64,000 bases of DNA from Mycolicibacterium fluoranthenivorans (lineage in GTDB: Bacteria > Actinomycetota > Actinomycetes > Mycobacteriales > Mycobacteriaceae), in assembly GCF_011758805.1 (NCBI RefSeq), contig NZ_JAANOW010000001.1, positions 3,286,001-3,350,000 on the forward strand, in the 5' to 3' direction. How positions within the stretch are numbered: the first letter of the stretch is position 1; each line of letters begins with the position of its first letter. A model generated the notes under the pieces. It did not search any database and had not been told where the DNA came from. It saw nothing but the letters and a program-made list of their open reading frames with translations. The translations under genes were made by a program, and so were the position numbers. Of the stretch, positions 1-64,000 are shown in pieces.

Positions 1-1419
1 GTAGGTGCCGGGGTAGTGCACCTGGCCCGCCGTCGACTCCGGCGCGGCGCCCCGGGTGGCGAAGTAGCCGTTTCCCAGCGTGCACAACGCTTCCCGAAGT
101 TTCTCGGTCTGCGGATCGTATCCGTCGAAGGTGTACTCCCACGACGTGCCCGAGGCCTGGTGCTTGTAGGCCAACCATTTTGATCCACGCTCCAAGAACT
201 CACGTACCTCCTCGGGACTCTGCAGGCTGAAACGTGCGGCAGTCTTACGATCTCCGTCTTCGTCATGTCTGACGACGATCCCGACTCCGTCGAAGTGCAC
301 CGCGTCAAAGGCGTCTTCGTCGGTCAGGTCGTCGCCGATGTAGATCGGCAGCAGGGCAACGGCCGGGTCGATGCGATCACGGATCCAGGCCAGCGTGGTG
401 CCCTTGTCCCAGTCGATATCCGGCCGTAACTCGACGATCTTGCGTCCGCTGGTCACCCGCAGGCCGTCACGATGGCCGATGTGGTGGGTCAGTGCCACGA
501 TCTCATCGACGTGTTCCGGTGCGACCTCGCGGTAGTGCACCGCGACGGCAAAGCGCTTGTGCTCGACGCGAACACCCGCGATCTTCGCCAGGGTAATGGT
601 CAATTCGGCTGCGGCGTGCTCCAGCAGGGGGACCGACGTCGCTGCCGCTTCGTTGCAGTGGTACGTGCCGTCCGGTCCGGTCAGCTCGAAGCCGTGGCTG
701 CCGGCGTACCAGATGCCGGGTGTGCCGACCCGGGAGCGAACGTCCGCAAGGTCCCGGCCGCTGAGGATGGCAACGGGGCACACTGCCGCAACGAGTCCCA
801 GTGCCTCGGCTGCGCCGTCGACAAGCGCGGCCGCATCGGGATCGGACACGATGGGCGCCAATGTCCCGTCGTAGTCGAGGAACACCATCGACTCTCGGGC
901 ACTGGTGATCCCGATCAGCTGACCGTAGGACGTCAGCGCATTCGGCAGTGTGGAGATGAGCCTGTCGCCGCTCCGGACGGCGACTTCCGCCAAGTCGGCG
1001 ACGACGGCGTCGGCACCGCAACGCAACAAGTCCCCTTGTCCGGCGCGATCGACGCCGATGACGACCGCGAACCCGCCTTCGCGGCCCGCCGTCACCCCGG
1101 CGCAGGTGTCCTCGACGACAACGCACCGTTGCGGCCGCACACCCAGTCGCTGCGCCGCATCGGCCAGCACGGCAGTCCCGCGCGAGCCGCCGATTCCGTC
1201 GATGCACACGTCGAACAGGACATCCACCCCGGCGTCCTTCAAGGCGTGCTGACAGTTCGGGCTCGACGAATGGGCCGCGGTGGCGACGCCGATGCCGCGT
1301 AGTCTCCTGGCCAGGTCGACGGCCGCCTCGAAGAGCGGTGCGTCGCTGGTCAGTGCACTGTCGAGGTTGAGCAACACCGCGCCGTGGTAGCGCGGGTCGA
1401 TGGTGACCGGCGGTGTCAT
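1..1419 (-). CDS. otsB1: OtsB1-type HAD / trehalose-phosphatase / GH65 fusion (5' part, runs off the left edge)
   Basis: About 473 N-terminal residues are in the window. Residues ~10-165 resemble a beta-phosphoglucomutase-type HAD domain (VVVEDTCAG motif), but its motif I reads NLDSA, so the usual nucleophilic Asp is Asn and this domain is probably not catalytic. Residues ~175-400 are a trehalose-6-phosphate phosphatase domain with FLDYDGTL (Asp182/Asp184) and a GDDLTDED motif. From ~420 a glycoside hydrolase 65 N-terminus begins (TLGNGYFATRG). This order is that of M. tuberculosis OtsB1 (Rv2006), about 1,330 residues. The likely role is trehalose or trehalose-phosphate metabolism in the cytosol. 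The ATG overlaps the ppsA stop by ATGA, so the two genes share a transcript. The C-terminus cannot be seen. Confidence 0.88.
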   Translation of the reverse strand, partial: MTPPVTIDPRYHGAVLLNLDSALTSDAPLFEAAVDLARRLRGIGVATAAHSSSPNCQHALKDAGVDVLFDVCIDGIGGSRGTAVLADAAQRLGVRPQRCVVVEDTCAGVTAGREGGFAVVIGVDRAGQGDLLRCGADAVVADLAEVAVRSGDRLISTLPNALTSYGQLIGITSARESMVFLDYDGTLAPIVSDPDAAALVDGAAEALGLVAAVCPVAILSGRDLADVRSRVGTPGIWYAGSHGFELTGPDGTYHCNEAAATSVPLLEHAAAELTITLAKIAGVRVEHKRFAVAVHYREVAPEHVDEIVALTHHIGHRDGLRVTSGRKIVELRPDIDWDKGTTLAWIRDRIDPAVALLPIYIGDDLTDEDAFDAVHFDGVGIVVRHDEDGDRKTAARFSLQSPEEVREFLERGSKWLAYKHQASGTSWEYTFDGYDPQTEKLREALCTLGNGYFATRGAAPESTAGQVHYPGTY

Positions 1420-3812
1420 CGAACCGGCACGGGTTGTGCCTCCAACTGCAGGACCTGGCGGGTGGTCTTCACCACCGTGTCGGGATTCAGACTCATCGAC
1501 TCGATACCGATCCGGACCAGGAACTCGGCCATGTCCGGGTAGTCCGAGGGTGCCTGCCCACACAGGCCCGAGTGAATCCCGTTGCGTCGACAGCCTTCAA
1601 CAGCCAGGCGAATCATCTCCTTGACGCCCTCGTCGCGTTCGTCGTAGTCGAAGGCCACGATCTCACTGTCCCGATCGACGCCGAGGGTGAGCTGAGTCAG
1701 GTCGTTGGAGCCGATGGAGAAGCCGTCGAAGCGCTTGGCGAATTCGTCGATGAGGATCACATTGTTCGGGATCTCGCACATCGCGTACACCTTGAGCCCG
1801 TTCTCACCACGCCGCAGCCCGAGGTCGGCCATTGTGGCCAGGACTAGGTCCGCCTCGGCGACGCGACGCACGAACGGAAGCATCAGGATCACGTTCGTCA
1901 AGCCCATCTCTTCGCGCACCCGTCGCATCGCGCGGCACTCGAGCGCGAAGCCCTCGGCGTAGGCGGGGTGTGCGTAACGGGAGGCGCCCCGGAACCCGAG
2001 CATCGGGTTGCTTTCGGACGGCTCGAAACCTGCGCCGCCCAAGAGGCTGGCGTACTCATTGGTCTTGAAGTCCGACATCCGCACCACGACCGGCTTGGGC
2101 CAGAAGGCGGCGGCGATGGTGCCGATTCCTTCGGAAAGGCGTTCCACGAAGAAGGCGCCGCGGTCTGGGTAGCCCTGCGTGAGCTGATCTATCGTCCGAC
2201 GCGCCTCGGGATCGTCGACTTTTTCGGGGTGCAGCAGGGCAAGGGGGTGAACCCGGATGTACTCGCTGATGACGAACTCCATCCGAGCGAGACCGACACC
2301 GTCGTTCGGCAGGAACGAGGTCTTGAAGGCGAGGTCGGGGTTGCCGAGGTTGATCATGATCTGGGTTCGCGGGCGTGCCAGGTCCGCCACCTCGGTGCCG
2401 TCCACATGGAAGGGCAGTTCGCCCTGGTACACACGACCCGAGTCGCCCTCGGCGCAGGACACCGTCACCACCTGACCGTCAGGTAAGCGGGTGGTCGCGT
2501 TCCCGGTGCCCACCACGGCGGGGATGCCGAGTTCCCTGGCGATTATCGACGCGTGGCAGGTGCGGCCACCGCGGTTGGTGACGATCGCAGCGGCGGTCTT
2601 CATCACCGGCTCCCAGTCCGGCGTTGTGGTGTCTGCAACCAGCACCTCGCCCGGCTTGAATTCGTTCAGCTGCGTGAGGTTCTCGATTCGACGGACCGGA
2701 CCCGAGGCGATTCTCTCGCCGACTGAGCGACCCTCGACGAGTATCTCGCCTCTCCCATCCAGTACGTAAGCCTCCAGGGCCGTCACGCTGTGCTGGGAGG
2801 CAACCGTCTCGGGACGGGCCTGCACGATGTAGAGCTTTCCGTCGATACCGTCCTTGGCCCACTCCATGTCCATGGGCCGCCCGTAGTGCGCTTCGATCGT
2901 GCACGCGTAGCCGGCGAGCTCCAGGACGTCGGCATCGGTGAGGCAGAACCGGGTACGGTCGGCCCTGGGCGTCGGGATGTTGCGCGTGGTGTTCTTCGTC
3001 TCCCCGTCGACGAGGATCATCTTCACCGCTTTGTCGCCAAGGAGGCGGCGCAATACGGCGCGGTGGCCGGCGAGGTAGGTCGGCTTGTGGACGTAGAATT
3101 CGTCGGGGTCGACCGCGCCCTGGACCACGTTCTCACCGAGACCGTAGGCGCCGGTGATGAAGACGGCGTCGCGAAAGCCCGACTCGGTATCGATGGAGAA
3201 CATCACCCCCGACGAAGAGATGTCGGAGCGCACCATCTTCATCACGCCGATCGACAGCGAGACCTTGAAGTGGTCAAAGCCCTGGTCGACTCGGTAGTGA
3301 ATGGCGCGATCGGTGAACAAGCTGGCGAAACAGCGGCGGCAGGTGTCGAGCAGACTCGCTTCACCTTTGATGTTGAGATAGGAGTCCTGCTGGCCGGCGA
3401 AGCTGGCGGTCGGCAGGTCCTCGGCGGTCGCCGAACTGCGGACGGCGAGACTGACCTCTTCGCCGTACTCCTGCTGAAGTGCACGGTAGCCATCCCGAAT
3501 CTGGGCGGCCAGATCCTCGGGAAGTCCTGCGCCGTATACGATCTCGCGGGCGCGCTTGGCTTTTCGCGCCAGCGCCTCGACGTCGGCGGGGTCCAGACCG
3601 TCGAGTTCGGCGTGTAGGCGTTCCCACGCGCCGGCTTGGTCCAGCATGTAGCGGTAAGCCGCAGCCGTGATGGCGAAGCCGTGTGGGACACGGACGCCGC
3701 GGCTGGACAGCTTCTGGAACATCTCGCCCAGCGAGGCGTTCTTGCCGCCGACCAGCGGGACGTCGCCGATGCCGATTTCCTCAAAGAAGCGGACGTACTC
3801 CGATGTACCCAT
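1416..3812 (-). CDS. ppsA: Phosphoenolpyruvate synthase (pyruvate, water dikinase)
   Basis: This 798-residue enzyme makes PEP, AMP and phosphate from pyruvate, ATP and water, feeding gluconeogenesis. The N-terminal PPDK-type ATP-binding domain begins GGKNASLGEMF. The swivelling domain carries TCHASIIAREL with phosphohistidine at His420, and the C-terminal PEP/pyruvate barrel carries SGLCGQAPSD with the proton-donor Cys at 751. These positions and the length match E. coli PpsA (792 aa) rather than PPDK. The ATG at 3812 is preceded by GAGAGGGG; an in-frame extension upstream lacks a good ribosome site. It overlaps otsB1 and is divergent from hoxF, with a DosR-like palindrome about 75 bp upstream of the start. 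Confidence 0.93.
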   Translation of the reverse strand: MGTSEYVRFFEEIGIGDVPLVGGKNASLGEMFQKLSSRGVRVPHGFAITAAAYRYMLDQAGAWERLHAELDGLDPADVEALARKAKRAREIVYGAGLPEDLAAQIRDGYRALQQEYGEEVSLAVRSSATAEDLPTASFAGQQDSYLNIKGEASLLDTCRRCFASLFTDRAIHYRVDQGFDHFKVSLSIGVMKMVRSDISSSGVMFSIDTESGFRDAVFITGAYGLGENVVQGAVDPDEFYVHKPTYLAGHRAVLRRLLGDKAVKMILVDGETKNTTRNIPTPRADRTRFCLTDADVLELAGYACTIEAHYGRPMDMEWAKDGIDGKLYIVQARPETVASQHSVTALEAYVLDGRGEILVEGRSVGERIASGPVRRIENLTQLNEFKPGEVLVADTTTPDWEPVMKTAAAIVTNRGGRTCHASIIARELGIPAVVGTGNATTRLPDGQVVTVSCAEGDSGRVYQGELPFHVDGTEVADLARPRTQIMINLGNPDLAFKTSFLPNDGVGLARMEFVISEYIRVHPLALLHPEKVDDPEARRTIDQLTQGYPDRGAFFVERLSEGIGTIAAAFWPKPVVVRMSDFKTNEYASLLGGAGFEPSESNPMLGFRGASRYAHPAYAEGFALECRAMRRVREEMGLTNVILMLPFVRRVAEADLVLATMADLGLRRGENGLKVYAMCEIPNNVILIDEFAKRFDGFSIGSNDLTQLTLGVDRDSEIVAFDYDERDEGVKEMIRLAVEGCRRNGIHSGLCGQAPSDYPDMAEFLVRIGIESMSLNPDTVVKTTRQVLQLEAQPVPVR

Positions 3813-4193
3813 AACCTGCCCCTCTCGTGGCACGTCACGCCACGTCGCAAATGCCAACCTCTCACTCCGGCTCGGGCGATGACAGGGCCGAAGGTCACTG
3901 GAATGGGTCGCAGCGACGGGATCGGTGCGCGCTTCGGTGGGGCCAGCATGGATTTCGACACTCCGGACGTTGATCTCGGAGAACCGAGGCCCTTGTCCTC
4001 TGGTGCACGACCGCGATCGTCGTCAGAATCTGGGTTGCGTGGAGTTGAAGTCGATGCCCTGACCAGACCGAAGATCCGACGAGGAGATCACTATGTCGCC
4101 GCGATTGGCAGCGAAAACGACTATTCGACAACGCAAGAGCAGTTCAGCCATGGTAACTTTGCCGCCTGGCTTACTGCTCGAGTAGGGCGGCGC
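3813..4193. promoter_or_regulatory. Divergent intergenic region between ppsA and the hox operon
   Basis: These 381 bases lie between the ppsA and hoxF starts and must hold both promoters. The hoxF reading frame stays open leftward through this stretch, but the homology to HoxF begins only at 4194, so the upstream part is treated as non-coding. One good and one poor DosR-like palindrome were seen. Confidence 0.6.
3884..3898 (-). promoter_or_regulatory. Candidate DosR (DevR) binding site
   Basis: On the minus strand this reads GTGACCTTCGGCCCT. It fits the mycobacterial DosR pattern GGGACNNTNGNCCCT at every fixed position except the second. It lies 72-86 bp before the ppsA start and about 300 bp before hoxF. 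The match is by eye against a remembered consensus. The neighbouring genes (OtsB1 type, cytosolic hydrogenase) are types known in mycobacterial dormancy regulons, which raises its plausibility. Confidence 0.5.
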
Positions 4194-5978
4194 ATGACGA
4201 CCGATATCGCGACGATTCTCGACCGGTACGCGCGAGACCGCACCAGGCTCATCGACATCCTCTGGGATGTACACCGCGAGGACGGCTACGTTTCTGCTGA
4301 AGCCGCTGCCCGGATAGCCGAATGGCTCGGGCTGACAGTCGGAGACGTTCTGGAGACGGTGACGTTTTACCATTTCTTCCACACCACACCGGCGGGCCGC
4401 CATCGCATCTATCTGAGCAACAACGTCATCGCCAAGACGCGCGGCTACCGCGAGGTGTATGCCGCCTTGGAAGACACGACCGGAACACGGTTCGGCGCGC
4501 CAGGCTCGGCTGATTTCGGATTGTTCGAAACCGCGTGCATCGGATTGAGCGACCATGAACCGGCGATGCTGGTCGACGATGTCGTATTCACCGATCTGAC
4601 ACCTGCCACTGTCGCCAAGGTCATCGAGCGCATGCAAAACGGTGAGTCCGCGGCGAACATCGCGAATCCGGCCGGCCTGTCGTGCGACGAGGTGGCGTAT
4701 GTCGAAGCGCTGGTCCCCAGCGCCGTGCATACGACGGGGCCGGTGTTCTTCGGTCTCGACACCGATTACCGAGCGCTACTGGACCGCTGCCTCGGCATGA
4801 CGCCGGAAGCCGTGATCGCGACCATCTCGGAATCCGGGCTGCGGGGACTGGGTGGTGCGGGATTCCCTACAGGCAATAAGTGGAAGTTGTGCCGCGCGGC
4901 CGCCGGCGCCGAGAAGTACATCATCTGCAACGCAGATGAGGGCGAACCGGGGACGTTCAAGGACCGGGCTTTGCTGACGAAGTCACCCAAGCAGGTGTTC
5001 GCGGGTATGGCGATCGCGGCCCACGCCGTCGGCGCCCGTCGCGGCATCTTTTACCTTCGCGGCGAATACGTGTATCTGCAGGCCTACCTCGCCAGGCAAT
5101 TGGCCGAGTTACGCGACGACGGGGTACTCGGCGGCGGCTTCGACATCCGCATCCAGCTCGGCGCCGGCGCCTACATCTGTGGTGACGAAACCGCGCTGAT
5201 CGAATCCTGCGAGGGAAGGCGGGGTACGCCGCGGCTCAAGCCGCCCTTCCCGGTCGAGCACGGTTTCCTGGGCCAGCCGACGGTGGTGAACAATGTCGAA
5301 ACATTCGCCGCGGCGAGCCGAGTCATGCAGGAGGGCGCCGGATGGTTCACGTCGATGGGCGTGCCAGGGTCATCGGGTACTCGGCTGCTCAGCGTCTCCG
5401 GTGACTGCGCCGCGCCAGGGATATACGAGGTGGAGTGGGGAGTGAGGTTGCTTGAGGTACTCGACATGATCGGCGCAGACGACGCCCGGGCGGTCCAAAT
5501 CAGTGGACCGTCTGGCGAGATGCTCTCGGTGGCGGCCGACGGCGACCGCAGGCTGGCCTACGACGATCTGTCCTGCAACGGCTCGTTCATGGTGTTCAAC
5601 CACGACCGTGACCTGATCGACGTCGTCGCGGACTTCACGCAGTTTTTCGTCGACGAATCCTGTGGCATCTGCGTGCCGTGCCGGGCCGGTAACGTGCTGC
5701 TACGTCAGAAGGTTGGCTTGGTGGCCGCCGGGGAGGCGATGCCGTCCGATCTCGACGACATGGTTGCCTGGGGTGAGATCGTTTCGCGTACCAGCCGATG
5801 CGGATTGGGCGTCACCTCATCCAATCCGATCCTGACAACGCTGAACAAGTTCCCGGAGATCTACCGGGCCGGACTTCGTGAGCCCAACGACGGTGTACTG
5901 CCGTCCTTCGACGTGGTGGCCGAGCTTTCCGGCTATGCGCGGGCCGTTGCCGAACTCGCACCGCAAGAGTCAACGTGA
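4194..5978 (+). CDS. hoxF: NAD-reducing [NiFe] hydrogenase diaphorase subunit HoxF
   Basis: This 594-residue flavoprotein transfers electrons between the hydrogenase module and NAD(H). Residues 1-~150 are a NuoE-like thioredoxin-fold domain, and ~190-590 are NuoF-like with FMN/NAD loops (GLGGAGFPTGNKW near 217; NADEGEPGTFKDR). A [4Fe-4S] motif is formed by Cys490, Cys493, Cys496 and Cys536. The NuoE-like part keeps only Cys115 (TACIGLSD), so it cannot bind the usual four-Cys [2Fe-2S] cluster; the R. eutropha HoxF family is similar in length (about 602 aa) and NuoE/NuoF fusion. The ATG at 4194 begins the homology. It overlaps hoxU by GTGA and is the first gene of hoxFUYHW. Confidence 0.93.
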   Translation: MTTDIATILDRYARDRTRLIDILWDVHREDGYVSAEAAARIAEWLGLTVGDVLETVTFYHFFHTTPAGRHRIYLSNNVIAKTRGYREVYAALEDTTGTRFGAPGSADFGLFETACIGLSDHEPAMLVDDVVFTDLTPATVAKVIERMQNGESAANIANPAGLSCDEVAYVEALVPSAVHTTGPVFFGLDTDYRALLDRCLGMTPEAVIATISESGLRGLGGAGFPTGNKWKLCRAAAGAEKYIICNADEGEPGTFKDRALLTKSPKQVFAGMAIAAHAVGARRGIFYLRGEYVYLQAYLARQLAELRDDGVLGGGFDIRIQLGAGAYICGDETALIESCEGRRGTPRLKPPFPVEHGFLGQPTVVNNVETFAAASRVMQEGAGWFTSMGVPGSSGTRLLSVSGDCAAPGIYEVEWGVRLLEVLDMIGADDARAVQISGPSGEMLSVAADGDRRLAYDDLSCNGSFMVFNHDRDLIDVVADFTQFFVDESCGICVPCRAGNVLLRQKVGLVAAGEAMPSDLDDMVAWGEIVSRTSRCGLGVTSSNPILTTLNKFPEIYRAGLREPNDGVLPSFDVVAELSGYARAVAELAPQEST

Positions 5979-6706
5979 CCATCCGGATCGAGATCGACGG
6001 TGATGCCGTGACCACCGAGAAAGGCAGGACACTCGTCGACGTGGCCGCGGAGGCGGGCGTCTACATCCCGACGTTGTGCTACCTGCCCGAACACCCCGCA
6101 CTGGGGACGTGCCGGGTGTGTTCGGTCAGGGTCAACGGCACGGTCACGGCGGCCTGTGCGGTCAAGGTCAGCGAGGGGATGCGCGTTGAGGTCAACGACC
6201 CCGAACTCGCCGACGTCCGCAAGGCTTTGGTGGAGATGTTGTTCTCCGAGGGCAATCACAACTGTCCCAGCTGTGAGAAATCCGGTCGATGCACACTGCA
6301 GGCGGTGGGCTACGAGGTGGACATGGTGGTCTCGCGCTTTCCGTACCAGTTCCCCGAGCGGGTCGCCGACCATGCCTCGGAGAGGATCTGGCTGGAGCGC
6401 GACCGCTGCATTTTCTGCCAACGATGCGTGGAGTTCGTTCGGGATCTCGACACTGGCAAAAAGATCTTCAGCATCAGTGGCCGTGGGGGAGATGCTCGTA
6501 TCGAGATCGACATCGAACTGGCCAACGCCATGCCCGCCGAGCAGATCCGAGAGGCTGTCGACATCTGTCCGGTCGGAACGATCCTCCAGAAAGGTGTGGG
6601 CTATGACCAGCCCATCGGCGAGCGGAGCTACGACCTCGAATCGGTGAGAGACCAGGCGCTGGAACCGTCGCGGAGGGGTGAGAGTGACCACATCGGACAC
6701 CAATGA
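5975..6706 (+). CDS. hoxU: NAD-reducing hydrogenase iron-sulfur subunit HoxU
   Basis: The protein has 243 residues and corresponds to the N-terminal part of complex I NuoG. Cys35, Cys46, Cys49 and Cys61 make a plant-type [2Fe-2S] site. They are followed by the NuoG-type HNCPSCEKSGRC cluster motif and a ferredoxin-like RCIFCQRC / DICPVG segment. It wires electrons between HoxF and the HoxYH hydrogenase dimer in the cytosol. The GTG start overlaps the hoxF stop by four bases. Its 3' end overlaps hoxY by 23 bases. This is the known Hox subunit order. Confidence 0.93.
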   Translation: MTIRIEIDGDAVTTEKGRTLVDVAAEAGVYIPTLCYLPEHPALGTCRVCSVRVNGTVTAACAVKVSEGMRVEVNDPELADVRKALVEMLFSEGNHNCPSCEKSGRCTLQAVGYEVDMVVSRFPYQFPERVADHASERIWLERDRCIFCQRCVEFVRDLDTGKKIFSISGRGGDARIEIDIELANAMPAEQIREAVDICPVGTILQKGVGYDQPIGERSYDLESVRDQALEPSRRGESDHIGHQ

Positions 6707-7313
6707 GTTTGCTTCGCACGAACTTCCAGCCACACCGCTTGACCCTGAACTCGCCGCCACGCGCGCGGCCAAGATCAAGATCTCGATGATCAGCCTCTGC
6801 GGCTGCTGGGGATGCAGCTTGTCGTTGCTCGACATCGACGAGCGGATGATCACCCTGTTGGACAAGATCACGATATTGCGATCGTCGTTCACCGATATCA
6901 AGCGCATTCCGGAGCGGTGCGCGATCGGATTCATCGAAGGTGGGGTCGCCAACGAGGAGAACATCGAGACGCTGCGGCACTTCAGGGAAAACTGCGATGT
7001 GCTGATCTCGGTCGGCGCCTGCGCGATCTGGGGTGGCGTACCGTCCCTGCGTAACCTGGTCGGGCTCAAGGATTGTCTTGCCGAGGCCTACACGGACTCT
7101 CTGACGAGGCCGCCCGGCTCACGTCCGGTGGTGCCCTTCGACCGGCGGATCCCGGTCCTCACAAATAACGTGTACCCGTGCCACGAGGTCGTGCACATGG
7201 ACTATTTCCTGCCTGGTTGCCCGCCGAGTGCCGACGCGATCCTCGACGTGCTCGAGGATCTGATCAACGGGCGCCCGGTGAATCTGCCCAAGACACTGAA
7301 CCAGTTCGACTGA
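6684..7313 (+). CDS. hoxY: NAD-reducing hydrogenase small subunit HoxY
   Basis: This 209-residue small subunit carries the proximal [4Fe-4S] cluster next to the NiFe site. It shows LCGCWGC (Cys39, Cys41, Cys44), VGACAIWGG and the C-terminal FLPGCPPSAD motif. It lacks the Tat signal and long C-terminus of membrane-bound uptake hydrogenases, as expected for cytosolic group 3 enzymes. A GTG at 6678 is also possible, but GGAGGGG at 6672-6678 is spaced better for the GTG at 6684. It overlaps hoxU and is followed 16 bases later by hoxH. Confidence 0.92.
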   Translation: MTTSDTNEFASHELPATPLDPELAATRAAKIKISMISLCGCWGCSLSLLDIDERMITLLDKITILRSSFTDIKRIPERCAIGFIEGGVANEENIETLRHFRENCDVLISVGACAIWGGVPSLRNLVGLKDCLAEAYTDSLTRPPGSRPVVPFDRRIPVLTNNVYPCHEVVHMDYFLPGCPPSADAILDVLEDLINGRPVNLPKTLNQFD

Positions 7314-7329
7314 TCAGGGGACAGCGCGC

Positions 7330-8796
7330 ATGGCGAAGACGATCGTGATCGATCCGATCACCCGCATCGAGGGACATGGGAAGGTGGTCATCGAACTCGA
7401 TGACCACCACCACGTCACCGATGCCAAGCTGCACGTGGTCGAGTTCCGCGGCTACGAGAGGTTCATCCAGGGTCACCCTTACTGGGAGGCGCCGGTCCTC
7501 ATGCAGCGAATCTGCGGTATCTGCTGTGTCAGCCATCATCTGGCCGGGGCCAAGGTGCTCGACGACATGATCGGAGTGGGCCCGGCGTCCGGGACTCGTC
7601 TCACCTCCACCGCAGTCAAGATGCGCCGCCTTGGTCACTACGCGCAGATGCTGCAGTCGCATGTCACGGCCTACTTCTATCTGGTCGTGCCGGAGATGTT
7701 GTTCGGCATGGATGCCGCACCCGAGCAACGCAATTTCATTGGGCTGATCGAGGCCAATCCTGATCTGATGAAACGTGTTGTCCGGCTACGCAAATGGGGC
7801 CAGGAAGTCATCGAGGCCGTTTTCGGTAAGCGCATGCACGGTATCTCCGCAGTGCCCGGCGGCGTGAACAAGAACCTCTCCGCCTCCGACGTGGATCGAT
7901 TCCTGCGGGGCGAGGACGGACTGTCGTCTGTCGACGAGGTCATCGAGGACGCCCAGCTGGGCCTGCAGATGTTCTACGACTTCCACGAGCAGCACCGTGT
8001 CGAGGTGGACGGCTTCGCAACGGTGTCTGCGCTGAACATGTGCCTGGTGGATGACGACGGGAACGTCGACTATTACGACGGCAGGCTCAAGGTGGTCGAC
8101 GAGCAGAAGAAGCTCGTACGTGAATTTGATTACCGCGACTATCTCGAACACATCTCCGAGGGGGTGGAAAAGTGGAGCTACATGAAGTTCCCCTACCTCA
8201 CCGACCTCGGCCGCGATGCCGGGTCGGTGCGGGTAGGTCCGCTGGCGCGGCTCAACGTCACACGATCCTTGTCGACCCCGATTGCCGCGGAGGCGCTGGA
8301 CAAGTTCCACGCCTACACCCGCGGACGCGCCAACAACATGACGCTGCATACGAATTGGGCGCGAACCATCGAGATCATCCACGCAGCCGAAGTGGTCAGG
8401 GACCTTTTGAACGACCCAGATCTGCAGAAGGACCAGCTAGTGGTCGCGCCGGGTGCAGATGCCTGGGTCGGGGAGGGGGTCGGTGTCGTGGAAGCACCTC
8501 GGGGCACCCTACTGCACCACTACCGTGCCGATCGCGAAGGGAGCGTCACCTTCGCCAACCTGATCGTCGCCACCACACAGAACAACCAGGTGATCAACCT
8601 GACGGTGCGCAGCGTGGCCGAGGACTATCTCGACGGCCAGCCGGAGATAACGGAGGGCATGATGAACGCTATCGAGGTGGGGATCCGGGCCTATGATCCG
8701 TGCCTGAGCTGCGCCACCCACGCGCTGGGTCAGATGCCGTTGACGGTCACGGTGGTGGACGCGAAGGGCCACGTGCTGGATGAACGTCAACGCTGA
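7330..8796 (+). CDS. hoxH: NAD-reducing hydrogenase large subunit HoxH (NiFe site)
   Basis: The 488-residue large subunit holds the NiFe(CN)2CO centre. The ligand motifs are RICGIC (Cys62, Cys65) and DPCLSCATH (Cys458, Cys461). The 24 residues after His464 match the C-terminal peptide that the HoxW-type endopeptidase removes; the family member in R. eutropha has the same length and cut position as I recall it. L1 reads CGICCVSHH, with a third Cys (66) where Pro is more common. It overlaps hoxW by 17 bases. Substrates are H2 and, through HoxFU, NAD+. Confidence 0.95.
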   Translation: MAKTIVIDPITRIEGHGKVVIELDDHHHVTDAKLHVVEFRGYERFIQGHPYWEAPVLMQRICGICCVSHHLAGAKVLDDMIGVGPASGTRLTSTAVKMRRLGHYAQMLQSHVTAYFYLVVPEMLFGMDAAPEQRNFIGLIEANPDLMKRVVRLRKWGQEVIEAVFGKRMHGISAVPGGVNKNLSASDVDRFLRGEDGLSSVDEVIEDAQLGLQMFYDFHEQHRVEVDGFATVSALNMCLVDDDGNVDYYDGRLKVVDEQKKLVREFDYRDYLEHISEGVEKWSYMKFPYLTDLGRDAGSVRVGPLARLNVTRSLSTPIAAEALDKFHAYTRGRANNMTLHTNWARTIEIIHAAEVVRDLLNDPDLQKDQLVVAPGADAWVGEGVGVVEAPRGTLLHHYRADREGSVTFANLIVATTQNNQVINLTVRSVAEDYLDGQPEITEGMMNAIEVGIRAYDPCLSCATHALGQMPLTVTVVDAKGHVLDERQR

Positions 8797-9301
8797 GCCG
8801 CCTTGCTTGTCGGGCGATATCTTCGCCAATTCGACCTCGTTGATCTACGGCATCGGAAACGTGGGACGACAGGACGACGGACTGGGCTGGGCCTTTGTCG
8901 ACAGGCTCGAACAGTGCATTCCTGCACTACCCGCGCACCTGCGCCGCACCTATCAGCTCGGCTTCGAAGACGCGGATTTGATCAGTCGATATGCGCGGGT
9001 GCTGTTCATCGACGCCACCAAAGATCCAGCGGTCGAATCATTCACACTCAGCCGGCCCGAGCCCGAACTGGATCTCAGCTTTACCTCCCATGCGATTTCG
9101 GTGCGGGCGATCCTGGCTACCACACTGCAGTGTTTCGGGCAGATCCCTGACGCTTATCTGTTGGCGATCCGCGGCTATGAGTGGGAACTTCAGGAGGGAT
9201 TGACGGGCCCCGCCGAAAGCAACCTCGAGGAGTCACTGGACCTGATCCCGAGGCTGGCCAGCCGCTCCAATCGACGGCCGAACGACGCGAGTGCTGGCTG
9301 A
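8780..9301 (+). CDS. hoxW: HoxW-type hydrogenase maturation endopeptidase
   Basis: This 173-residue peptidase (HycI/HoxW, M52 family) should remove the C-terminal peptide of HoxH after nickel insertion. It has the family's N-terminal GIGNVGRQDDGLG motif with the conserved acidic residues and a later RGYEWEL segment. It starts inside hoxH and is the last gene of the operon. No hypA-F genes follow, so cofactor assembly must be supplied from elsewhere in the genome. A HoxI homologue is also absent. Confidence 0.88.
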   Translation: MNVNAEPPCLSGDIFANSTSLIYGIGNVGRQDDGLGWAFVDRLEQCIPALPAHLRRTYQLGFEDADLISRYARVLFIDATKDPAVESFTLSRPEPELDLSFTSHAISVRAILATTLQCFGQIPDAYLLAIRGYEWELQEGLTGPAESNLEESLDLIPRLASRSNRRPNDASAG

Positions 9302-9672
9302 GCAAACTGCGGCGATCGATCCCCAACCGTCTCGTACCGAGCTTGGGCGATCTCAGTCGACAGGGGACCCGTCGAGCCGGACAGGGCCCTGCCCATCGCC
9401 CGTGAACTCTCGCTCTTCGTTAGCCATGGATTCCCGTACTTTCGCCGATTCGCGCTGCATTCACCACAGTGACGAAATGAAAGGACACAAGCCCAGAACA
9501 TTGGGCGATGAGATAGCAAACATGAGGCGAATGGTCCGGACGCGGTGCGGGCGCAGCAGCCATGAAGTGCTCACCGCCGTGTAATGCGAGTTCGCCGCCC
9601 CATTCGACGGTCGGCTCGGTGGTCGCTTATTCTTCGCCCATGCCTATCACGCCTTTGCGGAAGCAATAACGC
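9302..9672. other. Intergenic region after the hox operon
   Basis: I see no convincing gene in these 371 bases. They include a distant inverted repeat (GGGCGAT near 9343 with ATCGCCC near 9394) enclosing a perfect CAGGGCCCTG palindrome. This may form a structured terminator for hoxW, although there is no T tract. The promoter of the following acyltransferase should lie at the right end. Confidence 0.4.
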
Positions 9673-11739
9673 GTGACGTTGCCGACCCTTTCGCCCCAGC
9701 AGGGCGGGCGATCCAAGCGCCTCGACATTCAGGGAATGCGCGCAGTAGCTGTGGCGCTGGTCGTCCTGTTCCATGCGGGGATCCCCGGTTTTGGCGGTGG
9801 TTACGTCGGCGTCGACGTGTTCTTTGTGATCTCAGGCTTCCTTATCAGCACCCACTTGCTGGAGAGTCTGCAGAATGGCGGCCGTATCGGTTACGCCGGG
9901 TTCTACGCGCGGCGGGCACGGCGCCTGCTGCCCGCGGCGTTCCTCGTGATCGTCGCCACGTTGATTGCGGCGACGATCGTGGTTTCGCCCGTGCAGTTCG
10001 GTTATGTCGTCAAAGACGCCGTCGCGGCCGCGCTCTACGTTCCCAACCTGTTGTTCGCGTACAACGCGACCGACTACCTCGCGGAAAAGACACCTTCGCT
10101 GTTTCTGCATTACTGGTCGCTCGGCGTGGAGGAGCAGTTCTACCTGGTGTGGCCCGTGCTGCTGGCGTTTGTGTTCGGGCGGTTCGCGTTGCGGTGGCGA
10201 TTCGGGTTCACGCTCGCCGGTTTGACCGGGGCTTCGTTCCTGCTGTGTGTGTGGCTGACCGGATTCAGCCAGGCGAATGCATTCTTCCTGTTGCCCGCCC
10301 GCATGTGGGAGTTCGGGCTCGGCGCCCTCGTGGCCCTTGGTCTGCTCCGGCGTGGCCGTGTTCTGCCGTCTTCGATCGCCCCGTTGGCGGGATGGGTCGG
10401 GTTGGGCGCCATTACCGCCGGTGGAGTCCTGTTCTCCACGGTCACCGAGTACCCGGGGTACGCGGTGGCCGTCCCCGTCATCGGGGCGGCGCTGCTGATC
10501 GCAGCCGGACCCGTCGCCCGCGGGCCCGCCGTCATCCTGAGTCTTCGCCCCGTCACCTGGCTCGGTGACATCTCCTACTCGCTGTACCTGGTGCACTGGC
10601 CTGTCCTGATGCTGCCCGTCGCCGCGACGGGATATATGGAAACCCTGCCGCTTTGGCTGCGGGTCATTGCCGCGACGGCATGCGTTCCGCTGGCCTGGCT
10701 GCTCTATCGGTATGTAGAACGACCGGGTCAGCGAGCGGCGTGGCTGACCGCCGCGCGTCCGCGCCGAACCTTCGCAGTGGCCGCGGCCGGGATGGCCGCC
10801 ATCGTCGTGGTCGCGGCGACGGCCGTGGTGACCCTCAACCGGCCACTGAGTACCGCCAAACCCGTGGCACATACGCCGTTGACCCTAAAACCCGCAGGCA
10901 CGCCGTACGTCCCGGACAACCTCAGCCCTGCCCTCGAGGCGGCCGAGAGCGACCAGCCCGTCGTCTACGCCAACGGCTGCCATCAGTCGCAATGGTCCAC
11001 CGACGCCACCGGCTGTCTGACCGGGACCAACCCGGGGGCACCTCTGGTGGCATTGTTCGGGGATTCCCATGCCACGCAGTGGTATCCGGCGCTGTCGGCG
11101 CTGGCCGAGCGTGGGGTGATACGGCTCGACAGCCATACCAAGAGTGCGTGCCCGGCCGTACCGATCCGCATTGCGCACTATGCGGCATGTGCTGCCTGGC
11201 GCAGCGCGGTGATCGACAAGCTCGTCGAGTCGAAACCCGACCTGATCCTGCTTGCCGGCTACCCGCGCAACTACCTGAGCCGATCGGATGCCCCGGCAAG
11301 GGATTGGGGGAGCGCACTGACCACCCTCCTCGATCAGTTACCCAGGGCGTCGCGCGTTGGCGTGTTCGCGGATACGCCGTCGATCGGCGTCACGCCGGCG
11401 ATCTGCCTCGGGCGTTTCGTCGACGACGCGCTGCGCTGCGCATTACCGCGCACCGTCGCGCTCGATCAAAACATCCGCGCGACCGAGCGTGAGCTGGCGG
11501 CCGGTCGATCGGTCACCTATCTGGACTACGCCGACTATCTGTGCAACGACAGCGTGTGCCCGGCGATCATCGGTGACACGCTGGTGTACCGGGACGGTTC
11601 TCATCTCACCGCGACCATGAGTGCCGGATTGGCGCCGTTGGTCGGCGCCGACGTCACCGCCCTGCTGCCCGCGGCGCGGGGTAACCTGACCGCCGCTCCG
11701 GCCGGTCGCCAGCTGCTCATCGGCCGGCCGGGCGGATGA
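9673..11739 (+). CDS. Membrane acyltransferase-3 with C-terminal SGNH domain (OafA-like)
   Basis: The protein has 688 residues. Residues ~15-400 form an acyltransferase-3 domain of about ten membrane segments that begins RLDIQGMRAVAVALVVLFH and includes the VDVFFVISGFLIS segment. After a last membrane segment (~365-385), residues ~450-680 form an SGNH hydrolase-like domain with Ser465 in LFGDSHATQW and Asp641/His644 in RDGSHLT. Such fusions O-acylate cell-surface glycans or glycolipids. The acceptor cannot be inferred here. The start is GTG after GCGGAAG. It stands alone, not in an operon. Confidence 0.9.
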   Translation: MTLPTLSPQQGGRSKRLDIQGMRAVAVALVVLFHAGIPGFGGGYVGVDVFFVISGFLISTHLLESLQNGGRIGYAGFYARRARRLLPAAFLVIVATLIAATIVVSPVQFGYVVKDAVAAALYVPNLLFAYNATDYLAEKTPSLFLHYWSLGVEEQFYLVWPVLLAFVFGRFALRWRFGFTLAGLTGASFLLCVWLTGFSQANAFFLLPARMWEFGLGALVALGLLRRGRVLPSSIAPLAGWVGLGAITAGGVLFSTVTEYPGYAVAVPVIGAALLIAAGPVARGPAVILSLRPVTWLGDISYSLYLVHWPVLMLPVAATGYMETLPLWLRVIAATACVPLAWLLYRYVERPGQRAAWLTAARPRRTFAVAAAGMAAIVVVAATAVVTLNRPLSTAKPVAHTPLTLKPAGTPYVPDNLSPALEAAESDQPVVYANGCHQSQWSTDATGCLTGTNPGAPLVALFGDSHATQWYPALSALAERGVIRLDSHTKSACPAVPIRIAHYAACAAWRSAVIDKLVESKPDLILLAGYPRNYLSRSDAPARDWGSALTTLLDQLPRASRVGVFADTPSIGVTPAICLGRFVDDALRCALPRTVALDQNIRATERELAAGRSVTYLDYADYLCNDSVCPAIIGDTLVYRDGSHLTATMSAGLAPLVGADVTALLPAARGNLTAAPAGRQLLIGRPGG

Positions 11740-11759
11740 GCTTTTTGCCGCTGAGGGCA

Positions 11760-11930
11760 TTACTGGTGAAAGAAATCTTGCGTCGGCTCGGAGTCAGTGG
11801 CTGGGGCGGAGATGTGCGTGACCAGCGTGCGCAGGTGGGGTGGGCTGACCATGAAGTGCAGGTGCGAAGCCCGCATGGGTGAGCGGCCGGCGGCCGTCAG
11901 CAGCCGGCCCAGATCCGACGACCAACCACT
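11760..11930 (-). pseudogene. Relic of an intradiol ring-cleavage dioxygenase (C-terminal fragment)
   Basis: The minus strand, ending at a TAA at 11760-11762, reads [20 protein letters not shown] and continues [13 protein letters not shown]. This is the conserved C-terminal region of catechol or hydroxyquinol 1,2-dioxygenases, with the His-x-His iron ligands. The normal continuation (dioxygenases usually read LDSDAVFGVK here) is lost and nothing N-terminal is recognisable. It lies just downstream of the alpha/beta hydrolase on the same strand, so it probably belonged to the same catabolic cluster. Confidence 0.65.
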
Positions 11931-12022
11931 TCGGTCTCCACGACTGTCGAGCTAGGCAGCCTGGTGGCGGCCATGACGGTCACCCCGTGGGCCGACGCCG
12001 TTCCTCGGTGTCGCGTGCTGTG

Positions 12023-13381
12023 CTAGTTCGCGGTGACCGCGAGTTGCTCCAGCAGCCAATGCTGGGAGTAGTCCAGCCATTGGCGGTAGTGGCCCATCGC
12101 GCAGTGATCGTCGTCGGGATACAGCAGCAGGGTGGCGTTCGCGGCGGCGCGGGCGAGATCGCTGCTGTCCTGGGTGCTCATCAGGGTGTCGTGATCTCCG
12201 TTGATCACCAGCAGCGGAATAGTGATGTCGAGGTAGAGATCTCGGATGGACAGCGCTCTGAGCTTGCCGACCAGGTCGATGGGGTGGGCCGCACCAACGG
12301 TCTTGGCCAGGGCGTGCAGGATGATCTGCGGCGTGCCCAGCGCGCCGCCGTGAAAGGACCGGTGTGTGGGGGCCCCGCACGCGATCGCACAGGCGAGCCG
12401 GTCATTGGTGGCAGCCAGGCGTGCGGTCCAGTACCCGCCGAAGCTGACCCCCACCATGGCGATGCGGTCGCCGTCGAGGCGCGCGTCGATGGCGAGATGA
12501 TCGATCACCCGGTGGTAGGCCGCCTCCGATGCCGGGCGCATCGGGTCGGTGTAAGCGTAGCTGCCGGGCATCTCCATCAGGAACATCGCCATGCCCGAAT
12601 CACGGTAGCGAAGTTGAGGGATCGCCAACTCCTGGACGGTGCCTTCCAGACCATTGGTGGTCAACACCACCGGGTGCGGTCCGACTCCGGGCGGCACGAC
12701 GAGGTAGCCGCGGACGGTGTCCCCGCCGCCGACGGGGATATCGACGTGTTCGACGCCGAGGCCAAGCGTGGGCACCATCGCCCCGATCAACGCGTCGAAG
12801 AGGTGCCGTGAACGCCAGTACGCCCGCATCCGATGAGGGTCGTGTCCGGGAAAGGCGCTGACCTGGTAGTACGTGATCGCCTTCACCCATGCATCGATCG
12901 CCTTAAAGGCCAGCGTGATTCGTTCACGATCACCGGTGGGGGAGTGGTCGTCGACGACCGCGGCGAGCGCGCGTGGGTCCGGTTGTGGCCCGTGATCGGC
13001 GAACAGCACCGCGGCGGGGGCTATCCACGCGGTCAGCCCGTCGAGGTTCTCGGCAGTGGTCGCGGCGCTCGGGTCGGTGAGGTCGGGCACGGCGGGGGAG
13101 TCGGTGCCGGCCAGTCTACGTAACAGGTCGGTGGCTCGCCGGGCGTGGGCATCGGCGATGCGGTTCCAGTAACTGCACCAGCGGTCGTCGCGGAAGGACC
13201 GCGCCCCGCGGATCTGCGCGGCGAACAGGGTGTGGTCGAGCCCACCCATGTTGGCGTAGCGCAGCACGAACAGGGCGGGCAGAAACGGCGCCGCCCCGGT
13301 CCAGCGGGCAGCCAGATCCGTGGTGCGGGTGACCGCACACATCGTGACGGCGAGCTTCTGCAGCAGGGTGGCCTCTGCCAT
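12023..13381 (-). CDS. Alpha/beta hydrolase, FrsA-like esterase
   Basis: This 452-residue protein has an N-terminal helical part (to ~150) and a C-terminal alpha/beta hydrolase fold with nucleophile elbow GVSFGG, an acid in INGDHDT and a histidine in DDDHCAMGH. This layout fits FrsA/DUF1100-type esterases. The ATG at 13381 has GGAAGGGA at good spacing, so a longer frame upstream is not used. It is divergent from the FAH gene and shares a promoter region with two palindromic operators. A dioxygenase relic lies downstream. The substrate is unknown; an ester or diketone from aromatic degradation is an inference. Confidence 0.78.
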   Translation of the reverse strand: MAEATLLQKLAVTMCAVTRTTDLAARWTGAAPFLPALFVLRYANMGGLDHTLFAAQIRGARSFRDDRWCSYWNRIADAHARRATDLLRRLAGTDSPAVPDLTDPSAATTAENLDGLTAWIAPAAVLFADHGPQPDPRALAAVVDDHSPTGDRERITLAFKAIDAWVKAITYYQVSAFPGHDPHRMRAYWRSRHLFDALIGAMVPTLGLGVEHVDIPVGGGDTVRGYLVVPPGVGPHPVVLTTNGLEGTVQELAIPQLRYRDSGMAMFLMEMPGSYAYTDPMRPASEAAYHRVIDHLAIDARLDGDRIAMVGVSFGGYWTARLAATNDRLACAIACGAPTHRSFHGGALGTPQIILHALAKTVGAAHPIDLVGKLRALSIRDLYLDITIPLLVINGDHDTLMSTQDSSDLARAAANATLLLYPDDDHCAMGHYRQWLDYSQHWLLEQLAVTAN

Positions 13382-13527
13382 GCGATGTCCCTTCCGCGGT
13401 GGGTCAGAGTGCGTTGGTGGTGCGGTGACCGGCGGTGTGTCCTGCGCGGACGACCCAGTTGACCGCGGTGCCCTCGACGCAGAACACGTTGTCGGCAACT
13501 TCCTGCACCCGTGACCCCTCACCAACG

Positions 13528-13543
13528 CGGAACGATTGTTCCG
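13528..13543. promoter_or_regulatory. Palindromic operator 1 for the adjacent TetR
   Basis: This 16-base inverted repeat has the core GGAACGATTGTTCC and lies 66 bases before the FAH start. It matches operator 2 at 13 of 14 core positions. The centre-to-centre distance is 41 bases, about four helical turns. The downstream TetR is the obvious candidate ligand. Confidence 0.6.
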
Positions 13544-13569
13544 ACAGTAGCATCGGTTTGCGGTACGGT

Positions 13570-13583
13570 GGAACGAGTGTTCC
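13570..13583. promoter_or_regulatory. Palindromic operator 2 for the adjacent TetR
   Basis: The sequence is GGAACGAGTGTTCC, immediately followed by a further GTTCC half-site. It abuts a possible -10 (TACGGT at 13563-13568) and lies 26 bases before the FAH start, so a bound repressor would block transcription. Confidence 0.6.
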
Positions 13584-13608
13584 GTTCCGGCGTGAGGATC
13601 GATTCTCG

Positions 13609-14520
13609 GTGAAGCTCAGACGTGTACGCACCGCCGATGGCGTGGAGCTGCAAAGCCAGGACGCCAACGGTTCCTGGCAGGCGACCGCTGACGACACCCC
13701 GTTGGGGGGTCGGGTCTTCGACAGGGACTGGGAACTCGCCCGAGCCGACGAGCACCTGCAGCACAGTGCGATGTTGTTGCCTTTTCAGCCGCTATCGTTC
13801 CGCGACTTCATGCTCTACGAGCAGCACGTGCTCAACGCCAGCCGTGGTCTGGTCCGGCGATTCCATCCCGGGCAGTATCGACTCGTCAAAACCGTCGAAA
13901 CCCTTACACGGCGCACGTTCCCGCTTCTCAAACCCAAGCCACTGTTCTACGCCCAGCCCATGTACTACATGTCCAACGCGATGACGTTCGTCCCGTCAGG
14001 TACTCCGATCGCCGCACCGTCGTACAGCCAGGCTCTGGATTACGAGTTGGAGATCGGATTCGTGCTCGCGCGCGGGCTGTTCAACGCAACCCCCGCCGAG
14101 GCGCTCGACGCGATCGGGGCGTTCGTCGTACTCAACGATTGGAGCGCCCGCGACGTACAGCGCGCCGAAATGGACAGCGGATTCGGCCCGCAGAAGGCCA
14201 AGCACTTCGCCAGTTCACTGTCGGAGGTCGCCGTCACCGCCGACGAGATCCTTCCTCGCATCGACGCGCTTCGCGGCACGGTGTCGATCAACGGTTCGGT
14301 CGTGTCGACGGTGACCAGCGCCGGCATGCAACACGGTCTGGGCGAGGTTCTCGCTCACGCCTCCCGAAGCGAACACTTGCGCGCCGGTGAACTCTTCGGC
14401 ACCGGAACACTTTCCGGCGGCAGCGGCATGGAGACCGGGCGCTGGCTGAACCTGGGCGACTCCGTGGAGCTGGCCATCGACGGCATCGGGCGCATCGAAC
14501 ACACCGTCATCGAGTCATGA
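13609..14520 (+). CDS. Fumarylacetoacetate-hydrolase (FAH) family protein
   Basis: This 303-residue protein has the FAH fold in its C-terminal two thirds: DYELEIGFVLARG (metal-ligand region), VVLNDWSARDVQ, KHFASSLSEV and LFGTGTLSGGSGMETGRWL. Family members hydrolyse or decarboxylate acylpyruvates or hydrate 2-keto-pentenoates in aromatic catabolism, and typically use Mg. The GTG start with GAGGATC upstream is used because the longer frame crosses both operators. The stop overlaps the TetR start (ATGA), so they form one operon. The exact substrate cannot be named. Confidence 0.85.
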   Translation: MKLRRVRTADGVELQSQDANGSWQATADDTPLGGRVFDRDWELARADEHLQHSAMLLPFQPLSFRDFMLYEQHVLNASRGLVRRFHPGQYRLVKTVETLTRRTFPLLKPKPLFYAQPMYYMSNAMTFVPSGTPIAAPSYSQALDYELEIGFVLARGLFNATPAEALDAIGAFVVLNDWSARDVQRAEMDSGFGPQKAKHFASSLSEVAVTADEILPRIDALRGTVSINGSVVSTVTSAGMQHGLGEVLAHASRSEHLRAGELFGTGTLSGGSGMETGRWLNLGDSVELAIDGIGRIEHTVIES

Positions 14521-15203
14521 CCAGCCCCGCATCAGCCGACCAGCGGCCACGTACTGCGCGCGAAGTCAACCGGGAGAATTTGCGGGACCGGCTGCTTGAC
14601 AGCGCCGAAGAACTCTTTGCCGCCCGCGGCTACTTCGGCGTCAGCGTCCGCGATATCACCGACCATGCCAGCACCCGCTTGGCTGCGGTCAGTGACCAAT
14701 TCGGCGGCAAGGAAGGCCTGTTCCGCGCGGTCTTGCTGCGCCGCATCCAACCGCTCAATGACGATCGCCGCACCCGTCTGGCAGCGTTACCGGTCCGCGG
14801 GAGCGGAGTGCGGCGCCTGCGTGCACTGATCGACGCGTTCACCGAACCGATGCGCCAACGAGCTGGAGATCCGGGGTGGGACAACTACTTCCGGTTCATC
14901 GCTCAACTTGCCAACTCCGGACACCCCATCCAGCGCTTGGTCGCCGAGGATTTCAACGCCATCGCCGCCGACTTCATCGCCGCCTTGCGGGCTCTGTTTC
15001 CGGCCGCCGACGATGCCGCCATCCACGACGCCTACCTGCACCTGGTCGCGGCCACCATGCACACATACTCCAACAACCTGCGCCTAGACAGCCTCACCGC
15101 CGGCCGTTTGCACACTGACGATATCGACGAACGCCACCACGCGCTGCTGCGCTTCGCCGAAGGCGGCGTCATCGCCCTGGCCACAGCACGTAAGGGTTCT
15201 TGA
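14517..15203 (+). CDS. TetR family transcriptional regulator
   Basis: The protein has 228 residues. An N-terminal helix-turn-helix covers ~20-66 (LLDSAEELFAARGYFGVSVRDI, then AAVSDQFGGKEGLFRAVL), followed by a ligand-binding helical domain. It is translationally coupled to the FAH gene. The repeated GGAACGAKTGTTCC palindromes upstream of that gene are its likely binding sites, giving autoregulation and control of the divergent hydrolase. The ligand is unknown, probably an aromatic or keto-acid intermediate. Confidence 0.9.
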   Translation: MTSPASADQRPRTAREVNRENLRDRLLDSAEELFAARGYFGVSVRDITDHASTRLAAVSDQFGGKEGLFRAVLLRRIQPLNDDRRTRLAALPVRGSGVRRLRALIDAFTEPMRQRAGDPGWDNYFRFIAQLANSGHPIQRLVAEDFNAIAADFIAALRALFPAADDAAIHDAYLHLVAATMHTYSNNLRLDSLTAGRLHTDDIDERHHALLRFAEGGVIALATARKGS

Positions 15204-15311
15204 CCGAACTGCCGCGCCGGCGGAAGGGTTACATTTCCACTTGGTCGTCAAAACCTATGACGGAGAGGGTAATCGGCGAGTGTGGAGCATCGTTGCCGCA
15301 CCAAGCATATA

Positions 15312-15325
15312 ACGTCACATGACGT
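15312..15325. repeat. Small inverted repeat in a convergent intergenic region
   Basis: ACGTCACATGACGT has 6-base arms. It lies between the 3' ends of the TetR and the following esterase gene. No gene starts nearby, so a regulatory role is unclear. The rest of 15204-15433 shows nothing recognisable. Confidence 0.3.
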
Positions 15326-15433
15326 ATGGCCCTGTGTAGCGCGGCGGTCGTCACGAGAAATCCGACGCTTTCAGATGGTTCCGGACGTCCGAATCGAGGT
15401 CCGTCCAGCACTGTCACACGGCGCTCGTAGCCT

Positions 15434-16330
15434 TCATCGATCGTGGAGGGCTGCACCGACGAAGGATGAGATCTGCCGCCGAGCCTCCTTGGATTCAGGC
15501 GCAGGCATCAGGATGAAACCGTGGAACCCGCCGGCTATCTCGACGAGTGTGGCGTCTACCCCGGCGGCGCACATGCGTGTCGAGACGTAACGGGAGTCGT
15601 CGAGCAAACAGTCGTGGGTGCCGACGACGATCAATGTGCGGGGAAAGTCGACAAAGGAGCCGTAGAGCGGCGACACCAGCGGATCTCGCAAATCTTGGCC
15701 ACCGGCATAGGCCATAGCGCTACGCGAAAGACCTTTGCGGGACAGCATATCCAGGTGTTCATTCCGCACGAAGCTGTCGGAGCTATTGGTCAGGTCAGCC
15801 CACGGAAACATTGCCACTAGACCTTTCGGCGCGTCACCGCCTCGGTCGATCACTCGTCGTACCAGCGACATCGCCAGTCCGCCTCCGGCGGACTCCCCGA
15901 TAATGACGGTAGGCCGGTCACGCGCCACCTCCGAGTAGACCGCCCACACGTCATCCAGTCCCGCGGGAAACGGATGCTCCGGCGCAAGTCGGTAATCGAC
16001 ACTCACCAGTTCCGCGCCGAGGCACCGGGCCATCCGGCTGTGGGCACGGGCCGCCAGCGAACTACCGGCGACAAACGCCCCGCCGTGCACGTGGAAGATC
16101 AACCCCGATTCCGCCCGGGCGGGGCGGAACCACCGAACCGGCACCCCAGCCACCGTGGCGGTGGTCTCCTGAACTCCGCGCGCCCGCCGCTGGAACGACT
16201 CCATCGATTGGGTGATCTTGCGTGTTCTGCCCACATCGAGCGCGCTGCCTGGTTTCGCTGTCGCCAACAGCATGAGCTTCTGTAGAACGATTAACCGGCG
16301 GCTCGCGCGGTCTGACTTCGGTACAGGCAC
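15434..16330 (-). CDS. HSL-family alpha/beta hydrolase (esterase/lipase)
   Basis: The protein has 298 residues and belongs to the hormone-sensitive-lipase family. It shows the oxyanion-hole motif HVHGGAF, nucleophile Ser147 in GESAGGG, an acid in GTHDCLLDDSR and a histidine in GGFHGF. The region with DYRLAPEHPFPA is typical. There is no signal peptide, so it is probably cytosolic. The start is GTG. It follows the SfLAP-like gene on the same strand after about 30 bases and may be co-transcribed, which would place it under the same TetR control. It resembles mycobacterial Lip proteins, but the substrate is unknown. Confidence 0.85.
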   Translation of the reverse strand: MPVPKSDRASRRLIVLQKLMLLATAKPGSALDVGRTRKITQSMESFQRRARGVQETTATVAGVPVRWFRPARAESGLIFHVHGGAFVAGSSLAARAHSRMARCLGAELVSVDYRLAPEHPFPAGLDDVWAVYSEVARDRPTVIIGESAGGGLAMSLVRRVIDRGGDAPKGLVAMFPWADLTNSSDSFVRNEHLDMLSRKGLSRSAMAYAGGQDLRDPLVSPLYGSFVDFPRTLIVVGTHDCLLDDSRYVSTRMCAAGVDATLVEIAGGFHGFILMPAPESKEARRQISSFVGAALHDR

Positions 16331-16360
16331 AGGCTTTCTCCTTCACGTGGAGCAGCGTCA

Positions 16361-17002
16361 TCACGCTACTTGCAGCAACAACGTCAGACCTACGGCAACG
16401 AGAATCACCGCGAGGATCGCGGCATCGTGCCGCTCCAGTACGACCTTGAGCCGTCGCAGGGGTTCGTTCATGCGCTCGCGCCAGAGGGCATAGCTCAGCA
16501 CCGGCAGTATCACTGTCATACTCGCGGCCAAGGCGAAACCGGTGACATCTGCCCACTGGCTCAGGCTCGTCTGCGCGCCGGCCGCGACACTGACACCTGC
16601 TGCGGCGCAGGCGGCTAGCACTTTGGGATTCAGCGACACGAGAACCGGTGCGGCTGCCAGCGCCCGCCCCGGAGTGACAGAGCCCAGCGCCCGTAGCCAT
16701 GCCGGCGCACGTTCTCGCCGCCCCTGACGCATCCAGGTGACGACGCCGACAAGGATCAACAGCGCCGCCAATATCAACGTCGCGGGTCGCATCCATTGCG
16801 GCGGGGGACCGCCGGCACCACTCATCTTCCCGGAGATTCCGACGAACACCCCGGTGGCAAGCATCAATGACAGCGTCCACCCCGTCGCGAACGCCCAGCC
16901 CGCAGCCAGCGGACGGGGCGTGTGCAGCATCAGGATCGCGGGAACCACCGAGGCCGGCGACACGGCGACGACCAGTGCCAAGGACGCCAGTTCCACCCAC
17001 AT
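16361..17002 (-). CDS. SfLAP/GAP-family membrane protein (sulfolipid-addressing type)
   Basis: This 213-residue protein has about six membrane segments and the start of the LysE-related SfLAP family (MWVELASLALVVAVSPASVVPAILML, then TPRPLAAGWAFATGW). The family includes M. tuberculosis Sap and Gap proteins, which help move sulfolipid-1 or glycopeptidolipids to the cell surface. It is divergent from a TetR, with a perfect TAATGA-N4-TCATTA operator between them, and the same operator precedes a sulfatase gene. That makes a sulfated or lipid cargo attractive, but this is an inference. A generic LysE exporter is the alternative. Confidence 0.75.
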   Translation of the reverse strand: MWVELASLALVVAVSPASVVPAILMLHTPRPLAAGWAFATGWTLSLMLATGVFVGISGKMSGAGGPPPQWMRPATLILAALLILVGVVTWMRQGRRERAPAWLRALGSVTPGRALAAAPVLVSLNPKVLAACAAAGVSVAAGAQTSLSQWADVTGFALAASMTVILPVLSYALWRERMNEPLRRLKVVLERHDAAILAVILVAVGLTLLLQVA

Positions 17003-17038
17003 ATCGCACCCAAGTTCTCTCGTTGCCCGCCACCTTAA

Positions 17039-17054
17039 TAATGAGACTTCATTA
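17039..17054. promoter_or_regulatory. TetR operator between SfLAP-like and tetR genes
   Basis: TAATGAGACTTCATTA is a perfect 6-base inverted repeat with a 4-base spacer. It sits about 35 bases from both divergent start codons. A copy with one changed base lies at 20049-20064 before the sulfatase gene. Confidence 0.7.
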
Positions 17055-17088
17055 TATGCTGACGGTGGGAACTGCGTACGATCAAGCG

Positions 17089-17790
17089 ATGCCCTCGGAG
17101 TCGAACCGCATTCGGGAAACGGACCGCAAACGCGGCCGGAACAGCAGCGGAGAAGCGACGCGCATCAAGCTCATGACGATCGCGGAGACGATGTTCGCCG
17201 ATCGCGGAATCGCTGCCGTCAGCCTCAACGAAATCAGACTCGCCGCCGGACAGAGCAACGCCGCGGTGGTGAACTACTACTTCGGATCCAAGGAGGACCT
17301 GATCAAGGCCATCCTTGAACATCGCCTTGAACGCATCGACGGAGACCGTGGACGGATTCTCGAGGCGATGCCGGAGAACCAGCCGGTCGAACTCAGGCGC
17401 CTCCTCGAGGCCTTGGTGCTCCCTCAGGTGAGCAGCATCGAGCGTGGGGAGCGACACGTCGAGCTGGTGGCTCAGCTGCTGTTCCGCGGATACGGCGAAC
17501 CGGGCGGACATGCGTGGATTCTGGCCGACCCCTTGTTGACCGAGCACGGTCAACGGCTCAATCAGCTTCTCTGGCAGCAGCTTTCGCAACTTCCGCAGGC
17601 CGTATCCGCGCAGCGGATTCGTCTCGTCTATATAAGTTGCCTGAATTCGGTGGCCGACCACCAGCGGCAGCGGGCAACCGCTGCCGACCCGCCCCCGACT
17701 GCCTTGTTCGTATCGGACCTCATCGATTCTTTGACGGCGATCATCCGCGCGCCGGCGTCGGCGGAAACCCTTGAGGCGCTGGGCCCGTGA
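17089..17790 (+). CDS. TetR family regulator of the SfLAP/sulfatase genes
   Basis: This ~233-residue TetR protein has its helix-turn-helix at about 25-72 (IAETMFADRGIAAVSLNEI, then NAAVVNYYFGSKEDLIKAI), followed by a long effector domain. The PVELRRLLEALVLPQ region fits regulators of the AefR/YbiH-like branch with a C-terminal domain. The start is uncertain: ATG at 17056 is in frame but would sit at the operator, so the ATG at 17089 is preferred. It is divergent from the SfLAP gene and convergent with the sulfatase, 9 bases apart. All three genes may form one regulon. Confidence 0.88.
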   Translation: MPSESNRIRETDRKRGRNSSGEATRIKLMTIAETMFADRGIAAVSLNEIRLAAGQSNAAVVNYYFGSKEDLIKAILEHRLERIDGDRGRILEAMPENQPVELRRLLEALVLPQVSSIERGERHVELVAQLLFRGYGEPGGHAWILADPLLTEHGQRLNQLLWQQLSQLPQAVSAQRIRLVYISCLNSVADHQRQRATAADPPPTALFVSDLIDSLTAIIRAPASAETLEALGP

Positions 17791-17799
17791 AAGCTCACT

Positions 17800-20019
17800 T
17801 TAGTCGGACTTGAGCGCGGCCCTGAGTAGTTCCTGACTCGGCAGCGAGTCCAGATCGGATTCGACGGTCACCGAGTGCACTGTGCCGTTCCATGCGAACG
17901 GTGGTTGATAACTGTCACAGACCGGCAGCCCGCGATCTCGACCCAAGCGCAACGATGTCCCGCCGTGCTGCCAGACGTGGGGCAGGGTCACCGGGGCCAC
18001 CGCAGAGCCGACGACGGTGTTGTCGATCACCGCCTCGACCCGGGTCTCGCCGTCGAGGCGGTGTATGCGACATCCTGCGCTGTGGCGGCCCTCCATCAGC
18101 AGCCGATCGGCTCGTACCCGGATACTGCCGCCCGGCGCGGCGATGGCAATGTGGAGTCTGGACTCGATCACGAACGCCGCCAACCCTCCGGTCCAGTTGC
18201 CGATCGCGAACAGCACACCGTTGGCACCCTCAGGCAAGACCTCGACGTCAGCAGACAACCGGCTGTACAGCAAGGGGAGCGCCTCGTCGACGACCGGCCC
18301 CCCGGAGGGCCGCAACACCACGCGCTGCCCGGGCGGAAATTCGGGCCACACCATGTCCGCCGCTCGTGCCACCAACGAATCAGTCAGGGGGAGCACGTCA
18401 TAGCAGGCGGCCTCGGCTGCCCACACGGCGGTCAATCGCGCCACCACGTCGGGGTGATCCGCCGACACGTCGTGAGCCTCGGAGAAATCGTCGGCGCGAA
18501 ACAACGACCACCGGTCGAGGGCGAAGTCCCGGCTGCCGTCCAGCAGTGCCTCCTCGTCCATCACACCTTGGCCCACGTGATCGGTTGTGGCCTTCCAGCC
18601 ATCATCGATGATCGACCGGGACCCCACGACTTCGAAGTACTGGGTGGATCGGGGGGCGGGCGCCGCCGCGTCGCGGAAAGTGGGCAACAGACTCGCCCCG
18701 TGCACGGCGCTGTCTGAGGTTTCGGAAGGGGCCGATTGCAGCTCAATTCCGCAGGCCTGCAGAACCGTTGGCATGACGTCGATAGCGTGGCCAAATTGTG
18801 AGCGCACGGCGCCGCCGTCGTCGATACCACACGGCCAGTGCACGATCAGCGGAACGCGCGTACCGCCCAGCCAGGCATAGCGTTTCCACAGCCGGAACGG
18901 GGTATTGCCAGCCCAGGCCCAGCCCCAGGCATAGTGCGGATAACCCGCCGTGCCACCCCAGTCCGGTAGTAGGTCGAGGTTGTCGGCCAGGGACTCTGGC
19001 ACCCGATGGGTGAACCGATGTTCGTTGCTGGTTCCCGAAACGCCCCCTTCTGCGCTGGCCCCATTGTCAGACATGACGAGGATGAGCGTGTTGTCCATGA
19101 CGCCGAGTTCTTCGAGGGTGCGGGTCAAGCGATCGATCTGGCTGTCGGTATGACTGAGAAAGCCGGCATATACCTCGTGCATCCGCGCGTACACCGCGCG
19201 TTCGTCCGCGGTGAGGGTGGCCCAGGCCGGGACCCAATCGGGCCGCGGGGTGAGTGTCGTGCCTGCGGGCACCACACCCTCGGCGAGCTGCCGGGCGAAT
19301 ACCTCGTCGCGCCACGCGTCCCAACCGATGTCGAACTGTCCCGCGTACGCGTCGGCCCAGTCCTTGTGTACATGGTGCGGTGAGTGCATGGCCCCCGTGG
19401 CGAAGTAGAGAAAGAACGGCTTGCCGGGTGCTGACTGCTGCTGGCTGACCACCATCCTGATCGCCTCGTCGGTGAGGTCCTCGGTCAGGTGGTAGCCATC
19501 CGGGCGTACCTCAGGTCCATCGAGGTAGGTGTTGTCCCGAACCAGTTGCGGGTCCCAGTGATTGGCGTCGCCGAGCAGAAAGCCGTAATAGCGCTCGAAC
19601 CCGAGTCCCAACGGCCAGCGCGTGAACGGACCGGCGCTCGTCCGTTCACCGCGAGGCGCGAGATGCCATTTGCCGACGGCCATCGTGCTCCAACCGGAAT
19701 CCCGCAGCAGGCGTGGCAGCGTCTGCGCCGAATCCGGGATCTTCCCGGTGTAGCCCGGGTGGACCGTCGGGATGTCGGCCAGGAAGCCCATCCCCACCGA
19801 GTGGTGGTTCCGGCCAGTGAGCAATGCGGCTCGCGACGGCGAACACAGCCCGGTGACATGAAATCGGCTGTACCTGAGTCCGTTACGGGCCAGACGATCA
19901 ATGGCCGGGGTTCGGATGTTCGATCCGTAGCAGCCGAACTGCGCATAGCCGAGGTCGTCCAACACGATCATGACCACATTGGGCGCCTCTGGACGCGCTT
20001 TCACCTTGTCTGTGCCCAT
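17800..20019 (-). CDS. Formylglycine-dependent sulfatase (arylsulfatase family)
   Basis: This ~739-residue enzyme belongs to the alkaline-phosphatase-like type I sulfatases. Metal-binding DDLGYAQFG comes near the start. The sulfatase signature CSPSRAALLTGR puts the formylglycine Cys at about 59, and GKWHL follows. DNGASAEGG gives further metal ligands. The last ~180 residues are a beta-rich C-terminal domain common to large bacterial arylsulfatases (AtsA/AtsB/AtsD-like in mycobacteria). There is no signal peptide. ATG at 20019 is chosen over an adjacent TTG. It shares an operator with the tetR/SfLAP pair and probably removes sulfate from an aryl or alkyl ester. Confidence 0.92.
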   Translation of the reverse strand: MGTDKVKARPEAPNVVMIVLDDLGYAQFGCYGSNIRTPAIDRLARNGLRYSRFHVTGLCSPSRAALLTGRNHHSVGMGFLADIPTVHPGYTGKIPDSAQTLPRLLRDSGWSTMAVGKWHLAPRGERTSAGPFTRWPLGLGFERYYGFLLGDANHWDPQLVRDNTYLDGPEVRPDGYHLTEDLTDEAIRMVVSQQQSAPGKPFFLYFATGAMHSPHHVHKDWADAYAGQFDIGWDAWRDEVFARQLAEGVVPAGTTLTPRPDWVPAWATLTADERAVYARMHEVYAGFLSHTDSQIDRLTRTLEELGVMDNTLILVMSDNGASAEGGVSGTSNEHRFTHRVPESLADNLDLLPDWGGTAGYPHYAWGWAWAGNTPFRLWKRYAWLGGTRVPLIVHWPCGIDDGGAVRSQFGHAIDVMPTVLQACGIELQSAPSETSDSAVHGASLLPTFRDAAAPAPRSTQYFEVVGSRSIIDDGWKATTDHVGQGVMDEEALLDGSRDFALDRWSLFRADDFSEAHDVSADHPDVVARLTAVWAAEAACYDVLPLTDSLVARAADMVWPEFPPGQRVVLRPSGGPVVDEALPLLYSRLSADVEVLPEGANGVLFAIGNWTGGLAAFVIESRLHIAIAAPGGSIRVRADRLLMEGRHSAGCRIHRLDGETRVEAVIDNTVVGSAVAPVTLPHVWQHGGTSLRLGRDRGLPVCDSYQPPFAWNGTVHSVTVESDLDSLPSQELLRAALKSD

Positions 20020-20048
20020 TTCCAACCCATCAGCTCATCGTGACAAAT

Positions 20049-20064
20049 TAATGCGACTTCATTA
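20049..20064. promoter_or_regulatory. TetR operator upstream of the sulfatase
   Basis: TAATGCGACTTCATTA differs from the operator at 17039-17054 by one base and lies 30 bases before the sulfatase start. The shared site is the evidence that the TetR at 17089 controls both promoters. Confidence 0.65.
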
Positions 20065-20223
20065 CTAGCACACGATACAGGACAGACGCGGCGATGCCTC
20101 GACGATCCGAACTGCAGCGCCTGACTCCGGGGCGGCCACGCCGGGTCATCAGTGGACGCCGCTGCGACACCTCGACTCGTCGACCGGGCACGTCATCCGC
20201 GAACCGGTACAACAAAGGACGGG

Positions 20224-20265
20224 GGCTCAATTCGCCACAGTAACGTCACAGTGACGAATTGAGCC
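20224..20265. repeat. Palindromic intergenic repeat, copy 1
   Basis: An 11-base inverted repeat (GGCTCAATTCG and CGAATTGAGCC) encloses a second palindrome, CGTCACAGTGACG. Bases 20240-20264 recur at 20375-20399 with two changes. It is REP-like in appearance; origin unknown. Confidence 0.6.
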
Positions 20266-20341
20266 AGAGGGCTGCCGCACAGGGTTCGAGGGCGCGGGCG
20301 TCCTACCTGACATCGGCGGACCGTCGATCGCCCCGGTCCGG

Positions 20342-20371
20342 CGTTGCCGGGTAGTCGTGGGTCCGGCAACG
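20342..20371. repeat. Stem-loop between the two palindromic repeats
   Basis: CGTTGCCGG and CCGGCAACG form a 9-base stem with a 12-base loop. It may be part of the same repeat unit or a terminator remnant. Confidence 0.45.
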
Positions 20372-20374
20372 GGG

Positions 20375-20399
20375 GTTACGTCACGGTGACGAATTGAGC
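20375..20399. repeat. Palindromic intergenic repeat, copy 2
   Basis: The core CGTCACGGTGACG followed by AATTGAGC repeats the right part of copy 1 with two differences. The left GGCTCAATTCG arm is missing here, so this copy is truncated or only the right half is conserved. Confidence 0.55.
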
Positions 20400-20691
20400 A
20401 TTTGGGCGCGATCCGCCGCCGTCAGGTAGTCGCGGATTCAGGCTCAGCGCCGGCCGAAAATGCGCACGCGCATGTGCAGTGACCTGGGCGGGGTGGCACT
20501 GTCAGATAGTTCTGGAACGGAGGATGAGAAGTCGGATAGCTCTGAGGTTTTCCCGGATTACTCTCAACTAGTTCCGGATCGGACAACGGACATAAGAACT
20601 CGCGCGGGCCGTGCTCACGCTGCTCCATCGAGCTTGAGCCGATAAGCCACATTATGTCAAGTAAAGCACTGCATATTGCATCAGATGAATC

Positions 20692-21713
20692 ATGGCCTGG
20701 CCCCCTTGCGGATCCGGCCGTCAGTCGCGGAAATGTCATCTCGGAAAGGGGCAGCGTTGGCTGGCGACACGCCCCGCGCCCCTACTGACCGGACCGCGGA
20801 CCGGGTACGCCAACCCCGGCTGTTACGCACGCAGAAGCAACGACTGCGACGACAAGCTCACCCGTGAGCACTTCATCACCGATGATGTGCTCGAAGCCAT
20901 TTCTCACAACGGCAAGGTCGTCATCGTCGAAGGCGCGTCCTGGCAGGGCAAGGCTCAACGGTCGAAGACTGTTGGTCGGCAGGGTCTTTCGACGCGGATG
21001 CTGTGCCACCGACACAACAGCGCACTCTGGCCGTTGGACAAGATGGCCGCTGAGTTCTTCCGGTACCTTGTGAAGGACCAGCTCGACATTTTCAAGTACC
21101 TCGGCAATGACCGCAGGAGCGAATTCTCGCGCGGGTTCGTTATGGCCAGCGGACCCTATGGCTCCTCAAAGTCATATGGGGTGCCATCGAGTCAGGAACG
21201 ATGGAAATCGACGGCTCGCTTGCATACCGGTTTCGACTAGGGGTGACGACCGAACAATTGGCCGAGATCCTGTGGCGTGGAGCCGACTGGCCTCCCACTT
21301 GGGGCATGTACATGCTGCTTGATCGCGACAACGACCAACCGATCATCACCAATTCCGCGCGCCTGCGCCTCGCGAATATGGGCAGCGAAATTCTCGGCGG
21401 GTACGTTCAAATCGCTGGCATCGAGTTCCTGATAAGTTTCGAGACACCGCCTGTCAGGCGGATCTACCGCCCCCACGGCCTCTATTTCATGCGTAAGGGA
21501 TTTCCCGTCACGAGTTGGAAGCCAATTGTCTTTGCGTGGCCGGACCTAGATCACCTCGACACTTTGATGGTGAGCACTGCGCCGCCGAGCGAGGATTTCA
21601 CGGTGCCACCTAACCCACGCGCAGCGAGCTTTCATCACGGGATCGCCGAGGGATCGTTGAACGTCAGGAGCGTGCCGCAACCTCCGATCATTGCGACGGA
21701 CAACACTACTTAG
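20692..21713 (+). pseudogene. HNH-like (treble-clef) protein gene broken by a frameshift
   Basis: Two frames together look like one protein. The first (20692-21240) carries CYARRSNDC, KLTREHFI and LCHRHNSALWPLD, a Cys/His pattern like HNH nucleases or related zinc folds. After about 21150 the sense continues in another frame (LWLLKVIWGAIESG, then MEIDGSLAYRFRLGV) to 21713. A one-base shift near 21150-21160 explains this. If the frame were restored the protein would have about 340 residues. The start is uncertain because the first ~45 residues are not conserved-looking. A sequencing error is possible. No partner gene or methylase is present. Confidence 0.55.
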
Positions 21714-21863
21714 TCCAGCGCGGGGGCGTGAACCTCACGCCCCCACAGGATGGACATCGGCGTGGATAGACGCAGGACGGTATCCATGATCGTGCCCGCC
21801 TCGGGCGGAGCTAGTTCGATCGAGCATCGACCGCCGCAGACGGCCCGGCCAGACCAGCTGGGA

Positions 21864-21893
21864 GAATATGCAGCGATCGAATATGCAGCGTTC
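21864..21893 (+). repeat. GAATATG repeat, copy A (tandem 15-mers)
   Basis: Two adjacent 15-base units, GAATATGCAGCGATC and GAATATGCAGCGTTC, lie 43 bases before the DinB gene. Copy B at 23791 has the same tandem layout. Copies C and D share the GAATATG-GSGTT core in longer form. Function unknown. Confidence 0.6.
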
Positions 21894-21935
21894 GTATTCA
21901 GTGCTGAATCACGACGCGGTGGTTACGCTCCAAAG

Positions 21936-22385
21936 ATGAGTCCCGAGGTTACACAGCTCCTTGCTGCACTCGAGGAGCTGCGCGGAAGCGTCCTGAAGAA
22001 GCTCGCTGGGCTCGGCGATGAGGACGCCCGCAGAAGCACGGTTGGTTCTGGTACCAACCTCGCCGGGCTGGTCCAGCACCTCACTTTCGTCGAGTCGTTG
22101 TGGTTTGAGGAGATTGTTGGCGGAGCCAAAGCATCCCGCGGGAGCCGAACGATGCACGTGGATCCGGCGACGTCGTTGCGGGAGCTACGGTCGGACTACC
22201 GCGCCGCATGTACGTCTAGCAACGCCATTATCGCCGGGATCGGCGACGCTGATGCACTTGTAATTCACAACGGCAAGTCGCGCGACCTCCGTTGGGTGCT
22301 GCTCACGGCGATCAAGGAAACTGCGCGCCACGCCGGACACGCTGACATCATTCGCGAGCAGATCGACGGCCAGACCGGTCGTTGA
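21936..22385 (+). CDS. DinB-family (DUF664) protein
   Basis: This 149-residue four-helix-bundle protein has the DinB-like pattern NLAGLVQHLTFVESLWF and a C-terminal KETARHAGHADIIREQIDG, with histidines that bind metal in the family. Mycothiol- and bacillithiol-dependent transferases belong to this superfamily, so a thiol-transferase or metal-dependent role is possible, but it is not shown here. The ATG at 21936 begins the homology; an open upstream extension crosses repeat A. It is flanked by repeats A and C, which suggests that it is a discrete accessory insertion. Confidence 0.85.
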   Translation: MSPEVTQLLAALEELRGSVLKKLAGLGDEDARRSTVGSGTNLAGLVQHLTFVESLWFEEIVGGAKASRGSRTMHVDPATSLRELRSDYRAACTSSNAIIAGIGDADALVIHNGKSRDLRWVLLTAIKETARHAGHADIIREQIDGQTGR

Positions 22386-22430
22386 TTCAGCTTCAATGCC
22401 GTGACACCCATCCTAAAATCAGTGTCTGAA

Positions 22431-22496
22431 GGAATGCGACGAAACTGAATATGGCGGGTTGCCATTAAACGTCGCCATTTTCATTGGATGAATCAG
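22431..22496 (+). repeat. GAATATG repeat, copy C (66-base form)
   Basis: It begins GGAATGCGAC and contains GAATATGGCGGGTT and CATTGGATGAATCAG. It aligns with copy D at 25260-25324 over its whole length, with scattered changes and a one-base gap. It lies 45 bases after the DinB stop. Confidence 0.65.
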
Positions 22497-22514
22497 GGAC
22501 GCTTCGAGCGTCCC
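22496..22514. terminator. Stem-loop at the right end of repeat C
   Basis: GGGACGC, TTCGA and GCGTCCC form a perfect 7-base stem with a 5-base loop. It could terminate DinB transcription. No T tract follows, which is common in mycobacteria. Copy D lacks it. Confidence 0.45.
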
Positions 22515-23075
22515 TCACCCACCGCATTAGGTCGGGTTGTCCAAAGCGCCTCGACGCCAACAGGTTTAGTGGATTGGGCCAACTTCGATATCGCGGGGGC
22601 GGGCGATGAGGATCACACGGTTGGTCACGCTTCCGTCGGTGAGCCCGGCAAGCGGTGCACGATCACCACCACCGCCCATTCCCGCTCACTTCTCACGGCG
22701 GAACGTACCCGTCAACACGATGAAGGTGTTGTGGGATACGTCGACGGCAGGAAGGTTTTCGAGTGCCGTCGTCACGCTGAGCGAACACTCGGCGCGCAAT
22801 ACGAAGACCGTCCGGCTCGAGCGCCCGCTCGGCTGACCCGTCAACAGCCCGAGAACACGCCGTGTCTCCTGAAAACGGCATCACCGCGTGGCTGTCAGGT
22901 CGAGTGGCCGCCGACGGGCGACTAACCACAGGCCGACGGCAGTTTCCCGTTCAATCAGAGTGCACAGGGCGAAGATCATGAGATACAGCAGGATATTGTC
23001 GAGTTTTGTTATGGCTTTGCTTGTTTCGGCCGCACAGTCAGCCGTCGTCGCACTCTCCGTCGACTAGCGTCGCCT
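22515..23075. other. Decayed region between repeat C and vapC
   Basis: No intact gene is recognisable. On the minus strand, ending at a TGA at 22881, an open stretch reads LLYLMIFALCTLIERETAVG and looks like the end of a small membrane protein. It has no visible start and no family match that I know. The other open frames here have no conserved features. Confidence 0.35.
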
Positions 23076-23498
23076 CTACTGGTGATGAGGATGGGTGACC
23101 GACCGGAGCTCAAGTCGCGGGATTCCTGCGAAGTCGGATGGGTTGCATGTGTAGAGCGGCAACGCATGCGCGATCGCGCTCGCTGCGATGAGCGCGTCAT
23201 ACGCGCGTGCCGCGGGCTTACGCCCCGATGCGCGCAGTGCCGCCGCGACGGCGCCAAATGCCCGTGCGCAATCACCATCGAACGGAAGAACATCGAAGTC
23301 CGCCTCGGCCTGCTGCAGGTGCTGCTGACGGGCGCTGCGCTCGGTATCGTCGCGCGCTACGTGCGGACCGACGGAAAGCTCGGCGAGCGTTATTGCGCTA
23401 ATCGCCGATTCATCGGGAAGCTCGGAGGGGTCGGATATCTGGCCGAGGAGGATCACCGTCGAGGTGTCCAGCATCCCCTGGCTCGGAGCTTCTGTCAC
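23076..23498 (-). CDS. vapC: VapC-family PIN-domain toxin
   Basis: This 140-residue PIN-domain ribonuclease has the expected acidic residues: Asp in MLDTSTVI, Glu in TLAELSVG, Asp in AYDALIAASA and Asp in TCNPSDFAG. VapC toxins cleave specific RNAs (tRNA or rRNA) when not held by VapB. The start overlaps the antitoxin stop by ATGA, which supports coupled translation. A second in-frame Met at residue 9 (MLDTST) is an alternative start. It ends just before the decayed region. Confidence 0.9.
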   Translation of the reverse strand: MTEAPSQGMLDTSTVILLGQISDPSELPDESAISAITLAELSVGPHVARDDTERSARQQHLQQAEADFDVLPFDGDCARAFGAVAAALRASGRKPAARAYDALIAASAIAHALPLYTCNPSDFAGIPRLELRSVTHPHHQ

Positions 23499-23731
23499 AG
23501 CGACGGGTCGATCAGATTGTCGATGTCGCGCCGGAGCGCATCTGGGCTCACCTGCGGAAGATTCTTGCGGCGACGAATGAGTTCGGCCGGGCCGGCGCTA
23601 GGTCGGGGCAGCGGGCGGAGCTCAGCCACCGGCGCGCCGTCGCGAGTAACGACGATGCGTTCGCCGTGCTCGACGCGACGCAGGACTTCTCCCCCGTTGT
23701 TCCGAAGATCGCGCACCGTCACCGTGTCCAT
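23495..23731 (-). CDS. vapB: VapB-type (Phd/YefM-like) antitoxin
   Basis: This 78-residue antitoxin begins MDTVTVRDLRNNGGEVLRRV and continues EHGERIVVTRDGAPVAEL, the Phd/YefM DNA-binding fold. A C-terminal tail with DIDNLIDPSL should wrap the toxin. The ATG at 23731 is chosen; a longer frame runs into repeat B. It lies directly upstream of and overlaps vapC, in the standard antitoxin-first order, and is likely autoregulated. Confidence 0.88.
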   Translation of the reverse strand: MDTVTVRDLRNNGGEVLRRVEHGERIVVTRDGAPVAELRPLPRPSAGPAELIRRRKNLPQVSPDALRRDIDNLIDPSL

Positions 23732-23790
23732 GCGAGCAAGTGTATCACCGGTGAGACGGTGGTATGAGATGCGTAGCTGCCCACCCGCGC

Positions 23791-23827
23791 GAATATGCAG
23801 CAATCGAATATGCTGCGTTACCAATAA
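23791..23827 (+). repeat. GAATATG repeat, copy B
   Basis: GAATATGCAGCAATC is followed directly by GAATATGCTGCGTTACCA. The first 30 bases match copy A at all but four positions, and the second unit aligns with GAATATGGCGGGTTACCA of copy D. It sits 60 bases upstream of vapB, so it might also be a promoter element. Confidence 0.6.
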
Positions 23828-23892
23828 AGTACGCTGTTCGCCCAAGAGGATTGCGTATCACAACGCTTCGACACGCACGCCGCGTTTTACGG

Positions 23893-24264
23893 CTAGCGTG
23901 GTGTCACCGCGGGTGGGTTGGTCTGCGAGGCACCTGGCGCAGTCGGCAGCTCGCCCCCGGGGCCGAACGAGGAATTGCCCCAGTCCTGGTCATCTCCGTA
24001 CCAGCCCTCTTCGTCGTACTGGCTTGAGTCACTGTGTCCGGCATCTGCGTCCGTCCAGTAGCCAGGGGCATCCCCGCCCTCGCTTGATAGCGAGCCAATC
24101 AGCAATCCGAAGGCGAAGACCGCACCCGTGATGATCACGCCACCGACCACGATCCAGACGCCCGCGGCGATCCGATAGATCCTGTTGGGTCGAGCGTTGG
24201 ACCCGGTCCCGGTGCCGGCTCTGCCGGTCGTGGATTCCGTTGGTTGTTCAGATGGTTCGGTCAT
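23893..24264 (-). CDS. Small single-pass membrane protein of unknown function
   Basis: The protein has 123 residues. Residues 1-30 are polar and rich in Thr and Gly. Residues ~31-55 form one hydrophobic segment (IAAGVWIVVGGVIITGAVFA). The rest is an acidic, Tyr/Trp-containing tail (EEGWYGDDQDWG) ending in Pro/Thr-rich sequence. I do not recognise a family. It is divergent from the DUF2076 gene and lies between repeats B and D. Confidence 0.55.
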   Translation of the reverse strand: MTEPSEQPTESTTGRAGTGTGSNARPNRIYRIAAGVWIVVGGVIITGAVFAFGLLIGSLSSEGGDAPGYWTDADAGHSDSSQYDEEGWYGDDQDWGNSSFGPGGELPTAPGASQTNPPAVTPR

Positions 24265-24522
24265 GGCTCAAGGATTTCGTCAAGGATGGCGGAGTGGAAC
24301 CCGCCAGGTGGCTGGATCGCACGAACCAGTAGGGGTATCTGCGACTGCATGGTGACTGTTTCACCCGCTTCAGCTCCAGCCATTCCCCTAGTCGGCGGGA
24401 CAAATCCGGTCGTACGGCGGATGGCGAGGTGTGAGTCGGCGCAGCCAAAATCGTAGGGGCGTGCCGACGATCTCGCCACACGTGCTCGATCGAGGTTCGA
24501 TCATCATTGACAGCTTGGAGCG

Positions 24523-25068
24523 ATGAACGCAATGGAACTCACCGAACAGCAGCTCATCATGGGCCTTGCCGGGCGCATCCGCGAGGCTCAGCCGATTGTT
24601 ACTGATCCCGAGGCAGCAGATCTCATCCAGCGACAGATCGCCACTCAGCCCGACGCGTTGTATCTGTTGAGCCAGGCCGTGCTCGTTCAGGAGGACGCTC
24701 TCAACGCTGCCCAGGCGAGAATCGCCGAGCTGACCCAACAGCTGAAGCGGCTAGAAGAACCTTCCGCCAGCGCGCCATCAGGCGGCTTCATGTCGAATTT
24801 GTTTGGGCGGGGCAAGGCCGCGCCGCAGCCCGACGCGCCGCCGTTTGGACGGGCGGCCGTCGCCGCCGGGTCACCTCTCACGCAGCGGCAGCCGACCGCG
24901 GGCGGCGGATTCCTCAAGACCGCGGCCGCTGCGGCCGCCGGCGTCGCGGGCGGAGCACTCGTGATGCAGGGGCTCAGCAGTGCATTCGACGGCGGCGAAA
25001 CCGGACAACCGCATGCTTTGGGCTCGTTCGGCGATGAGCAGGATGCCGATGACGAAGACGACTTCTAA
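24523..25068 (+). CDS. DUF2076 family protein
   Basis: This 181-residue protein fits DUF2076. The N-terminal ~75 residues are helical (ELTEQQLIMGLAGRIREAQ, then DALYLLSQAVLVQEDALNAA, then ARIAELTQQLK). A flexible Pro/Gly middle contains SNLFGRG. GGGFLKTAAAAAAGVAGGAL follows, and then an acidic end (DEDDF). The family is best known from proteobacteria and has no assigned function. The start has GGAG upstream. Its place between repeats B and D in an island suggests acquisition. Confidence 0.8.
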   Translation: MNAMELTEQQLIMGLAGRIREAQPIVTDPEAADLIQRQIATQPDALYLLSQAVLVQEDALNAAQARIAELTQQLKRLEEPSASAPSGGFMSNLFGRGKAAPQPDAPPFGRAAVAAGSPLTQRQPTAGGGFLKTAAAAAAGVAGGALVMQGLSSAFDGGETGQPHALGSFGDEQDADDEDDF

Positions 25069-25392
25069 CACATAGAAAGAACTCGCCCCGCGCAGCCCGT
25101 GGTGGGATTCCGGGCGGCCGGTGCCGTTGATACGCACGACGGCGCCCGGAATTCGGTGTGCTGTATTGGCTGTGACACAACGTATTTCGATGAACCTACA
25201 TTCCGAACGGTCGCGACCTCTCCCCTGCCAACCTCGGAACATTCGCGATTCACGTGCGAGGAATACGACAGGGTCGAATATGGCGGGTTACCACTAACGT
25301 CGCCGTCCTCATTGGATGAATCAGCCGGTCCGTCCGTGGCAACGCGTTGAACAGCTAGTTCCCCGAGTGCTTGTGGCGTAGCCACGCTGGCG
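25069..25392. other. Intergenic region holding repeat D
   Basis: Apart from the 65-base repeat near its right end I see no gene or clear promoter in these 324 bases. Both flanking genes end here. Confidence 0.4.
25260..25324 (+). repeat. GAATATG repeat, copy D (65-base form)
   Basis: It begins GGAATACGAC, continues GAATATGGCGGGTTACCA and ends ATTGGATGAATCAG. It is the closest relative of copy C, in the same orientation, about 2.8 kb away. It lies in the space between the DUF2076 gene and the convergent amidohydrolase gene. Confidence 0.65.
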
Positions 25393-26340
25393 CTATGCGA
25401 CGACCCGCGCGGCTGCGCGGGGAAACAGTCGCTCGACTGTTTCGTCGAGGGTCTCGATATCCTGCGCGGACAGCGGCCGTCCGCTTAACAGAGTGGCAAG
25501 GTATTTCCCGGCAACATCGTCTCCGCCCGGCGGGAAGTCGGTGCCGAAAACAATATGGTCAACGCCAGCGAGTTCGACGACCGGCACCATCGTTGCCGCA
25601 GTGGTGGCGAGGGCCGTATCGAAGTAGAGCGACGACAGCTGGTCGCGAAGTTGCCCCGACGTGAGACCGAGCGGATTTGCCACCCACGGCTGGACGCCCA
25701 GGTTCACGATGCGGTCCGCGAGCGAGGGCAGCACACCCCCCGCATGAGCAAGGATCATCCGGATTCCGGGATGACGCAGGAAAAGTCCCGCGAAGACCGC
25801 GTCAACTACAGTCCGGGCGGTATCCATGGGGAACTCGATCAATGGCCCGGGACGACCGAGGCATAGCTCAGGAAATCCGGGAGGCGCAACCGGGTGCACA
25901 AACACGGAGGCGGTGCGTCGATCCAGCTCCGCAAACACCGGCTCAAAGCGGGGATCGCCGAAATATGCACCTTCATAGTTCGTGACCAGAACGATTCCGT
26001 CTGCGCCCAGTTCGTCGAACGCTCGATGGACCTCACGTAATGCAGCTTCGGGTTCAGCCATCGGCAGTGAGGCGAGTAGCCCAAAACGCCCCGGATGCAC
26101 TGTCACCACCTTTGCCCCGACGTCATTCATCGCAGTGGCGGCAGGCGCGGTCATCTCGCCCAGTGCTGACAAGAGCTGCATCCGGATGTCGTACCGGTCC
26201 ATGAACTCAATGGCAATCTCAGGCGACCACTCCATTGGAGGTGTCACCTTGTTGAACCCTTCGCGCGCGACGATGCGGGCCACGGCCTCCCGACTCAGCG
26301 CACCCGGTATGAGATGGGCGTGGACATCGATCGTGGGCAT
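25393..26340 (-). CDS. ACMSD-like amidohydrolase (amidohydrolase 2 family)
   Basis: This 315-residue TIM-barrel metal hydrolase begins with the metal motif IDVHAHLIP. It also shows ILAHAGGVLPSL (barrel His) and FGTDFPPGG (metal Asp). Close families decarboxylate or hydrolyse substrates such as 2-amino-3-carboxymuconate semialdehyde. The ATG at 26340 with AGGGAG upstream is preferred over one at 26358. A MarR regulator is divergent across a 60-base, AT-rich operator region, so induction by the substrate is likely. The actual substrate is unknown. Confidence 0.85.
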   Translation of the reverse strand: MPTIDVHAHLIPGALSREAVARIVAREGFNKVTPPMEWSPEIAIEFMDRYDIRMQLLSALGEMTAPAATAMNDVGAKVVTVHPGRFGLLASLPMAEPEAALREVHRAFDELGADGIVLVTNYEGAYFGDPRFEPVFAELDRRTASVFVHPVAPPGFPELCLGRPGPLIEFPMDTARTVVDAVFAGLFLRHPGIRMILAHAGGVLPSLADRIVNLGVQPWVANPLGLTSGQLRDQLSSLYFDTALATTAATMVPVVELAGVDHIVFGTDFPPGGDDVAGKYLATLLSGRPLSAQDIETLDETVERLFPRAAARVVA

Positions 26341-26360
26341 ATGACGCCACTCCCTCATTC

Positions 26361-26395
26361 ATATAACATATGTTAACTATTTACGTCTGTTATAT
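26361..26395. promoter_or_regulatory. MarR operator region with nested palindromes
   Basis: TAACATATGTTA at 26364-26375 is a perfect palindrome. An outer pair, ATATAACA (26361-26368) and TGTTATAT (26388-26395), is also an inverted repeat. Both lie in the 62-base space between the divergent amidohydrolase and marR genes. Confidence 0.65.
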
Positions 26396-26402
26396 TTGTA
26401 CC

Positions 26403-26834
26403 GTGGATCCGGACGCGCAAGCCCTGCGACTGGTCGATCTCCTACACCGCCTAAGTCGGTCGATCGCGGACGACGCTCGTCGGGTGCAGGAAGTCGCGAC
26501 GCTCGATCTCGGAGATTTCATTGCCCTTCGAGCAATTGCTTCAGGAAAGCTCTCGCCGGGCGACTTGTCACGACACCTCCACTCGCATCCAGCCGCAACC
26601 AGCAGGACGATCACTGGCCTCGCGAAGGCTGGACTGGTCTCGCGCGTCACCGACCCTGTCGATTCCCGCAAGATCATCCTGACGCTGACGCCCACCGGAG
26701 CCGCGGCTGTCGAACGGATCGCTCGTGAGATTCGACCCTCGCTGCAGCGTCGTCTAGACACCCTTCCCGGCGCCGATGCCGCCAACCTGCTGGCAGCCCT
26801 CGAAACCCTGTTGGCCAATGATTCGCCGGAATAG
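26403..26834 (+). CDS. MarR family transcriptional regulator
   Basis: The 143-residue protein has a winged helix of MarR type: LDLGDFIALRAIASGKLSPG, then SRHLHSHPAATSRTITGLA, and the wing VTDPVDSRKIILTLTPTG. It probably represses the divergent amidohydrolase and itself through the palindromes upstream. GTG at 26403 is chosen because the longer frame begins within the operator. The ligand is unknown. Confidence 0.88.
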   Translation: MDPDAQALRLVDLLHRLSRSIADDARRVQEVATLDLGDFIALRAIASGKLSPGDLSRHLHSHPAATSRTITGLAKAGLVSRVTDPVDSRKIILTLTPTGAAAVERIAREIRPSLQRRLDTLPGADAANLLAALETLLANDSPE

Positions 26835-26901
26835 CCCGCCAGGAATCCTGCGAGGCCGGAGGAACTGCAGCTAAACCCCACGCGTCACGTCAATGTCCTG
26901 C

Positions 26902-27276
26902 CTACCTCGAGCGGTGATCGACGACGAGCTCCACCCAGTCCCAGACCCCGAGATTGCCACGCCAATAAGGCAATTCGCTTCCTGGCGCCACCTCAGGTGA
27001 ATCAACGACATAGCACTTTCTGGGGTTCCAACCCGCGGGCCCAAGACGGTCCGGGTGCTCACACAAGACCAGCGACTTGAGAGGATTCGCGAGCTCCTGT
27101 CCGGCGACAGCGAATCGCTCCACTACCGCGTCGCCGGCTGCTACTCCCCTATGCCCAGCCACTCGTGAAGGTCGCAGCCATCCCGATGAGCAAGGTGCTC
27201 GTCGCTCCCGGTGGCCTGTCGGCGGTTGATGCCATAGCGATAAAGGTACCTTGCTAGGTACCAAATCCGGTACCAT
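26902..27276 (-). CDS. Possible hypothetical protein or relic
   Basis: A 124-codon frame reads toward the left. Only its last ~55 residues look protein-like: [20 protein letters not shown], then [21 protein letters not shown] do not recognise the family. The candidate ATG at 27276 lies beside the antitoxin operator on the other strand. The N-terminal half looks like non-coding sequence, so a decayed gene is as likely as a working one. Confidence 0.3.
27245..27274. promoter_or_regulatory. Triple GGTACC operator of the RHH/Doc toxin-antitoxin pair
   Basis: Three GGTACC palindromes start at 27245, 27257 and 27269, exactly 12 bases apart, and end 8 bases before the antitoxin ATG. This fits cooperative binding of ribbon-helix-helix dimers and autoregulation. 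Confidence 0.7.
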
Positions 27277-27282
27277 GGTTTT

Positions 27283-27486
27283 ATGCCCGCCTTGAATGTC
27301 CCCTTTGACGAGACCGAGATGGAAGCTCTGCGCGTCGCTGCCCAGCAGTCGGACCAGTCGTTGAAGGACTACGTTCACGACGCAGCGCTGCAGCGGGCTG
27401 ACCGGCACAAGGAACAGGTCGCGGCGGCGGCCAAGCTCGTTGCGCAGCGTTCGGCGGAGTTGAACCGCAGGCTGCGTGACGAGTGA
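27283..27486 (+). CDS. Ribbon-helix-helix antitoxin partner of Doc
   Basis: The 67-residue protein begins [19 protein letters not shown], a short beta strand followed by two helices as in Arc/MetJ/CopG-type DNA binders. A charged C-terminal helix ([20 protein letters not shown]) should neutralise the toxin. It overlaps the toxin start by GTGA. The phage P1 pair uses Phd here, so this is a Doc toxin with a non-Phd partner. Confidence 0.8.
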
Positions 27487-27863
27487 CGGTCTTCCTGGAC
27501 CGAGACGACGTCTTGTGCGCCGCGGCGGCGGCGCTCGGCGATGTGCCCGAGGTGGCTGACTACGGCCTGCTCGATGCTGCGGTGGCACGGCCCAGCGCGA
27601 CGGTGTTCGGACTTGATGCTTATCCGTCGCTGCCCACCAAGGCGGCGGCGCTATTGCACTCTTTGGCTCGAAATCATGCCCTTGTCGACGGTAATAAGCG
27701 GACAGCGTGGGCTGCGGCGTGGACGTTCCTCACGATCAACGGTCTCGAGTTGTCGCCAACGTATGACGTCGACGCCGCGGAGCGGCTCATGCTTGATGTG
27801 GCGACAGGTGCGCAGGGATCGATCGACGAAATAGCCAGTGCGCTGCAAGGTTTCGCTATTTGA
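27483..27863 (+). CDS. doc: Doc-family (Fic fold) toxin
   Basis: The 126-residue protein has the Doc/Fic active-site motif [11 protein letters not shown] with His65, and the usual short length of Doc. Doc of phage P1 phosphorylates elongation factor Tu and stops translation. The N-terminal part ([32 protein letters not shown]) is typical. The start is GTG, coupled to the antitoxin. It is the second toxin-antitoxin locus in this island. Confidence 0.9.
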
Positions 27864-28042
27864 CCAAAGCGGCCCGGTGATGCAGGCTGCTTAGCTGCCC
27901 CATTTTAAGCGTTCGTGACATTCGCGGCCCGAGCGATAGCCGGAGTCCTCGCGCGGCGCGGCCCGCCGGCGACCCGCGCCGTACGCCAGCGCGTCACCGT
28001 CAAACCAAAGAACAGAACCACGATTTCTGGAACAGTTAGCAA

Positions 28043-28209
28043 GCCTATCTCACCGTCGACTACACCGGCTACGTCCTGACCGACACCTCACTGCAATCCA
28101 CAGCACGCGTCGACTCCGTCGACGGCCGCAAAGCCTTTCTCAGCGCCGAACTGAGCCGCCCCGATGGCACAACCCTGGCTCGCGCCAGTGCCGCTCATCC
28201 GGTCCGGGC
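28043..28209 (+). pseudogene. Relic of a hotdog-fold (PaaI-type) thioesterase
   Basis: This frame reads YLTVDYTGYVLTDTSLQSTA, then RVDSVDGRKAFLSAELSRPD, then GTTLARASA. This is the C-terminal part of a 4HBT thioesterase. No start, N-terminal half or stop in a normal place is present. The rest of 27864-28245 shows nothing recognisable. Confidence 0.6.
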
Positions 28210-28245
28210 CCTTTCCACATCAGGCTCGGATGTGATGCACCCCCG

Positions 28246-29232
28246 CTACGGCCCCTCGACCGCTAGGGTCAGCGCTCGGACCACGCCGTGCACACCGAGA
28301 TCCACCTTGAAGCCGTTGTGCGGCAGCGGCTGTGCCCCGGCGAGTGCTGCGCTGGCGGCCGCCTCGAAGACCGACCTGCCCGGCGGATTGCCGCGCAACA
28401 GGTCCTCGGCCGCGGGCACCCGCCACGGCGTCGCAGCAACCGCACCAAGCGCAATCGCCGCGCCGGCGATCGCACCGTCGCGGATCTCGACCGCGGCCGC
28501 CACCGAGACCAGGGCGAACGCGTAGCTGTGACGGTCGCGAACCTTGAGATACCAACCGCTGCGGGATGCGCTCGACGCGGGCAGTTCGATACCGGTGATG
28601 AGCTCGCCGGCGCGCACCGCGTTGTCGATGTCCGGCCGGTCGCCGGGCAGGCGGAAGAACTCGTCGATGCCGAGCGTCCGCGCACCGCCGTTGCCTCGAA
28701 GGTGGACGGTTGCGTCCAGACTCGTCAGGGCCACCGCCATGTCGGAGGGGTGGACCGCCACGCAGGACCGGCTCGCGCCGAAGACCGCGTGCTCGCGGTG
28801 GTGCTCGGCCAGCGCCGCGCATCCGCTGCCCGGGCGGCGTTTGTTGCACGCGCCGAGGGCGGGGTCCATGAAATAGCGACACCGGGTCCGTTGCATCAGG
28901 TTGCCCGCCGCCGTGGCGCGATTCCGTATCTGGTTCGTCGCGCCGCTCAGGATGGCCTGCGACAGCAGCGGATAATTCCGGCGGATCAGGGGGTGGTTGG
29001 CGACGGCGGTGTTGGTGGCCAGGGCACCGATCATCACTCCGCCCGTGGGTGTCGGTTCGATCTCCGACAAGTCGAGTCGGGTTATGTCGACCACCACGCT
29101 CGGCTGCTCGACATTGCACTTCATCAGGTCGACGAGGTTGGTGCCCCCGGCAAGATACTGCGCACCCTGCTGAGCCGCGCAACGCAGCGCATCCTCGACC
29201 GAGGATGCGCGGTAGAACTCGAAAGCCTTCAC
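28246..29232 (-). CDS. Aldehyde oxidoreductase FAD-binding subunit (PaoB-like)
   Basis: This 328-residue CO-dehydrogenase/xanthine-dehydrogenase FAD subunit has the FAD loops YLAGGTNLVDLM and GALATNTAVA. A Cys-rich insert (RCRYFMDPALGACNKRRPG, then SGCAALAE, with a further Cys in ASRSCVAVHPSDMA) matches the [4Fe-4S]-binding insert of E. coli PaoB, as I recall it. It is the last gene of a PaoC-A-B operon, and its ATG overlaps the preceding stop. It passes electrons from the molybdenum subunit to an acceptor. Confidence 0.85.
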   Translation of the reverse strand: MKAFEFYRASSVEDALRCAAQQGAQYLAGGTNLVDLMKCNVEQPSVVVDITRLDLSEIEPTPTGGVMIGALATNTAVANHPLIRRNYPLLSQAILSGATNQIRNRATAAGNLMQRTRCRYFMDPALGACNKRRPGSGCAALAEHHREHAVFGASRSCVAVHPSDMAVALTSLDATVHLRGNGGARTLGIDEFFRLPGDRPDIDNAVRAGELITGIELPASSASRSGWYLKVRDRHSYAFALVSVAAAVEIRDGAIAGAAIALGAVAATPWRVPAAEDLLRGNPPGRSVFEAAASAALAGAQPLPHNGFKVDLGVHGVVRALTLAVEGP

Positions 29233-29765
29233 CGACGTCGGTCCTCGGCCACGGCCACGATTGCTGCCACAATGTTGGCGTAGGCGCCGCAGCGGCAGAT
29301 GTTGCCGGCCATCCGCTCTCGGATCTCTTTGTCTGTGAGCGAGATTGGCCCGTCGACAAGGGCGCCGCGGTGCTCATCGAAAGACACCGCCGAGAGGTCC
29401 CCTCGGGCGTGTTCATCGAGCATGGCGCGCGCCGAACAGATCTGACCGGGTGTGCAGAAGCCACATTGCAGACCGTCGTGGTCGAGGAACGCCCGCTGCA
29501 GAGGGTGCAGTCCGGACTCGGGCGTTATCCCCTCGATCGTGACGATCTCGGCGCCGTCGATCGAGGCTGCCAGCACCAGACAGCTCAGCACCCGTTCCCC
29601 GTCGACCGTCACCGTGCAGGCACCGCAGAGCCCATGGTCGCAACCCTTCTTGGTTCCGGTCAGGTGCAACCAATCTCGCAGCAGGTCCAGCAAGGTGGTT
29701 CGGACGTCGATCACCAGCGTGTACGGCACGGTGTTGACCCGCACGCTCAGGGTGGTCTCGGTCAT
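29229..29765 (-). CDS. Aldehyde oxidoreductase [2Fe-2S] subunit (PaoA-like)
   Basis: The 178-residue protein has both [2Fe-2S] motifs of the family: GCDHGLCGACTV with a downstream LSCL, and CGFCTPGQI with NICRCGAYANI. Unlike E. coli PaoA it has no Tat signal peptide; the chain begins directly MTETTLSVRVNT. The complex is therefore probably cytosolic. It overlaps both neighbours by ATGA. Confidence 0.92.
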   Translation of the reverse strand: MTETTLSVRVNTVPYTLVIDVRTTLLDLLRDWLHLTGTKKGCDHGLCGACTVTVDGERVLSCLVLAASIDGAEIVTIEGITPESGLHPLQRAFLDHDGLQCGFCTPGQICSARAMLDEHARGDLSAVSFDEHRGALVDGPISLTDKEIRERMAGNICRCGAYANIVAAIVAVAEDRRR

Positions 29766-31927
29766 CGGCGGGGTCCGACGGGCATCATCAGGTCTTCGAC
29801 GGTGATAGGCAGCTTGCGCAACCGCTTGCCGGTGGCGTGATGAATCGCGTTCGCGATCGCGGCGGGCGCGCCCGCAATACCGATCTCACCGATACCGCGC
29901 AGGGTCGGCCCGGGGAAATAGTCGACAGGCTTCTCGGTGAATTCGATGTCGAAGTCTGGCCGGTCGGCGTGCGTGGGAAGGTAGTACTCACCGCCGCGCC
30001 GCAACGAGGCGCGATCCTCCGATATCTGTTCGAGCAGAGCCATTCCGATACCGAAGGTGATGCCGCCCATCAGTTGGCTGCGGGCCAACTTCGGGTTGAG
30101 TACCGGTCCGCAGGCGAAGGCGGCCGTCCATCGGGTGACGGCGGCACGGCCGAGGTACTCGTCGACCTCGACCTCGCAAAAATGCGCCCCGAACGATCGG
30201 ATGCTGACGTCGTCGTCGATTTTTGCCGATGTCGTCACCGAAAAGGTCAGTGCTGCAATCTGTTCTGGAGACAGCCCCACCAGCGAATGGACCGCCGGTG
30301 CTGCGCTCGGGGCGACTTCGCTCAGGCGGCGCCGCCATTGGGTCGCGGCCTCGGCGACTGCGGCGCCGACGGTGGCGGTGGTCTGCGATGCGCCGCTGCG
30401 CGGCGTCGCAGGGTAGGACGAGTCGCCGGAGTCGAAGATTACCGCCGACAACGGCAGCCCGGTGATGTCGGCGGCGAGTTGGGTCATCACGGTGCGCACC
30501 CCGGTGCCGATCTCGTGCGTGGCCGAAGCGAACCGCACGCATCCGTCGGCTCCGGTGGTGACCCGGCACCCCGCCGTCATCCGGCGGGCGGGAAATGTTG
30601 CGGTGGCCATTCCCCAGCCCACCTGAACGTGACTTCGGCGAAGGCTACGAACCCCGGGCGGCCGGTTCGCCCAGCCGAACCGATCCGCCGCCGACCGGTA
30701 GCAGTCCAGCAGGTGCTTGTCCAACCACGGTCTGCCGCTGCTTTCGTCGATCTCGGTGTGATTGCGGATCCGCAGTTCCAGCGGGTCCACCCCCACCTGT
30801 TCGGCCAATTCGTCCATGGCCACCTCCAAGGCGAACAATCCACTTGCCTCACCGGGTGCGCGCATGAACGAGGGTGTAGGGACGTTGACGCGCTCAACGC
30901 GGTGGGAGACCTCCAGCCGTGGCGAGTGATAGAGAAGCCTGCTCGACAATCCGGCCGGTTCACAGAAATCCGCGACCAGGGAGGTTTCGGTGACCGTGTG
31001 GTGTGCGGTGCTGCAGATTGCCCCGTCGGCATCGGCCAACAAGGTGACCTCCTGCTCAGTGCGGGGGCGGTAACCGGCGGTATCGAACATCTGCTCGCGG
31101 GTGAGCACCAGCTTGACCGGTCGGCCCACCTCGCGCGCCGCGACCGCGCACAACAGCACGTGCGACCACAGAAAGACTTTTGCTCCGAACGCGCCGCCCA
31201 CCAGAGGTGAGATCACCCGAACGGAGGGTTCGGGCAGATCCAGGCAGTGCGCCAGCAGTCGCTTCTCACCGCTGATCCAGCGGGTGCTGTCATAGACGGT
31301 AAGCCGGTCGCCGTCCCACCGGGCAATTGTGGCCGATAGCTCCAGCGGGTATGGAACGGTCGCCGACGTGGTGTATTGACCCGAAACACTCACCGGGACA
31401 GTCGGTTCAGTCAGCTCGCCGCGTCGGTCCTGGAGTTTCTCGTCGGCCACCTCCACCCAGTGGTCGGGCCAGTAGCTGCCGGAGCGTACGGCTGCGTCGT
31501 CATCGGTTGCGACCTGCCGGTAGTCCAACGTGAACTGCGAGGCGGCGTAGGTGGCGTTCTCGAACGAGTCGGCGATGACGACCGCGACGTGCTGCCCGAC
31601 GTGGTGCACGCTCAGATCCGAGAGCGGAGGTCGCCGCTCAACCGGCCAGGTCTCACTGAAGTCGGCGGGCGGAGGATTCAGCCGCGGGCAATTCATCGGA
31701 GTCAGTACCCCTAGCACGCCGGGGGCCGCCCGGGCGCGTGCCGCCGACTCTGTCATCGACTCGGCGGTGATCTGCCCGCGGGCGATCTCGGCACCGACGA
31801 GCACTGCGTGTACCACGCCGGGCATCTCGGTGTCGGCGGTGTACCGGGCCGCGCCGGTCACCTTGGCTACGCCGTCCACCCGGTTCACCGGTGCCCCGAC
31901 GCGGGGCGCCGCAGGACCGAGTGCCAT
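29762..31927 (-). CDS. Aldehyde oxidoreductase molybdopterin subunit (PaoC-like)
   Basis: The ~721-residue xanthine-oxidase-type subunit binds molybdopterin cytosine dinucleotide. It shows VDGVAKVTGAARYTAD near the start, GGAFGAK, FMRAPGE and the catalytic-glutamate region GIGEIGIAG near the C-terminus. The ATG at 31927 is chosen because GGAGGTG precedes it at good spacing; an ATG six bases earlier is too close. It is first in the operon. Substrates in the family are aromatic and other aldehydes. No XdhC/PaoD-type maturation gene is nearby. Confidence 0.9.
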   Translation of the reverse strand: MALGPAAPRVGAPVNRVDGVAKVTGAARYTADTEMPGVVHAVLVGAEIARGQITAESMTESAARARAAPGVLGVLTPMNCPRLNPPPADFSETWPVERRPPLSDLSVHHVGQHVAVVIADSFENATYAASQFTLDYRQVATDDDAAVRSGSYWPDHWVEVADEKLQDRRGELTEPTVPVSVSGQYTTSATVPYPLELSATIARWDGDRLTVYDSTRWISGEKRLLAHCLDLPEPSVRVISPLVGGAFGAKVFLWSHVLLCAVAAREVGRPVKLVLTREQMFDTAGYRPRTEQEVTLLADADGAICSTAHHTVTETSLVADFCEPAGLSSRLLYHSPRLEVSHRVERVNVPTPSFMRAPGEASGLFALEVAMDELAEQVGVDPLELRIRNHTEIDESSGRPWLDKHLLDCYRSAADRFGWANRPPGVRSLRRSHVQVGWGMATATFPARRMTAGCRVTTGADGCVRFASATHEIGTGVRTVMTQLAADITGLPLSAVIFDSGDSSYPATPRSGASQTTATVGAAVAEAATQWRRRLSEVAPSAAPAVHSLVGLSPEQIAALTFSVTTSAKIDDDVSIRSFGAHFCEVEVDEYLGRAAVTRWTAAFACGPVLNPKLARSQLMGGITFGIGMALLEQISEDRASLRRGGEYYLPTHADRPDFDIEFTEKPVDYFPGPTLRGIGEIGIAGAPAAIANAIHHATGKRLRKLPITVEDLMMPVGPRR

Positions 31928-32206
31928 GGGCATCACCTCCGCACTACCAGCCACCCTAGGGCCGCCAGTCCCCTTCGGCCACCGAACCGCGTGGACCGGC
32001 TACGGGTGCGTGCGCGGGTTGCCAAGGAATGGCGCTCGGGGCGGCTGGACGCGCGGACCGGAACTGATCGGCCTCAAGTTTCCTCTAAGAACTGCTCACG
32101 ATTCGCCAACACCAACCGTCTCTTCAGTGTCAACGACGTAGCCGCTATGAGGATCGAGAGCTGCAATCCTGATCCTCCACCCGCATGAGTTCTGCGCCAA
32201 GGACAG

Positions 32207-33125
32207 TTAGCAGCACGCTGACGATGCATCGCGCTCGCGCCGGAACAGCAACAACGCAACGGCGATCGCCGCCAGCGGTATGACCGTCATCATCAGATTC
32301 AGCGTATTCGCGGCGTCGAGCATGCTCGAACTTGCGACCGAGAGCACCTGCCGGGTGCGCTCGGGATCGAGGCCGGCACCACCCGGCGAGGCGCCGGATG
32401 CGCCCAGGATATCGCCGGCCTGTCTGGCGCTGATGCCCGTACCGGCCAGCTTCGGGCCAGCGTCGTCGATGAACAGAAGAATGCCGAACGTTGAGAAAAA
32501 CGCCGAACCAAGACCGTAGAACGTTCCGCCGACCGACGCCTTCACCGCCGAGACCACACCGCCGAGATTGATTGGTGCGCTGGACATCATGACCGTCGCC
32601 TGCGGTGTCTGCACGATCGCACCGCCCAATGTCGTCAGCGCGATCACGGCTCCGACGACGGAGATCGGGGTGTCGATCTCGAACGAGAGCCGCGCCAGCA
32701 GACTTACCGCCAACACCGCTAGGCCCGCGACAATCACAGCGCAGTTGCCGTAGCGCGCCGCGGCCCGGCCTGCACAGAGGGCTGCCACTGCCGACAACAG
32801 CGTGGCCGGGATGAGCAACAGGGTGAACGCCCACGTCGACTGGGTGCGGACGACGACGAGGTAGAAGGTGACCATCATCATCGATCCGCCCTGCACCATA
32901 TTGCTGGCTGCGCCCGCGATCACCACGGCGTTGAAGCGAGGCGAGCGGAAGATTCGCAGATCCAGCGCCGGGTCGTCGCAGCGCAACTCCCACCATACGA
33001 ACGCCGCTGCAGCGAGTACCCCCGTCAGAATCGGTGCCATCGCCGCGAGGCTCAATCCGCTCTGTAGCACGGAGACGCCATAAGTGAGCCCGATGAGTGC
33101 GGTTGCTATCAGTAGCAGCCCTCTC
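32207..33125 (-). pseudogene. MFS transporter, C-terminal part (gene split by an IS element)
   Basis: About 300 residues of a 14-helix EmrB/QacA-type MFS transporter follow the IS edge: RGLLLIATALIGLTYGVSVL, then hydrophobic segments with TFYLVVVRTQSTW and VIALTTLGGAIVQTPQA. The matching N-terminal half lies on the other side of the IS at 34710-35325. A Met at 33070 could allow translation of a fragment, but not of a working pump. The stop is at 32207. The interval 31928-32206 holds nothing else. Confidence 0.8.
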
Positions 33126-33147
33126 TGCCAACCTGGGTTGAGGCACC
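33126..33147 (+). repeat. Left terminal inverted repeat of the IS
   Basis: It begins TGCCAACCTG and ends TGAGGCACC. It pairs with the right end with a few mismatches and a one-base gap. Confidence 0.65.
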
Positions 33148-33180
33148 CGCCCCCTGATAATTAGTGACCCGAGGGCGGGG

Positions 33181-33657
33181 ATGGAGAGACTCCCCGAAAT
33201 GACAAGCAAGGTGACGACGTTGGTCCGCTCGGCCGGGATGGAAGATCCTGGTCGGGTGGTTAACGATGCAACGCAACGTCCCGATCCCGAGGTGCCCGAA
33301 CGCGCCAGGCGGCGGACCTTCACCGCGAAGTACAAGCTGGAGGTCCTCGCTGCCTACGACGCAGCACCCGACGGCGAGAAGGGCGCGGTGCTGCGCCGTG
33401 AGGGGCTGTATTCCAGCCACATCACCGAATGGCGCAAAGCCCGCGATGTCGGCGCGTTGGCGGGGCTGGCCGCCCCACGTGGGCGCAAGCGCCGTGATCG
33501 GCAGGCCGAGCAGATCGCCCGCCTGCAAGCAGAAAAGCAGCGACTGGAGCAGGAGCTGGCGAAGACCCGCGCCGTGGTGGATGTGCAGGCAAAACTGCAC
33601 GCGCTCTTGGAGACGCTCTCCGAGAGCGCGGACATCGATCCGAGGTCGACACGATGA
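33181..33657 (+). CDS. IS3-family transposase OrfA
   Basis: The 158-residue protein has a helix-turn-helix region (RTFTAKYKLEVLAAYDAA, then GAVLRREGLYSSHITEWRKA) and a C-terminal leucine-zipper-like coil (QIARLQAEKQRLEQELAKTR). It binds the IS ends. An internal Met at 33199 is an alternative start. Its stop overlaps the orfB ATG. Confidence 0.88.
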   Translation: MERLPEMTSKVTTLVRSAGMEDPGRVVNDATQRPDPEVPERARRRTFTAKYKLEVLAAYDAAPDGEKGAVLRREGLYSSHITEWRKARDVGALAGLAAPRGRKRRDRQAEQIARLQAEKQRLEQELAKTRAVVDVQAKLHALLETLSESADIDPRSTR

Positions 33658-34676
33658 CCGATCAAGCCATCATGGAGCTGGCGCCGCAGCTGGGCGTGCG
33701 GGCCGCCTGCGAAGCCGTTGGTGCCGCGCAGGCCAGCTACTACCGACGCCACCGGCACAGTCCGGTACCGCAGCGGCCAGAGCCCATAGCGCACCGTGAG
33801 CGGCGGCAACCGCGTGCGCTGAGTGCCGCCGAGCAGCAGGTGATCCTCGACGTGCTGCACAGCGACCGGTTCGTTGACCTGGCACCGGCTGAGGTGTGGG
33901 CCATCCTGCTCGATGAAGGCGTCTACCTGGGCTCGGAGTCGACGTTCTACCGGCTGCTGCGCGAAGCCGGCGAGGTGCATGAGCGCCGCCGGCAGGCCAC
34001 CCACCCGGCGAAAGTGAAACCCGAACTCGTCGCCAACCGCCCAAATGCGGTGTGGTCGTGGGACATTACGAAATTGCGCGGCCCAGCGAAGTGGACCTAC
34101 TACTACCTGTACGTAATCTTGGACATCTTCTCCCGCTACGTCGTTGGCTGGATGGTCGCCAGCCGCGAATCGGCCGCGCTGGCCGAGGTGCTGATCCGCC
34201 AGACCTGCGCCAAGCAAGAGGTCAACCGTGACCAGCTGACCATCCATGCCGACCGCGGCAGTTCCATGACCAGCAAGCCGGTTGCGTTCTTGCTCGCCGA
34301 TCTCGGTGTCACCCAGTCACATTCGCGACCGCACGTCTCCAACGACAACCCGTTCAGCGAGTCCCAGTTCAAGACATTGAAGTATCGGCCCGACTTCCCC
34401 GGCCGGTTCGGCTCGATCGAGGAAGCTCGATTGCACTGCCAGGGCTTCTTCGGTTGGTACAACGATGAACATCGCCACACCGGGCTGGCCCTTCATACCC
34501 CCGCCGACGTCCACTACGGCCTGGCCGAGGCAATCCGCGACAAGCGTGCCGGCGTACTCGACGCCGCCTACGCCGCACGCCCGGAACGGTTCGTCCGCAA
34601 GCCGCCCGAACCACCGAAGCTCCCCACCAGCTCGTGGATCAACCCACCCGACCATCCACAGGAGGACGCTCAGTAA
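33654..34676 (+). CDS. IS3-family transposase OrfB (integrase core)
   Basis: The 340-residue DDE transposase has its catalytic residues in VWSWDITKL (Asp), IHADRGSSM (Asp) and NPFSESQFKTLKY (Glu). The HTH_21-like segment and the rve fold are complete. Here orfB has its own ATG overlapping orfA instead of the usual -1 frameshift fusion. The frame is intact, so the element may be active. Confidence 0.92.
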   Translation: MTDQAIMELAPQLGVRAACEAVGAAQASYYRRHRHSPVPQRPEPIAHRERRQPRALSAAEQQVILDVLHSDRFVDLAPAEVWAILLDEGVYLGSESTFYRLLREAGEVHERRRQATHPAKVKPELVANRPNAVWSWDITKLRGPAKWTYYYLYVILDIFSRYVVGWMVASRESAALAEVLIRQTCAKQEVNRDQLTIHADRGSSMTSKPVAFLLADLGVTQSHSRPHVSNDNPFSESQFKTLKYRPDFPGRFGSIEEARLHCQGFFGWYNDEHRHTGLALHTPADVHYGLAEAIRDKRAGVLDAAYAARPERFVRKPPEPPKLPTSSWINPPDHPQEDAQ

Positions 34677-34688
34677 ATACCGCGCAAC

Positions 34689-34709
34689 GGTGCCTCATTC
34701 AGGTTGACA
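34689..34709 (-). repeat. Right terminal inverted repeat of the IS
   Basis: On the minus strand it begins TGTCAACCTG and ends TGAGGCACC, matching the left end. Confidence 0.65.
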
Positions 34710-35325
34710 GGTTCCGCAGGCCCACGATGTCGGTCCTGCGGTGAGCGCTTTGAGTCTCCGGGACATAACGCAGAGTGATCACCAACACGAGGATCGCGAG
34801 GGCGGGTGTGACGAGAAAACCGCTGCGCCAACCGATGCGCTCAGCCAGCAGACTGCCCACCGTTGCCGGCACCACGCCGAAGGCGTAGACCGCCGCGAGA
34901 TAGCCTGCGATCGCGCCCGCCCGGCGGTCACGAGGGAAGACGGCGTTCATGATGGCCAGCGACAGACCGGTCAGGAACGCGAACGCCACCCCGATGCAGG
35001 CTCTGGCGATCATCAGCACCTCGACGTTGGGTGCTGTCGCCCCCATCAATCCGAACGCGACCGCACCACACGCACCGGCAACGAACATCCTCTTCATTCC
35101 GTACTTGTCGCCTAGGACGCCGGCTCCCAGCACCGAGGCAGCCAAGGTCAGAGTCGCCAGGGACGACACGAAAATGGTTGCACCGGGCGAGAATTCCAGG
35201 CCATGACGCACGAGAGAGATGTTGGCCGCCAGAGTTCTCAGATCGCCTACCGCGACGGCGCTGCCAAGGCTCATAGCCACCGTCGTCATGACGGCTCCCA
35301 ACCCGGTGACCTGCTGCTGCCGCAC
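34710..35325 (-). pseudogene. MFS transporter, N-terminal part (gene split by an IS element)
   Basis: About 205 residues with six hydrophobic segments include the MFS loop signature LGDKYGMKRMFVAG. The frame runs to DIVGLRN at the IS edge and stops inside the element. The GTG at 35325 is the probable original start. Drug or metabolite export by the intact transporter is the family expectation. The gene is now disrupted. Confidence 0.78.
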
Positions 35326-35460
35326 CAGGCGATGCTAGACCGCGTACCGGTGACTGCCCCCCGCCACCGCGAAAATCAACTCTGAAAGCTGAGGCAAGAG
35401 GTCCCCGCCGGCTTGCCCCACAACGCCATCACGCCAGCGATCGTCTTGGGCGCTCATCGA

Positions 35461-36117
35461 TCAGGGTGACGGCTTTTCGTCGGCTCCTCTATGGGGTGCC
35501 TCGAAGACGGTTCGCACAGCGGATTCGTCACCGTCGATGTCGATGAGTGCAGCGACGTCATTCAGTGACAAGACGCCTGCCGCGAGTCCGAGAACTGCCG
35601 GCGCATCGCCAACAAGAACGGCGTCAAGGCCGCGACCATCAGGCTTAGCGATGTCGATACCGGACTGGGTAGCTCGCAGTTGGACCATGCCGCCTTCGAC
35701 GACGATTCCTATGGTTGCTGACTGATTGGTCGGCGCACGACCCTCGAACAAGGCTGGAAGTGCGACCAGAAGCCATTCAGAGCGGAAGTCATCACCCTGG
35801 GGCCCGCGGATCATCAGAGGGGTGGACCAGCGGACCAGCGCATTGATGGGTTCGCGTAACTGGGCGCCCCACTCGGTGAGGGCGTAGGTAATCGCACTGG
35901 AGTCATCGGACAGTCTCCGCTCAATCACACCATCAGTTTCGAGGCCCCGAAGCCGGTCGGTCAGCAGATTCGTCGCGATGCCGGACAGTCCTTCGCGAAG
36001 CTCCCCGTAACGCGCGGGGCCCAATAGGAGCTGGCGGACGATCAACAAATTCCACCGGTCGCCCACCACATCCAGGGACCGGGCTAGTCCGCAGTACTGC
36101 CCGTAGTCTCGACTCAT
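35461..36117 (-). CDS. HxlR family transcriptional regulator
   Basis: The 218-residue protein has the HxlR winged helix (CGLARSLDVVGDRWNLLIVR, then ARYGELREGLSGIATNLLTD, and LRGLETDGVIERRL) followed by an extra ~100-residue C-terminal domain that resembles a sterol-carrier-like fold. It is divergent from the dehalogenase-like gene with 59 bases between the starts, so it likely controls that gene. Confidence 0.88.
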   Translation of the reverse strand: MSRDYGQYCGLARSLDVVGDRWNLLIVRQLLLGPARYGELREGLSGIATNLLTDRLRGLETDGVIERRLSDDSSAITYALTEWGAQLREPINALVRWSTPLMIRGPQGDDFRSEWLLVALPALFEGRAPTNQSATIGIVVEGGMVQLRATQSGIDIAKPDGRGLDAVLVGDAPAVLGLAAGVLSLNDVAALIDIDGDESAVRTVFEAPHRGADEKPSP

Positions 36118-36176
36118 CGCCCTCTGCTTGCTATTTTAAAGTTCGCTTGATTGTATCTGATCGATGGGGGCGCGGA

Positions 36177-37052
36177 ATGGCGATCGAAGCGAGACCTGCT
36201 TGGGTTGATGACGAGTTGTTCCCGTTCGAGAGCCGTTTCATCGATATCGACGCACACCGCGTGCACTACGTGGACGAAGGATCGGGACCCACGTTGCTGT
36301 TCCTGCACGGCAACCCGACCTGGTCGTTCGACTACAGCAAGGTGATCCAATCCTTGCGACCGGAATTCCGTTGCATCGCAGTGGACTACCCCGGTTTCGG
36401 ACTGTCGTCGGCGGCGCCGGGATACCGACATCTGCCCATTGAACACGCGGAGGTGATCGACCGATTCGTGGGGGCACTCGAATTGAGCGGCGTCACGCTG
36501 GTGGGCCATGACTGGGGCGGCCCGATCGGTCTGGCAGTGGTGCAACGCCGGCCCGAGACCTTCGAGAGCCTGGTGCTGACCAACACATGGGCATGGCCGG
36601 TCGGTGACCCGGTTGTGCAGATGATGTCCCATGTGATGGGCAGCCCCGTCGGGCGGCTGCTGATCCGGCAGCTCAACCTGTTCGTCAACGTGATGATCCC
36701 GATCGGGCACCGACTGTCCAAGCCCACCAGCGCGCAGATGGAGCACTACAAGAAGGCTCTCGACAGCCCATCGCGGAGGGAAGCTTCCGGGGTCTTCCCT
36801 CGCGAGATCACCTCCAGTCGTGCGTTTCTCGCGGACATCGAATCGGGCCTGAACACCATCGCGGCACTACCCACCTTGATCATCTGGGGCGATGCCGACT
36901 TTGCATTCGGACAGAAGGAACTGGAACGGTGGGAGAAGGCATTCACCGATCACGAGACGGTGATCGTCAAAGGCGCCGGTCATTTCGTCCCCTCCGACGC
37001 TCCTGAGCAATTCGCCGAGGCGATCCGCCGCTGGCATTTCGCGCATCAGTGA
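36177..37052 (+). CDS. Haloalkane dehalogenase-like alpha/beta hydrolase
   Basis: The 291-residue protein fits haloalkane dehalogenases in length and motifs. Halide-stabilising Asn46 lies in LHGNPTWSF, nucleophile Asp112 in VGHDWGG with the adjacent Trp, and His269 in GAGHFVPSD. Epoxide hydrolases share HDWGG but usually have an aromatic residue where Asn46 is. ATG at 36177 after a GGGGGCG stretch is chosen over 36147. Mycobacteria are known to encode such enzymes (Dmb group). It is under likely HxlR control. The true substrate needs assay. Confidence 0.82.
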   Translation: MAIEARPAWVDDELFPFESRFIDIDAHRVHYVDEGSGPTLLFLHGNPTWSFDYSKVIQSLRPEFRCIAVDYPGFGLSSAAPGYRHLPIEHAEVIDRFVGALELSGVTLVGHDWGGPIGLAVVQRRPETFESLVLTNTWAWPVGDPVVQMMSHVMGSPVGRLLIRQLNLFVNVMIPIGHRLSKPTSAQMEHYKKALDSPSRREASGVFPREITSSRAFLADIESGLNTIAALPTLIIWGDADFAFGQKELERWEKAFTDHETVIVKGAGHFVPSDAPEQFAEAIRRWHFAHQ

Positions 37053-37256
37053 CCGCCCGATGGTTAGCAATCAGGTGGACTTCATAAGGACCCTGCGATC
37101 CATCGCCGTTACGTTTCGCGGCACCTGGCGGTAGCCGACAAAGAACGTCTCGGCCTCGCTGGGATTCAATCGGTCGCTACTCACAAGTGATCGCGTGAAC
37201 CATCTCCGACCAACTGAAGCCGGAGGTCGGGTGCTGCGGCGATGGCTGCGAGAGTG

Positions 37257-37772
37257 TTATACGGGTCCGTCGGGAAAGTCATGCCACCGGCTGATCTTCC
37301 AGATTCCATTCGTCTTGACGAACCATCCCTCGTAGTTGAGCGCCGCCATGGGCGCGAAAGCCCTCCCGTTTGCGGTATTGGTGAGCAGTCCCACGACGCC
37401 GGCGTGCACCGTTGTGCCAGTCTGTTCCAGGAATACGATGTTCGACATCAAGTGGCGTCGCTGATTTCCACTAGAACTGAAGGTGGACATACGATCCCGC
37501 CAGAAGCTGTGGAACGCTTCGCCGCTCTGCTCGACCGGCGGTTGCCCGGGGATACCGACGACGAAGACCGCGTCGTCGGTGAACAGATCGAACCATGACT
37601 CCGCCTGATAGTTGTCGTACGCCAGCGCATAGGTATCGACGAGATTCTTGACGGCGAGCCGATCGAGGCAGTCGAAATCTGTGCGACCGGCCGCTCCGCT
37701 TGTCGCAAAGGACCGCAGAGGTCCGATATCCGACTGGGGCGTGGGTCTTGGTGCAGTGTGTTCGGTGGCCAT
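37257..37772 (-). CDS. SnoaL/NTF2-like protein
   Basis: The 171-residue protein has an NTF2-like cone fold of the SnoaL_4 type: AVKNLVDTYALAYDNYQAES, then WFDLFTDDAVFVV and YEGWFVKTNGIWKISRWHD at the end. Family members are small-molecule cyclases, isomerases or ring-hydroxylase-like beta subunits. The start at 37772 (MATEHT) has no strong ribosome site, so it may lie elsewhere. The neighbours do not define a pathway. Confidence 0.7.
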   Translation of the reverse strand: MATEHTAPRPTPQSDIGPLRSFATSGAAGRTDFDCLDRLAVKNLVDTYALAYDNYQAESWFDLFTDDAVFVVGIPGQPPVEQSGEAFHSFWRDRMSTFSSSGNQRRHLMSNIVFLEQTGTTVHAGVVGLLTNTANGRAFAPMAALNYEGWFVKTNGIWKISRWHDFPDGPV

Positions 37773-37809
37773 CAAGACCACAGTAGACAAAGCCGGGAGA
37801 GTCCGAGTG

Positions 37810-37990
37810 GGATGCCGGGCCGGCGCGCTGGCATCTTGACGCCGCTGCTGTTCTGTTCGCCCACGCCGCCGGCCTTGAGAAGTTCGGCGTCTGGCTCCCC
37901 CGGGCGTTTGGGGTCGCCCGGGGCGGGCACGACGCATTCGACCATGCGATCACCCTGCGATCGGCGCAGAACGTGGGTAGACAGCCCTAA
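37810..37990 (+). pseudogene. Possible C-terminal gene relic
   Basis: An open stretch ending at a TAA reads LDAAAVLFAHAAGLEKFGVW, then LPRAFGVARGGHDAFDHAIT. It has G/C at most third positions and looks like the end of a real protein. There is no start and I cannot name the family. Confidence 0.25.
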
Positions 37991-38427
37991 ACGCAATACG
38001 ACTGACCATTGAGGACACAGTTCACCGGTGGCGAGTAGGTGCCGCCGAGCACGCCCCGGAAGCCTCCCGTTGCCGAACCACCCGGTGGGATGATGCGATT
38101 CCAGTTGGCCGGCCCGATCACGTAATGGCCGCCGTACTGCGTGAAGACACTGTTCCAGCTATGCCACACGGATTCCCCGATCGGTAAGTCGAATTCAAGC
38201 CTCCAGTCCGTCAACGGCACTGTGGTCGGGTTGGTGATGACGAAGCGCGCGATGAAGCCGGTCTGCCACGTTGATGTCACCGACAGTCTGGCCATGGCCG
38301 CATCGGCGTGAGCGATTGGGGCTGGCGATAGCCCGAGTGTGATCACCACGAAAGCCAATGCCGCCGCGTGAAGCGCTGCACGCCAGCGCTTCACCTGCGC
38401 ATCCAGTCTGGCCATGGTCGCCAACAC
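37987..38427 (-). CDS. Secreted single-domain CBM2 (cellulose-binding type) protein
   Basis: The protein has 146 residues. An N-terminal signal peptide (hydrophobic ~20-40, ending APIAHADA) is followed by one family 2 carbohydrate-binding module (VTSTWQTGFIARFVITNP, then WRLEFDLPIGESVWHSWNS) with the usual Trp residues and a terminal Cys pair (NCVLNGQSYC). There is no catalytic domain. M. tuberculosis Rv1987 is a similar small protein. It may bind cellulose or a related glucan outside the cell. A second Met at residue 5 could be the start. Confidence 0.85.
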   Translation of the reverse strand: MLATMARLDAQVKRWRAALHAAALAFVVITLGLSPAPIAHADAAMARLSVTSTWQTGFIARFVITNPTTVPLTDWRLEFDLPIGESVWHSWNSVFTQYGGHYVIGPANWNRIIPPGGSATGGFRGVLGGTYSPPVNCVLNGQSYCV

Positions 38428-38638
38428 TAAACCGGCTCAGGCGGAGTCGAACCAGCCGCCACTGCACAGCCACCAACCTTTGCTGAACCGAGACCGTCGT
38501 GAAATCTCTGAAGCTCCCTGTCGCGAAGACTGCCTGTGATGCGGCCGGCCGCACCCAATGAGGCTTCCCGCAGCGAACTCTCAGCTTCTCCTCAGTCGGC
38601 GGGAGTAATTCGGAATGGACATACGAAAGGACCCGCTG

Positions 38639-39121
38639 ATGAACACCGAGACCGTGGACCGGCAGTTCGCCGCACTGCAATCGCAGGCGGACCAGACCGC
38701 TTCGTTGATCCGCACGCTGCGCGACAAGCTGTCGGCCGCAGCCGCCGCCGGCGATACGAATGCGCGTGAGTGGGGGCTGGATCTGAAGGAGATCGCGCTC
38801 GCGATCAGGGATGAGCAGAGCACGACAACCGAACTGCTGCAAGCCATTCACGGACTCGTCGATGATCATGTCACTTCGGCGGCACCACCGGCCGCACCGC
38901 AAGAGGCCTACTCCGCTCCCGCCACCTATTCCGCGCCGCCGCAGTACGCGCAGGTACCCCAGTACTCACAGGCGCCGCAATACCAGCAGTATCAGCAGCC
39001 CACCTCCGGTGGAGGTACCCTGCAACGATTCCTCAGCGGCCGGTTCGGGCAGGCGATGGTCACCGGCGCCGGCATCGGCATCGGCGACGACATCGTCAAC
39101 TCGATCTTCGATCGATTCTGA
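38639..39121 (+). CDS. Conserved hypothetical, coiled N-terminus with PYQ-rich linker
   Basis: The 160-residue protein has an N-terminal helical/coiled region (~1-80), a linker rich in Pro, Tyr, Gln and Ala (APPQYAQVPQYSQAPQYQ), and a Gly-rich hydrophobic end (RFGQAMVTGAGIGIGDDIVN). The layout (helices, flexible middle, Gly/Ala-rich hydrophobic tail) resembles that of the DUF2076 protein in this window, but I do not claim homology. ATG at 38639 with AGGA upstream is chosen. An in-frame ATG at 38615 is possible. Confidence 0.6.
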   Translation: MNTETVDRQFAALQSQADQTASLIRTLRDKLSAAAAAGDTNAREWGLDLKEIALAIRDEQSTTTELLQAIHGLVDDHVTSAAPPAAPQEAYSAPATYSAPPQYAQVPQYSQAPQYQQYQQPTSGGGTLQRFLSGRFGQAMVTGAGIGIGDDIVNSIFDRF

Positions 39122-39136
39122 CGGAGACGAAAGCGC

Positions 39137-39787
39137 TCAACCACCGCTGCGGTCGGAAACGTTCGCGACGGCCAAGATCCCCTTCATCGCGCCGTTCAGT
39201 GCTCCCGTGTAGTAAGACACCAACTTTCGCTTGGGTATCGAGGGTTCATCGAGCCACCATCGGCCGAGCTGTTCGCCGATACCCGAAGCGCTGTAGGCGA
39301 TCGCGAGCGCAACCTCGGACTCGACGCTGGGGTCCTTCTGCCTGATGACAGTGGCAATAGTCCGAATGGTGTCAGCACGTAGCGTGCCGAGTTGGTCGCT
39401 GAGTTCTGCGTGCAAGCTTGACGACGCGGTGAACAGCAACACGAATCGCTGTGGATCGTCCTCGATCAGATCGAAGTACGCCTCTCCCCCTGCGCGGAAT
39501 ACCTCCGTCAGGTCTTCGCCTGCGGCGCTCACGCGGTCCAGCAAGGATCGTTCGAACTCGCGACGCGCTCGAGCGACACACGCAAGAAACACGCCTTCAC
39601 GCGAGCCGTAGTGGTGGTACACGATCGGCCGGCTCACACCAGCGGCGCGCGCAATGTCCTCGATCGATACCGCTTCGTAGCCACGCTCGGTGAACAGCTT
39701 CTCAGCAACGTCGAGTAGCTGCCGCTCTCGCTGCTCACCTGTGAGCCTGACCCGCTTGGACTGCTTTGCGGGTTCTGCCTGCGTCAC
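39137..39787 (-). CDS. TetR family transcriptional regulator
   Basis: The 216-residue protein has its helix-turn-helix at about 20-65 (LLDVAEKLFTERGYEAVSIE, then AAGVSRPIVYHHYGSREGVF) and a TetR effector domain. GTG at 39787 is the likely start. It is divergent from a three-gene operon (propeller, dehydrogenase, carboxylesterase), and a strong palindrome lies between them, so repression of that operon is likely. Confidence 0.88.
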   Translation of the reverse strand: MTQAEPAKQSKRVRLTGEQRERQLLDVAEKLFTERGYEAVSIEDIARAAGVSRPIVYHHYGSREGVFLACVARARREFERSLLDRVSAAGEDLTEVFRAGGEAYFDLIEDDPQRFVLLFTASSSLHAELSDQLGTLRADTIRTIATVIRQKDPSVESEVALAIAYSASGIGEQLGRWWLDEPSIPKRKLVSYYTGALNGAMKGILAVANVSDRSGG

Positions 39788-39927
39788 GCCGCCAACCTCG
39801 CTGATGCGCGTACGCCAACACGACGGCAGCGGCGCGGCCCCTGCCGCGGTGCGTCGTTCCGGACAACCGCAGCCCGAGTGCGGGTCGAGACGCATTTCAC
39901 ATTCATGGCGTGTACTTTACTACGCCG

Positions 39928-39947
39928 TGTAAGTTACAGTGTGTAAC
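39928..39947. promoter_or_regulatory. Operator between tetR and the propeller operon
   Basis: Two overlapping palindromes are present: TGTAAGTTACA (39928-39938) and GTTACAGTGTGTAAC (39933-39947). The TGTAA/TTACA half-site thus occurs three times, as in operators that bind two TetR dimers. Confidence 0.65.
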
Positions 39948-40085
39948 TACGGGAGATCGCCTCGGGCGTAGCCCCTCGGCCACCGTTGGTCCATCCACGC
40001 AAGCGGCGGTCGTTGAGCCCTGAGCGAAGCGCAACCGTGCGTCATATCTCCGCAACGAGACCCATGAAAGTGATTACCAGGCAAC

Positions 40086-40991
40086 ATGTTCAGATACTTG
40101 TTGGCACTCAATCCAGCCGAAGGCAACATTCAGCGGATCGACATCCGAACCGGTGATTCCGCCGTCCTGGTCGATGGTGTGACGGCCGTTCCCGACGGAA
40201 TCGCCGTAGACCTGCGCCGACGGCACGTCTATTGGACCAACATGGGTGAGCCGGTCGCGCCGGCAGACCGCTCACCCACGTCCGACTCTGCACTCGACTT
40301 CCACGCGAAGAACGGGTCGCTCGAACGTGTCGACCTCGACGGCACTCACCGCACGACCATCATCCCGCAAGGCTCGTTCGTCACGGGCAAGCAGCTCGTG
40401 GGCGCATGGTCTCAGGGACGGTTGTACTGGTCGGACCGCGAGGGCGCTCGTGTGTTGAGCGCGCGGCTCGACGGCACGGATCTGCGCGACGAGGTTGTCG
40501 TCGCGACGGACACCGCTCGCCGGATCGTACGTAACCAATGCGTCGGTGTCGCAGTCGACGAACAAGCCGGACTGCTGTATTGGACTCAGAAGGGCGCATC
40601 AAAAGGCAACGACGGCCGCATCTTTCGGACGTCGTTGCGCACCCCGATCGCTGCCCGGGTGGTGGAAGAGCTTTGGTCTGACCTGCCGGAGCCGATCGAC
40701 CTACATCTCGACGTCCGCGCGGGGCTTGTGTACTGGACCGACCGAGGTGCACCGCCACGCGGGAACACACTGAACTGCGCGCCGATTCCACCGCTAGGCG
40801 CGCACGGCGCCGAGGTCACCGTGCTGGCCGGAGACTTTCGAGAACCGATTGGCCTGGCCGTCGACACGGATGCCGGGGTCGCCTACGTCGGTGATCTGTC
40901 CGGCGAGATCCGAGCAGTCGACCTCGATGGCACTGGAGAACGCCGGTTGATCCGCGCTACAGGCGGTTTCACCGGAATTGCAGGCATCTGA
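40086..40991 (+). CDS. YWTD-repeat beta-propeller protein
   Basis: The 301-residue protein contains repeated YWTD-like blades: VYWTNMGEPV, LYWSDREGAR, LYWTQKGASK and VYWTDRGAP. The intervening DLDGT segments are typical of LDL-receptor class B / SMP-30-like propellers. There is no signal peptide. It is first in an operon with a dehydrogenase and a carboxylesterase. Lactonase activity, as in SMP-30 relatives, is possible but not supported by specific residues. Confidence 0.8.
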   Translation: MFRYLLALNPAEGNIQRIDIRTGDSAVLVDGVTAVPDGIAVDLRRRHVYWTNMGEPVAPADRSPTSDSALDFHAKNGSLERVDLDGTHRTTIIPQGSFVTGKQLVGAWSQGRLYWSDREGARVLSARLDGTDLRDEVVVATDTARRIVRNQCVGVAVDEQAGLLYWTQKGASKGNDGRIFRTSLRTPIAARVVEELWSDLPEPIDLHLDVRAGLVYWTDRGAPPRGNTLNCAPIPPLGAHGAEVTVLAGDFREPIGLAVDTDAGVAYVGDLSGEIRAVDLDGTGERRLIRATGGFTGIAGI

Positions 40992-41014
40992 AAACCCACC
41001 TGACAGGAGACACC

Positions 41015-41878
41015 ATGTCCTATCAACTGCCGACGAACGTAGCCGATCGTCCGATCGTGGTCCTGGGGGCCGGGACGCTCGGCCGTCGGATCGCGCTCAC
41101 GCACGCTACCCGTGGCGGCTCCGTTCGTCTCTACGACCTCTCCGAGAAACAACTGCATGAGGCGAAGAGATTCATCGACGACCAGCTGCCCACCCTGCTG
41201 GAGACCCGTGGTTCGGGTTCACCGGCGACGATCGAGTACGTCACCGATCTCGAAAACGCAGTCCGAAATGCTTGGTACATAGTCGAATCCATTCCCGAAG
41301 TGCCGAGCCTCAAGATCGATGTCCTGGGCACCGTCGACACTCTCGCGGAACCGGATGCCATCATCGGAACCAATTCGTCGTCCTACGCCAGCAGTGAACT
41401 TGTCGCGAAAGTCGCCCATCCCGAGCGGGTACTCAACACTCACTACGGGCAACCACCCGAAACTCGACAGCTCGAATTGATGAGCGACGGCCACACCGAT
41501 GGACGGATCTTCGACCTGCTCAAACGTGAACTGTCCGCATATGGCTTTGTCGTCGCCGTCGCGCACGTGGAAAGTGTCGGTTTCATCGTCAATCGGGTGT
41601 GGGCGGCCGTGAAGCGAGAGTCACTGGCCGTCGTCGCGCAGGGAGTGACGACGGCAGAAGAATTCGACAATCTCTGGGTGGCAGCGGGTTTCGGCAACAC
41701 CGGAATCTTCCGCCTTATCGATCAGGTGGGCCTCGACGTCGCTCTCGACATCGAGAATCACTACCTTGAGCGATTCCCGCACCTGCCTAGTGACTCCCGG
41801 AATCTGCTCGAAAAGTATGTGCAACAGGGGAAGCTCGGCGTCAAGTCGGGCGAAGGCTTCTACAGCGACTACACCTGA
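41015..41878 (+). CDS. 3-hydroxyacyl-CoA dehydrogenase-like oxidoreductase
   Basis: The 287-residue protein has an N-terminal Rossmann fold with VLGAGTLGRRIA, then GTNSSSYASSELV in the family's catalytic Ser/His region, and a C-terminal helical domain with VGFIVNRVWAAVKRESL and KLGVKSGEGFYSDY. A histidine in NTHYGQPP replaces the common HFFNP motif (here HYGQP), so the substrate may not be an acyl-CoA. A lambda-crystallin/hydroxybutyrate-type role is possible. CAGGAG precedes the ATG, and it follows the propeller gene after 23 bases. Confidence 0.85.
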   Translation: MSYQLPTNVADRPIVVLGAGTLGRRIALTHATRGGSVRLYDLSEKQLHEAKRFIDDQLPTLLETRGSGSPATIEYVTDLENAVRNAWYIVESIPEVPSLKIDVLGTVDTLAEPDAIIGTNSSSYASSELVAKVAHPERVLNTHYGQPPETRQLELMSDGHTDGRIFDLLKRELSAYGFVVAVAHVESVGFIVNRVWAAVKRESLAVVAQGVTTAEEFDNLWVAAGFGNTGIFRLIDQVGLDVALDIENHYLERFPHLPSDSRNLLEKYVQQGKLGVKSGEGFYSDYT

Positions 41879-41996
41879 GCCACGAGAAGGGTTCCTGCAG
41901 AGGGAGCTCCCGGCGACAACGAAAAAGCAACATCATCAGGCAGCGGCTGCTGTACATCCAGATTCAATGATCGACGAAAATCGAGGAGAGAAGAAC

Positions 41997-43481
41997 GTGA
42001 GCGATACGGTTCGAGTGGCCCAGGGTTACGTCCGAGGCAAGGAGGACAACGGCATCCTGGCATTCAAGGGCATTCCCTACGCCGCAGCACCGATCGGCGT
42101 CCATCGGTTCAAGGAACCGACCGCAGCGCCGGCGTGGGAAGGAATCCGGGACACCACCGAGTACGGGCCGACTGCCCCATCACTTCCCTACTCGCCACCG
42201 CTGGATCAATTGATGGAAGAGCCTGTCATCGAAGGTCCGGACTACCTGAACCTCAATGTGTGGACCCCGGCCACGGACGCGGGTCGTCGGCCGGTGCTCG
42301 TGTGGATCCATGGCGGGGCGTTCGCCAACGGCAGCGGGGCGGTAAGCGCTTACGACGGCTCGCGGTTCGCCCGTGACGGCGTCGTCTGTGTCACCATCAA
42401 CTATCGGTTGGGGGCCGAAGGCTTTCTCCAGATCGACGGCGCCCCGGCCAACCGCGGGTTGCTCGACCAGATCGCAGCGCTTCGGTGGGTTCGGGACAAC
42501 ATCGCGGCCTTCGGCGGCGACCCGGACGCAGTGACCATCGCGGGCGAGTCCGCAGGCGCCATGTCCGTGATGACGCTCCTGTCGACGTCGCAGGCGGCCG
42601 GACTATTCCGTCGCGCAATTGCCGAGAGCGGTGCCGGTCACCACGTTCAGACAGCGGCTAGCGCCGCGAAGGTAACTGCTGCCATCGCCGAAGAGTTGGG
42701 CGTCGAGGCCACCCTGGCGAGTTTCTCGGCGGTCTCGCCTGCGGACCTTCTCGCTGCCCAAGGGGTGGTCGGTCAAATGATCTCGGAAGCGCCCGACCCG
42801 ACCGTCTGGGGCGAACTTGCAACGAGTCCTATGCCCTTTCAGCCGGTGATCGACGGTGCATTCGTGGCTGCCCGACCGATCGACCGCTTCGCAGCAGGGG
42901 TGGGCCGCGACGTGGACGTCCTGATCGGGACCAACGCACAGGAGGCGGCCCTCTTCCTGGTACCGAACGGAGCGGCAGATGCCGCGAACGAGGACACGCT
43001 GGCGAGCATTCTTGCGCTCGTGGGGGCCGATCCCGACGTGGTACTGCCCGTCTACCGCCAAGCACAGCCCTCGGCATCGGCCGGGGAACTGCTGGTCACT
43101 TGGCTCACCGATTGGTTCTACCGAGTCCCCGCCGCTCGGGTAGCGGAATCCCGGATGATGCACGGCGCCGACACCCACGTGTACGAATTCGGTTGGCCGT
43201 CACCGCTCTTGGACGGACGTCTCGGCGCCTGCCACACCGCCGAGATCGCGTTCGCGTTCGACCAACTCGCCACACCGGCGTCGGCGATGATCGCGGGTGT
43301 CAACCCGCCGCAGAAACTCGCCGACGAGATGCACGGCGCGTGGGTGTCGTTCGTGAAGGGCGGCGACCCCGGGTGGTCGCCGTACGGTGAGGACAGAATC
43401 GTGCGCCGCCTCAACGTACACAGCGACACTGCCAGGGACCCCGCACCCGACCAACGCCGAATCTGGGACGGGATCCGCTGA
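41997..43481 (+). CDS. Type B carboxylesterase
   Basis: The 494-residue esterase has the oxyanion-hole motif WIHGGAFANGSG, nucleophile Ser185 in GESAGAMS, and the carboxylesterase start VAQGYVRGKEDNGILAFKGI followed by PYAAAPIG. The C-terminal GACHTAEIAFAF provides the catalytic His. GTG at 41997 with GAGGAGAG upstream is chosen over longer frames. It is third in the operon and probably the first catabolic step for an imported ester. Confidence 0.9.
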   Translation: MSDTVRVAQGYVRGKEDNGILAFKGIPYAAAPIGVHRFKEPTAAPAWEGIRDTTEYGPTAPSLPYSPPLDQLMEEPVIEGPDYLNLNVWTPATDAGRRPVLVWIHGGAFANGSGAVSAYDGSRFARDGVVCVTINYRLGAEGFLQIDGAPANRGLLDQIAALRWVRDNIAAFGGDPDAVTIAGESAGAMSVMTLLSTSQAAGLFRRAIAESGAGHHVQTAASAAKVTAAIAEELGVEATLASFSAVSPADLLAAQGVVGQMISEAPDPTVWGELATSPMPFQPVIDGAFVAARPIDRFAAGVGRDVDVLIGTNAQEAALFLVPNGAADAANEDTLASILALVGADPDVVLPVYRQAQPSASAGELLVTWLTDWFYRVPAARVAESRMMHGADTHVYEFGWPSPLLDGRLGACHTAEIAFAFDQLATPASAMIAGVNPPQKLADEMHGAWVSFVKGGDPGWSPYGEDRIVRRLNVHSDTARDPAPDQRRIWDGIR

Positions 43482-43532
43482 CCGTCGCCCTCGACACCGC
43501 GTACTCCCTCCCCCTCATACCCTCCCACGGCT

Positions 43533-43552
43533 ACCGGTCCGAACTGACCGGT
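43533..43552. repeat. Inverted repeat after the carboxylesterase gene
   Basis: ACCGGTC and GACCGGT flank a 6-base spacer, 51 bases after the esterase stop and 30 before the next GTG. It may be an operator or a terminator. Confidence 0.45.
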
Positions 43553-43581
43553 GCGATGCGCTCGCGCCGTAGGATCACGGC

Positions 43582-43791
43582 GTGCACACCGCGATCCTGG
43601 CCAGCGCCGCGTCAACGGCGGCGTTGACGTTGGGGCTGTCCGCCTATGCAGCGTTGATCCTCGTCGGCATCGCGGTAGGTATCTACGACGCGCGCCGGCA
43701 TCGCCGGGGCCGCGCGATCGCGGCCGCGGTGATGGTCGGGGCGCTCACCTTGGGCGGGCTGGTTATCGCGATCATGAGCAGTGTCGCGTGA
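43582..43791 (+). CDS. Small two-helix membrane protein
   Basis: The 69-residue protein has two hydrophobic segments (ALILVGIAVGIYD and VMVGALTLGGLVIAIM) separated by a short basic loop (ARRHRRGR). Its GTGA stop overlaps the start of the serine hydrolase, which supports real translation. The family is not recognised. Confidence 0.6.
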   Translation: MHTAILASAASTAALTLGLSAYAALILVGIAVGIYDARRHRRGRAIAAAVMVGALTLGGLVIAIMSSVA

Positions 43792-44966
43792 ACCGTCACC
43801 ACGCGCTGGGTCCGAAGCGCGTGGCGGGGCACACTGACCCCGCGTTTGAGGAAGTCAAAGCCGTCTTCGAAGCAGGTTTAGCCAACGGCGACGATCTCGG
43901 CGGCGCGGTGGCGGTATTCGTCGACGGCCGTGCGGTGGTGGATCTGTGGGGAGGCATCGCCGATAGGCGGACCGGACGTCCGTGGAGACGCGACACGGCT
44001 TGTCCGACCTTCTCCTGCACCAAGGGTGTGACGGCGACCGCGGCCCTCATGGTCTCCCAGCAATACGGCCGCGGTACCGACGAACCGGTGAGCGCTTGGT
44101 GGCCGGAATTCGCACAACACAACAAGCACGAGACCACGCTGAGCGATCTGATGGCCCATCGAGCCGGGTTGCCTGTCTTGGAGCGCCCGGTTTCGGTGGC
44201 CCAAGCCGCGGATCCTGCGGCGATGGCCGACCTGTTGGCCCACCAATACCCGCTGTGGCCGCCCGGGGCCGAACATGGTTATCACGCTTTGACTTTCGGA
44301 TGGCTGGTCGGCGAATTTGTGCGTCGCCACACCGGTATGACGGTCGGCGAGTTCACCTGCCGCCACCTGGGCGATCGGCTGCGCATCGGCGCTTCCGGTG
44401 CGGCGGTGCGCGAAGCCGCCCGGATCAGTTCGCCACCGCCCGAGCAGCGTGTCTGGAGCGCCGAGAACGCACCGCCGATACCCGACGACACAGTCACCGA
44501 AATGCTAGCCGCCTTCGCCGATCCCGAGTCGCTGTTCATCCGAGCATCATCGAATCCCGTTGCATCGTACAATGATCCAGAAGTATTGTCGGCCGGCTGG
44601 CCCGCGGCTGGCCTGGTCACTACCGCTCGTGATTTGGCCACATTCTACGGAGACCTGATCGGCGGAACGCTGGTCGCGCCGGGCCTGCTACGGGAAGCGA
44701 TCACAGAACGCGTACGCGGCCGCGACCGGGTGCTCTGCCTGGAAAGCGCCTTCGGCCTCGGCTACATGCTGCCGTCGCAGAACTTCCTGGTGCCCGAACC
44801 TGCGCAACGGACTGCTTTCGGTCACCCGGGTGCCGGCGGCGCGGTGGGATTGGCAGATGTCGAACACAAGGTCGCTTTCGCCTTTGTGCCCAATCTGCGC
44901 CGCGACTGGCTGGCCGGCGATCGCCGCGCCTACCGGCTCATCGCCGCGGTGTACGACGCGCTGTGA
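43788..44966 (+). CDS. Serine hydrolase, beta-lactamase/esterase (EstB-like) family
   Basis: The 392-residue protein has the class C beta-lactamase/esterase fold: SxxK with Ser76 and Lys79 in FSCTKG, a Tyr in GYHALTFGWL as the second catalytic motif, and HPGAGG near the end. Mycobacterial relatives are cytosolic or cell-wall esterases (Lip type). It has no signal peptide. It is coupled to the small membrane protein by a 4-base overlap. A lipid ester is a more likely substrate than a beta-lactam. Confidence 0.88.
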   Translation: MNRHHALGPKRVAGHTDPAFEEVKAVFEAGLANGDDLGGAVAVFVDGRAVVDLWGGIADRRTGRPWRRDTACPTFSCTKGVTATAALMVSQQYGRGTDEPVSAWWPEFAQHNKHETTLSDLMAHRAGLPVLERPVSVAQAADPAAMADLLAHQYPLWPPGAEHGYHALTFGWLVGEFVRRHTGMTVGEFTCRHLGDRLRIGASGAAVREAARISSPPPEQRVWSAENAPPIPDDTVTEMLAAFADPESLFIRASSNPVASYNDPEVLSAGWPAAGLVTTARDLATFYGDLIGGTLVAPGLLREAITERVRGRDRVLCLESAFGLGYMLPSQNFLVPEPAQRTAFGHPGAGGAVGLADVEHKVAFAFVPNLRRDWLAGDRRAYRLIAAVYDAL

Positions 44967-45276
44967 TGCCAGGACTCATCTCGCACGCGCAGGTTCCACA
45001 TGCCCGCAACCGGCACCGCAGGCGAAGGATCACGCGGTCGTGGCGAATTGACTGTCTACCGCTGGGCGGCCTTTCTGGTTGGTCGACCAGGACGCCGAGG
45101 AGACACCCGTGGTAACGGGTGCTGTCAGAGTCCCCCTCGAGCGACCTCCGCGATGGGCCACGGCCTATTTCACGAGATGAATCATCACCACTATTTCGCC
45201 GACCACGGCTCCGGAATAAACGCGTCCCCGGTCAGCTTGGCTCAAGAGAAGCCCCCTCCCCGAACCAGGAGCATTC
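44967..45276. other. Intergenic region with a stem-loop
   Basis: No gene is seen in these 310 bases. CACCCGT (45104-45110) and ACGGGTG (45115-45121) form a 7-base stem with a GGTA loop, a possible terminator of the upstream gene or a leader structure. AGGAGC just before 45277 is the ribosome site of the next gene. Confidence 0.45.
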
Positions 45277-46086
45277 ATGACCCGTCCCGTTCGCGTAGCC
45301 GTGCAGATCCAGCCCGGCGGCGCGCCCGACTACGCCACGTGGCGCGAAGCGGTCCTGGCCGCCGACGACCTCGGCGTCGACGTGATCTTCGGCTACGACC
45401 ACTTTCACCGCCCGGCCATGAAGGGCATCGTCGACGGTAAGCCCGTCATGTTCGACGAGCAGCCCGACGTCGCCAACTTCGAGGGCTGGACCGCGCTCGC
45501 GTCGTGGGGCGAGATCACCTCACACGCTGAGATCGGACTCCTCGTCACCGGCGTCGGGTACCGCAACGCGGACCTGCTTGCTGACATGGCGCGCACCGTC
45601 GACCACATCAGCGGCGGCCGACTCATCCTGGGACTCGGCGCGGGATGGTACGAAAAGGATTACACCACCTACGGTTACGACTTCGGCACCTTCGGCTCCC
45701 GCTTCGATCTGTTCGACGAGAGCCTCATCCGCATCGAGAATCGGCTCGCCGCGCTGACCCCGCCGCCCGTGCGCAAGCTCCCGATCCTCATCGGAGGCAC
45801 CGGACCCAAGCGCTCGCTGCCAGCCATCGCCCGGCACGCCGATATCTGGCACGCGTTCCAGGATCTGGACGCGTTCCGCAGATCCAGCGACCGTGTCGAC
45901 GAGTTGGCAGCGACGTTCGGCCGCAACGGTGCCGATATCGAACGCTCCACGCTGTGGGAGAACCCCGACAGCGCCGACGCCTTCCGCGACGCGGGAGTGA
46001 CGCTGTTCCAAACCGAACTCACCGCCGACAACGGTTACGACCTGACGTCTCTCAAGCAGGTGATCGCATGGCGGGACAACGGGTGA
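45277..46086 (+). CDS. LLM-class (F420-dependent type) oxidoreductase
   Basis: The 269-residue luciferase-like TIM-barrel protein shows VRVAVQIQPGGAPDYATWR, then GLLVTGVGYRNADLLADMA, then RLILGLGAGWYEKDY and LPILIGGTGPKRSL. Mycobacteria use F420 rather than FMN in many of these enzymes; the cofactor here is inferred from lineage. The length is short for the family but the barrel looks complete. The substrate is unknown. Confidence 0.85.
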   Translation: MTRPVRVAVQIQPGGAPDYATWREAVLAADDLGVDVIFGYDHFHRPAMKGIVDGKPVMFDEQPDVANFEGWTALASWGEITSHAEIGLLVTGVGYRNADLLADMARTVDHISGGRLILGLGAGWYEKDYTTYGYDFGTFGSRFDLFDESLIRIENRLAALTPPPVRKLPILIGGTGPKRSLPAIARHADIWHAFQDLDAFRRSSDRVDELAATFGRNGADIERSTLWENPDSADAFRDAGVTLFQTELTADNGYDLTSLKQVIAWRDNG

Positions 46087-46108
46087 TGTCCCTCAACGGT
46101 TAGGTCCG

Positions 46109-46801
46109 TCACCCCAGCCGCCGGGTGCGCCACCGTGACAGATCCGCGTCGAGCACCGCAGGATCACGTTCGGGAAACACCTCTGCGGTGATCTCCAGGT
46201 GCCGGATACGGCCGAGGTGAAATCCACGGATGCCCTCACGCAGCCGACACCATCCCACGAACATCCACGAATCACCTCCGTGCAGCAGACCCATCGCCTC
46301 CACGTCGCGGGTGGTGTGGGTCTCGCCGTTTTCTGAGGTGTAGTCCAGCCGTATGACCCGGCGCGCGGCGATCGCCTCGGGTATCAGAGGGATCGCCGCC
46401 TCGGACGGCGGGTGGGCGTCGATGACGAACATCGACGCCAGCGCCTCGTCGACAGGCGCGAGCTGATCCTCGCGGCTGATCGCGAGGATCTTGGCCCGCG
46501 CCCGACGCGCCGCCGCACCATACGGCGAGTTCTCCAGCAAACCAAGCCCCGCAAGCACCGCCAGCGACTCCGCTACCGAGAGATTCAGCGGCGGCAGGGA
46601 GTGTTCCCGCAGGATGGAATACCCGCCCGCCACCCCATATTCGGCGTAGATGGGTACCCCCGCGAGCTGCAGCGATTGGATGTCACGCTCGATCGTGCGC
46701 TTGGACACCTCGAACTCCTCGGAGAGCCGAGCGGCCGACAACGGCCGGCGTGCTCCCCGCAGCAGATCGACCAGCGCGTACAACCGCTCGGCTCTCCTCA
46801 T
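46109..46801 (-). CDS. WYL-domain (YafY-type) transcriptional regulator
   Basis: The 230-residue protein has an N-terminal helix-turn-helix (LYALVDLLRGARRPLSAARL, then FEVSKRTIERDIQSL) and a C-terminal WYL domain (VIRLDYTSENGETHTTRDVE, then WMFVGWCRLREGIRGFHLGR). It follows the NTF2-like gene by 21 bases on the same strand and probably regulates it. It is convergent with the LLM gene. Confidence 0.88.
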   Translation of the reverse strand: MRRAERLYALVDLLRGARRPLSAARLSEEFEVSKRTIERDIQSLQLAGVPIYAEYGVAGGYSILREHSLPPLNLSVAESLAVLAGLGLLENSPYGAAARRARAKILAISREDQLAPVDEALASMFVIDAHPPSEAAIPLIPEAIAARRVIRLDYTSENGETHTTRDVEAMGLLHGGDSWMFVGWCRLREGIRGFHLGRIRHLEITAEVFPERDPAVLDADLSRWRTRRLG

Positions 46802-46822
46802 GAAGGTGAGTCTCCCCCGGTC

Positions 46823-47227
46823 TCAGGTGAGGTGCGCGCGTGTCCCGGTCACCGACCACACCTCGCGGATCAGCCCATCCTCGGTGAAGTCGAAGACATC
46901 GATCCCGCCCGCGGCGAGCTCCCCGTTTCGCACGTTCCACAGCATCCGCCCGTGTGGACCGTCCACGGCCCGTGCGACCTCGGTGAACACCACGTCCGGA
47001 TGCTGCTCGCGGTACCGATCCAGGAACCGAGCGAAACTCTGCGCGCCCAGCACGTCGTCGCCCGGATTCGACCCATCGTTCTCGGAGATCAGGAAGTGAA
47101 TCCGGAAGTCCGCACTGCAGATCCGGCGCGCGATCTCACTGTTCGTGTTCCACATCTCCAACCACACCCCCAGCGCCGCGTCCGCAGCAACCGAGTTTGT
47201 CTCCGCCATATTCGTGTTCTTGTTCAT
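46823..47227 (-). CDS. NTF2/SnoaL-like small protein
   Basis: The 134-residue protein has the SnoaL-like fold pattern LGVWLEMWNTNSEIARRICS, then FARFLDRYREQHPDVVF, and the end FDFTEDGLIREVWSVTG. It is likely a small-molecule binding or cyclase/isomerase-type protein. It is co-transcribed with a WYL regulator and divergent from the GMC oxidoreductase gene. Confidence 0.75.
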   Translation of the reverse strand: MNKNTNMAETNSVAADAALGVWLEMWNTNSEIARRICSADFRIHFLISENDGSNPGDDVLGAQSFARFLDRYREQHPDVVFTEVARAVDGPHGRMLWNVRNGELAAGGIDVFDFTEDGLIREVWSVTGTRAHLT

Positions 47228-47345
47228 GACACCAGCATCTGAGGATGCCGCGACAACGGTGTGTCGGTGTTCGTGCGCTGTGTCGAGGGGCACGAAGCGT
47301 CGCGTCTTGCGACCACCAGGGGCCACAAAGTTCTAGTCTCTCCCG

Positions 47346-49040
47346 ATGCCGGAAATGAGCCCTGTCGCTGACTTCGACTTCGTCATTGTGGGAGCGGGCA
47401 GCGCGGGCTGCCTGCTGGCCAACCGGCTCAGCGCCAACCCGGATCACCGTGTGCTCTTGATCGAGGCCGGCGGTAAGGACAACTGGTTCTGGATCAAAGT
47501 GCCGGTGGGCTACCTGTACACCATCGCCAACCCCCGCACCGACTGGTGCTTCACCACCGAACCCGACCCGGGTCTGGCCGGTCGCAGCATTCTCTACGCC
47601 CGGGGCCGCGTGATCGGCGGCTGCTCGTCGATCAACGCCATGATCCACATGCGCGGACAGGCCAGCGATTACGAGTTGTGGGCACAGGCCACCGGTGACG
47701 AGCGATGGCGTTGGGGCGGCTCGGACGGTCCCGGCGAAACACTGGCGATCTATAAGGACCTGGAAAACTACTTCGGCGGCGCAGACGAGTGGCACGGCGC
47801 CGACGGTGAGATTCGTGTCGAGCCGCCGAGGGTGCGCTGGAAGATCCTGGACGCCTGGCAGGCGGCCGCCGCCCAGGTCGGCATCTCCCCCATCGACGAA
47901 TTCAACCGCGGCGACAACGCCGGCAGCGCGTACTTTCACGTCAACCAACGGCGTGGCCGTCGTTGGTCGATGGCCGATGCCTTCCTGCACCCCGTCGCCC
48001 ACCGGCCCAATCTCACCATCTACACCCAGACCCAGGCCGTGAAGCTGCTGATGGACGACCAGGTCCAGGAGGATCAACGTCGCGGTGCCTGGACCACCGC
48101 TGCGCACCGCGCCACCGGTGTGCGACTGCTCAAAGACGGACAGACCATCGACGTCCGAGCCCGCCGGGAGGTGATCCTGAGCGCCGGGGCGATCGGGTCG
48201 CCGCATCTGATGCAGGCATCGGGTCTGGGTCCGGCCGGTCTGCTCACCCAGCATCACGTGCCGGTGGCCGTCGATCTGCCGGGAGTGGGTGAGAACCTCC
48301 AGGACCACCTGCAGCTGCGAACCGTCTACCGGGTGCGGGGCGCCCGGACAGTCAACACGCTGTACCGCAACTGGATCACCCGGGCCGGCATGGGACTTCA
48401 GTACCTGGTGATGCGTTCGGGTCCCATGACCATGCCGCCGTCTACGTTGGGCGCATTCGCAAGGAGTGACCCCACACTGGCCAGTCCCGATCTGGAGTGG
48501 CATGTGCAGCCGTTGTCGTTGGCCAAGTTCGGCGAACCGCTGCACCGTTTCGCAGCGATCACACCCTCGGTGTGCAATCTGCGACCCAGCTCGCGTGGCC
48601 ACGTACGCCTCGCCAGTGCTGATCCGCTGACCTACCCGAAGATCTCCTGCAACTACCTGTCCACCGAAGCCGACCATCTGGCTGCGGTACGCGGCCTCCG
48701 GATGACCAGAAAGATCATGGCAGCACCGGCTTTGGCCCGCTACCGCCCCGACGAGCTGCTTCCCGGGCCCCAGCTGGTGAGCGACGACGACCTGCAGCAG
48801 GCAGCGGGTGAACTCGGGACGACCATCTTCCATCCGGTGGGCACCTGCGCGATGGGAGCCTTCGACACACGTGGCGTACCCCGGTCTCCCGCCACGGTGC
48901 TCGACAGCGACTGTCGCGTCTACCGCGTCGCGGGTCTTCGCGTGATCGATGCTTCGGCGATGCCCACCATCACTTCCGGGAACACCAATGCACCGGTCAT
49001 GCTGATCGCCGAGCGCGCTGCGCGAGCGATCCTGGGTTGA
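47346..49040 (+). CDS. GMC-family FAD-dependent oxidoreductase
   Basis: The 564-residue protein has the FAD-binding start DFVIVGAGSAGCLLANRLS, the GMC signatures GRVIGGCSSINAMIHMRG and SAGAIGSPHLMQASGLGP, and the C-terminal active-site region FHPVGTCAMG and ITSGNTNAPVMLIAERAA. It resembles choline/alcohol dehydrogenases that oxidise a primary or secondary alcohol. No aldehyde dehydrogenase is next to it. The substrate is unknown. Confidence 0.92.
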   Translation: MPEMSPVADFDFVIVGAGSAGCLLANRLSANPDHRVLLIEAGGKDNWFWIKVPVGYLYTIANPRTDWCFTTEPDPGLAGRSILYARGRVIGGCSSINAMIHMRGQASDYELWAQATGDERWRWGGSDGPGETLAIYKDLENYFGGADEWHGADGEIRVEPPRVRWKILDAWQAAAAQVGISPIDEFNRGDNAGSAYFHVNQRRGRRWSMADAFLHPVAHRPNLTIYTQTQAVKLLMDDQVQEDQRRGAWTTAAHRATGVRLLKDGQTIDVRARREVILSAGAIGSPHLMQASGLGPAGLLTQHHVPVAVDLPGVGENLQDHLQLRTVYRVRGARTVNTLYRNWITRAGMGLQYLVMRSGPMTMPPSTLGAFARSDPTLASPDLEWHVQPLSLAKFGEPLHRFAAITPSVCNLRPSSRGHVRLASADPLTYPKISCNYLSTEADHLAAVRGLRMTRKIMAAPALARYRPDELLPGPQLVSDDDLQQAAGELGTTIFHPVGTCAMGAFDTRGVPRSPATVLDSDCRVYRVAGLRVIDASAMPTITSGNTNAPVMLIAERAARAILG

Positions 49041-49111
49041 GTCGGTCCTGAAAGCCGAAATACCTGCGGGACATCCTGATTAGGCGAACTGCAGTGCCGT
49101 CGGGCTCGGGC

Positions 49112-49310
49112 TCACCGGTTGTAGTCGGTCTTCAACATCCAGTGATGAACGTGCGCGGTGCGGATTCCGTCGCGGTGGAGCGGGTCGGTGCCGGCCAGGC
49201 CGTCGCAGCCTGCAGTGTCTCGGCACGCAGGACGTAGACGCCGCCTCGGGTGTCAGCTTTTCCCTCGTTGAGTTGGGTGTGTACCAGAAAGACGAGGTGA
49301 ATTCCTCGTT
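49112..49310 (-). pseudogene. Relic of a YCII-related protein
   Basis: The minus strand ends with GTDPLHRDGIRTAHVHHWML and KTDYNR before a TGA at 49112. In a second frame upstream it reads VFLVHTQLNEGKADTRGGVY and VLRAETLQAATA. The two parts join as a YCII-like domain with a frameshift near 49190 and an internal deletion. Confidence 0.45.
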
Positions 49311-49317
49311 CGCCGGC

Positions 49318-50037
49318 TCAACGAACTTCTTCCCATTCTCGGCTTACAGACTTCCGGAACAAGTACACGGAAACAGAATTCGTGAACCATTGCCACAGGA
49401 GCTTGGGCCACCCCACCTCATGTGCTCTTCTGCCGGTATGAAAAATGGTGAGGCCGTTGACGAACCGGGTTCTGCCGATTCGCGACAGCCTCCGAAATAG
49501 ATCCATGTCCTCCGCGGCGACCAGCTTTTCGTCGAATCCGCCAACTTCTCGAAATGCATCCGCGGCGATCATTTGAAACTCGCCGCCGGCCGCGCCAATC
49601 CTGAACACGTTGTTCTGAAGAAAGAACTGAAGTCCCAACATCGTGAAGACGGCGCGATCGGCAACCGTACTGATCTCGGGTGTGACCCGGTACTTGCCCG
49701 TGAGGGCCACCAGGTCCGGCCTCGAGCGGAATTCGGCGAGCGCCGTTTCGAAAAAGATGTCGACTTCGGGAATAACCACATCGGCATCCAGGAAGACGAG
49801 GTAATCGCCTCGCGCCACTGACGCGCCCATATTCCGCGCCATCGCGATGGTCTGTCTCGTCTGCCCGTCATGGACCATGATCCGGGAGGCGTGGTTCCGA
49901 CACAATGAAACTGTTTCGTCCCTGCTGTTTCCGTCAGAGATGATGATCTCATGGTCACCGGAAAATGGGGTGATCGAGTTAAGCGTATTCATGATGGTCT
50001 TCGATTCATTCAACGTTGGAATGATGAACGAGATCAT
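49318..50037 (-). CDS. Family 2 glycosyltransferase
   Basis: The 239-residue GT-A enzyme shows ISFIIPTLNESKTIMNTLNS, then IIISDGNSRDETV, and the DXD-type metal site VFLDADVVIP. A late GGFDEKLVAAEDMDLFRRLS supplies the ED motif. It carries no long membrane anchor, though the C-terminus has a hydrophobic stretch (LLWQWFTNSVSVYLF). CAGGAG precedes the ATG. It shares strand and visibly lower G+C with the sulfotransferase upstream, so the two may act on one glycolipid or glycan. Confidence 0.85.
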   Translation of the reverse strand: MISFIIPTLNESKTIMNTLNSITPFSGDHEIIISDGNSRDETVSLCRNHASRIMVHDGQTRQTIAMARNMGASVARGDYLVFLDADVVIPEVDIFFETALAEFRSRPDLVALTGKYRVTPEISTVADRAVFTMLGLQFFLQNNVFRIGAAGGEFQMIAADAFREVGGFDEKLVAAEDMDLFRRLSRIGRTRFVNGLTIFHTGRRAHEVGWPKLLWQWFTNSVSVYLFRKSVSREWEEVR

Positions 50038-50199
50038 GCCGTCAAACTCCTGTTTGGTGGGCTCACGGGTGTCCGCGGCCGAGCGGGGAAATTGCGGGGC
50101 TTGCGGAGACTCAGAACTCGGAGGGACCCGGGTTCTCGGCGAACCGCAGATGCCATCCGTGCGGCGCCAGCATCACTGACCGACTGACGGGCGCCGGAT

Positions 50200-51084
50200 T
50201 CACGTCACCCGCAGCCGACGCAGCTTCAATCGCTGACGGAGCTGAAGCAGGCCACCTAGGTCCTTGTCCGCGTTGAACTGGTCGTCCAACACATCACTGA
50301 TGAATTTCCGAGTCCACTCTTCAGACTGTCCATTCGCCTGCCGGCAAAGTCTCGGCGTCACGGAGAGGAGATGGTCTGGCGGGATCCCGGGGAGGCTGCG
50401 CAACGTCTCCTCCGGCCTGGCCACCAGACACTCGTACGTGAGGTCTCGGTACGGCACACGACGCTCGGCCAGAAAGCTCTGGATTACGGTGTTTTGATTC
50501 CGGATTACTTCCAGCATTCTCAACGTCCGCCGGAATGAATACTTCGCCTGCGCTTTGGAGTCAAAGTGATTCGACCATCTTCGACTTTGCATCGCGATCT
50601 CGAACGACACCGCTTGGGCTATCTGATCTTCTCTTCGAAGACGTACATAATGAACGCGAAGGTCTCCGAGATATCGCTCAATACTGGAGAAGTAAGGCAG
50701 GTGATTTCCGTGCAGGTTTATCCCGAGCCAGCCATTCTTGTGTGTTCGGTGTCGCCGCAGTGCACGAATGTATGCGGCACCGTCGATCGTGCCGTCGCTG
50801 TGACAGTTCCACCGATCGGCCAACAGCGGCATATATTGAAACGGTTGAAAGTACTCGTGCGCGGTGTAGCCGTGATTCTCGCGTATCAACTCACAGAGCA
50901 GTGTGCTTCCGCTCCGGGGGGTACTCAACAGAATCATCACGTCCGTCGTCTGAGTCTCTTCGGTCTCGTCATAACGCGCATCCGCGAAGTCCTCGGCCGG
51001 GATCATCTTCGCTGCGGCTGTGACTTTGAGACGATGCAAATAGGCGTCATATCTCGCCAAGGTGTAAGTACCTCCAAATGGCAT
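50200..51084 (-). CDS. Stf0-type sulfotransferase
   Basis: The 294-residue PAPS-dependent sulfotransferase has the 5'-phosphosulfate loop ILLSTPRSGSTLLCELI and the Stf0-like LRREDQIAQAVSFEIAMQSR and YRDLTYECLVARPEETLRSL. M. tuberculosis Stf0 sulfates trehalose on the way to sulfolipid-1. The acceptor here is unknown. A TTG at 51060 has a perfect GGAGGT nine bases upstream, so the real protein may start there rather than at the ATG at 51084. It lies in lower-G+C DNA with a family 2 glycosyltransferase. Confidence 0.82.
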   Translation of the reverse strand: MPFGGTYTLARYDAYLHRLKVTAAAKMIPAEDFADARYDETEETQTTDVMILLSTPRSGSTLLCELIRENHGYTAHEYFQPFQYMPLLADRWNCHSDGTIDGAAYIRALRRHRTHKNGWLGINLHGNHLPYFSSIERYLGDLRVHYVRLRREDQIAQAVSFEIAMQSRRWSNHFDSKAQAKYSFRRTLRMLEVIRNQNTVIQSFLAERRVPYRDLTYECLVARPEETLRSLPGIPPDHLLSVTPRLCRQANGQSEEWTRKFISDVLDDQFNADKDLGGLLQLRQRLKLRRLRVT

Positions 51085-51453
51085 GGCTACGCGCCGTCGT
51101 TGGATCGAATTCTGCCCAGTTCGTTTAATTGCTCAATACAAACCGGGCGCTGTACCGATGGTGAAAAGTGGGGGTCAACAAATTGATGAAGCAAGGTGTC
51201 GGTGCGCCGGGAGGTTACGCTAACAGCAGAGTGAAACAGCGTCGAGTTCGAACGTTCAACCTATGAATATTGACAGCACGCAGGCCGCTTTAACACATAT
51301 GTGCTTGTCGTTGGACGGTCTTCGCTCTCCCCGCCTTGTGCCAGCGTGGCCGAGAGCTCGTCACACAACACGGCGGCCTCTACCCGCGTGAAGATGAAGT
51401 AAACGAATACGCACAGCCACCAGCACGCCGACGACAGCCATTCCAGGTTTGCG
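51085..51453. other. Unassigned AT-richer interval upstream of the sulfotransferase
   Basis: No gene is recognised in these 369 bases. A CACATATGTG palindrome lies near 51296. The sulfotransferase promoter should be at the left end. The composition is unlike the flanking high-G+C genes. Confidence 0.4.
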
Positions 51454-51771
51454 TCAGCGAAGCGGCGAGAACGAGGTCGGGTCGAGCAGCGTCGCTTCGA
51501 CTGCGACGATGTCATCGAAGTCGAAGCCGGCCATATCGGCGGCGAATTCCGGGCTAGTCATGATCTGGCCGGTAAGGTCTTTCGGATCGACGTCCGGCGG
51601 ATATCGGACCAGCGCGACGAGACGATGGGCACCGTCGACCTGCTCAGTCCACACGCCGTGGATGACGATCCCGAACTTGGGGAAGGTCGCCAGGTGCCGG
51701 GCCCAATGTACCGTCGCGTACTGTTGCAGAGCTTCCGGCGAGCGCAGGGTGTAGATCCTGAGTTGGAACAT
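51454..51771 (-). CDS. NIPSNAP family protein
   Basis: The 105-residue protein has a ferredoxin-like NIPSNAP domain: FQLRIYTLRSPEALQQYATV, then FPKFGIVIHGVWTE and LVALVRYPPDVDP. The family has no firm enzymatic role but is often linked to xenobiotic or lipid degradation genes in actinobacteria. Here it stands alone. Confidence 0.85.
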   Translation of the reverse strand: MFQLRIYTLRSPEALQQYATVHWARHLATFPKFGIVIHGVWTEQVDGAHRLVALVRYPPDVDPKDLTGQIMTSPEFAADMAGFDFDDIVAVEATLLDPTSFSPLR

Positions 51772-51827
51772 CGAAATCGACTGCCCTTCAGTTTAATTCA
51801 CCTAAGTTGCCACAACGGGAACACAGG

Positions 51828-52094
51828 TCACCTTCTGCCACCGATGCCGATCACAAGGCCACCGCCCCAGTAGGGCCAACCCAGGCTGGGAGTGGCCACG
51901 GTGCCGGGCGACGTGACGATCTGTACATTTCCCGGACTCTGACACATGGTCGTCGTTGAACTCACATTCGTACACGAAGGGGTTGCGAGCGCGCCCGCCG
52001 GCCACACCGTACAGACCAGGCCGATGCTGAGCATGATCGACCCGAACAGCCTCCGCAACTGTCGGCCAACCATGTGACCGATATTCGCGTTCAC
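51828..52094 (-). CDS. Small secreted protein
   Basis: The 88-residue protein has an N-terminal signal (hydrophobic IMLSIGLVCTVWPAGALA) and a short mature part with two Cys (CTNVSSTTTMC), the SPGNVQIVTSPGTV segment common in small mycobacterial exported proteins, and a Gly/Trp-rich end. The function is unknown. Confidence 0.65.
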   Translation of the reverse strand: MNANIGHMVGRQLRRLFGSIMLSIGLVCTVWPAGALATPSCTNVSSTTTMCQSPGNVQIVTSPGTVATPSLGWPYWGGGLVIGIGGRR

Positions 52095-52219
52095 GAGCTT
52101 CCCCGTTCGTCGAGTGCAACCATGTGCGGATCCGAAACTTCCTGCAGTCCCCAGAGTTCAGGGCGAAAGTCCCTGATGCTGAACCGCGTAAGCGTTCAGC
52201 CTGCCTGCTGAGGGCCCGG

Positions 52220-52702
52220 TCACCGCGCCCTCGGCGACTGCGCCACCCGCTCGCGGAGCTGCGCCGCGAAAGCCGCTGCCCGGTCGAGGTCGGCGTCGTT
52301 GGGCCGGCCCTTGTTGACACCGCCGACCCACCGCAGCGGTCCGACCGTATCCAGACCGCGGCACGAGAACGAATCAAGTACCTCAAAACCCTTCGCGGTG
52401 AGCCGACGATGCACCGCTCGGCGGTAACCCAGAAGCGGAAGTTCACGTCCACCGCTGGTGATGAACGTGAATGCGTGGATGCCGTTGCCGCGCGGCAGTC
52501 GTCGGATCAACCTCCACAGCCTGGGATGTACCGCCATGAAGTAGATGCCAGACCCGAACCCGACGAGGTCGTAGTCTCGGAGGGTCTCAACGTCAACCGA
52601 TTCGGGCTCAAGGACTTCAGCCCCGAGTACCTCGGCCATTCGGTCTGCTACCCGCCGAGTGTTGCCGTTGGAGACCGAAACGCAGATGAGTAGCGATTTC
52701 AT
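52220..52702 (-). CDS. Flavodoxin-like protein
   Basis: The 160-residue flavodoxin-fold protein has the FMN phosphate loop VSNGNTRRVADRM near the start, then YDLVGFGSGIYF and FTFITSGGRELPLLGYRRAV. ATG at 52702 with GGAAGGG upstream is chosen over a longer frame. It probably carries FMN and takes part in electron transfer or quinone handling. The partner is unknown. Confidence 0.85.
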   Translation of the reverse strand: MKSLLICVSVSNGNTRRVADRMAEVLGAEVLEPESVDVETLRDYDLVGFGSGIYFMAVHPRLWRLIRRLPRGNGIHAFTFITSGGRELPLLGYRRAVHRRLTAKGFEVLDSFSCRGLDTVGPLRWVGGVNKGRPNDADLDRAAAFAAQLRERVAQSPRAR

Positions 52703-52889
52703 CGGCCACCCTTCCGATACGTTGCCACGTCGACACCGTGCCGGCGTGGGATATACCGATGGTGCGCCGGCGACCGGGTGTACCGAAAGGGCGGAAGGCA
52801 CCATGGCCGAAGGGCATTTGGTCACTACTCGACGTGTGGGACTGTCCCTGGAGGCACATGGGCGGCCCTTCGAGCGGGTAACGAACGTC

Positions 52890-53017
52890 ATGACAATTGC
52901 GGCGCGGTCAAGGCGGCGCTTTCGGCTATCGAGGACGGCGTGGTGCCCGGCTGGTATGTCCGCGAGATCGTCGACCGAGTGACCCCCTCAGTCCTGCCGG
53001 ATATCACTCCGGAGTGA
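52890..53017 (+). pseudogene. Relic of a beta-carbonic anhydrase
   Basis: The frame reads NCGAVKAALSAIEDG, then VVPGWYVREIVDRVTPSVLP, before a stop at 53017. It recalls the GHxxCGAVKAA zinc-site region of beta-carbonic anhydrases, but the His side is lost (NERHDNCGAV) and nothing N-terminal remains. Confidence 0.5.
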
Positions 53018-53127
53018 CGCAGGTCGACGTCGGCCCTCAGTAACGCCAACCGTGCTGAACTGATGAAGACAAGTGTCTTGTCGGAAATCCGCCAGCGCTT
53101 TCGACTGTCTCAGAACAACATCGACGA

Positions 53128-53616
53128 ATGCCATCTCCGTCGTTTCTCATCCATCCCATCGCGGGTTCCCTCCTCGATCACGTCCGTGAATCCGCTCGCG
53201 ACGCGTGGGGTACTCCCGTCGAAGAACTGACCGACGCGCCGGGCAGCCCGCTTCGCTGTTGCCTGCGCAACTCGCGGCCGGGTGAACGACTGATCCTGTT
53301 CGGCTACGCGCCCCCGATACCGGGAGGGCCAAGCCCCTATCAGGAAGTCGGTGCGGTATTCGCCCACGCCGAGTCGTGCGACGGCCCACCGCAGTGGACC
53401 ACCTATCCCGACGAATGGCTGCACCGTCCGCAAATCCTGCGCGCATATGACTCTCGCGGCTGGATCCACCCCGCCACCACCATGCACGACGGCAACGAAG
53501 CAGAAACAGCGCTTCGCGAGGTTCTGTCAGCACCCGGGGTTGTCGAGGCACACAGCCGCAACATCACCTATGGCTGCTTCATGTTCGCCGCTTCACTTGC
53601 GGGGCTCGACGAGTGA
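53128..53616 (+). CDS. DUF1203 family protein
   Basis: The 162-residue protein matches DUF1203 in length and motifs: CCLRNSRPGERLILFGYAPP, then YQEVGAVFAHAESC, the conserved RAYDSRGWIHPATTMHDG, and the closing ITYGCFMFA. The function is unknown. It is convergent with the beta-lactamase-like gene. Confidence 0.85.
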   Translation: MPSPSFLIHPIAGSLLDHVRESARDAWGTPVEELTDAPGSPLRCCLRNSRPGERLILFGYAPPIPGGPSPYQEVGAVFAHAESCDGPPQWTTYPDEWLHRPQILRAYDSRGWIHPATTMHDGNEAETALREVLSAPGVVEAHSRNITYGCFMFAASLAGLDE

Positions 53617-53647
53617 AAACCAGTCCATTCAGCCTCCGGGCGGGCCG

Positions 53648-54655
53648 TCATATCGCGTCGAGCAGAATGCGGATCGCAATCTCATCAACGGCGACAGCAG
53701 TGTTGGCCAGGATCACCACCGCCGCCGCGCGGCACCGATCGAGAGCCAGCATGCTCGTGAAGCCACCCGTTCTGCCGTTGTGCCAGGTGACGTCCGCGCC
53801 GCCGATGCAATTGGTGAACCACGCGTAGCCCACCCGGCTCCCGTTATCCGCGTCCCAACGCGGTTCGAGCGCGTCGAGGCCCGGCACCCTGCGGTCAAGC
53901 AGGGCTTGTGCGTACCGACACATATCGGCCGGGGTTGAGCGCACTCCCCCGGCAGGCGCGTACGCATTCAACGTCCACGCCTGCTCACTCTTGCCGCCGG
54001 CGCTCCACCCCGTCGGTGCGCCAGGCGGCAGGTCGCGAGCAGACAGGGGTGTGCTCGACCGCTTCATCCCGAGGCGTCCGAACAGTTGACGGTCCAACAA
54101 TTCGGGGTACCCGGTGCCGGCCCGGACCGCGAGCGCCTCGCCCAGTAGCGCGGTACCCAGGTTGGAATACGAAAAAGAGCCTCTCCCAGCGATTCTTGCC
54201 GTGCGCGCTTGTGCGAGCAGCGTCGCGGCATCGGCGGTGTACGGGTTGCGGTGCCGCAGGACGGCGAGAAGGGCGGCCACCCGATCCCTCGGGCCCGCGG
54301 CGATCCGCGGCAGCCCCGATCGGTGACTGGCCAGTTCCTCGAGTGTCACGTCGGCGACCTGACTGCTGCGGAGATCGAGCAGGCTTCCGAGGGTGCTCTC
54401 GGCTGTCAACTCACCGGCCTCGACGGCTTCGGCGAAGAGCAACGAGGTCATCGTTTTCGCAAGAGATCCGATTTCGTAGACCGTGTCGGGCCCCGCGCCG
54501 AAATGTGCCTCGGTCGACTGGCGGTCCTTGACATGGACGACACTGGCGCGATCACGAAGGCCGGCTTCCCGTAGGAGCGGTTCGACCCGCGCAATCAGAT
54601 CGGGGTCGCCGCCGGCCGGCCCGAGTCCCGGTGCCCGCGACGCTGAGGCGCTCAT
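53648..54655 (-). CDS. Beta-lactamase-like serine hydrolase
   Basis: The 335-residue protein has SxxK with Ser64 and Lys67 in EIGSLAKTM, YSNLG as the YxN motif, and HNGRTGG as the KTG equivalent. There is no signal peptide, so it is more likely an esterase or peptidase of the class C/PBP4* group than a secreted lactamase. ATG at 54655 directly follows GGAGGTGAG. It is divergent from the PIN gene. Confidence 0.88.
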   Translation of the reverse strand: MSASASRAPGLGPAGGDPDLIARVEPLLREAGLRDRASVVHVKDRQSTEAHFGAGPDTVYEIGSLAKTMTSLLFAEAVEAGELTAESTLGSLLDLRSSQVADVTLEELASHRSGLPRIAAGPRDRVAALLAVLRHRNPYTADAATLLAQARTARIAGRGSFSYSNLGTALLGEALAVRAGTGYPELLDRQLFGRLGMKRSSTPLSARDLPPGAPTGWSAGGKSEQAWTLNAYAPAGGVRSTPADMCRYAQALLDRRVPGLDALEPRWDADNGSRVGYAWFTNCIGGADVTWHNGRTGGFTSMLALDRCRAAAVVILANTAVAVDEIAIRILLDAI

Positions 54656-54725
54656 CTCACCTCCGCCAGGTTTCTTCACTTCCGCCTCATCGCCACACCA
54701 GCCGTCCCCGTGCAAAGGTACTGGC

Positions 54726-55127
54726 ATGACAACGTTCGTCATCGATGCACAGGTGGCTGTCGACCTCGCCGTTGGCGGCGCAACCATTCCACCAGAGCAC
54801 AGCCTGGCGGCTCCCACGCTACTGCGCTCGCAGGTGCTGGCTCTCGTGTACCACTCGGTGCAGCACGGCGAGATCGATGAGCGGACCGGCCGAAAGGTTC
54901 TCGACGATATCCGGGCAATGCGGATCCGGCTCCTTGGTGACCGATCACTGCAGGACCAGGCCTGGCGCATCGCCGCCACGCTGAACTGGCCGGACGCCTA
55001 CCGGGCCGAGTACATCGCACTGACCCGGTTGCAGGCGGATGCACTGGCCACCACCGACCCCGAACTCGCGGCCGCGGCAAGCGCTTTCGTCACCACCGTG
55101 TCCCCTGCCGACATCCTGCAGTCTTAG
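54726..55127 (+). CDS. Solitary PIN-domain protein
   Basis: The 133-residue protein starts TTFVIDAQVAVDLAVGG and has LLRSQVLALVYHSVQHGE and DAYRAEYIALTRLQADALAT. This is a PIN fold with acidic residues, although the second position (normally Glu in xExL) is Gln in RSQVL. There is no VapB-like gene next to it. It may be an orphan toxin, a ribonuclease, or a decayed pair. A different start was open upstream, but ATG at 54726 fits the fold. Confidence 0.7.
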   Translation: MTTFVIDAQVAVDLAVGGATIPPEHSLAAPTLLRSQVLALVYHSVQHGEIDERTGRKVLDDIRAMRIRLLGDRSLQDQAWRIAATLNWPDAYRAEYIALTRLQADALATTDPELAAAASAFVTTVSPADILQS

Positions 55128-55168
55128 ACCACAGAGCAACCGCACTCGTCGATCGTGCCTCGGGCGGC

Positions 55169-56146
55169 TCACCACGTATGCGCGTAACGCCCACCGTCGG
55201 CAAACCCTGCGATCGCATGCTCGATCGCCTCTCTCATCGCGGGGCTGCCGGTGTGCCCGGAGTCCTCGATCACCACCAGCTCAGCCTCCGGCCATGCTTG
55301 GGCGACTTCCCACGCGGTGTGCAGCGGCGCGGACAGGTCGAGGCGCCCGTGGATGAGGACACCGGGAATGCCGGCCAGCCTGCCGGCATCGCGCAGCAAC
55401 TGTCCCTCATCGAGCCAGCCGTGATGGGCGAAAAAGTGGGTGCAGATCCGTACGAAGGCGAGCTTGTCATCATCGGGCCGCGCGCTGTACTGCCCGGGTC
55501 TGCCGCGTACCTCATGAGCGATCGCCGCGTCCTCCCAGGCGCACCATTCGTATGCGGCGTGCTGCCGCACGTCAGGGTCGGTGTGTTCCATCAGTTGGCG
55601 ATAGCCTTCGACCAGATTCTCGTCGCGCAGATGCGTCGGAACGACGGCGCGGAACCGTTCCCACTCCTGCGGCAGAAATCGACGCAGACCGCCATAGAGC
55701 CAGTCGATTTCACTCGGTCGTGTCAGGGTGACACCGACGAGGATGACGCCGGCCACCCGCTGCGGGTGGCGCTGGGCGTAGGCCAGGATCAGTGTGGAAG
55801 CCCACGATCCTCCGTAGAGCAGCCACCGATCCACACCGAGGTGTTCCCGCAGTTGCTCCATGTCGGCCAGCAGATGAGCGGTGGTGTTGACGCGCATATC
55901 GGTCGCCGGATCGGCGGCGTGGGGCAGGCTGTCACCGCACCCACGTTGGTCGAATGACACGATCTGAAAGGCGTTCGGGTCAAACGATCGGTGCGCGGTG
56001 CGAGATCTGCCGCCACCCGGACCGCCGTGCACGATCAGCACCGTACGCCCAGCTACGTTTCCCCGAGCCTCCCAGAAGACCTGGTTTCCGTCGCCGACAT
56101 CGAGCCACCCCTGACGGACCGCTGCGCCGGATGCCTGATCCCCCAC
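55169..56146 (-). CDS. pip: Proline iminopeptidase (S33 alpha/beta hydrolase)
   Basis: The 325-residue enzyme has the S33 features HGGPGGGRS (oxyanion), FDQRGCGDS, nucleophile Ser in LYGGSWASTLILAYAQRHP, and a C-terminal HGRLDLSAPL and EDSGHTGS for Asp and His. It removes N-terminal proline from peptides in the cytosol. The length matches the family. Confidence 0.92.
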   Translation of the reverse strand: MGDQASGAAVRQGWLDVGDGNQVFWEARGNVAGRTVLIVHGGPGGGRSRTAHRSFDPNAFQIVSFDQRGCGDSLPHAADPATDMRVNTTAHLLADMEQLREHLGVDRWLLYGGSWASTLILAYAQRHPQRVAGVILVGVTLTRPSEIDWLYGGLRRFLPQEWERFRAVVPTHLRDENLVEGYRQLMEHTDPDVRQHAAYEWCAWEDAAIAHEVRGRPGQYSARPDDDKLAFVRICTHFFAHHGWLDEGQLLRDAGRLAGIPGVLIHGRLDLSAPLHTAWEVAQAWPEAELVVIEDSGHTGSPAMREAIEHAIAGFADGGRYAHTW

Positions 56147-56160
56147 CAGTCCAGCCGGGC

Positions 56161-56529
56161 TCAGCGCCCGTGGCCGCCACCACCACCGCCACCCGCGTGG
56201 CCGGCCCCAGCGTTGTATCCAGGTGACGCCACTTCGGCCTCGGTCAGCTGGTACGGAGGATCGAACAGACTGGGATTGTTCAGTGACGACACCACGTCAC
56301 CGACGTTGCCTTGCGGGAGCCCGAGCGCGGCAGAGCTGTTGTCCGTCGGGGGAACGCAGGTGCCGTCCATCGCCACCTCACCGTTGGAACACGTCAGATC
56401 GTCGGCATGCGCGACTGCGATCGGCAGCCCCATCACTGCGAAGGCGACCGACAAGGCCGCCGCCGCAGACCGTCGAAGGTTCGGTGAGATCGCTGCGCAC
56501 ATGGCACACCCGCTTTCTGGTCCGGTCAT
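56161..56529 (-). CDS. Secreted Gly/His-tailed protein
   Basis: The 122-residue protein has a signal peptide (LRRSAAAALSVAFAVMGLPI, then AVAHADD), a short CSNGEVAMDGTCVPP loop with two Cys, and a Gly/His-rich end. It stops 15 bases before the pip start on the same strand. Mycobacteria encode many proteins of this type without known function. A Met at residue 10 could be the start. Confidence 0.65.
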   Translation of the reverse strand: MTGPESGCAMCAAISPNLRRSAAAALSVAFAVMGLPIAVAHADDLTCSNGEVAMDGTCVPPTDNSSAALGLPQGNVGDVVSSLNNPSLFDPPYQLTEAEVASPGYNAGAGHAGGGGGGGHGR

Positions 56530-56645
56530 CCACCGCCTAGATTATCTCCACCGGCCCCGATTCGGCGGCGACTTGAACTCAATTCCGTCCCACCCGTCGA
56601 CACCTCTGCCCCACCGCGCCACCAGAGATGGCACCGTACTATTAA

Positions 56646-56663
56646 TACTGTTGTTGCACAGTA
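56646..56663. promoter_or_regulatory. Inverted repeat upstream of the PPOX gene
   Basis: TACTGT and ACAGTA flank 6 bases in an AT-rich stretch about 40 bases before the PPOX ATG. It is a possible operator for the four-gene run that follows. Confidence 0.4.
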
Positions 56664-56704
56664 GTTTTCGTAGACAGCGTCACTGTCGTACCGAGAGGAT
56701 CACC

Positions 56705-57094
56705 ATGGTCGCCATTCCCGAGGGTTATGAGTCACTTCTGGAACGCCCGCTGTACGGACACCTCGCCACCGTTCGTCCCGACGGCGCGCCCCAGGTCAAC
56801 GCGATGTGGTTCAGCTGGGACGGCGAACTGTTGCGTTTCACCCACACCACCAAACGGCAGAAATATCGCAACATCACCGCCAATCCCGCGGTGGCGATGT
56901 CGATCATCGACCCCGACAACCCCTACCGTTACCTCGAGGTGCGTGGCGTCGTCGAAGAGATCGTGCCCGACCCGACCGGTTCGTTCTACCTCGAACTCAA
57001 CGACCGGTATGACGGGCCGTTGACCGAACCGCCCGCCGACAAGGCCGACCGCGTGATCCTGGTGGTGCGCCCGACCGCCTTCAGCAAGCAGTAG
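56705..57094 (+). CDS. PPOX-class (FDOR, F420-type) protein
   Basis: The 129-residue split-barrel protein has LLERPLYGHLATVRPDGAPQ, then VNAMWFSWDGELLRFTHTTK, then RQKYRNITANPAVAMSI and YRYLEVRGVVEE. It belongs to the flavin/deazaflavin oxidoreductase group in which mycobacterial Rv1155-like members bind F420. ATG at 56705 with GAGAGGATC upstream is chosen. It begins a close run with two more genes. Confidence 0.87.
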   Translation: MVAIPEGYESLLERPLYGHLATVRPDGAPQVNAMWFSWDGELLRFTHTTKRQKYRNITANPAVAMSIIDPDNPYRYLEVRGVVEEIVPDPTGSFYLELNDRYDGPLTEPPADKADRVILVVRPTAFSKQ

Positions 57095-57100
57095 ACGACC

Positions 57101-57400
57101 ATGCTGGTGGCATTCAGTGTCAGCCCGGCGGGTGGTGATGAGGACGGCAGTGTCGGCGTGGCCGTCGCCGAAGCGGTCAGGGTGGTCCGGGCTTCGGGCC
57201 TTCCCAACGAGACCAACGCCATGTTCACCAACCTCGAAGGTGAGTGGGACGAGGTGATGGCGGTGGTCAAGCAAGCCGTGGAGGCCGTCGCGGCGGCCTC
57301 CCCCAGGGTGAGTCTGGTGTTGAAAGCGGACATCCGGCCCGGTCACGTGGGCCAGCTCACGGCGAAGGTACAACGCATCGAGGACGCGCTGCGCGAGTGA
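57101..57400 (+). CDS. MTH1187/YkoF-family thiamine-binding-like protein
   Basis: The 99-residue protein begins [19 protein letters not shown] and has [20 protein letters not shown] and [20 protein letters not shown]. This is the MTH1187 (formerly DUF77) fold, which binds thiamine-like ligands in some members. It lies 6 bases after the PPOX gene. Confidence 0.85.
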
Positions 57401-57404
57401 GCAC

Positions 57405-58013
57405 ATGACACAACCGGGATACGACGCGCTTGCCGCACGCTATGCGGCGATGTTTCCCGGTCCCTATCAGTCACCGATCGAGCACCATGCGGTGGCGGCC
57501 TTCGTGGACGATATTCGCGCCGCGGGCGTCGTCATCGACGTGGGATGCGGAATCGGACATGTCACCGACGACCTCACACGTCGCGGCCTCGACGTGATCG
57601 GCTGCGATCCCAGCCCCGCGATGCTGGCCATCGCCCGCCGGACCTACCCTCATCTCAGGTTCGTCGAGGACGACGCGGCCCTCACCCGGGTGCACGGACC
57701 CGTCGCGGCGATCATCGCTCGGTTCAGCCTGATCCACATTCCACCCGATCTGCTGCCCGGGATCCTCCGGCTGTGGGCCCGCCGGCTCACTTCCGGCGCA
57801 CCCGTGCTGATCGCAACCCAGTCTTCCGACATGCCCGGTCCCGCAACATCTTTCGATCACGCCGTGGCCCCCGCGTGGCGCTGGCATCCAGATGAACTCA
57901 GCAGGGTACTCACCGAAGGGGGCTTCGGCGAACAGTGGCGGATGGTCAGTCGGCCCGACGACGTGCACCGCTTCCCCCAAGTCCACCTGCTTGCCCGCCG
58001 CAATGGGGGCTAG
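57405..58013 (+). CDS. Class I SAM-dependent methyltransferase
   Basis: The 202-residue enzyme has motif I VIDVGCGIGHVTDDL, motif II VIGCDPSPAMLAIAR, and an acidic EDDAAL region, with FSLIHIP after it. It starts 4 bases after the MTH1187-like stop, so it is part of the same transcript. The substrate is unknown. Confidence 0.88.
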   Translation: MTQPGYDALAARYAAMFPGPYQSPIEHHAVAAFVDDIRAAGVVIDVGCGIGHVTDDLTRRGLDVIGCDPSPAMLAIARRTYPHLRFVEDDAALTRVHGPVAAIIARFSLIHIPPDLLPGILRLWARRLTSGAPVLIATQSSDMPGPATSFDHAVAPAWRWHPDELSRVLTEGGFGEQWRMVSRPDDVHRFPQVHLLARRNGG

Positions 58014-58122
58014 CGGTACCGCCGCGGTCACGCCAGCGTCATTGTTCCCCCCGTCGCGGACCGACATGCTTGTCGGCATCCCCCGGCCACACCGGCCGAC
58101 GGGGCTACGACAGGAGCGGTCA

Positions 58123-58665
58123 ATGGGTAACGCGGTTCGCGACGATCTGGTTCTTTCGCATGCAGTGGTCACTGCCGAGGTGGAGGCGAACTTCGATCGT
58201 GTCGATATTGCACAATGGCTGAAAACCCTTCCCACACATGAGTATCAGCGTTGCGCGCCTGGCGATCACAAGGCCGCGGGCTACACCGTGGATGACGACG
58301 GTACACCGATGTCGATCAACGTCGAAATGATCGGGACCGGCCTGGTGATCCAGCAATACCGTTTCGAGGTGGCCGAGGCGCACTATTGCAAGATGGTGTC
58401 GCTGTCGGACATTCTCACCCCGGCGGGATGGACGACGACGCAGGTCATCTGGGAGCTCCGGATGGAGCAGCTCGACGGCGAACGCTGCCGCTACACCAAC
58501 ACGGTGACCTCGCACCCCACCGAGGATTTCTTGACGTTCATCGCCGAGAACGGGCAGACGTTCGACGAGGCGGCACAGGCCCGGCAAGAAGCCTCGGGCA
58601 GGCATTGCCGGGTCGAGACACCGTTGTACGCCGAGAGCATCGCACGACGGGCCACTGCACGATGA
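58123..58665 (+). CDS. Conserved hypothetical, possibly SRPBCC fold
   Basis: The 180-residue protein has beta-rich segments such as TPMSINVEMIGTGLVIQQYR and WELRMEQLDGERCRYTNTVT, which could form an SRPBCC-type lipid-binding cavity. The assignment is tentative. AGGAG precedes the ATG. The stop overlaps the quinone oxidoreductase start (ATGA), so they are made together. Confidence 0.6.
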   Translation: MGNAVRDDLVLSHAVVTAEVEANFDRVDIAQWLKTLPTHEYQRCAPGDHKAAGYTVDDDGTPMSINVEMIGTGLVIQQYRFEVAEAHYCKMVSLSDILTPAGWTTTQVIWELRMEQLDGERCRYTNTVTSHPTEDFLTFIAENGQTFDEAAQARQEASGRHCRVETPLYAESIARRATAR

Positions 58666-59657
58666 GCTCTGCCATCGTCTTCGACCAGCCCGGCCCGCCC
58701 GCTGTTCTGCAGTGGCGGGATGTACCACCGTTGCTTCCCCGCGCCCACGAAGTGGTGATCGGTGTCGAGGCGGCGGGGGTCAACAACGCCGACCTCATGC
58801 AGCGCCGCGGGCACTATCCCGTCCCGGCATGGGCGCCGCGCCCGCTGGGGCTGGAATGCGCCGGCACGATCACCGCCGTCGGAACCGACGTCGCCAGGTG
58901 GTCGGTCGGGGATCGCGTGTGCGCGCTCCTGGACGGCGGCGGTTACGCGGACGAGGTGGCGGTCCCGGCCACCCAGGTCATGCCGATCCCGCGCGGTTTG
59001 ACCGTGGTGCAAGCCGCGGCCGTGCCCGAGGTCGCCGCCACCGTGTATTCCAACCTCGCGATGACCGCAGGACTCACCGAAGGCCAGACCGTGCTGATCC
59101 ACGGAGCAGGCGGCGGTATCGGCACCTTCGCCATCCAATGGGCCACCGCAATCGGGGCACATGTCATCACGACTGCCGGCAGCGATGCCAAGGTCCGTAT
59201 CGGCTTGGAGCTCGGCGCCCATACCGCGATCAACTACCGCGACCACGACTTCGTGTCCGCCACCCTGAAAGCGACCAACGGCCGCGGGGTCGACGCGATC
59301 CTCGACGTCGTGGGTTCGGACTACCTCGCCCGCAATCTCGAATGCCTGGCCGCGGACGGCCATTTGGTGATCATCGGCGGCTCGACCACACCGACGCTGC
59401 TGGACATCGGACTGCTGATGTCCAAACGCGCCAGTGTCACCGCCACCATGCTGCGAGCTCGCCCGATTCATCAGAAGGCCGACATCATCGCCGGGGTGAC
59501 CCGCGATGTCCTGCCCCTGTTCGAGAGCGGCACCGTCCGGGTGGTCGTCGACACCATCGTTCCCATGGCCGAGGCAGCGCGGGCACACCAACTCCTGGAG
59601 TCCAAGCAGACAGTGGGCAAGGTCATCCTCGACAACCGGGGCCGTCGGCAGCTGTGA
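58662..59657 (+). CDS. Quinone oxidoreductase-like medium-chain dehydrogenase
   Basis: The 331-residue MDR protein of the QOR/PIG3 type shows VEAAGVNNADLMQRRGHYPV, the NADPH loop VLIHGAGGGIGTFAIQWATA and VDAILDVVGSDYLARNLECL. It lacks the Cys ligands of zinc alcohol dehydrogenases. It probably reduces quinones or enones with NADPH. It is translationally coupled to the preceding gene. Confidence 0.9.
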   Translation: MSSAIVFDQPGPPAVLQWRDVPPLLPRAHEVVIGVEAAGVNNADLMQRRGHYPVPAWAPRPLGLECAGTITAVGTDVARWSVGDRVCALLDGGGYADEVAVPATQVMPIPRGLTVVQAAAVPEVAATVYSNLAMTAGLTEGQTVLIHGAGGGIGTFAIQWATAIGAHVITTAGSDAKVRIGLELGAHTAINYRDHDFVSATLKATNGRGVDAILDVVGSDYLARNLECLAADGHLVIIGGSTTPTLLDIGLLMSKRASVTATMLRARPIHQKADIIAGVTRDVLPLFESGTVRVVVDTIVPMAEAARAHQLLESKQTVGKVILDNRGRRQL

Positions 59658-59789
59658 GCGGCGGCTCGTCGGCGTTTCCGCACCGGCACACGCGATCTCG
59701 GGATGAATCCCCGCCACGGAGAGCGATCAACCCAGAGGACAGGTCATTACCACCGTGCCTTCGGGTACCGCCCTCAGGAGAACAGCAGC

Positions 59790-60698
59790 ATGAGCTTGGA
59801 CAACATTTCCCGCACCGGTGTCGTGGGCGAGTTGGTCCCGTCGCGCTACGCGGTCGGCGTCGGCGATATCGAGGTGCTGGTGATCAGCGATGGCGTACTG
59901 CCGATCACTGCCTCGACGTTGGCCACCAATGTGGAATCAACAGAACTCGCCACCTGGCTGGACGACAATTTCCTGCCGCCCGAGGTGGTCGACTGGCCGC
60001 TGAACGTCGTCGTGGTGCGCAGCGGCGACCGGACCATCCTCGTCGACGCCGGGCTGGGACTGGAGTTCCCGGACTTCCCCCGGGCCGGGCAGACGGTGCA
60101 ACGACTGGAGGCCGCCGGTGTCGATCTCGCCTCCGTGACCGACGTGGTACTCACCCATATGCACATGGACCACGTCGGAGGGCTGCTCACCCAGGGACTG
60201 AAAGAACGGCTGCGTCCGGACCTGCGCGTGCACGCTGCCACCGCCGAGGCCGAGTTCTGGGCGGCTCCCGACTTCTCGCACACCGTCATGCCGACGCCCA
60301 TACCCGATGTGCTTCGCCGGGTCGCCACGCAGTTCCTGGACGAATACCACGGCCGGCTGCGCACGTTCGAGACGGAGTACGAAGTAGCGCCGGGAGTGCT
60401 CATCAGCCGCACCGGCGGCCACACCCCCGGACACAGTGTGGTCCGCCTGGAGTCACGTGGGGACAAGCTGACGTTCGCCGGCGATGCCGTGTTCGCGCCC
60501 GGGTTCGACAATCCGGAGTGGCAGAACGGTTTTGAGCACGACCCACAAGAGGCCGCCCGCGTTCGGATCCAGCTGCTACGGGAGTTGGCAGCGACCGGCG
60601 AGTCGCTGGTGGCCACCCACCTTCCCTTTCCCTCGGTCTGCCACGTCGCCGTCGCCGGCGACGCCTTCCGCTGCGTACCGGCAACCTGGGACTTCTGA
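59790..60698 (+). CDS. Metallo-beta-lactamase-fold hydrolase
   Basis: The 302-residue MBL-fold protein has the metal motif LTHMHMDHVGG, later GGHTPGHSVV and FAGDAVFAP. It is like AHL-lactonase/MBL hydrolases of unknown substrate. CAGGAG lies ten bases before the ATG. It is convergent with the HAD gene, 8 bases apart. Confidence 0.88.
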   Translation: MSLDNISRTGVVGELVPSRYAVGVGDIEVLVISDGVLPITASTLATNVESTELATWLDDNFLPPEVVDWPLNVVVVRSGDRTILVDAGLGLEFPDFPRAGQTVQRLEAAGVDLASVTDVVLTHMHMDHVGGLLTQGLKERLRPDLRVHAATAEAEFWAAPDFSHTVMPTPIPDVLRRVATQFLDEYHGRLRTFETEYEVAPGVLISRTGGHTPGHSVVRLESRGDKLTFAGDAVFAPGFDNPEWQNGFEHDPQEAARVRIQLLRELAATGESLVATHLPFPSVCHVAVAGDAFRCVPATWDF

Positions 60699-60706
60699 CC
60701 GGCGCG

Positions 60707-61399
60707 TCACCGGATATCGCCGACGGCGCGGACGACCTGGTCGACACTCCCGGCAGTCATCTCGTGAGCGAAGTGCGGATCGCCGTACTCGTGGGGACGG
60801 CTCAGGAAGACGGTGCCCAACCCAAGCGAGGCTGCCGCGTCCAAGTCATAGGGGTGACAGGCAACCATCGCCGTTTCGTGGGGCTGCACGCCGAGGTACT
60901 GCAACGCCCGCAGATAGGTCCTCGGGTCGGGTTTGAACGCGCCGACCAGCTCAGCGGTCAAGACCGCATCGATGTCGATCGCCAGGTTCTTGAACAGCGA
61001 GACCATGGTGCTCATATCGGTATTCGACAACGTCGCGGTGATCGCATCGCGGCGCAGACGCGCCATTCCGGCCCGCGCGTCGGGCCAGGGCTCAAGCCGC
61101 TGCCAGCTCGACGCGACCGATTCCGCAGCGGCCCAGGTCGGCTCGGCCAGTCCGTGACTGACGCAGACCTCGCCGAACCCGGCGGCGTACTCGCGTTGCA
61201 CCGGATGCCACTGGTCGACGGACTGCGACAGAGTTCTCACCCGGTGGAAGTAGTTTGTCCGCCAGTCCCGGGTGAATTCACCCGCATCCACCGTGGTGAT
61301 CTGATTCGCGTCCAGGAAGTTCTTGACGGCACGGCTCACGGGCCCGAAGAAATCCAGCAGGGTGCCTTGTACATCGAAAAGGTAAGCGCGGAACCGCAC
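60707..61399 (-). CDS. Haloacid dehalogenase type II-like HAD protein
   Basis: The 230-residue HAD protein starts FRAYLFDVQGTLLDFFGPVS (motif I, DVQGT where most type II enzymes have DAYGT), has TLSNTDM (motif II), KPDPRTYLRALQYLG (motif III Lys) and MVACHPYDLDAAASLG (motif IV). This order fits L-2-haloacid dehalogenases. The Tyr-to-Gln change near the nucleophile suggests another substrate, for example a phosphatase or azetidine-type hydrolase. The start is GTG. Confidence 0.82.
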   Translation of the reverse strand: MRFRAYLFDVQGTLLDFFGPVSRAVKNFLDANQITTVDAGEFTRDWRTNYFHRVRTLSQSVDQWHPVQREYAAGFGEVCVSHGLAEPTWAAAESVASSWQRLEPWPDARAGMARLRRDAITATLSNTDMSTMVSLFKNLAIDIDAVLTAELVGAFKPDPRTYLRALQYLGVQPHETAMVACHPYDLDAAASLGLGTVFLSRPHEYGDPHFAHEMTAGSVDQVVRAVGDIR

Positions 61400-61492
61400 A
61401 CCACGACCCTACCGACCCGGGCCGCACTCGGAGTGGTTCACAGCAACCCCGGCTAGGATCCGGCTTCGACAAGCTCAGCACCGGGAGACGGA

Positions 61493-62362
61493 GTGTGGCC
61501 GATGGAACGTGCGCGCCGAAGTACTGCGCTGCTTGCGCTGACCGGCACGGTGCTCGCCGCCGTGCTGTACGGGCCGGCAGGGCTGTCGCGCGCCGATGAT
61601 CCTCTGCCAGCGGTGTCACTGACGTCCACCTCGGGTGCGCCGGTGCAGAACGGCGGCACCTACGGAATCGGCATGGTCGTGGTGGCACATTTCGCCGCGC
61701 CCGTGACCGATCGTGGCGCGGCCGAACAACAACTCACGGTGACCACCGAACCTCCGGTCACCGGCGCCTGGCACTGGGTCAATGACACGACCGCACATTG
61801 GCGGCCGCCGCAGTACTACGCCCCCGGCACCGTCGTCACCGTCGGCCGGGACGCCCCGACCACGTTCACCATCGGCGCGTCGCACGTGTCGATCGCCGAT
61901 GACAAGACCAAACAGGTCACCGTGTACGACGGTGGGACGCTGGTGCGCACCATGCCGACGTCGATGGGCCGGGGCGGCACCGAAACCGTCGGCAACACGA
62001 CATTGAGCTTCTGGACGCAGCCGGGCGTCTACACCGTGATGGACAAGAGCAATCCGGTGATCATGGACTCGTCCACCTACGGTCTGCCGATCAACTCGCA
62101 CCTCGGCTACAAGGAGTCGATCCCCTATGCGGTGCGGGTCAGCACCGACGGTGTGTACCTGCATGAGCTGGATGCCACAGTGTGGGCGCAGGGCAAGACC
62201 GACACCAGCCACGGCTGTCTGAACCTCAACCACGACAATGCGCAGTGGTTCTACAACTTCTCCGTGCCCGGCGATGTCGTGGAGGTACGCAACACCGGCG
62301 GTAAGCCGTTGCAGCTCTGGCAGAACGGCGACTGGAGTGTGCCGTGGGAGCAGTGGGCCTGA
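61493..62362 (+). CDS. L,D-transpeptidase with Ig-like domain
   Basis: The ~289-residue cell-wall enzyme has a signal peptide or anchor (LLALTGTVLAAVLYGPAGLS), an Ig-like domain (~45-125), and a YkuD catalytic domain with DTSHGCLNLNHDNAQWFY. The catalytic Cys is 242 counting from the GTG. It makes 3-3 peptidoglycan crosslinks or attaches proteins. GTG at 61493 and ATG at 61502 are both possible starts, each with a purine-rich site. Confidence 0.92.
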   Translation: MWPMERARRSTALLALTGTVLAAVLYGPAGLSRADDPLPAVSLTSTSGAPVQNGGTYGIGMVVVAHFAAPVTDRGAAEQQLTVTTEPPVTGAWHWVNDTTAHWRPPQYYAPGTVVTVGRDAPTTFTIGASHVSIADDKTKQVTVYDGGTLVRTMPTSMGRGGTETVGNTTLSFWTQPGVYTVMDKSNPVIMDSSTYGLPINSHLGYKESIPYAVRVSTDGVYLHELDATVWAQGKTDTSHGCLNLNHDNAQWFYNFSVPGDVVEVRNTGGKPLQLWQNGDWSVPWEQWA

Positions 62363-62365
62363 GCC

Positions 62366-62794
62366 TCAACGCAGTTCGGCGAGGTTCTGCACCGACCGGC
62401 GGACATCGGACTTCAACACCGCGGCGACCAGCGCGCCGACCGGCCCACCGAGAAGTCCACCGGACAGGTCTGCGACCAGATGGAACGTCGATCCGGGCTG
62501 CTCATCGGCCACCGTCATTGCCAGCGCGATCTGTACCCCGCCACGTCCCCGACCGACAAGCCGAATTCGCTGCGGTTCTTCGTAATCGGTGACCCGCCAA
62601 TGAATGGTGTTGCGGAAACCCTTCACCTTGATCAGCGACGACACCTTGGTACCCGCCTCGATGGAAGCCGGCGGTGGACTGTGCCAGCCGCCAAAGATCG
62701 TCAGCCACTCCTCGAACCGCTGTAGGTCTGAGGCCAGTTTCCAGGCCTGATCCGGTGTCAGATCCGAGGACACCGACACGTCGACTTTTGCCAT
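62366..62794 (-). CDS. SRPBCC family protein
   Basis: The 142-residue START/SRPBCC-like protein begins MAKVDVSVSSDLTPDQAWKL and has FEEWLTIFGGWHSPPPA, VKGFRNTIHWRVTDYEEPQR and a C-terminal Gly-rich helix. It is a single hydrophobic cavity for a lipid or similar ligand. It is convergent with the transpeptidase. Confidence 0.85.
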   Translation of the reverse strand: MAKVDVSVSSDLTPDQAWKLASDLQRFEEWLTIFGGWHSPPPASIEAGTKVSSLIKVKGFRNTIHWRVTDYEEPQRIRLVGRGRGGVQIALAMTVADEQPGSTFHLVADLSGGLLGGPVGALVAAVLKSDVRRSVQNLAELR

Positions 62795-62833
62795 GGCAGG
62801 TCGATACTTTCTGTTCTGGGTGCGGACACGATA

Positions 62834-62864
62834 CGGTGCCCCGCGGCTAGGGCACGGGGCACCG
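62834..62864. terminator. Strong stem-loop after the ferritin-like gene
   Basis: CGGTGCCCCG and CGGGGCACCG form a perfect 10-base stem with an 11-base loop, 14 bases after the ferritin-like stop. There is no T tract, as is usual for mycobacterial terminators. Confidence 0.7.
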
Positions 62865-62877
62865 ATGATCGGTCGGG

Positions 62878-63840
62878 TCAGCTGATCCCGACAACCTCTT
62901 GTGCGATTGCGGCCAGCCTGGTTTGCGCCGCCGAGACGACGCGCTGACGGTTCTTGTGCGCTTCCTCCCACGCCACGATGACCCGAATGTCGCTGGGATC
63001 GGTCAGTTCCTTGACGGCCGAGATTGCCTCGGCCACCGGAAGTTCGTCGTAGTCGGCGATCGGCAGCTCGGCGGGATCCAGCGCCCCGGACGCGCTGCGC
63101 AGCGCGTGCAGCGCGTCGGCGGCCTGTTCGGCGCCGTCACCCCGGGTGATGTCCTCGGCAGCGGCCAGTGCGGCATCACGCGAACCGGACAGCACCCGGC
63201 CGGCCAACTCCCCTGCGTGGGCGCCGCGGTCGATCAGCTGATCGACATTCGGGCGGAAGTTGCGAATGACCTCCAGCGCGCGGTCCACGCTGCGCGCGGT
63301 CCACAGCCCCGGCAGATTGGCCAATTTCACCGCCGCGCCGGTAGCCGCCTGCAGCGGCGTGCGGCGAAGGGCGGCCGGACCACCCAGCGCATCCTCGGCC
63401 AGCACCGTCGTCAACCACTCCACCGTCGCGGCGTGCGCGGTGATCAGCCGGTCGGCCAGCGCGATGACCTCGGGCTGTTTGGCAGCCACCGCCAGCGCCT
63501 TGATGTAACGCGAACGGTCGAGCAGTTGGTCCTCCAGAGCCAGGTCGCCGAGCAGCGCCTCGTCGAACGGCTCGGCCTGCTCGGTCAGCGCCTTGACCGC
63601 GGCCGCGGCACGACCGAGGAACGGGCCGATGACATCGGGATAACCGCCCAGGTCACGGATGGCCTGTTCGATGGCTGCGGCGCGATCGCGGCCGTTGGCG
63701 GCGTTCCGAGTCAGCTCACGCTTGACGGCCTCGGTGCGGGCCTGGGCAACCCTGGTCTCGGCGATCTGGACCTCGGTGTTGGTCAGGTCCAATACGGTGC
63801 GTAGCTGTGCAAGCAGTGTGGTGGTGTCAGCGATAGACAT
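62878..63840 (-). CDS. Ferritin-like domain protein
   Basis: The 320-residue, almost wholly helical protein has two bundles (~1-160 and ~165-320). The N-terminal part (TVLDLTNTEVQIAETRVAQA, then ALLGDLALEDQLLDRSRYIK) fits the ferritin-like superfamily found in mycobacteria. Metal ligands are not clear. ATG at 63840 with AAAGGGG upstream is chosen. A palindrome lies about 100 bases upstream. It may belong to stress or iron biology, but this is not proven. Confidence 0.7.
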   Translation of the reverse strand: MSIADTTTLLAQLRTVLDLTNTEVQIAETRVAQARTEAVKRELTRNAANGRDRAAAIEQAIRDLGGYPDVIGPFLGRAAAAVKALTEQAEPFDEALLGDLALEDQLLDRSRYIKALAVAAKQPEVIALADRLITAHAATVEWLTTVLAEDALGGPAALRRTPLQAATGAAVKLANLPGLWTARSVDRALEVIRNFRPNVDQLIDRGAHAGELAGRVLSGSRDAALAAAEDITRGDGAEQAADALHALRSASGALDPAELPIADYDELPVAEAISAVKELTDPSDIRVIVAWEEAHKNRQRVVSAAQTRLAAIAQEVVGIS

Positions 63841-63938
63841 GGATTTCGCCCCTTTACGTTGGCGGATGTGTCGGCGCAAGTGCACCTTGCTCTCCGGGTA
63901 CCCGGCCGTATCGGGCCGCTACGCGCCCAACCGGAAAT

Positions 63939-63958
63939 TGACCCCATGACATGGGTCA
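63939..63958. promoter_or_regulatory. Palindrome upstream of the ferritin-like gene
   Basis: TGACCC and GGGTCA arms flank CATGACAT, and CCCATGACATGGG is itself a perfect 13-base palindrome. It is a possible operator about 100 bases before the start. Confidence 0.4.
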
Positions 63959-64000
63959 CACAAAGCGGACACCTCAGCCGATCGGCAGCGGCCGCTACCC

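Follow-up and report, generated by a model that had tools for sequence, protein, structure and literature searches.

Fermentation that joins pyruvate:ferredoxin oxidoreductase (PFOR) to a hydrogenase occurs in anaerobes. The soluble hydrogenase of Cupriavidus necator H16 (group 3d) is encoded by genes that we take to be ordered hoxFUYHW and to be followed by hoxI and hyp genes, and the Hyh enzyme of Mycobacterium smegmatis (MSMEG_3927-3931) presumably belongs to group 3b. Hyh is described as DosR-controlled in an excerpt of PMC13098282, and the accessible part of PMC2799521 reports that hypoxia raises the hydrogenase genes of M. smegmatis 7.6-67-fold and PEP synthase, a member of the same hypoxia gene cluster, 23-fold (p 0.08). 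That source calls mycobacteria obligate aerobes, which sets them apart from the anaerobes that ferment through PFOR, and 3b and 3d enzymes have both been attributed to fermentation (PMC7784904, in excerpt). The literature that we found on hypoxic electron disposal in aerobic mycobacteria centres on M. smegmatis and its third hydrogenase; our search, with most subscription papers outside its scope, recognised no work on mycobacterial group 3d hydrogenases and turned up no expression data on any such enzyme. A table in the extract of PMC2974642 appears to give two hydrogenase accessions for M. marinum, although the reading of its columns is uncertain.

The window, that is, the whole stretch of 64,000 nucleotides of Mycolicibacterium fluoranthenivorans DNA that was analysed, carries an intact hoxFUYHW set at positions 4194-9301, with all five genes on the forward strand and closely spaced or overlapping (Table 1). 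Open reading frames, Pfam domains and the C-terminal motif bear out the gene order, the fused HoxF and the 24-residue HoxH tail described in the first-pass annotation. HoxF is a fusion of NuoE-like and NuoF-like portions (PF01257, PF01512, PF10589), and the diaphorase module HoxFU thus carries the NuoE/F- and NuoG-like domains that group 3d requires. Both NiFe ligand motifs of HoxH, RICGIC and DPCxxC, are present, and its tail extends beyond His464 of the C-terminal DPCxxCxxH motif. In the five sequences compared, the cysteines of HoxU, HoxY and the C-terminal half of HoxF are conserved, and one conserved cysteine of the NuoE-like part of HoxF is kept in all five. HoxH reached the cut-off of no NCBIfam model and HoxW has no Pfam match. 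The gene set and the size of the HoxH tail resemble those of C. necator, and the five hox genes also stand together in Achromobacter (L109). In contrast to C. necator, hoxW is followed in the window by an acyltransferase and then a hydrolase gene, with no hoxI or hyp genes directly 3' of it; the two hypD genes found in the genome both lie near uptake hydrogenases.

Table 1. Features of the ppsA-hox region, in window positions unless marked C1.
Feature	Position	Strand	Assignment and evidence
otsB1	1..1419, cut by window edge; whole gene C1:3283763-3287419	-	trehalose-phosphatase/glycosyl hydrolase 65 fusion, 1218 aa; TIGR00685, PF02358, PF03632
ppsA	1416-3812	-	phosphoenolpyruvate synthase; TIGR01418, PRK06464 above cut-off; first gene of apparent operon
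ppsA-hoxF divergent intergenic region	3813..4193		ORF starts
DosR-type box (candidate)	3882..3901		70 bp from ppsA start, 292 bp from hoxF start
hoxF	4194-5978	+	NuoE/NuoF-like diaphorase subunit, 594 aa; start matches 594-aa orthologues
hoxU	5975-6706	+	Fe-S diaphorase subunit; PRK07569 HoxU (below cut-off), NuoG-type Fe-S domains
hoxY	6678-7313	+	small hydrogenase subunit; PF01058
hoxH	7330-8796	+	[NiFe] large subunit, 24-residue C-terminal extension; PF00374
hoxW	8780-9301	+	hydrogenase maturation protease; TIGR00072 above cut-off

HoxH shares 75-76% identity with recorded proteins of C. necator H16 (75%) and Rhodococcus opacus, and in the HoxH tree it falls on the same large branch as the proteobacterial enzymes. 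The closest solved relatives of HoxH and HoxF are 5xf9_D and 5xf9_A, chains of a NAD-reducing hydrogenase that we take to be the enzyme of Hydrogenophilus thermoluteolus. Identity with HyhL, the mycobacterial 3b large subunit, is ~30%; HyhL (taken from G029) best matches sulfhydrogenase models and structures, and M. smegmatis Hyh is of another class than the window enzyme. Because of this homology and the tree placement, the enzyme is assigned to group 3d and not to 3b, as had been proposed, with its NAD linkage predicted from homology. A group 3b query retrieved nothing at 1e-60 from the source genome (G000), and the accompanying subunits here are HoxFUY instead of the B and G types of group 3b enzymes. 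The two other large subunits found in the genome match 7uus and 5aa5 and presumably represent Huc-like and 1h-like uptake enzymes respectively.

When at most five HoxH and HyhL candidates per genome were scored across the genus, 3d was found in 31 of 297 genomes, 3b in 120 and neither in 147. The 3d operon is therefore not the arrangement common to all mycobacteria. A single genome holds both classes where 12.5 would be expected (P 8.8e-7, hypergeometric, on the assumption of independent genomes), and there (G282) the 3b operon has decayed: hyhB is shortened and two genes carry in-frame stops. The two classes are near exclusive in the sampled genomes, as if one replaces the other, and this distribution supports the view that another class takes the place of 3b. 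Ancestry was considered with an rpoB tree of 76 of the 297 genomes chosen by trait (28 with 3d, 30 with 3b, 18 with neither); of 80 wanted, G008, G044 and G279 gave no match and G007 was fragmented. On this tree 3d needs at least 15 changes. A first pair test (0 vs 6-9 pairs) looked strong and was superseded because the sample was over-rich in 3b genomes; with 3b and none balanced, the independent pairs (4.6 to 0.08) run in the expected direction and are too few for significance.

Mycobacterial HoxH falls into clades A and B, although a single clade is not rejected (p-AU 0.306), and the viral contigs searched hold no HoxH relative. The recorded HoxH of M. vanbaalenii belongs to clade B. On the rpoB tree, the scatter of clade A (11 changes for 12 rows) matches that of shuffled labels, whereas clade B is clustered (6 changes for 16 rows vs a shuffled mean of 14.9). 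Exclusivity might reflect shared ancestry or ecology instead of replacement, a reading that would fit the clustering of clade B, the few tree-corrected pairs under balanced sampling and the many genomes with neither enzyme. We consider it unlikely, since the number of changes needed for 3d and the broken 3b operon in the sole genome with both enzymes argue against it.

The hox genes diverge from ppsA and otsB1, as the first-pass annotation had it. The otsB1 start overlaps the ppsA stop, and the apparent operon ppsA-otsB1-fnr-por-pyrD runs on leftward past the window edge, its genes after otsB1 encoding a ferredoxin/NAD(P)H oxidoreductase-like protein, PFOR and a PyrD-like protein; the PFOR part lay outside the view of that annotation. 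As in anaerobes that ferment through PFOR and a hydrogenase, this genome has its hydrogenase genes next to those for PFOR and a ferredoxin/NAD(P)H oxidoreductase-like protein, but here the hydrogenase is predicted by homology to be NAD-linked and not ferredoxin-linked. A ppsA orthologue (at least 80% identity) occurs in 24 of 31 3d genomes, in 18 of 49 3b genomes (two in pieces; the 49 being a chosen subset, mostly few-contig assemblies, of the 119 without 3d) and in none of 80 drawn at random from the 147 with neither. PFOR, with at most two candidates per genome scored, was found in 12/31 3d, 19/119 3b and 0/147 other genomes, and so is confined in the sample to genomes bearing 3b or 3d (31/150 vs 0/147); 19 of the 31 3d genomes are without such a PFOR, which is therefore not required. 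TGA codons were flagged in some PFOR matches; in L303, the sole one checked, the stop precedes the probable start codon, and the flag arose because the query was over-long.

Physical linkage sets the two classes apart, hox lying within 20 kb of ppsA in 18/31 3d genomes and 3b in 1/49. With respect to the ppsA-PFOR operon, hox is found in three orientations: divergent in the window, collinear in L097 and tail to tail in six loci (L066, L076, L098, L103, L114 and L118). The linkage occurs in both HoxH clades, and neither ppsA nor PFOR was seen near hox at 16 non-mycobacterial loci or at one locus from another genus of the family.

A DosR-like site had been suggested between ppsA and hoxF without a position. 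The M. tuberculosis consensus gave weak matches there (best 10.0 of 15.4 at 3961; 9.0 at 3882), and a matrix was therefore derived from 3b loci in other genomes; the third training was used, the two before it having been weak or having drifted to palindromes in coding sequence. Its best place in the region is the candidate box of Table 1 (score 9.6), a score reached by 0/200 shuffles (p 0.005; p 0.01 when read from ppsA) and surpassed by two (10.1 and 10.2) of the 34 intergenic control regions from this genome, a count that leaves aside control regions L083 (0/2 at >=8) and L090 (1/6). At p<=0.05, ppsA promoters carry a box in 17/19 genomes wherever hoxF lies, omitting L084, which repeats the window, and L306, a 57% paralogue with no box; the ppsA promoter of the collinear locus also has none. 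Boxes at the same threshold occur in 13/20 clade-B and 4/13 clade-A hoxF promoters (41 rows minus the duplicates L106 and L113, which have no box at this threshold, and minus six rows from outside the mycobacteria, 0/6) and in 0/42 hoxU control regions; some clade-B boxes sit 350-393 bp upstream of hoxF and may serve a neighbour. The suggested site thus has a candidate, but one that tracks ppsA and not hoxF, and any control of the window hoxF by a DosR-type box is putative.

These promoter data bear on whether Hox is a passenger that landed beside the ppsA operon with neither DosR control nor a functional tie. Such an origin, which seems the least probable of those weighed, would account for the scatter of clade A, the varying orientation of hox and the 9/13 clade-A hoxF promoters without a box; it sits poorly with a partner that stays constant while orientation changes, in two HoxH clades, and with boxes in clade-B hoxF promoters but not in hoxU controls, allowing for those that are perhaps a neighbour's. 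A second alternative is H2 oxidation in the manner of C. necator, supplying NADH for growth or persistence, with proximity to ppsA incidental. The close identity of HoxH to the C. necator and R. opacus proteins and its place among proteobacterial enzymes speak for it, and the accessible text of PMC4109961 has the best-known relative, the R. eutropha enzyme, making NADH from H2, which counts against a reading based on H2 release. Nevertheless, near exclusivity with 3b, linkage to ppsA-PFOR in both HoxH clades and the two uptake-type enzymes already in the genome make this alternative improbable.

On balance we lean towards a module for fermentation under hypoxia, where Hox disposes of NADH by making H2 and stands in for the 3b enzyme; the direction of the enzyme and its regulation are both inferred. 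When oxygen is low, DosR would activate the ppsA-PFOR operon and also hox, whether directly or by an indirect route; PFOR would split pyruvate derived from stored carbon, the reduced ferredoxin would hand its electrons to NAD(P)+, and Hox would re-oxidise NADH with release of H2. Once oxygen returns, this H2 could be recaptured by the Huc-like and 1h-like enzymes. Hox would then have, in this lineage, the role that group 3b Hyh has in M. smegmatis. The earlier proposal that a 3d enzyme fills the hypoxic role of 3b gains from the near-exclusive distribution, but DosR control in the form first suggested is not supported, as the box follows ppsA. A wider proposition, conceivable though with the balance slightly against it, is that the hypoxia hydrogenase of mycobacteria has changed class several times (3b for 3d) with its job preserved, and that some lineages have put together a PEP synthase-PFOR-Hox cassette under DosR control, by which an 'obligate aerobe' would carry out a true pyruvate-to-H2 fermentation. 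Such a swap would show what the module keeps, the job, and what it exchanges, the enzyme; as it reaches a distant class and is tied to a PFOR operon, the fermentation hypothesis becomes open to tests by gene deletion in species from the environment.

The surroundings of the hydrogenase genes agree in part with the dormancy-type locus first proposed. Dormancy neighbours, counted as Acg-type nitroreductase, USP, GAF-histidine-kinase and DosR-type regulator genes with labels checked on seven examples, are absent from 12/22 3d stretches examined, including that of the window, and present near the hydrogenase in 13/17 3b and 10/22 3d stretches. In the source genome, the hox locus lies ~310 kb from the USP cluster.

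The first-pass annotation, which described a hoxFUYHW operon for a group 3d NAD-linked hydrogenase, was correct as to the genes, their order and the kind of enzyme. Family searches find both NuoE- and NuoF-type domains in HoxF, and 5xf9 is the nearest solved relative of HoxF and HoxH alike; both lines of evidence point to an NAD-reducing hydrogenase. HoxH shares 75% identity with the C. necator H16 protein recorded under that name and 76% with a Ni/Fe hydrogenase alpha subunit from R. opacus. Its NiFe ligand motifs are invariant across 14 aligned sequences, and a tail of 24 residues lies C-terminal to His464. Comparison with four relatives, including those of Achromobacter and Amphritea, shows conserved cysteines in HoxU, in HoxY and in the NuoF-like region of HoxF. 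Within the NuoE-like domain a single cysteine is common to all five aligned HoxF proteins, so this HoxF branch may lack the [2Fe-2S] cluster usual in NuoE.

Coordinates of the features discussed (window, the stretch under study; C1, contig NZ_JAANOW010000001.1; L050, a compared locus)
Feature	Location	Strand	Remark
hoxF, hoxU, hoxY, hoxH, hoxW	window 4194-9301	+	
NuoE-like domain of HoxF	window 4194-4700
Candidate DosR-type box	window 3882-3901		score 9.6
GltD-like pyridine-nucleotide/Fe-S oxidoreductase	C1:3282132-3283766		beyond window edge
PFOR, full-length	C1:3278554-3282135		best solved match 6cin
PyrD-like gene	C1:3277544-3278554		beyond window edge
Decayed 3b operon of G282	L050:7424-11211		hyhL and the protease gene with in-frame stops; hyhB shortened
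SucT-like acyltransferase	window 9673-11739	+	after hoxW
Molybdenum hydroxylase genes	window 28246-31954
Insertion-sequence-like gene pair	window 33181-34676

The suggestion that a 3d enzyme has replaced the group 3b hypoxia hydrogenase (large subunit HyhL) is supported by the distribution across the genus, although tree-corrected tests are weak. HoxH of the 3d type (71% identity or more) occurs in 31 of 297 genomes and HyhL (E≤1e-60) in 120, yet the two coincide in one genome against 12.5 expected (P 8.8e-7 if genomes are independent). That genome, G282, carries two stops in hyhL and one in its protease gene. Named species with the 3d enzyme include M. xanthum, M. tusciae, M. lacusdiani and M. 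pyrenivorans, and HoxH protein records name M. vanbaalenii, M. gadium, M. hodleri, M. rhodesiae JS60 and M. vinylchloridicum. Outside the genus, a family scan (401 genomes, E≤1e-120) gave one HoxH, from G337 (74% identity), and no other match of a phylum scan (396 genomes, E≤1e-100) exceeds 46%. In the tree, mycobacterial HoxH separates into two clades, which may together form a single one. Clade A, with the window's enzyme, accounts for 12 genomes of the 31 and clade B for the other 19, including one (G008) assigned by identity alone. Clade B adjoins the R. opacus and G337 enzymes, and the same large group includes proteobacterial ones. Mapped onto an rpoB tree covering 76 genomes, 3d as one trait requires 15 changes; clade A requires 11 for 12 rows, not fewer than with shuffled labels (mean 11.4), whereas clade B requires 6 for 16 rows against a shuffle mean of 14.9.

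An element new relative to the first-pass annotation is the coupling to pyruvate:ferredoxin oxidoreductase (PFOR). Divergent from hoxF, ppsA and otsB1 are followed by GltD-like, PFOR and PyrD-like genes, with overlaps of a few bases between successive genes; from its domains, we infer that the GltD-like protein connects ferredoxin with NAD(P)H. PFOR (E≤1e-200) was found in 31 of 297 genomes, two of them only at 61% identity: 12 of 31 with 3d, 19 of 119 with 3b only and none of the 147 that lack both (P 1.1e-10, treating genomes as independent). It requires 17 changes on the rpoB tree, where too few pairs were informative for a pair test. The ppsA orthologue follows a like pattern (24/31, 18/49 and 0/80, respectively). 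Another type of PEP synthase, with about 42% identity, is distributed differently (6/31, 27/49 and 13/80). By the distance between gene starts, 18 of the 31 3d genomes have hoxH no more than 20 kb from ppsA, and 1 of 49 3b genomes has hyhL as close to it; PFOR is within 30 kb of hoxH in 8 of its 12 3d genomes and of hyhL in 1 of its 19 3b-only genomes, with seven more of the latter at 40-125 kb. The arrangement varies among compared loci: the window has a divergent pair, L097 (genome G165) a collinear one, and L066, L076, L098, L103, L114 and L118 are tail to tail; in L057 and L059, hoxF lies downstream of ppsA on the same strand. Both ppsA and PFOR are absent from sixteen non-mycobacterial hox loci, several with short flanks, and from the family's one hox locus in another genus.

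In the likely pathway, PFOR and the GltD-like enzyme would convert pyruvate to acetyl-CoA and reduced nicotinamide, and Hox would oxidise the NADH again with protons as acceptor. Hox may instead run in the opposite direction, from H2 to NADH, as described for the R. eutropha enzyme (PMC4109961). The literature assigns 3b and 3d enzymes roles in fermentation (PMC7784904), and M. smegmatis Hyh is described as fermentative and under DosR control (PMC13098282). For M. smegmatis at 0.6% oxygen, published data have hydrogenase genes 3927-3931 up 7.6- to 67-fold and PEP synthase up 23-fold (p 0.08), the msmeg_3926-3955 cluster containing both (PMC2799521).

The DosR-like site read as lying before hox is present, 292 bp from hoxF, but it accompanies ppsA, and the reading is corrected accordingly. 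A palindromic matrix was trained on 93 intergenic regions from 17 3b loci of other genomes (one being the decayed G282 locus). The genome's own USP/DosR stretch has sites scoring 8 or more in 15 of its 23 intergenic regions, compared with 2 of 17 for the remainder of the window and 1 of 17 across four further stretches; in the ppsA-hoxF region the matrix selects window 3882-3901 (9.6). At p≤0.05, 17 of 19 ppsA promoters have a box, mostly 80-160 bp upstream and with a similar core, also where hoxF is elsewhere and in three of four genomes with 3b; the box thus goes with ppsA across genomes. By the same threshold, hoxF promoters (400 bp) have a box in 4 of 13 cases in clade A, 13 of 20 in clade B and none of six in non-mycobacterial genomes, and control regions upstream of hoxU (0/42) and otsB1 (0/11) have none. 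The clade B count makes DosR control of hox plausible in much of that clade, while the window's box, 292 bp from hoxF, may or may not serve hox; some hoxF boxes, more than 350 bp upstream, may serve a neighbouring gene. Further box-like sites lie at window positions 52809 (score 10.1) and 52157 (5.9).

Neighbouring genes were compared using Acg-type nitroreductase (NF047509), USP, GAF-GAF histidine kinase and LuxR-type response regulator families, which resemble those of the DosR regulon; labels were checked on seven examples, spanning these and a pyridoxamine-oxidase family. Such neighbours occur in 13 of 17 3b stretches versus 10 of 22 3d stretches (response regulators, 6/17 versus 0/22; kinases, 6/17 versus 3/22), and none of these families is found among neighbours in the window's stretch. 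The SucT-like acyltransferase gene encodes AT3 and SGNH domains and falls below the SucT cut-off; among the 20-kb hox stretches compared its match is in L063 only (27%).

The window's genome encodes three [NiFe] large subunits, HoxH and two of uptake type; a 3b match is absent at 1e-60. One uptake-type subunit matches 7uus ('Hydrogenase-2, large subunit'), presumably Huc of M. smegmatis, and the other 5aa5 ('HofG'), which we take to indicate the 1h type. The two hypD genes found in the genome neighbour the uptake-type genes at a distance of 5-8 kb, and none is near hox, so Hox maturation, HoxW excepted, is probably supplied in trans. Two DosR-like regulators are 87% and 80% identical to the one of genome G161, and 20 of 31 USP-domain matches cluster at C1:3608-3657 kb, some 310 kb away from hox. 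Elsewhere in the window, the molybdenum hydroxylase genes are of the xanthine/CO dehydrogenase type, and the form I CO dehydrogenase motif AYxCSFR is missing from their large subunit. A pair of overlapping genes, of which the second carries an integrase core (rve), resembles an insertion-sequence transposase.
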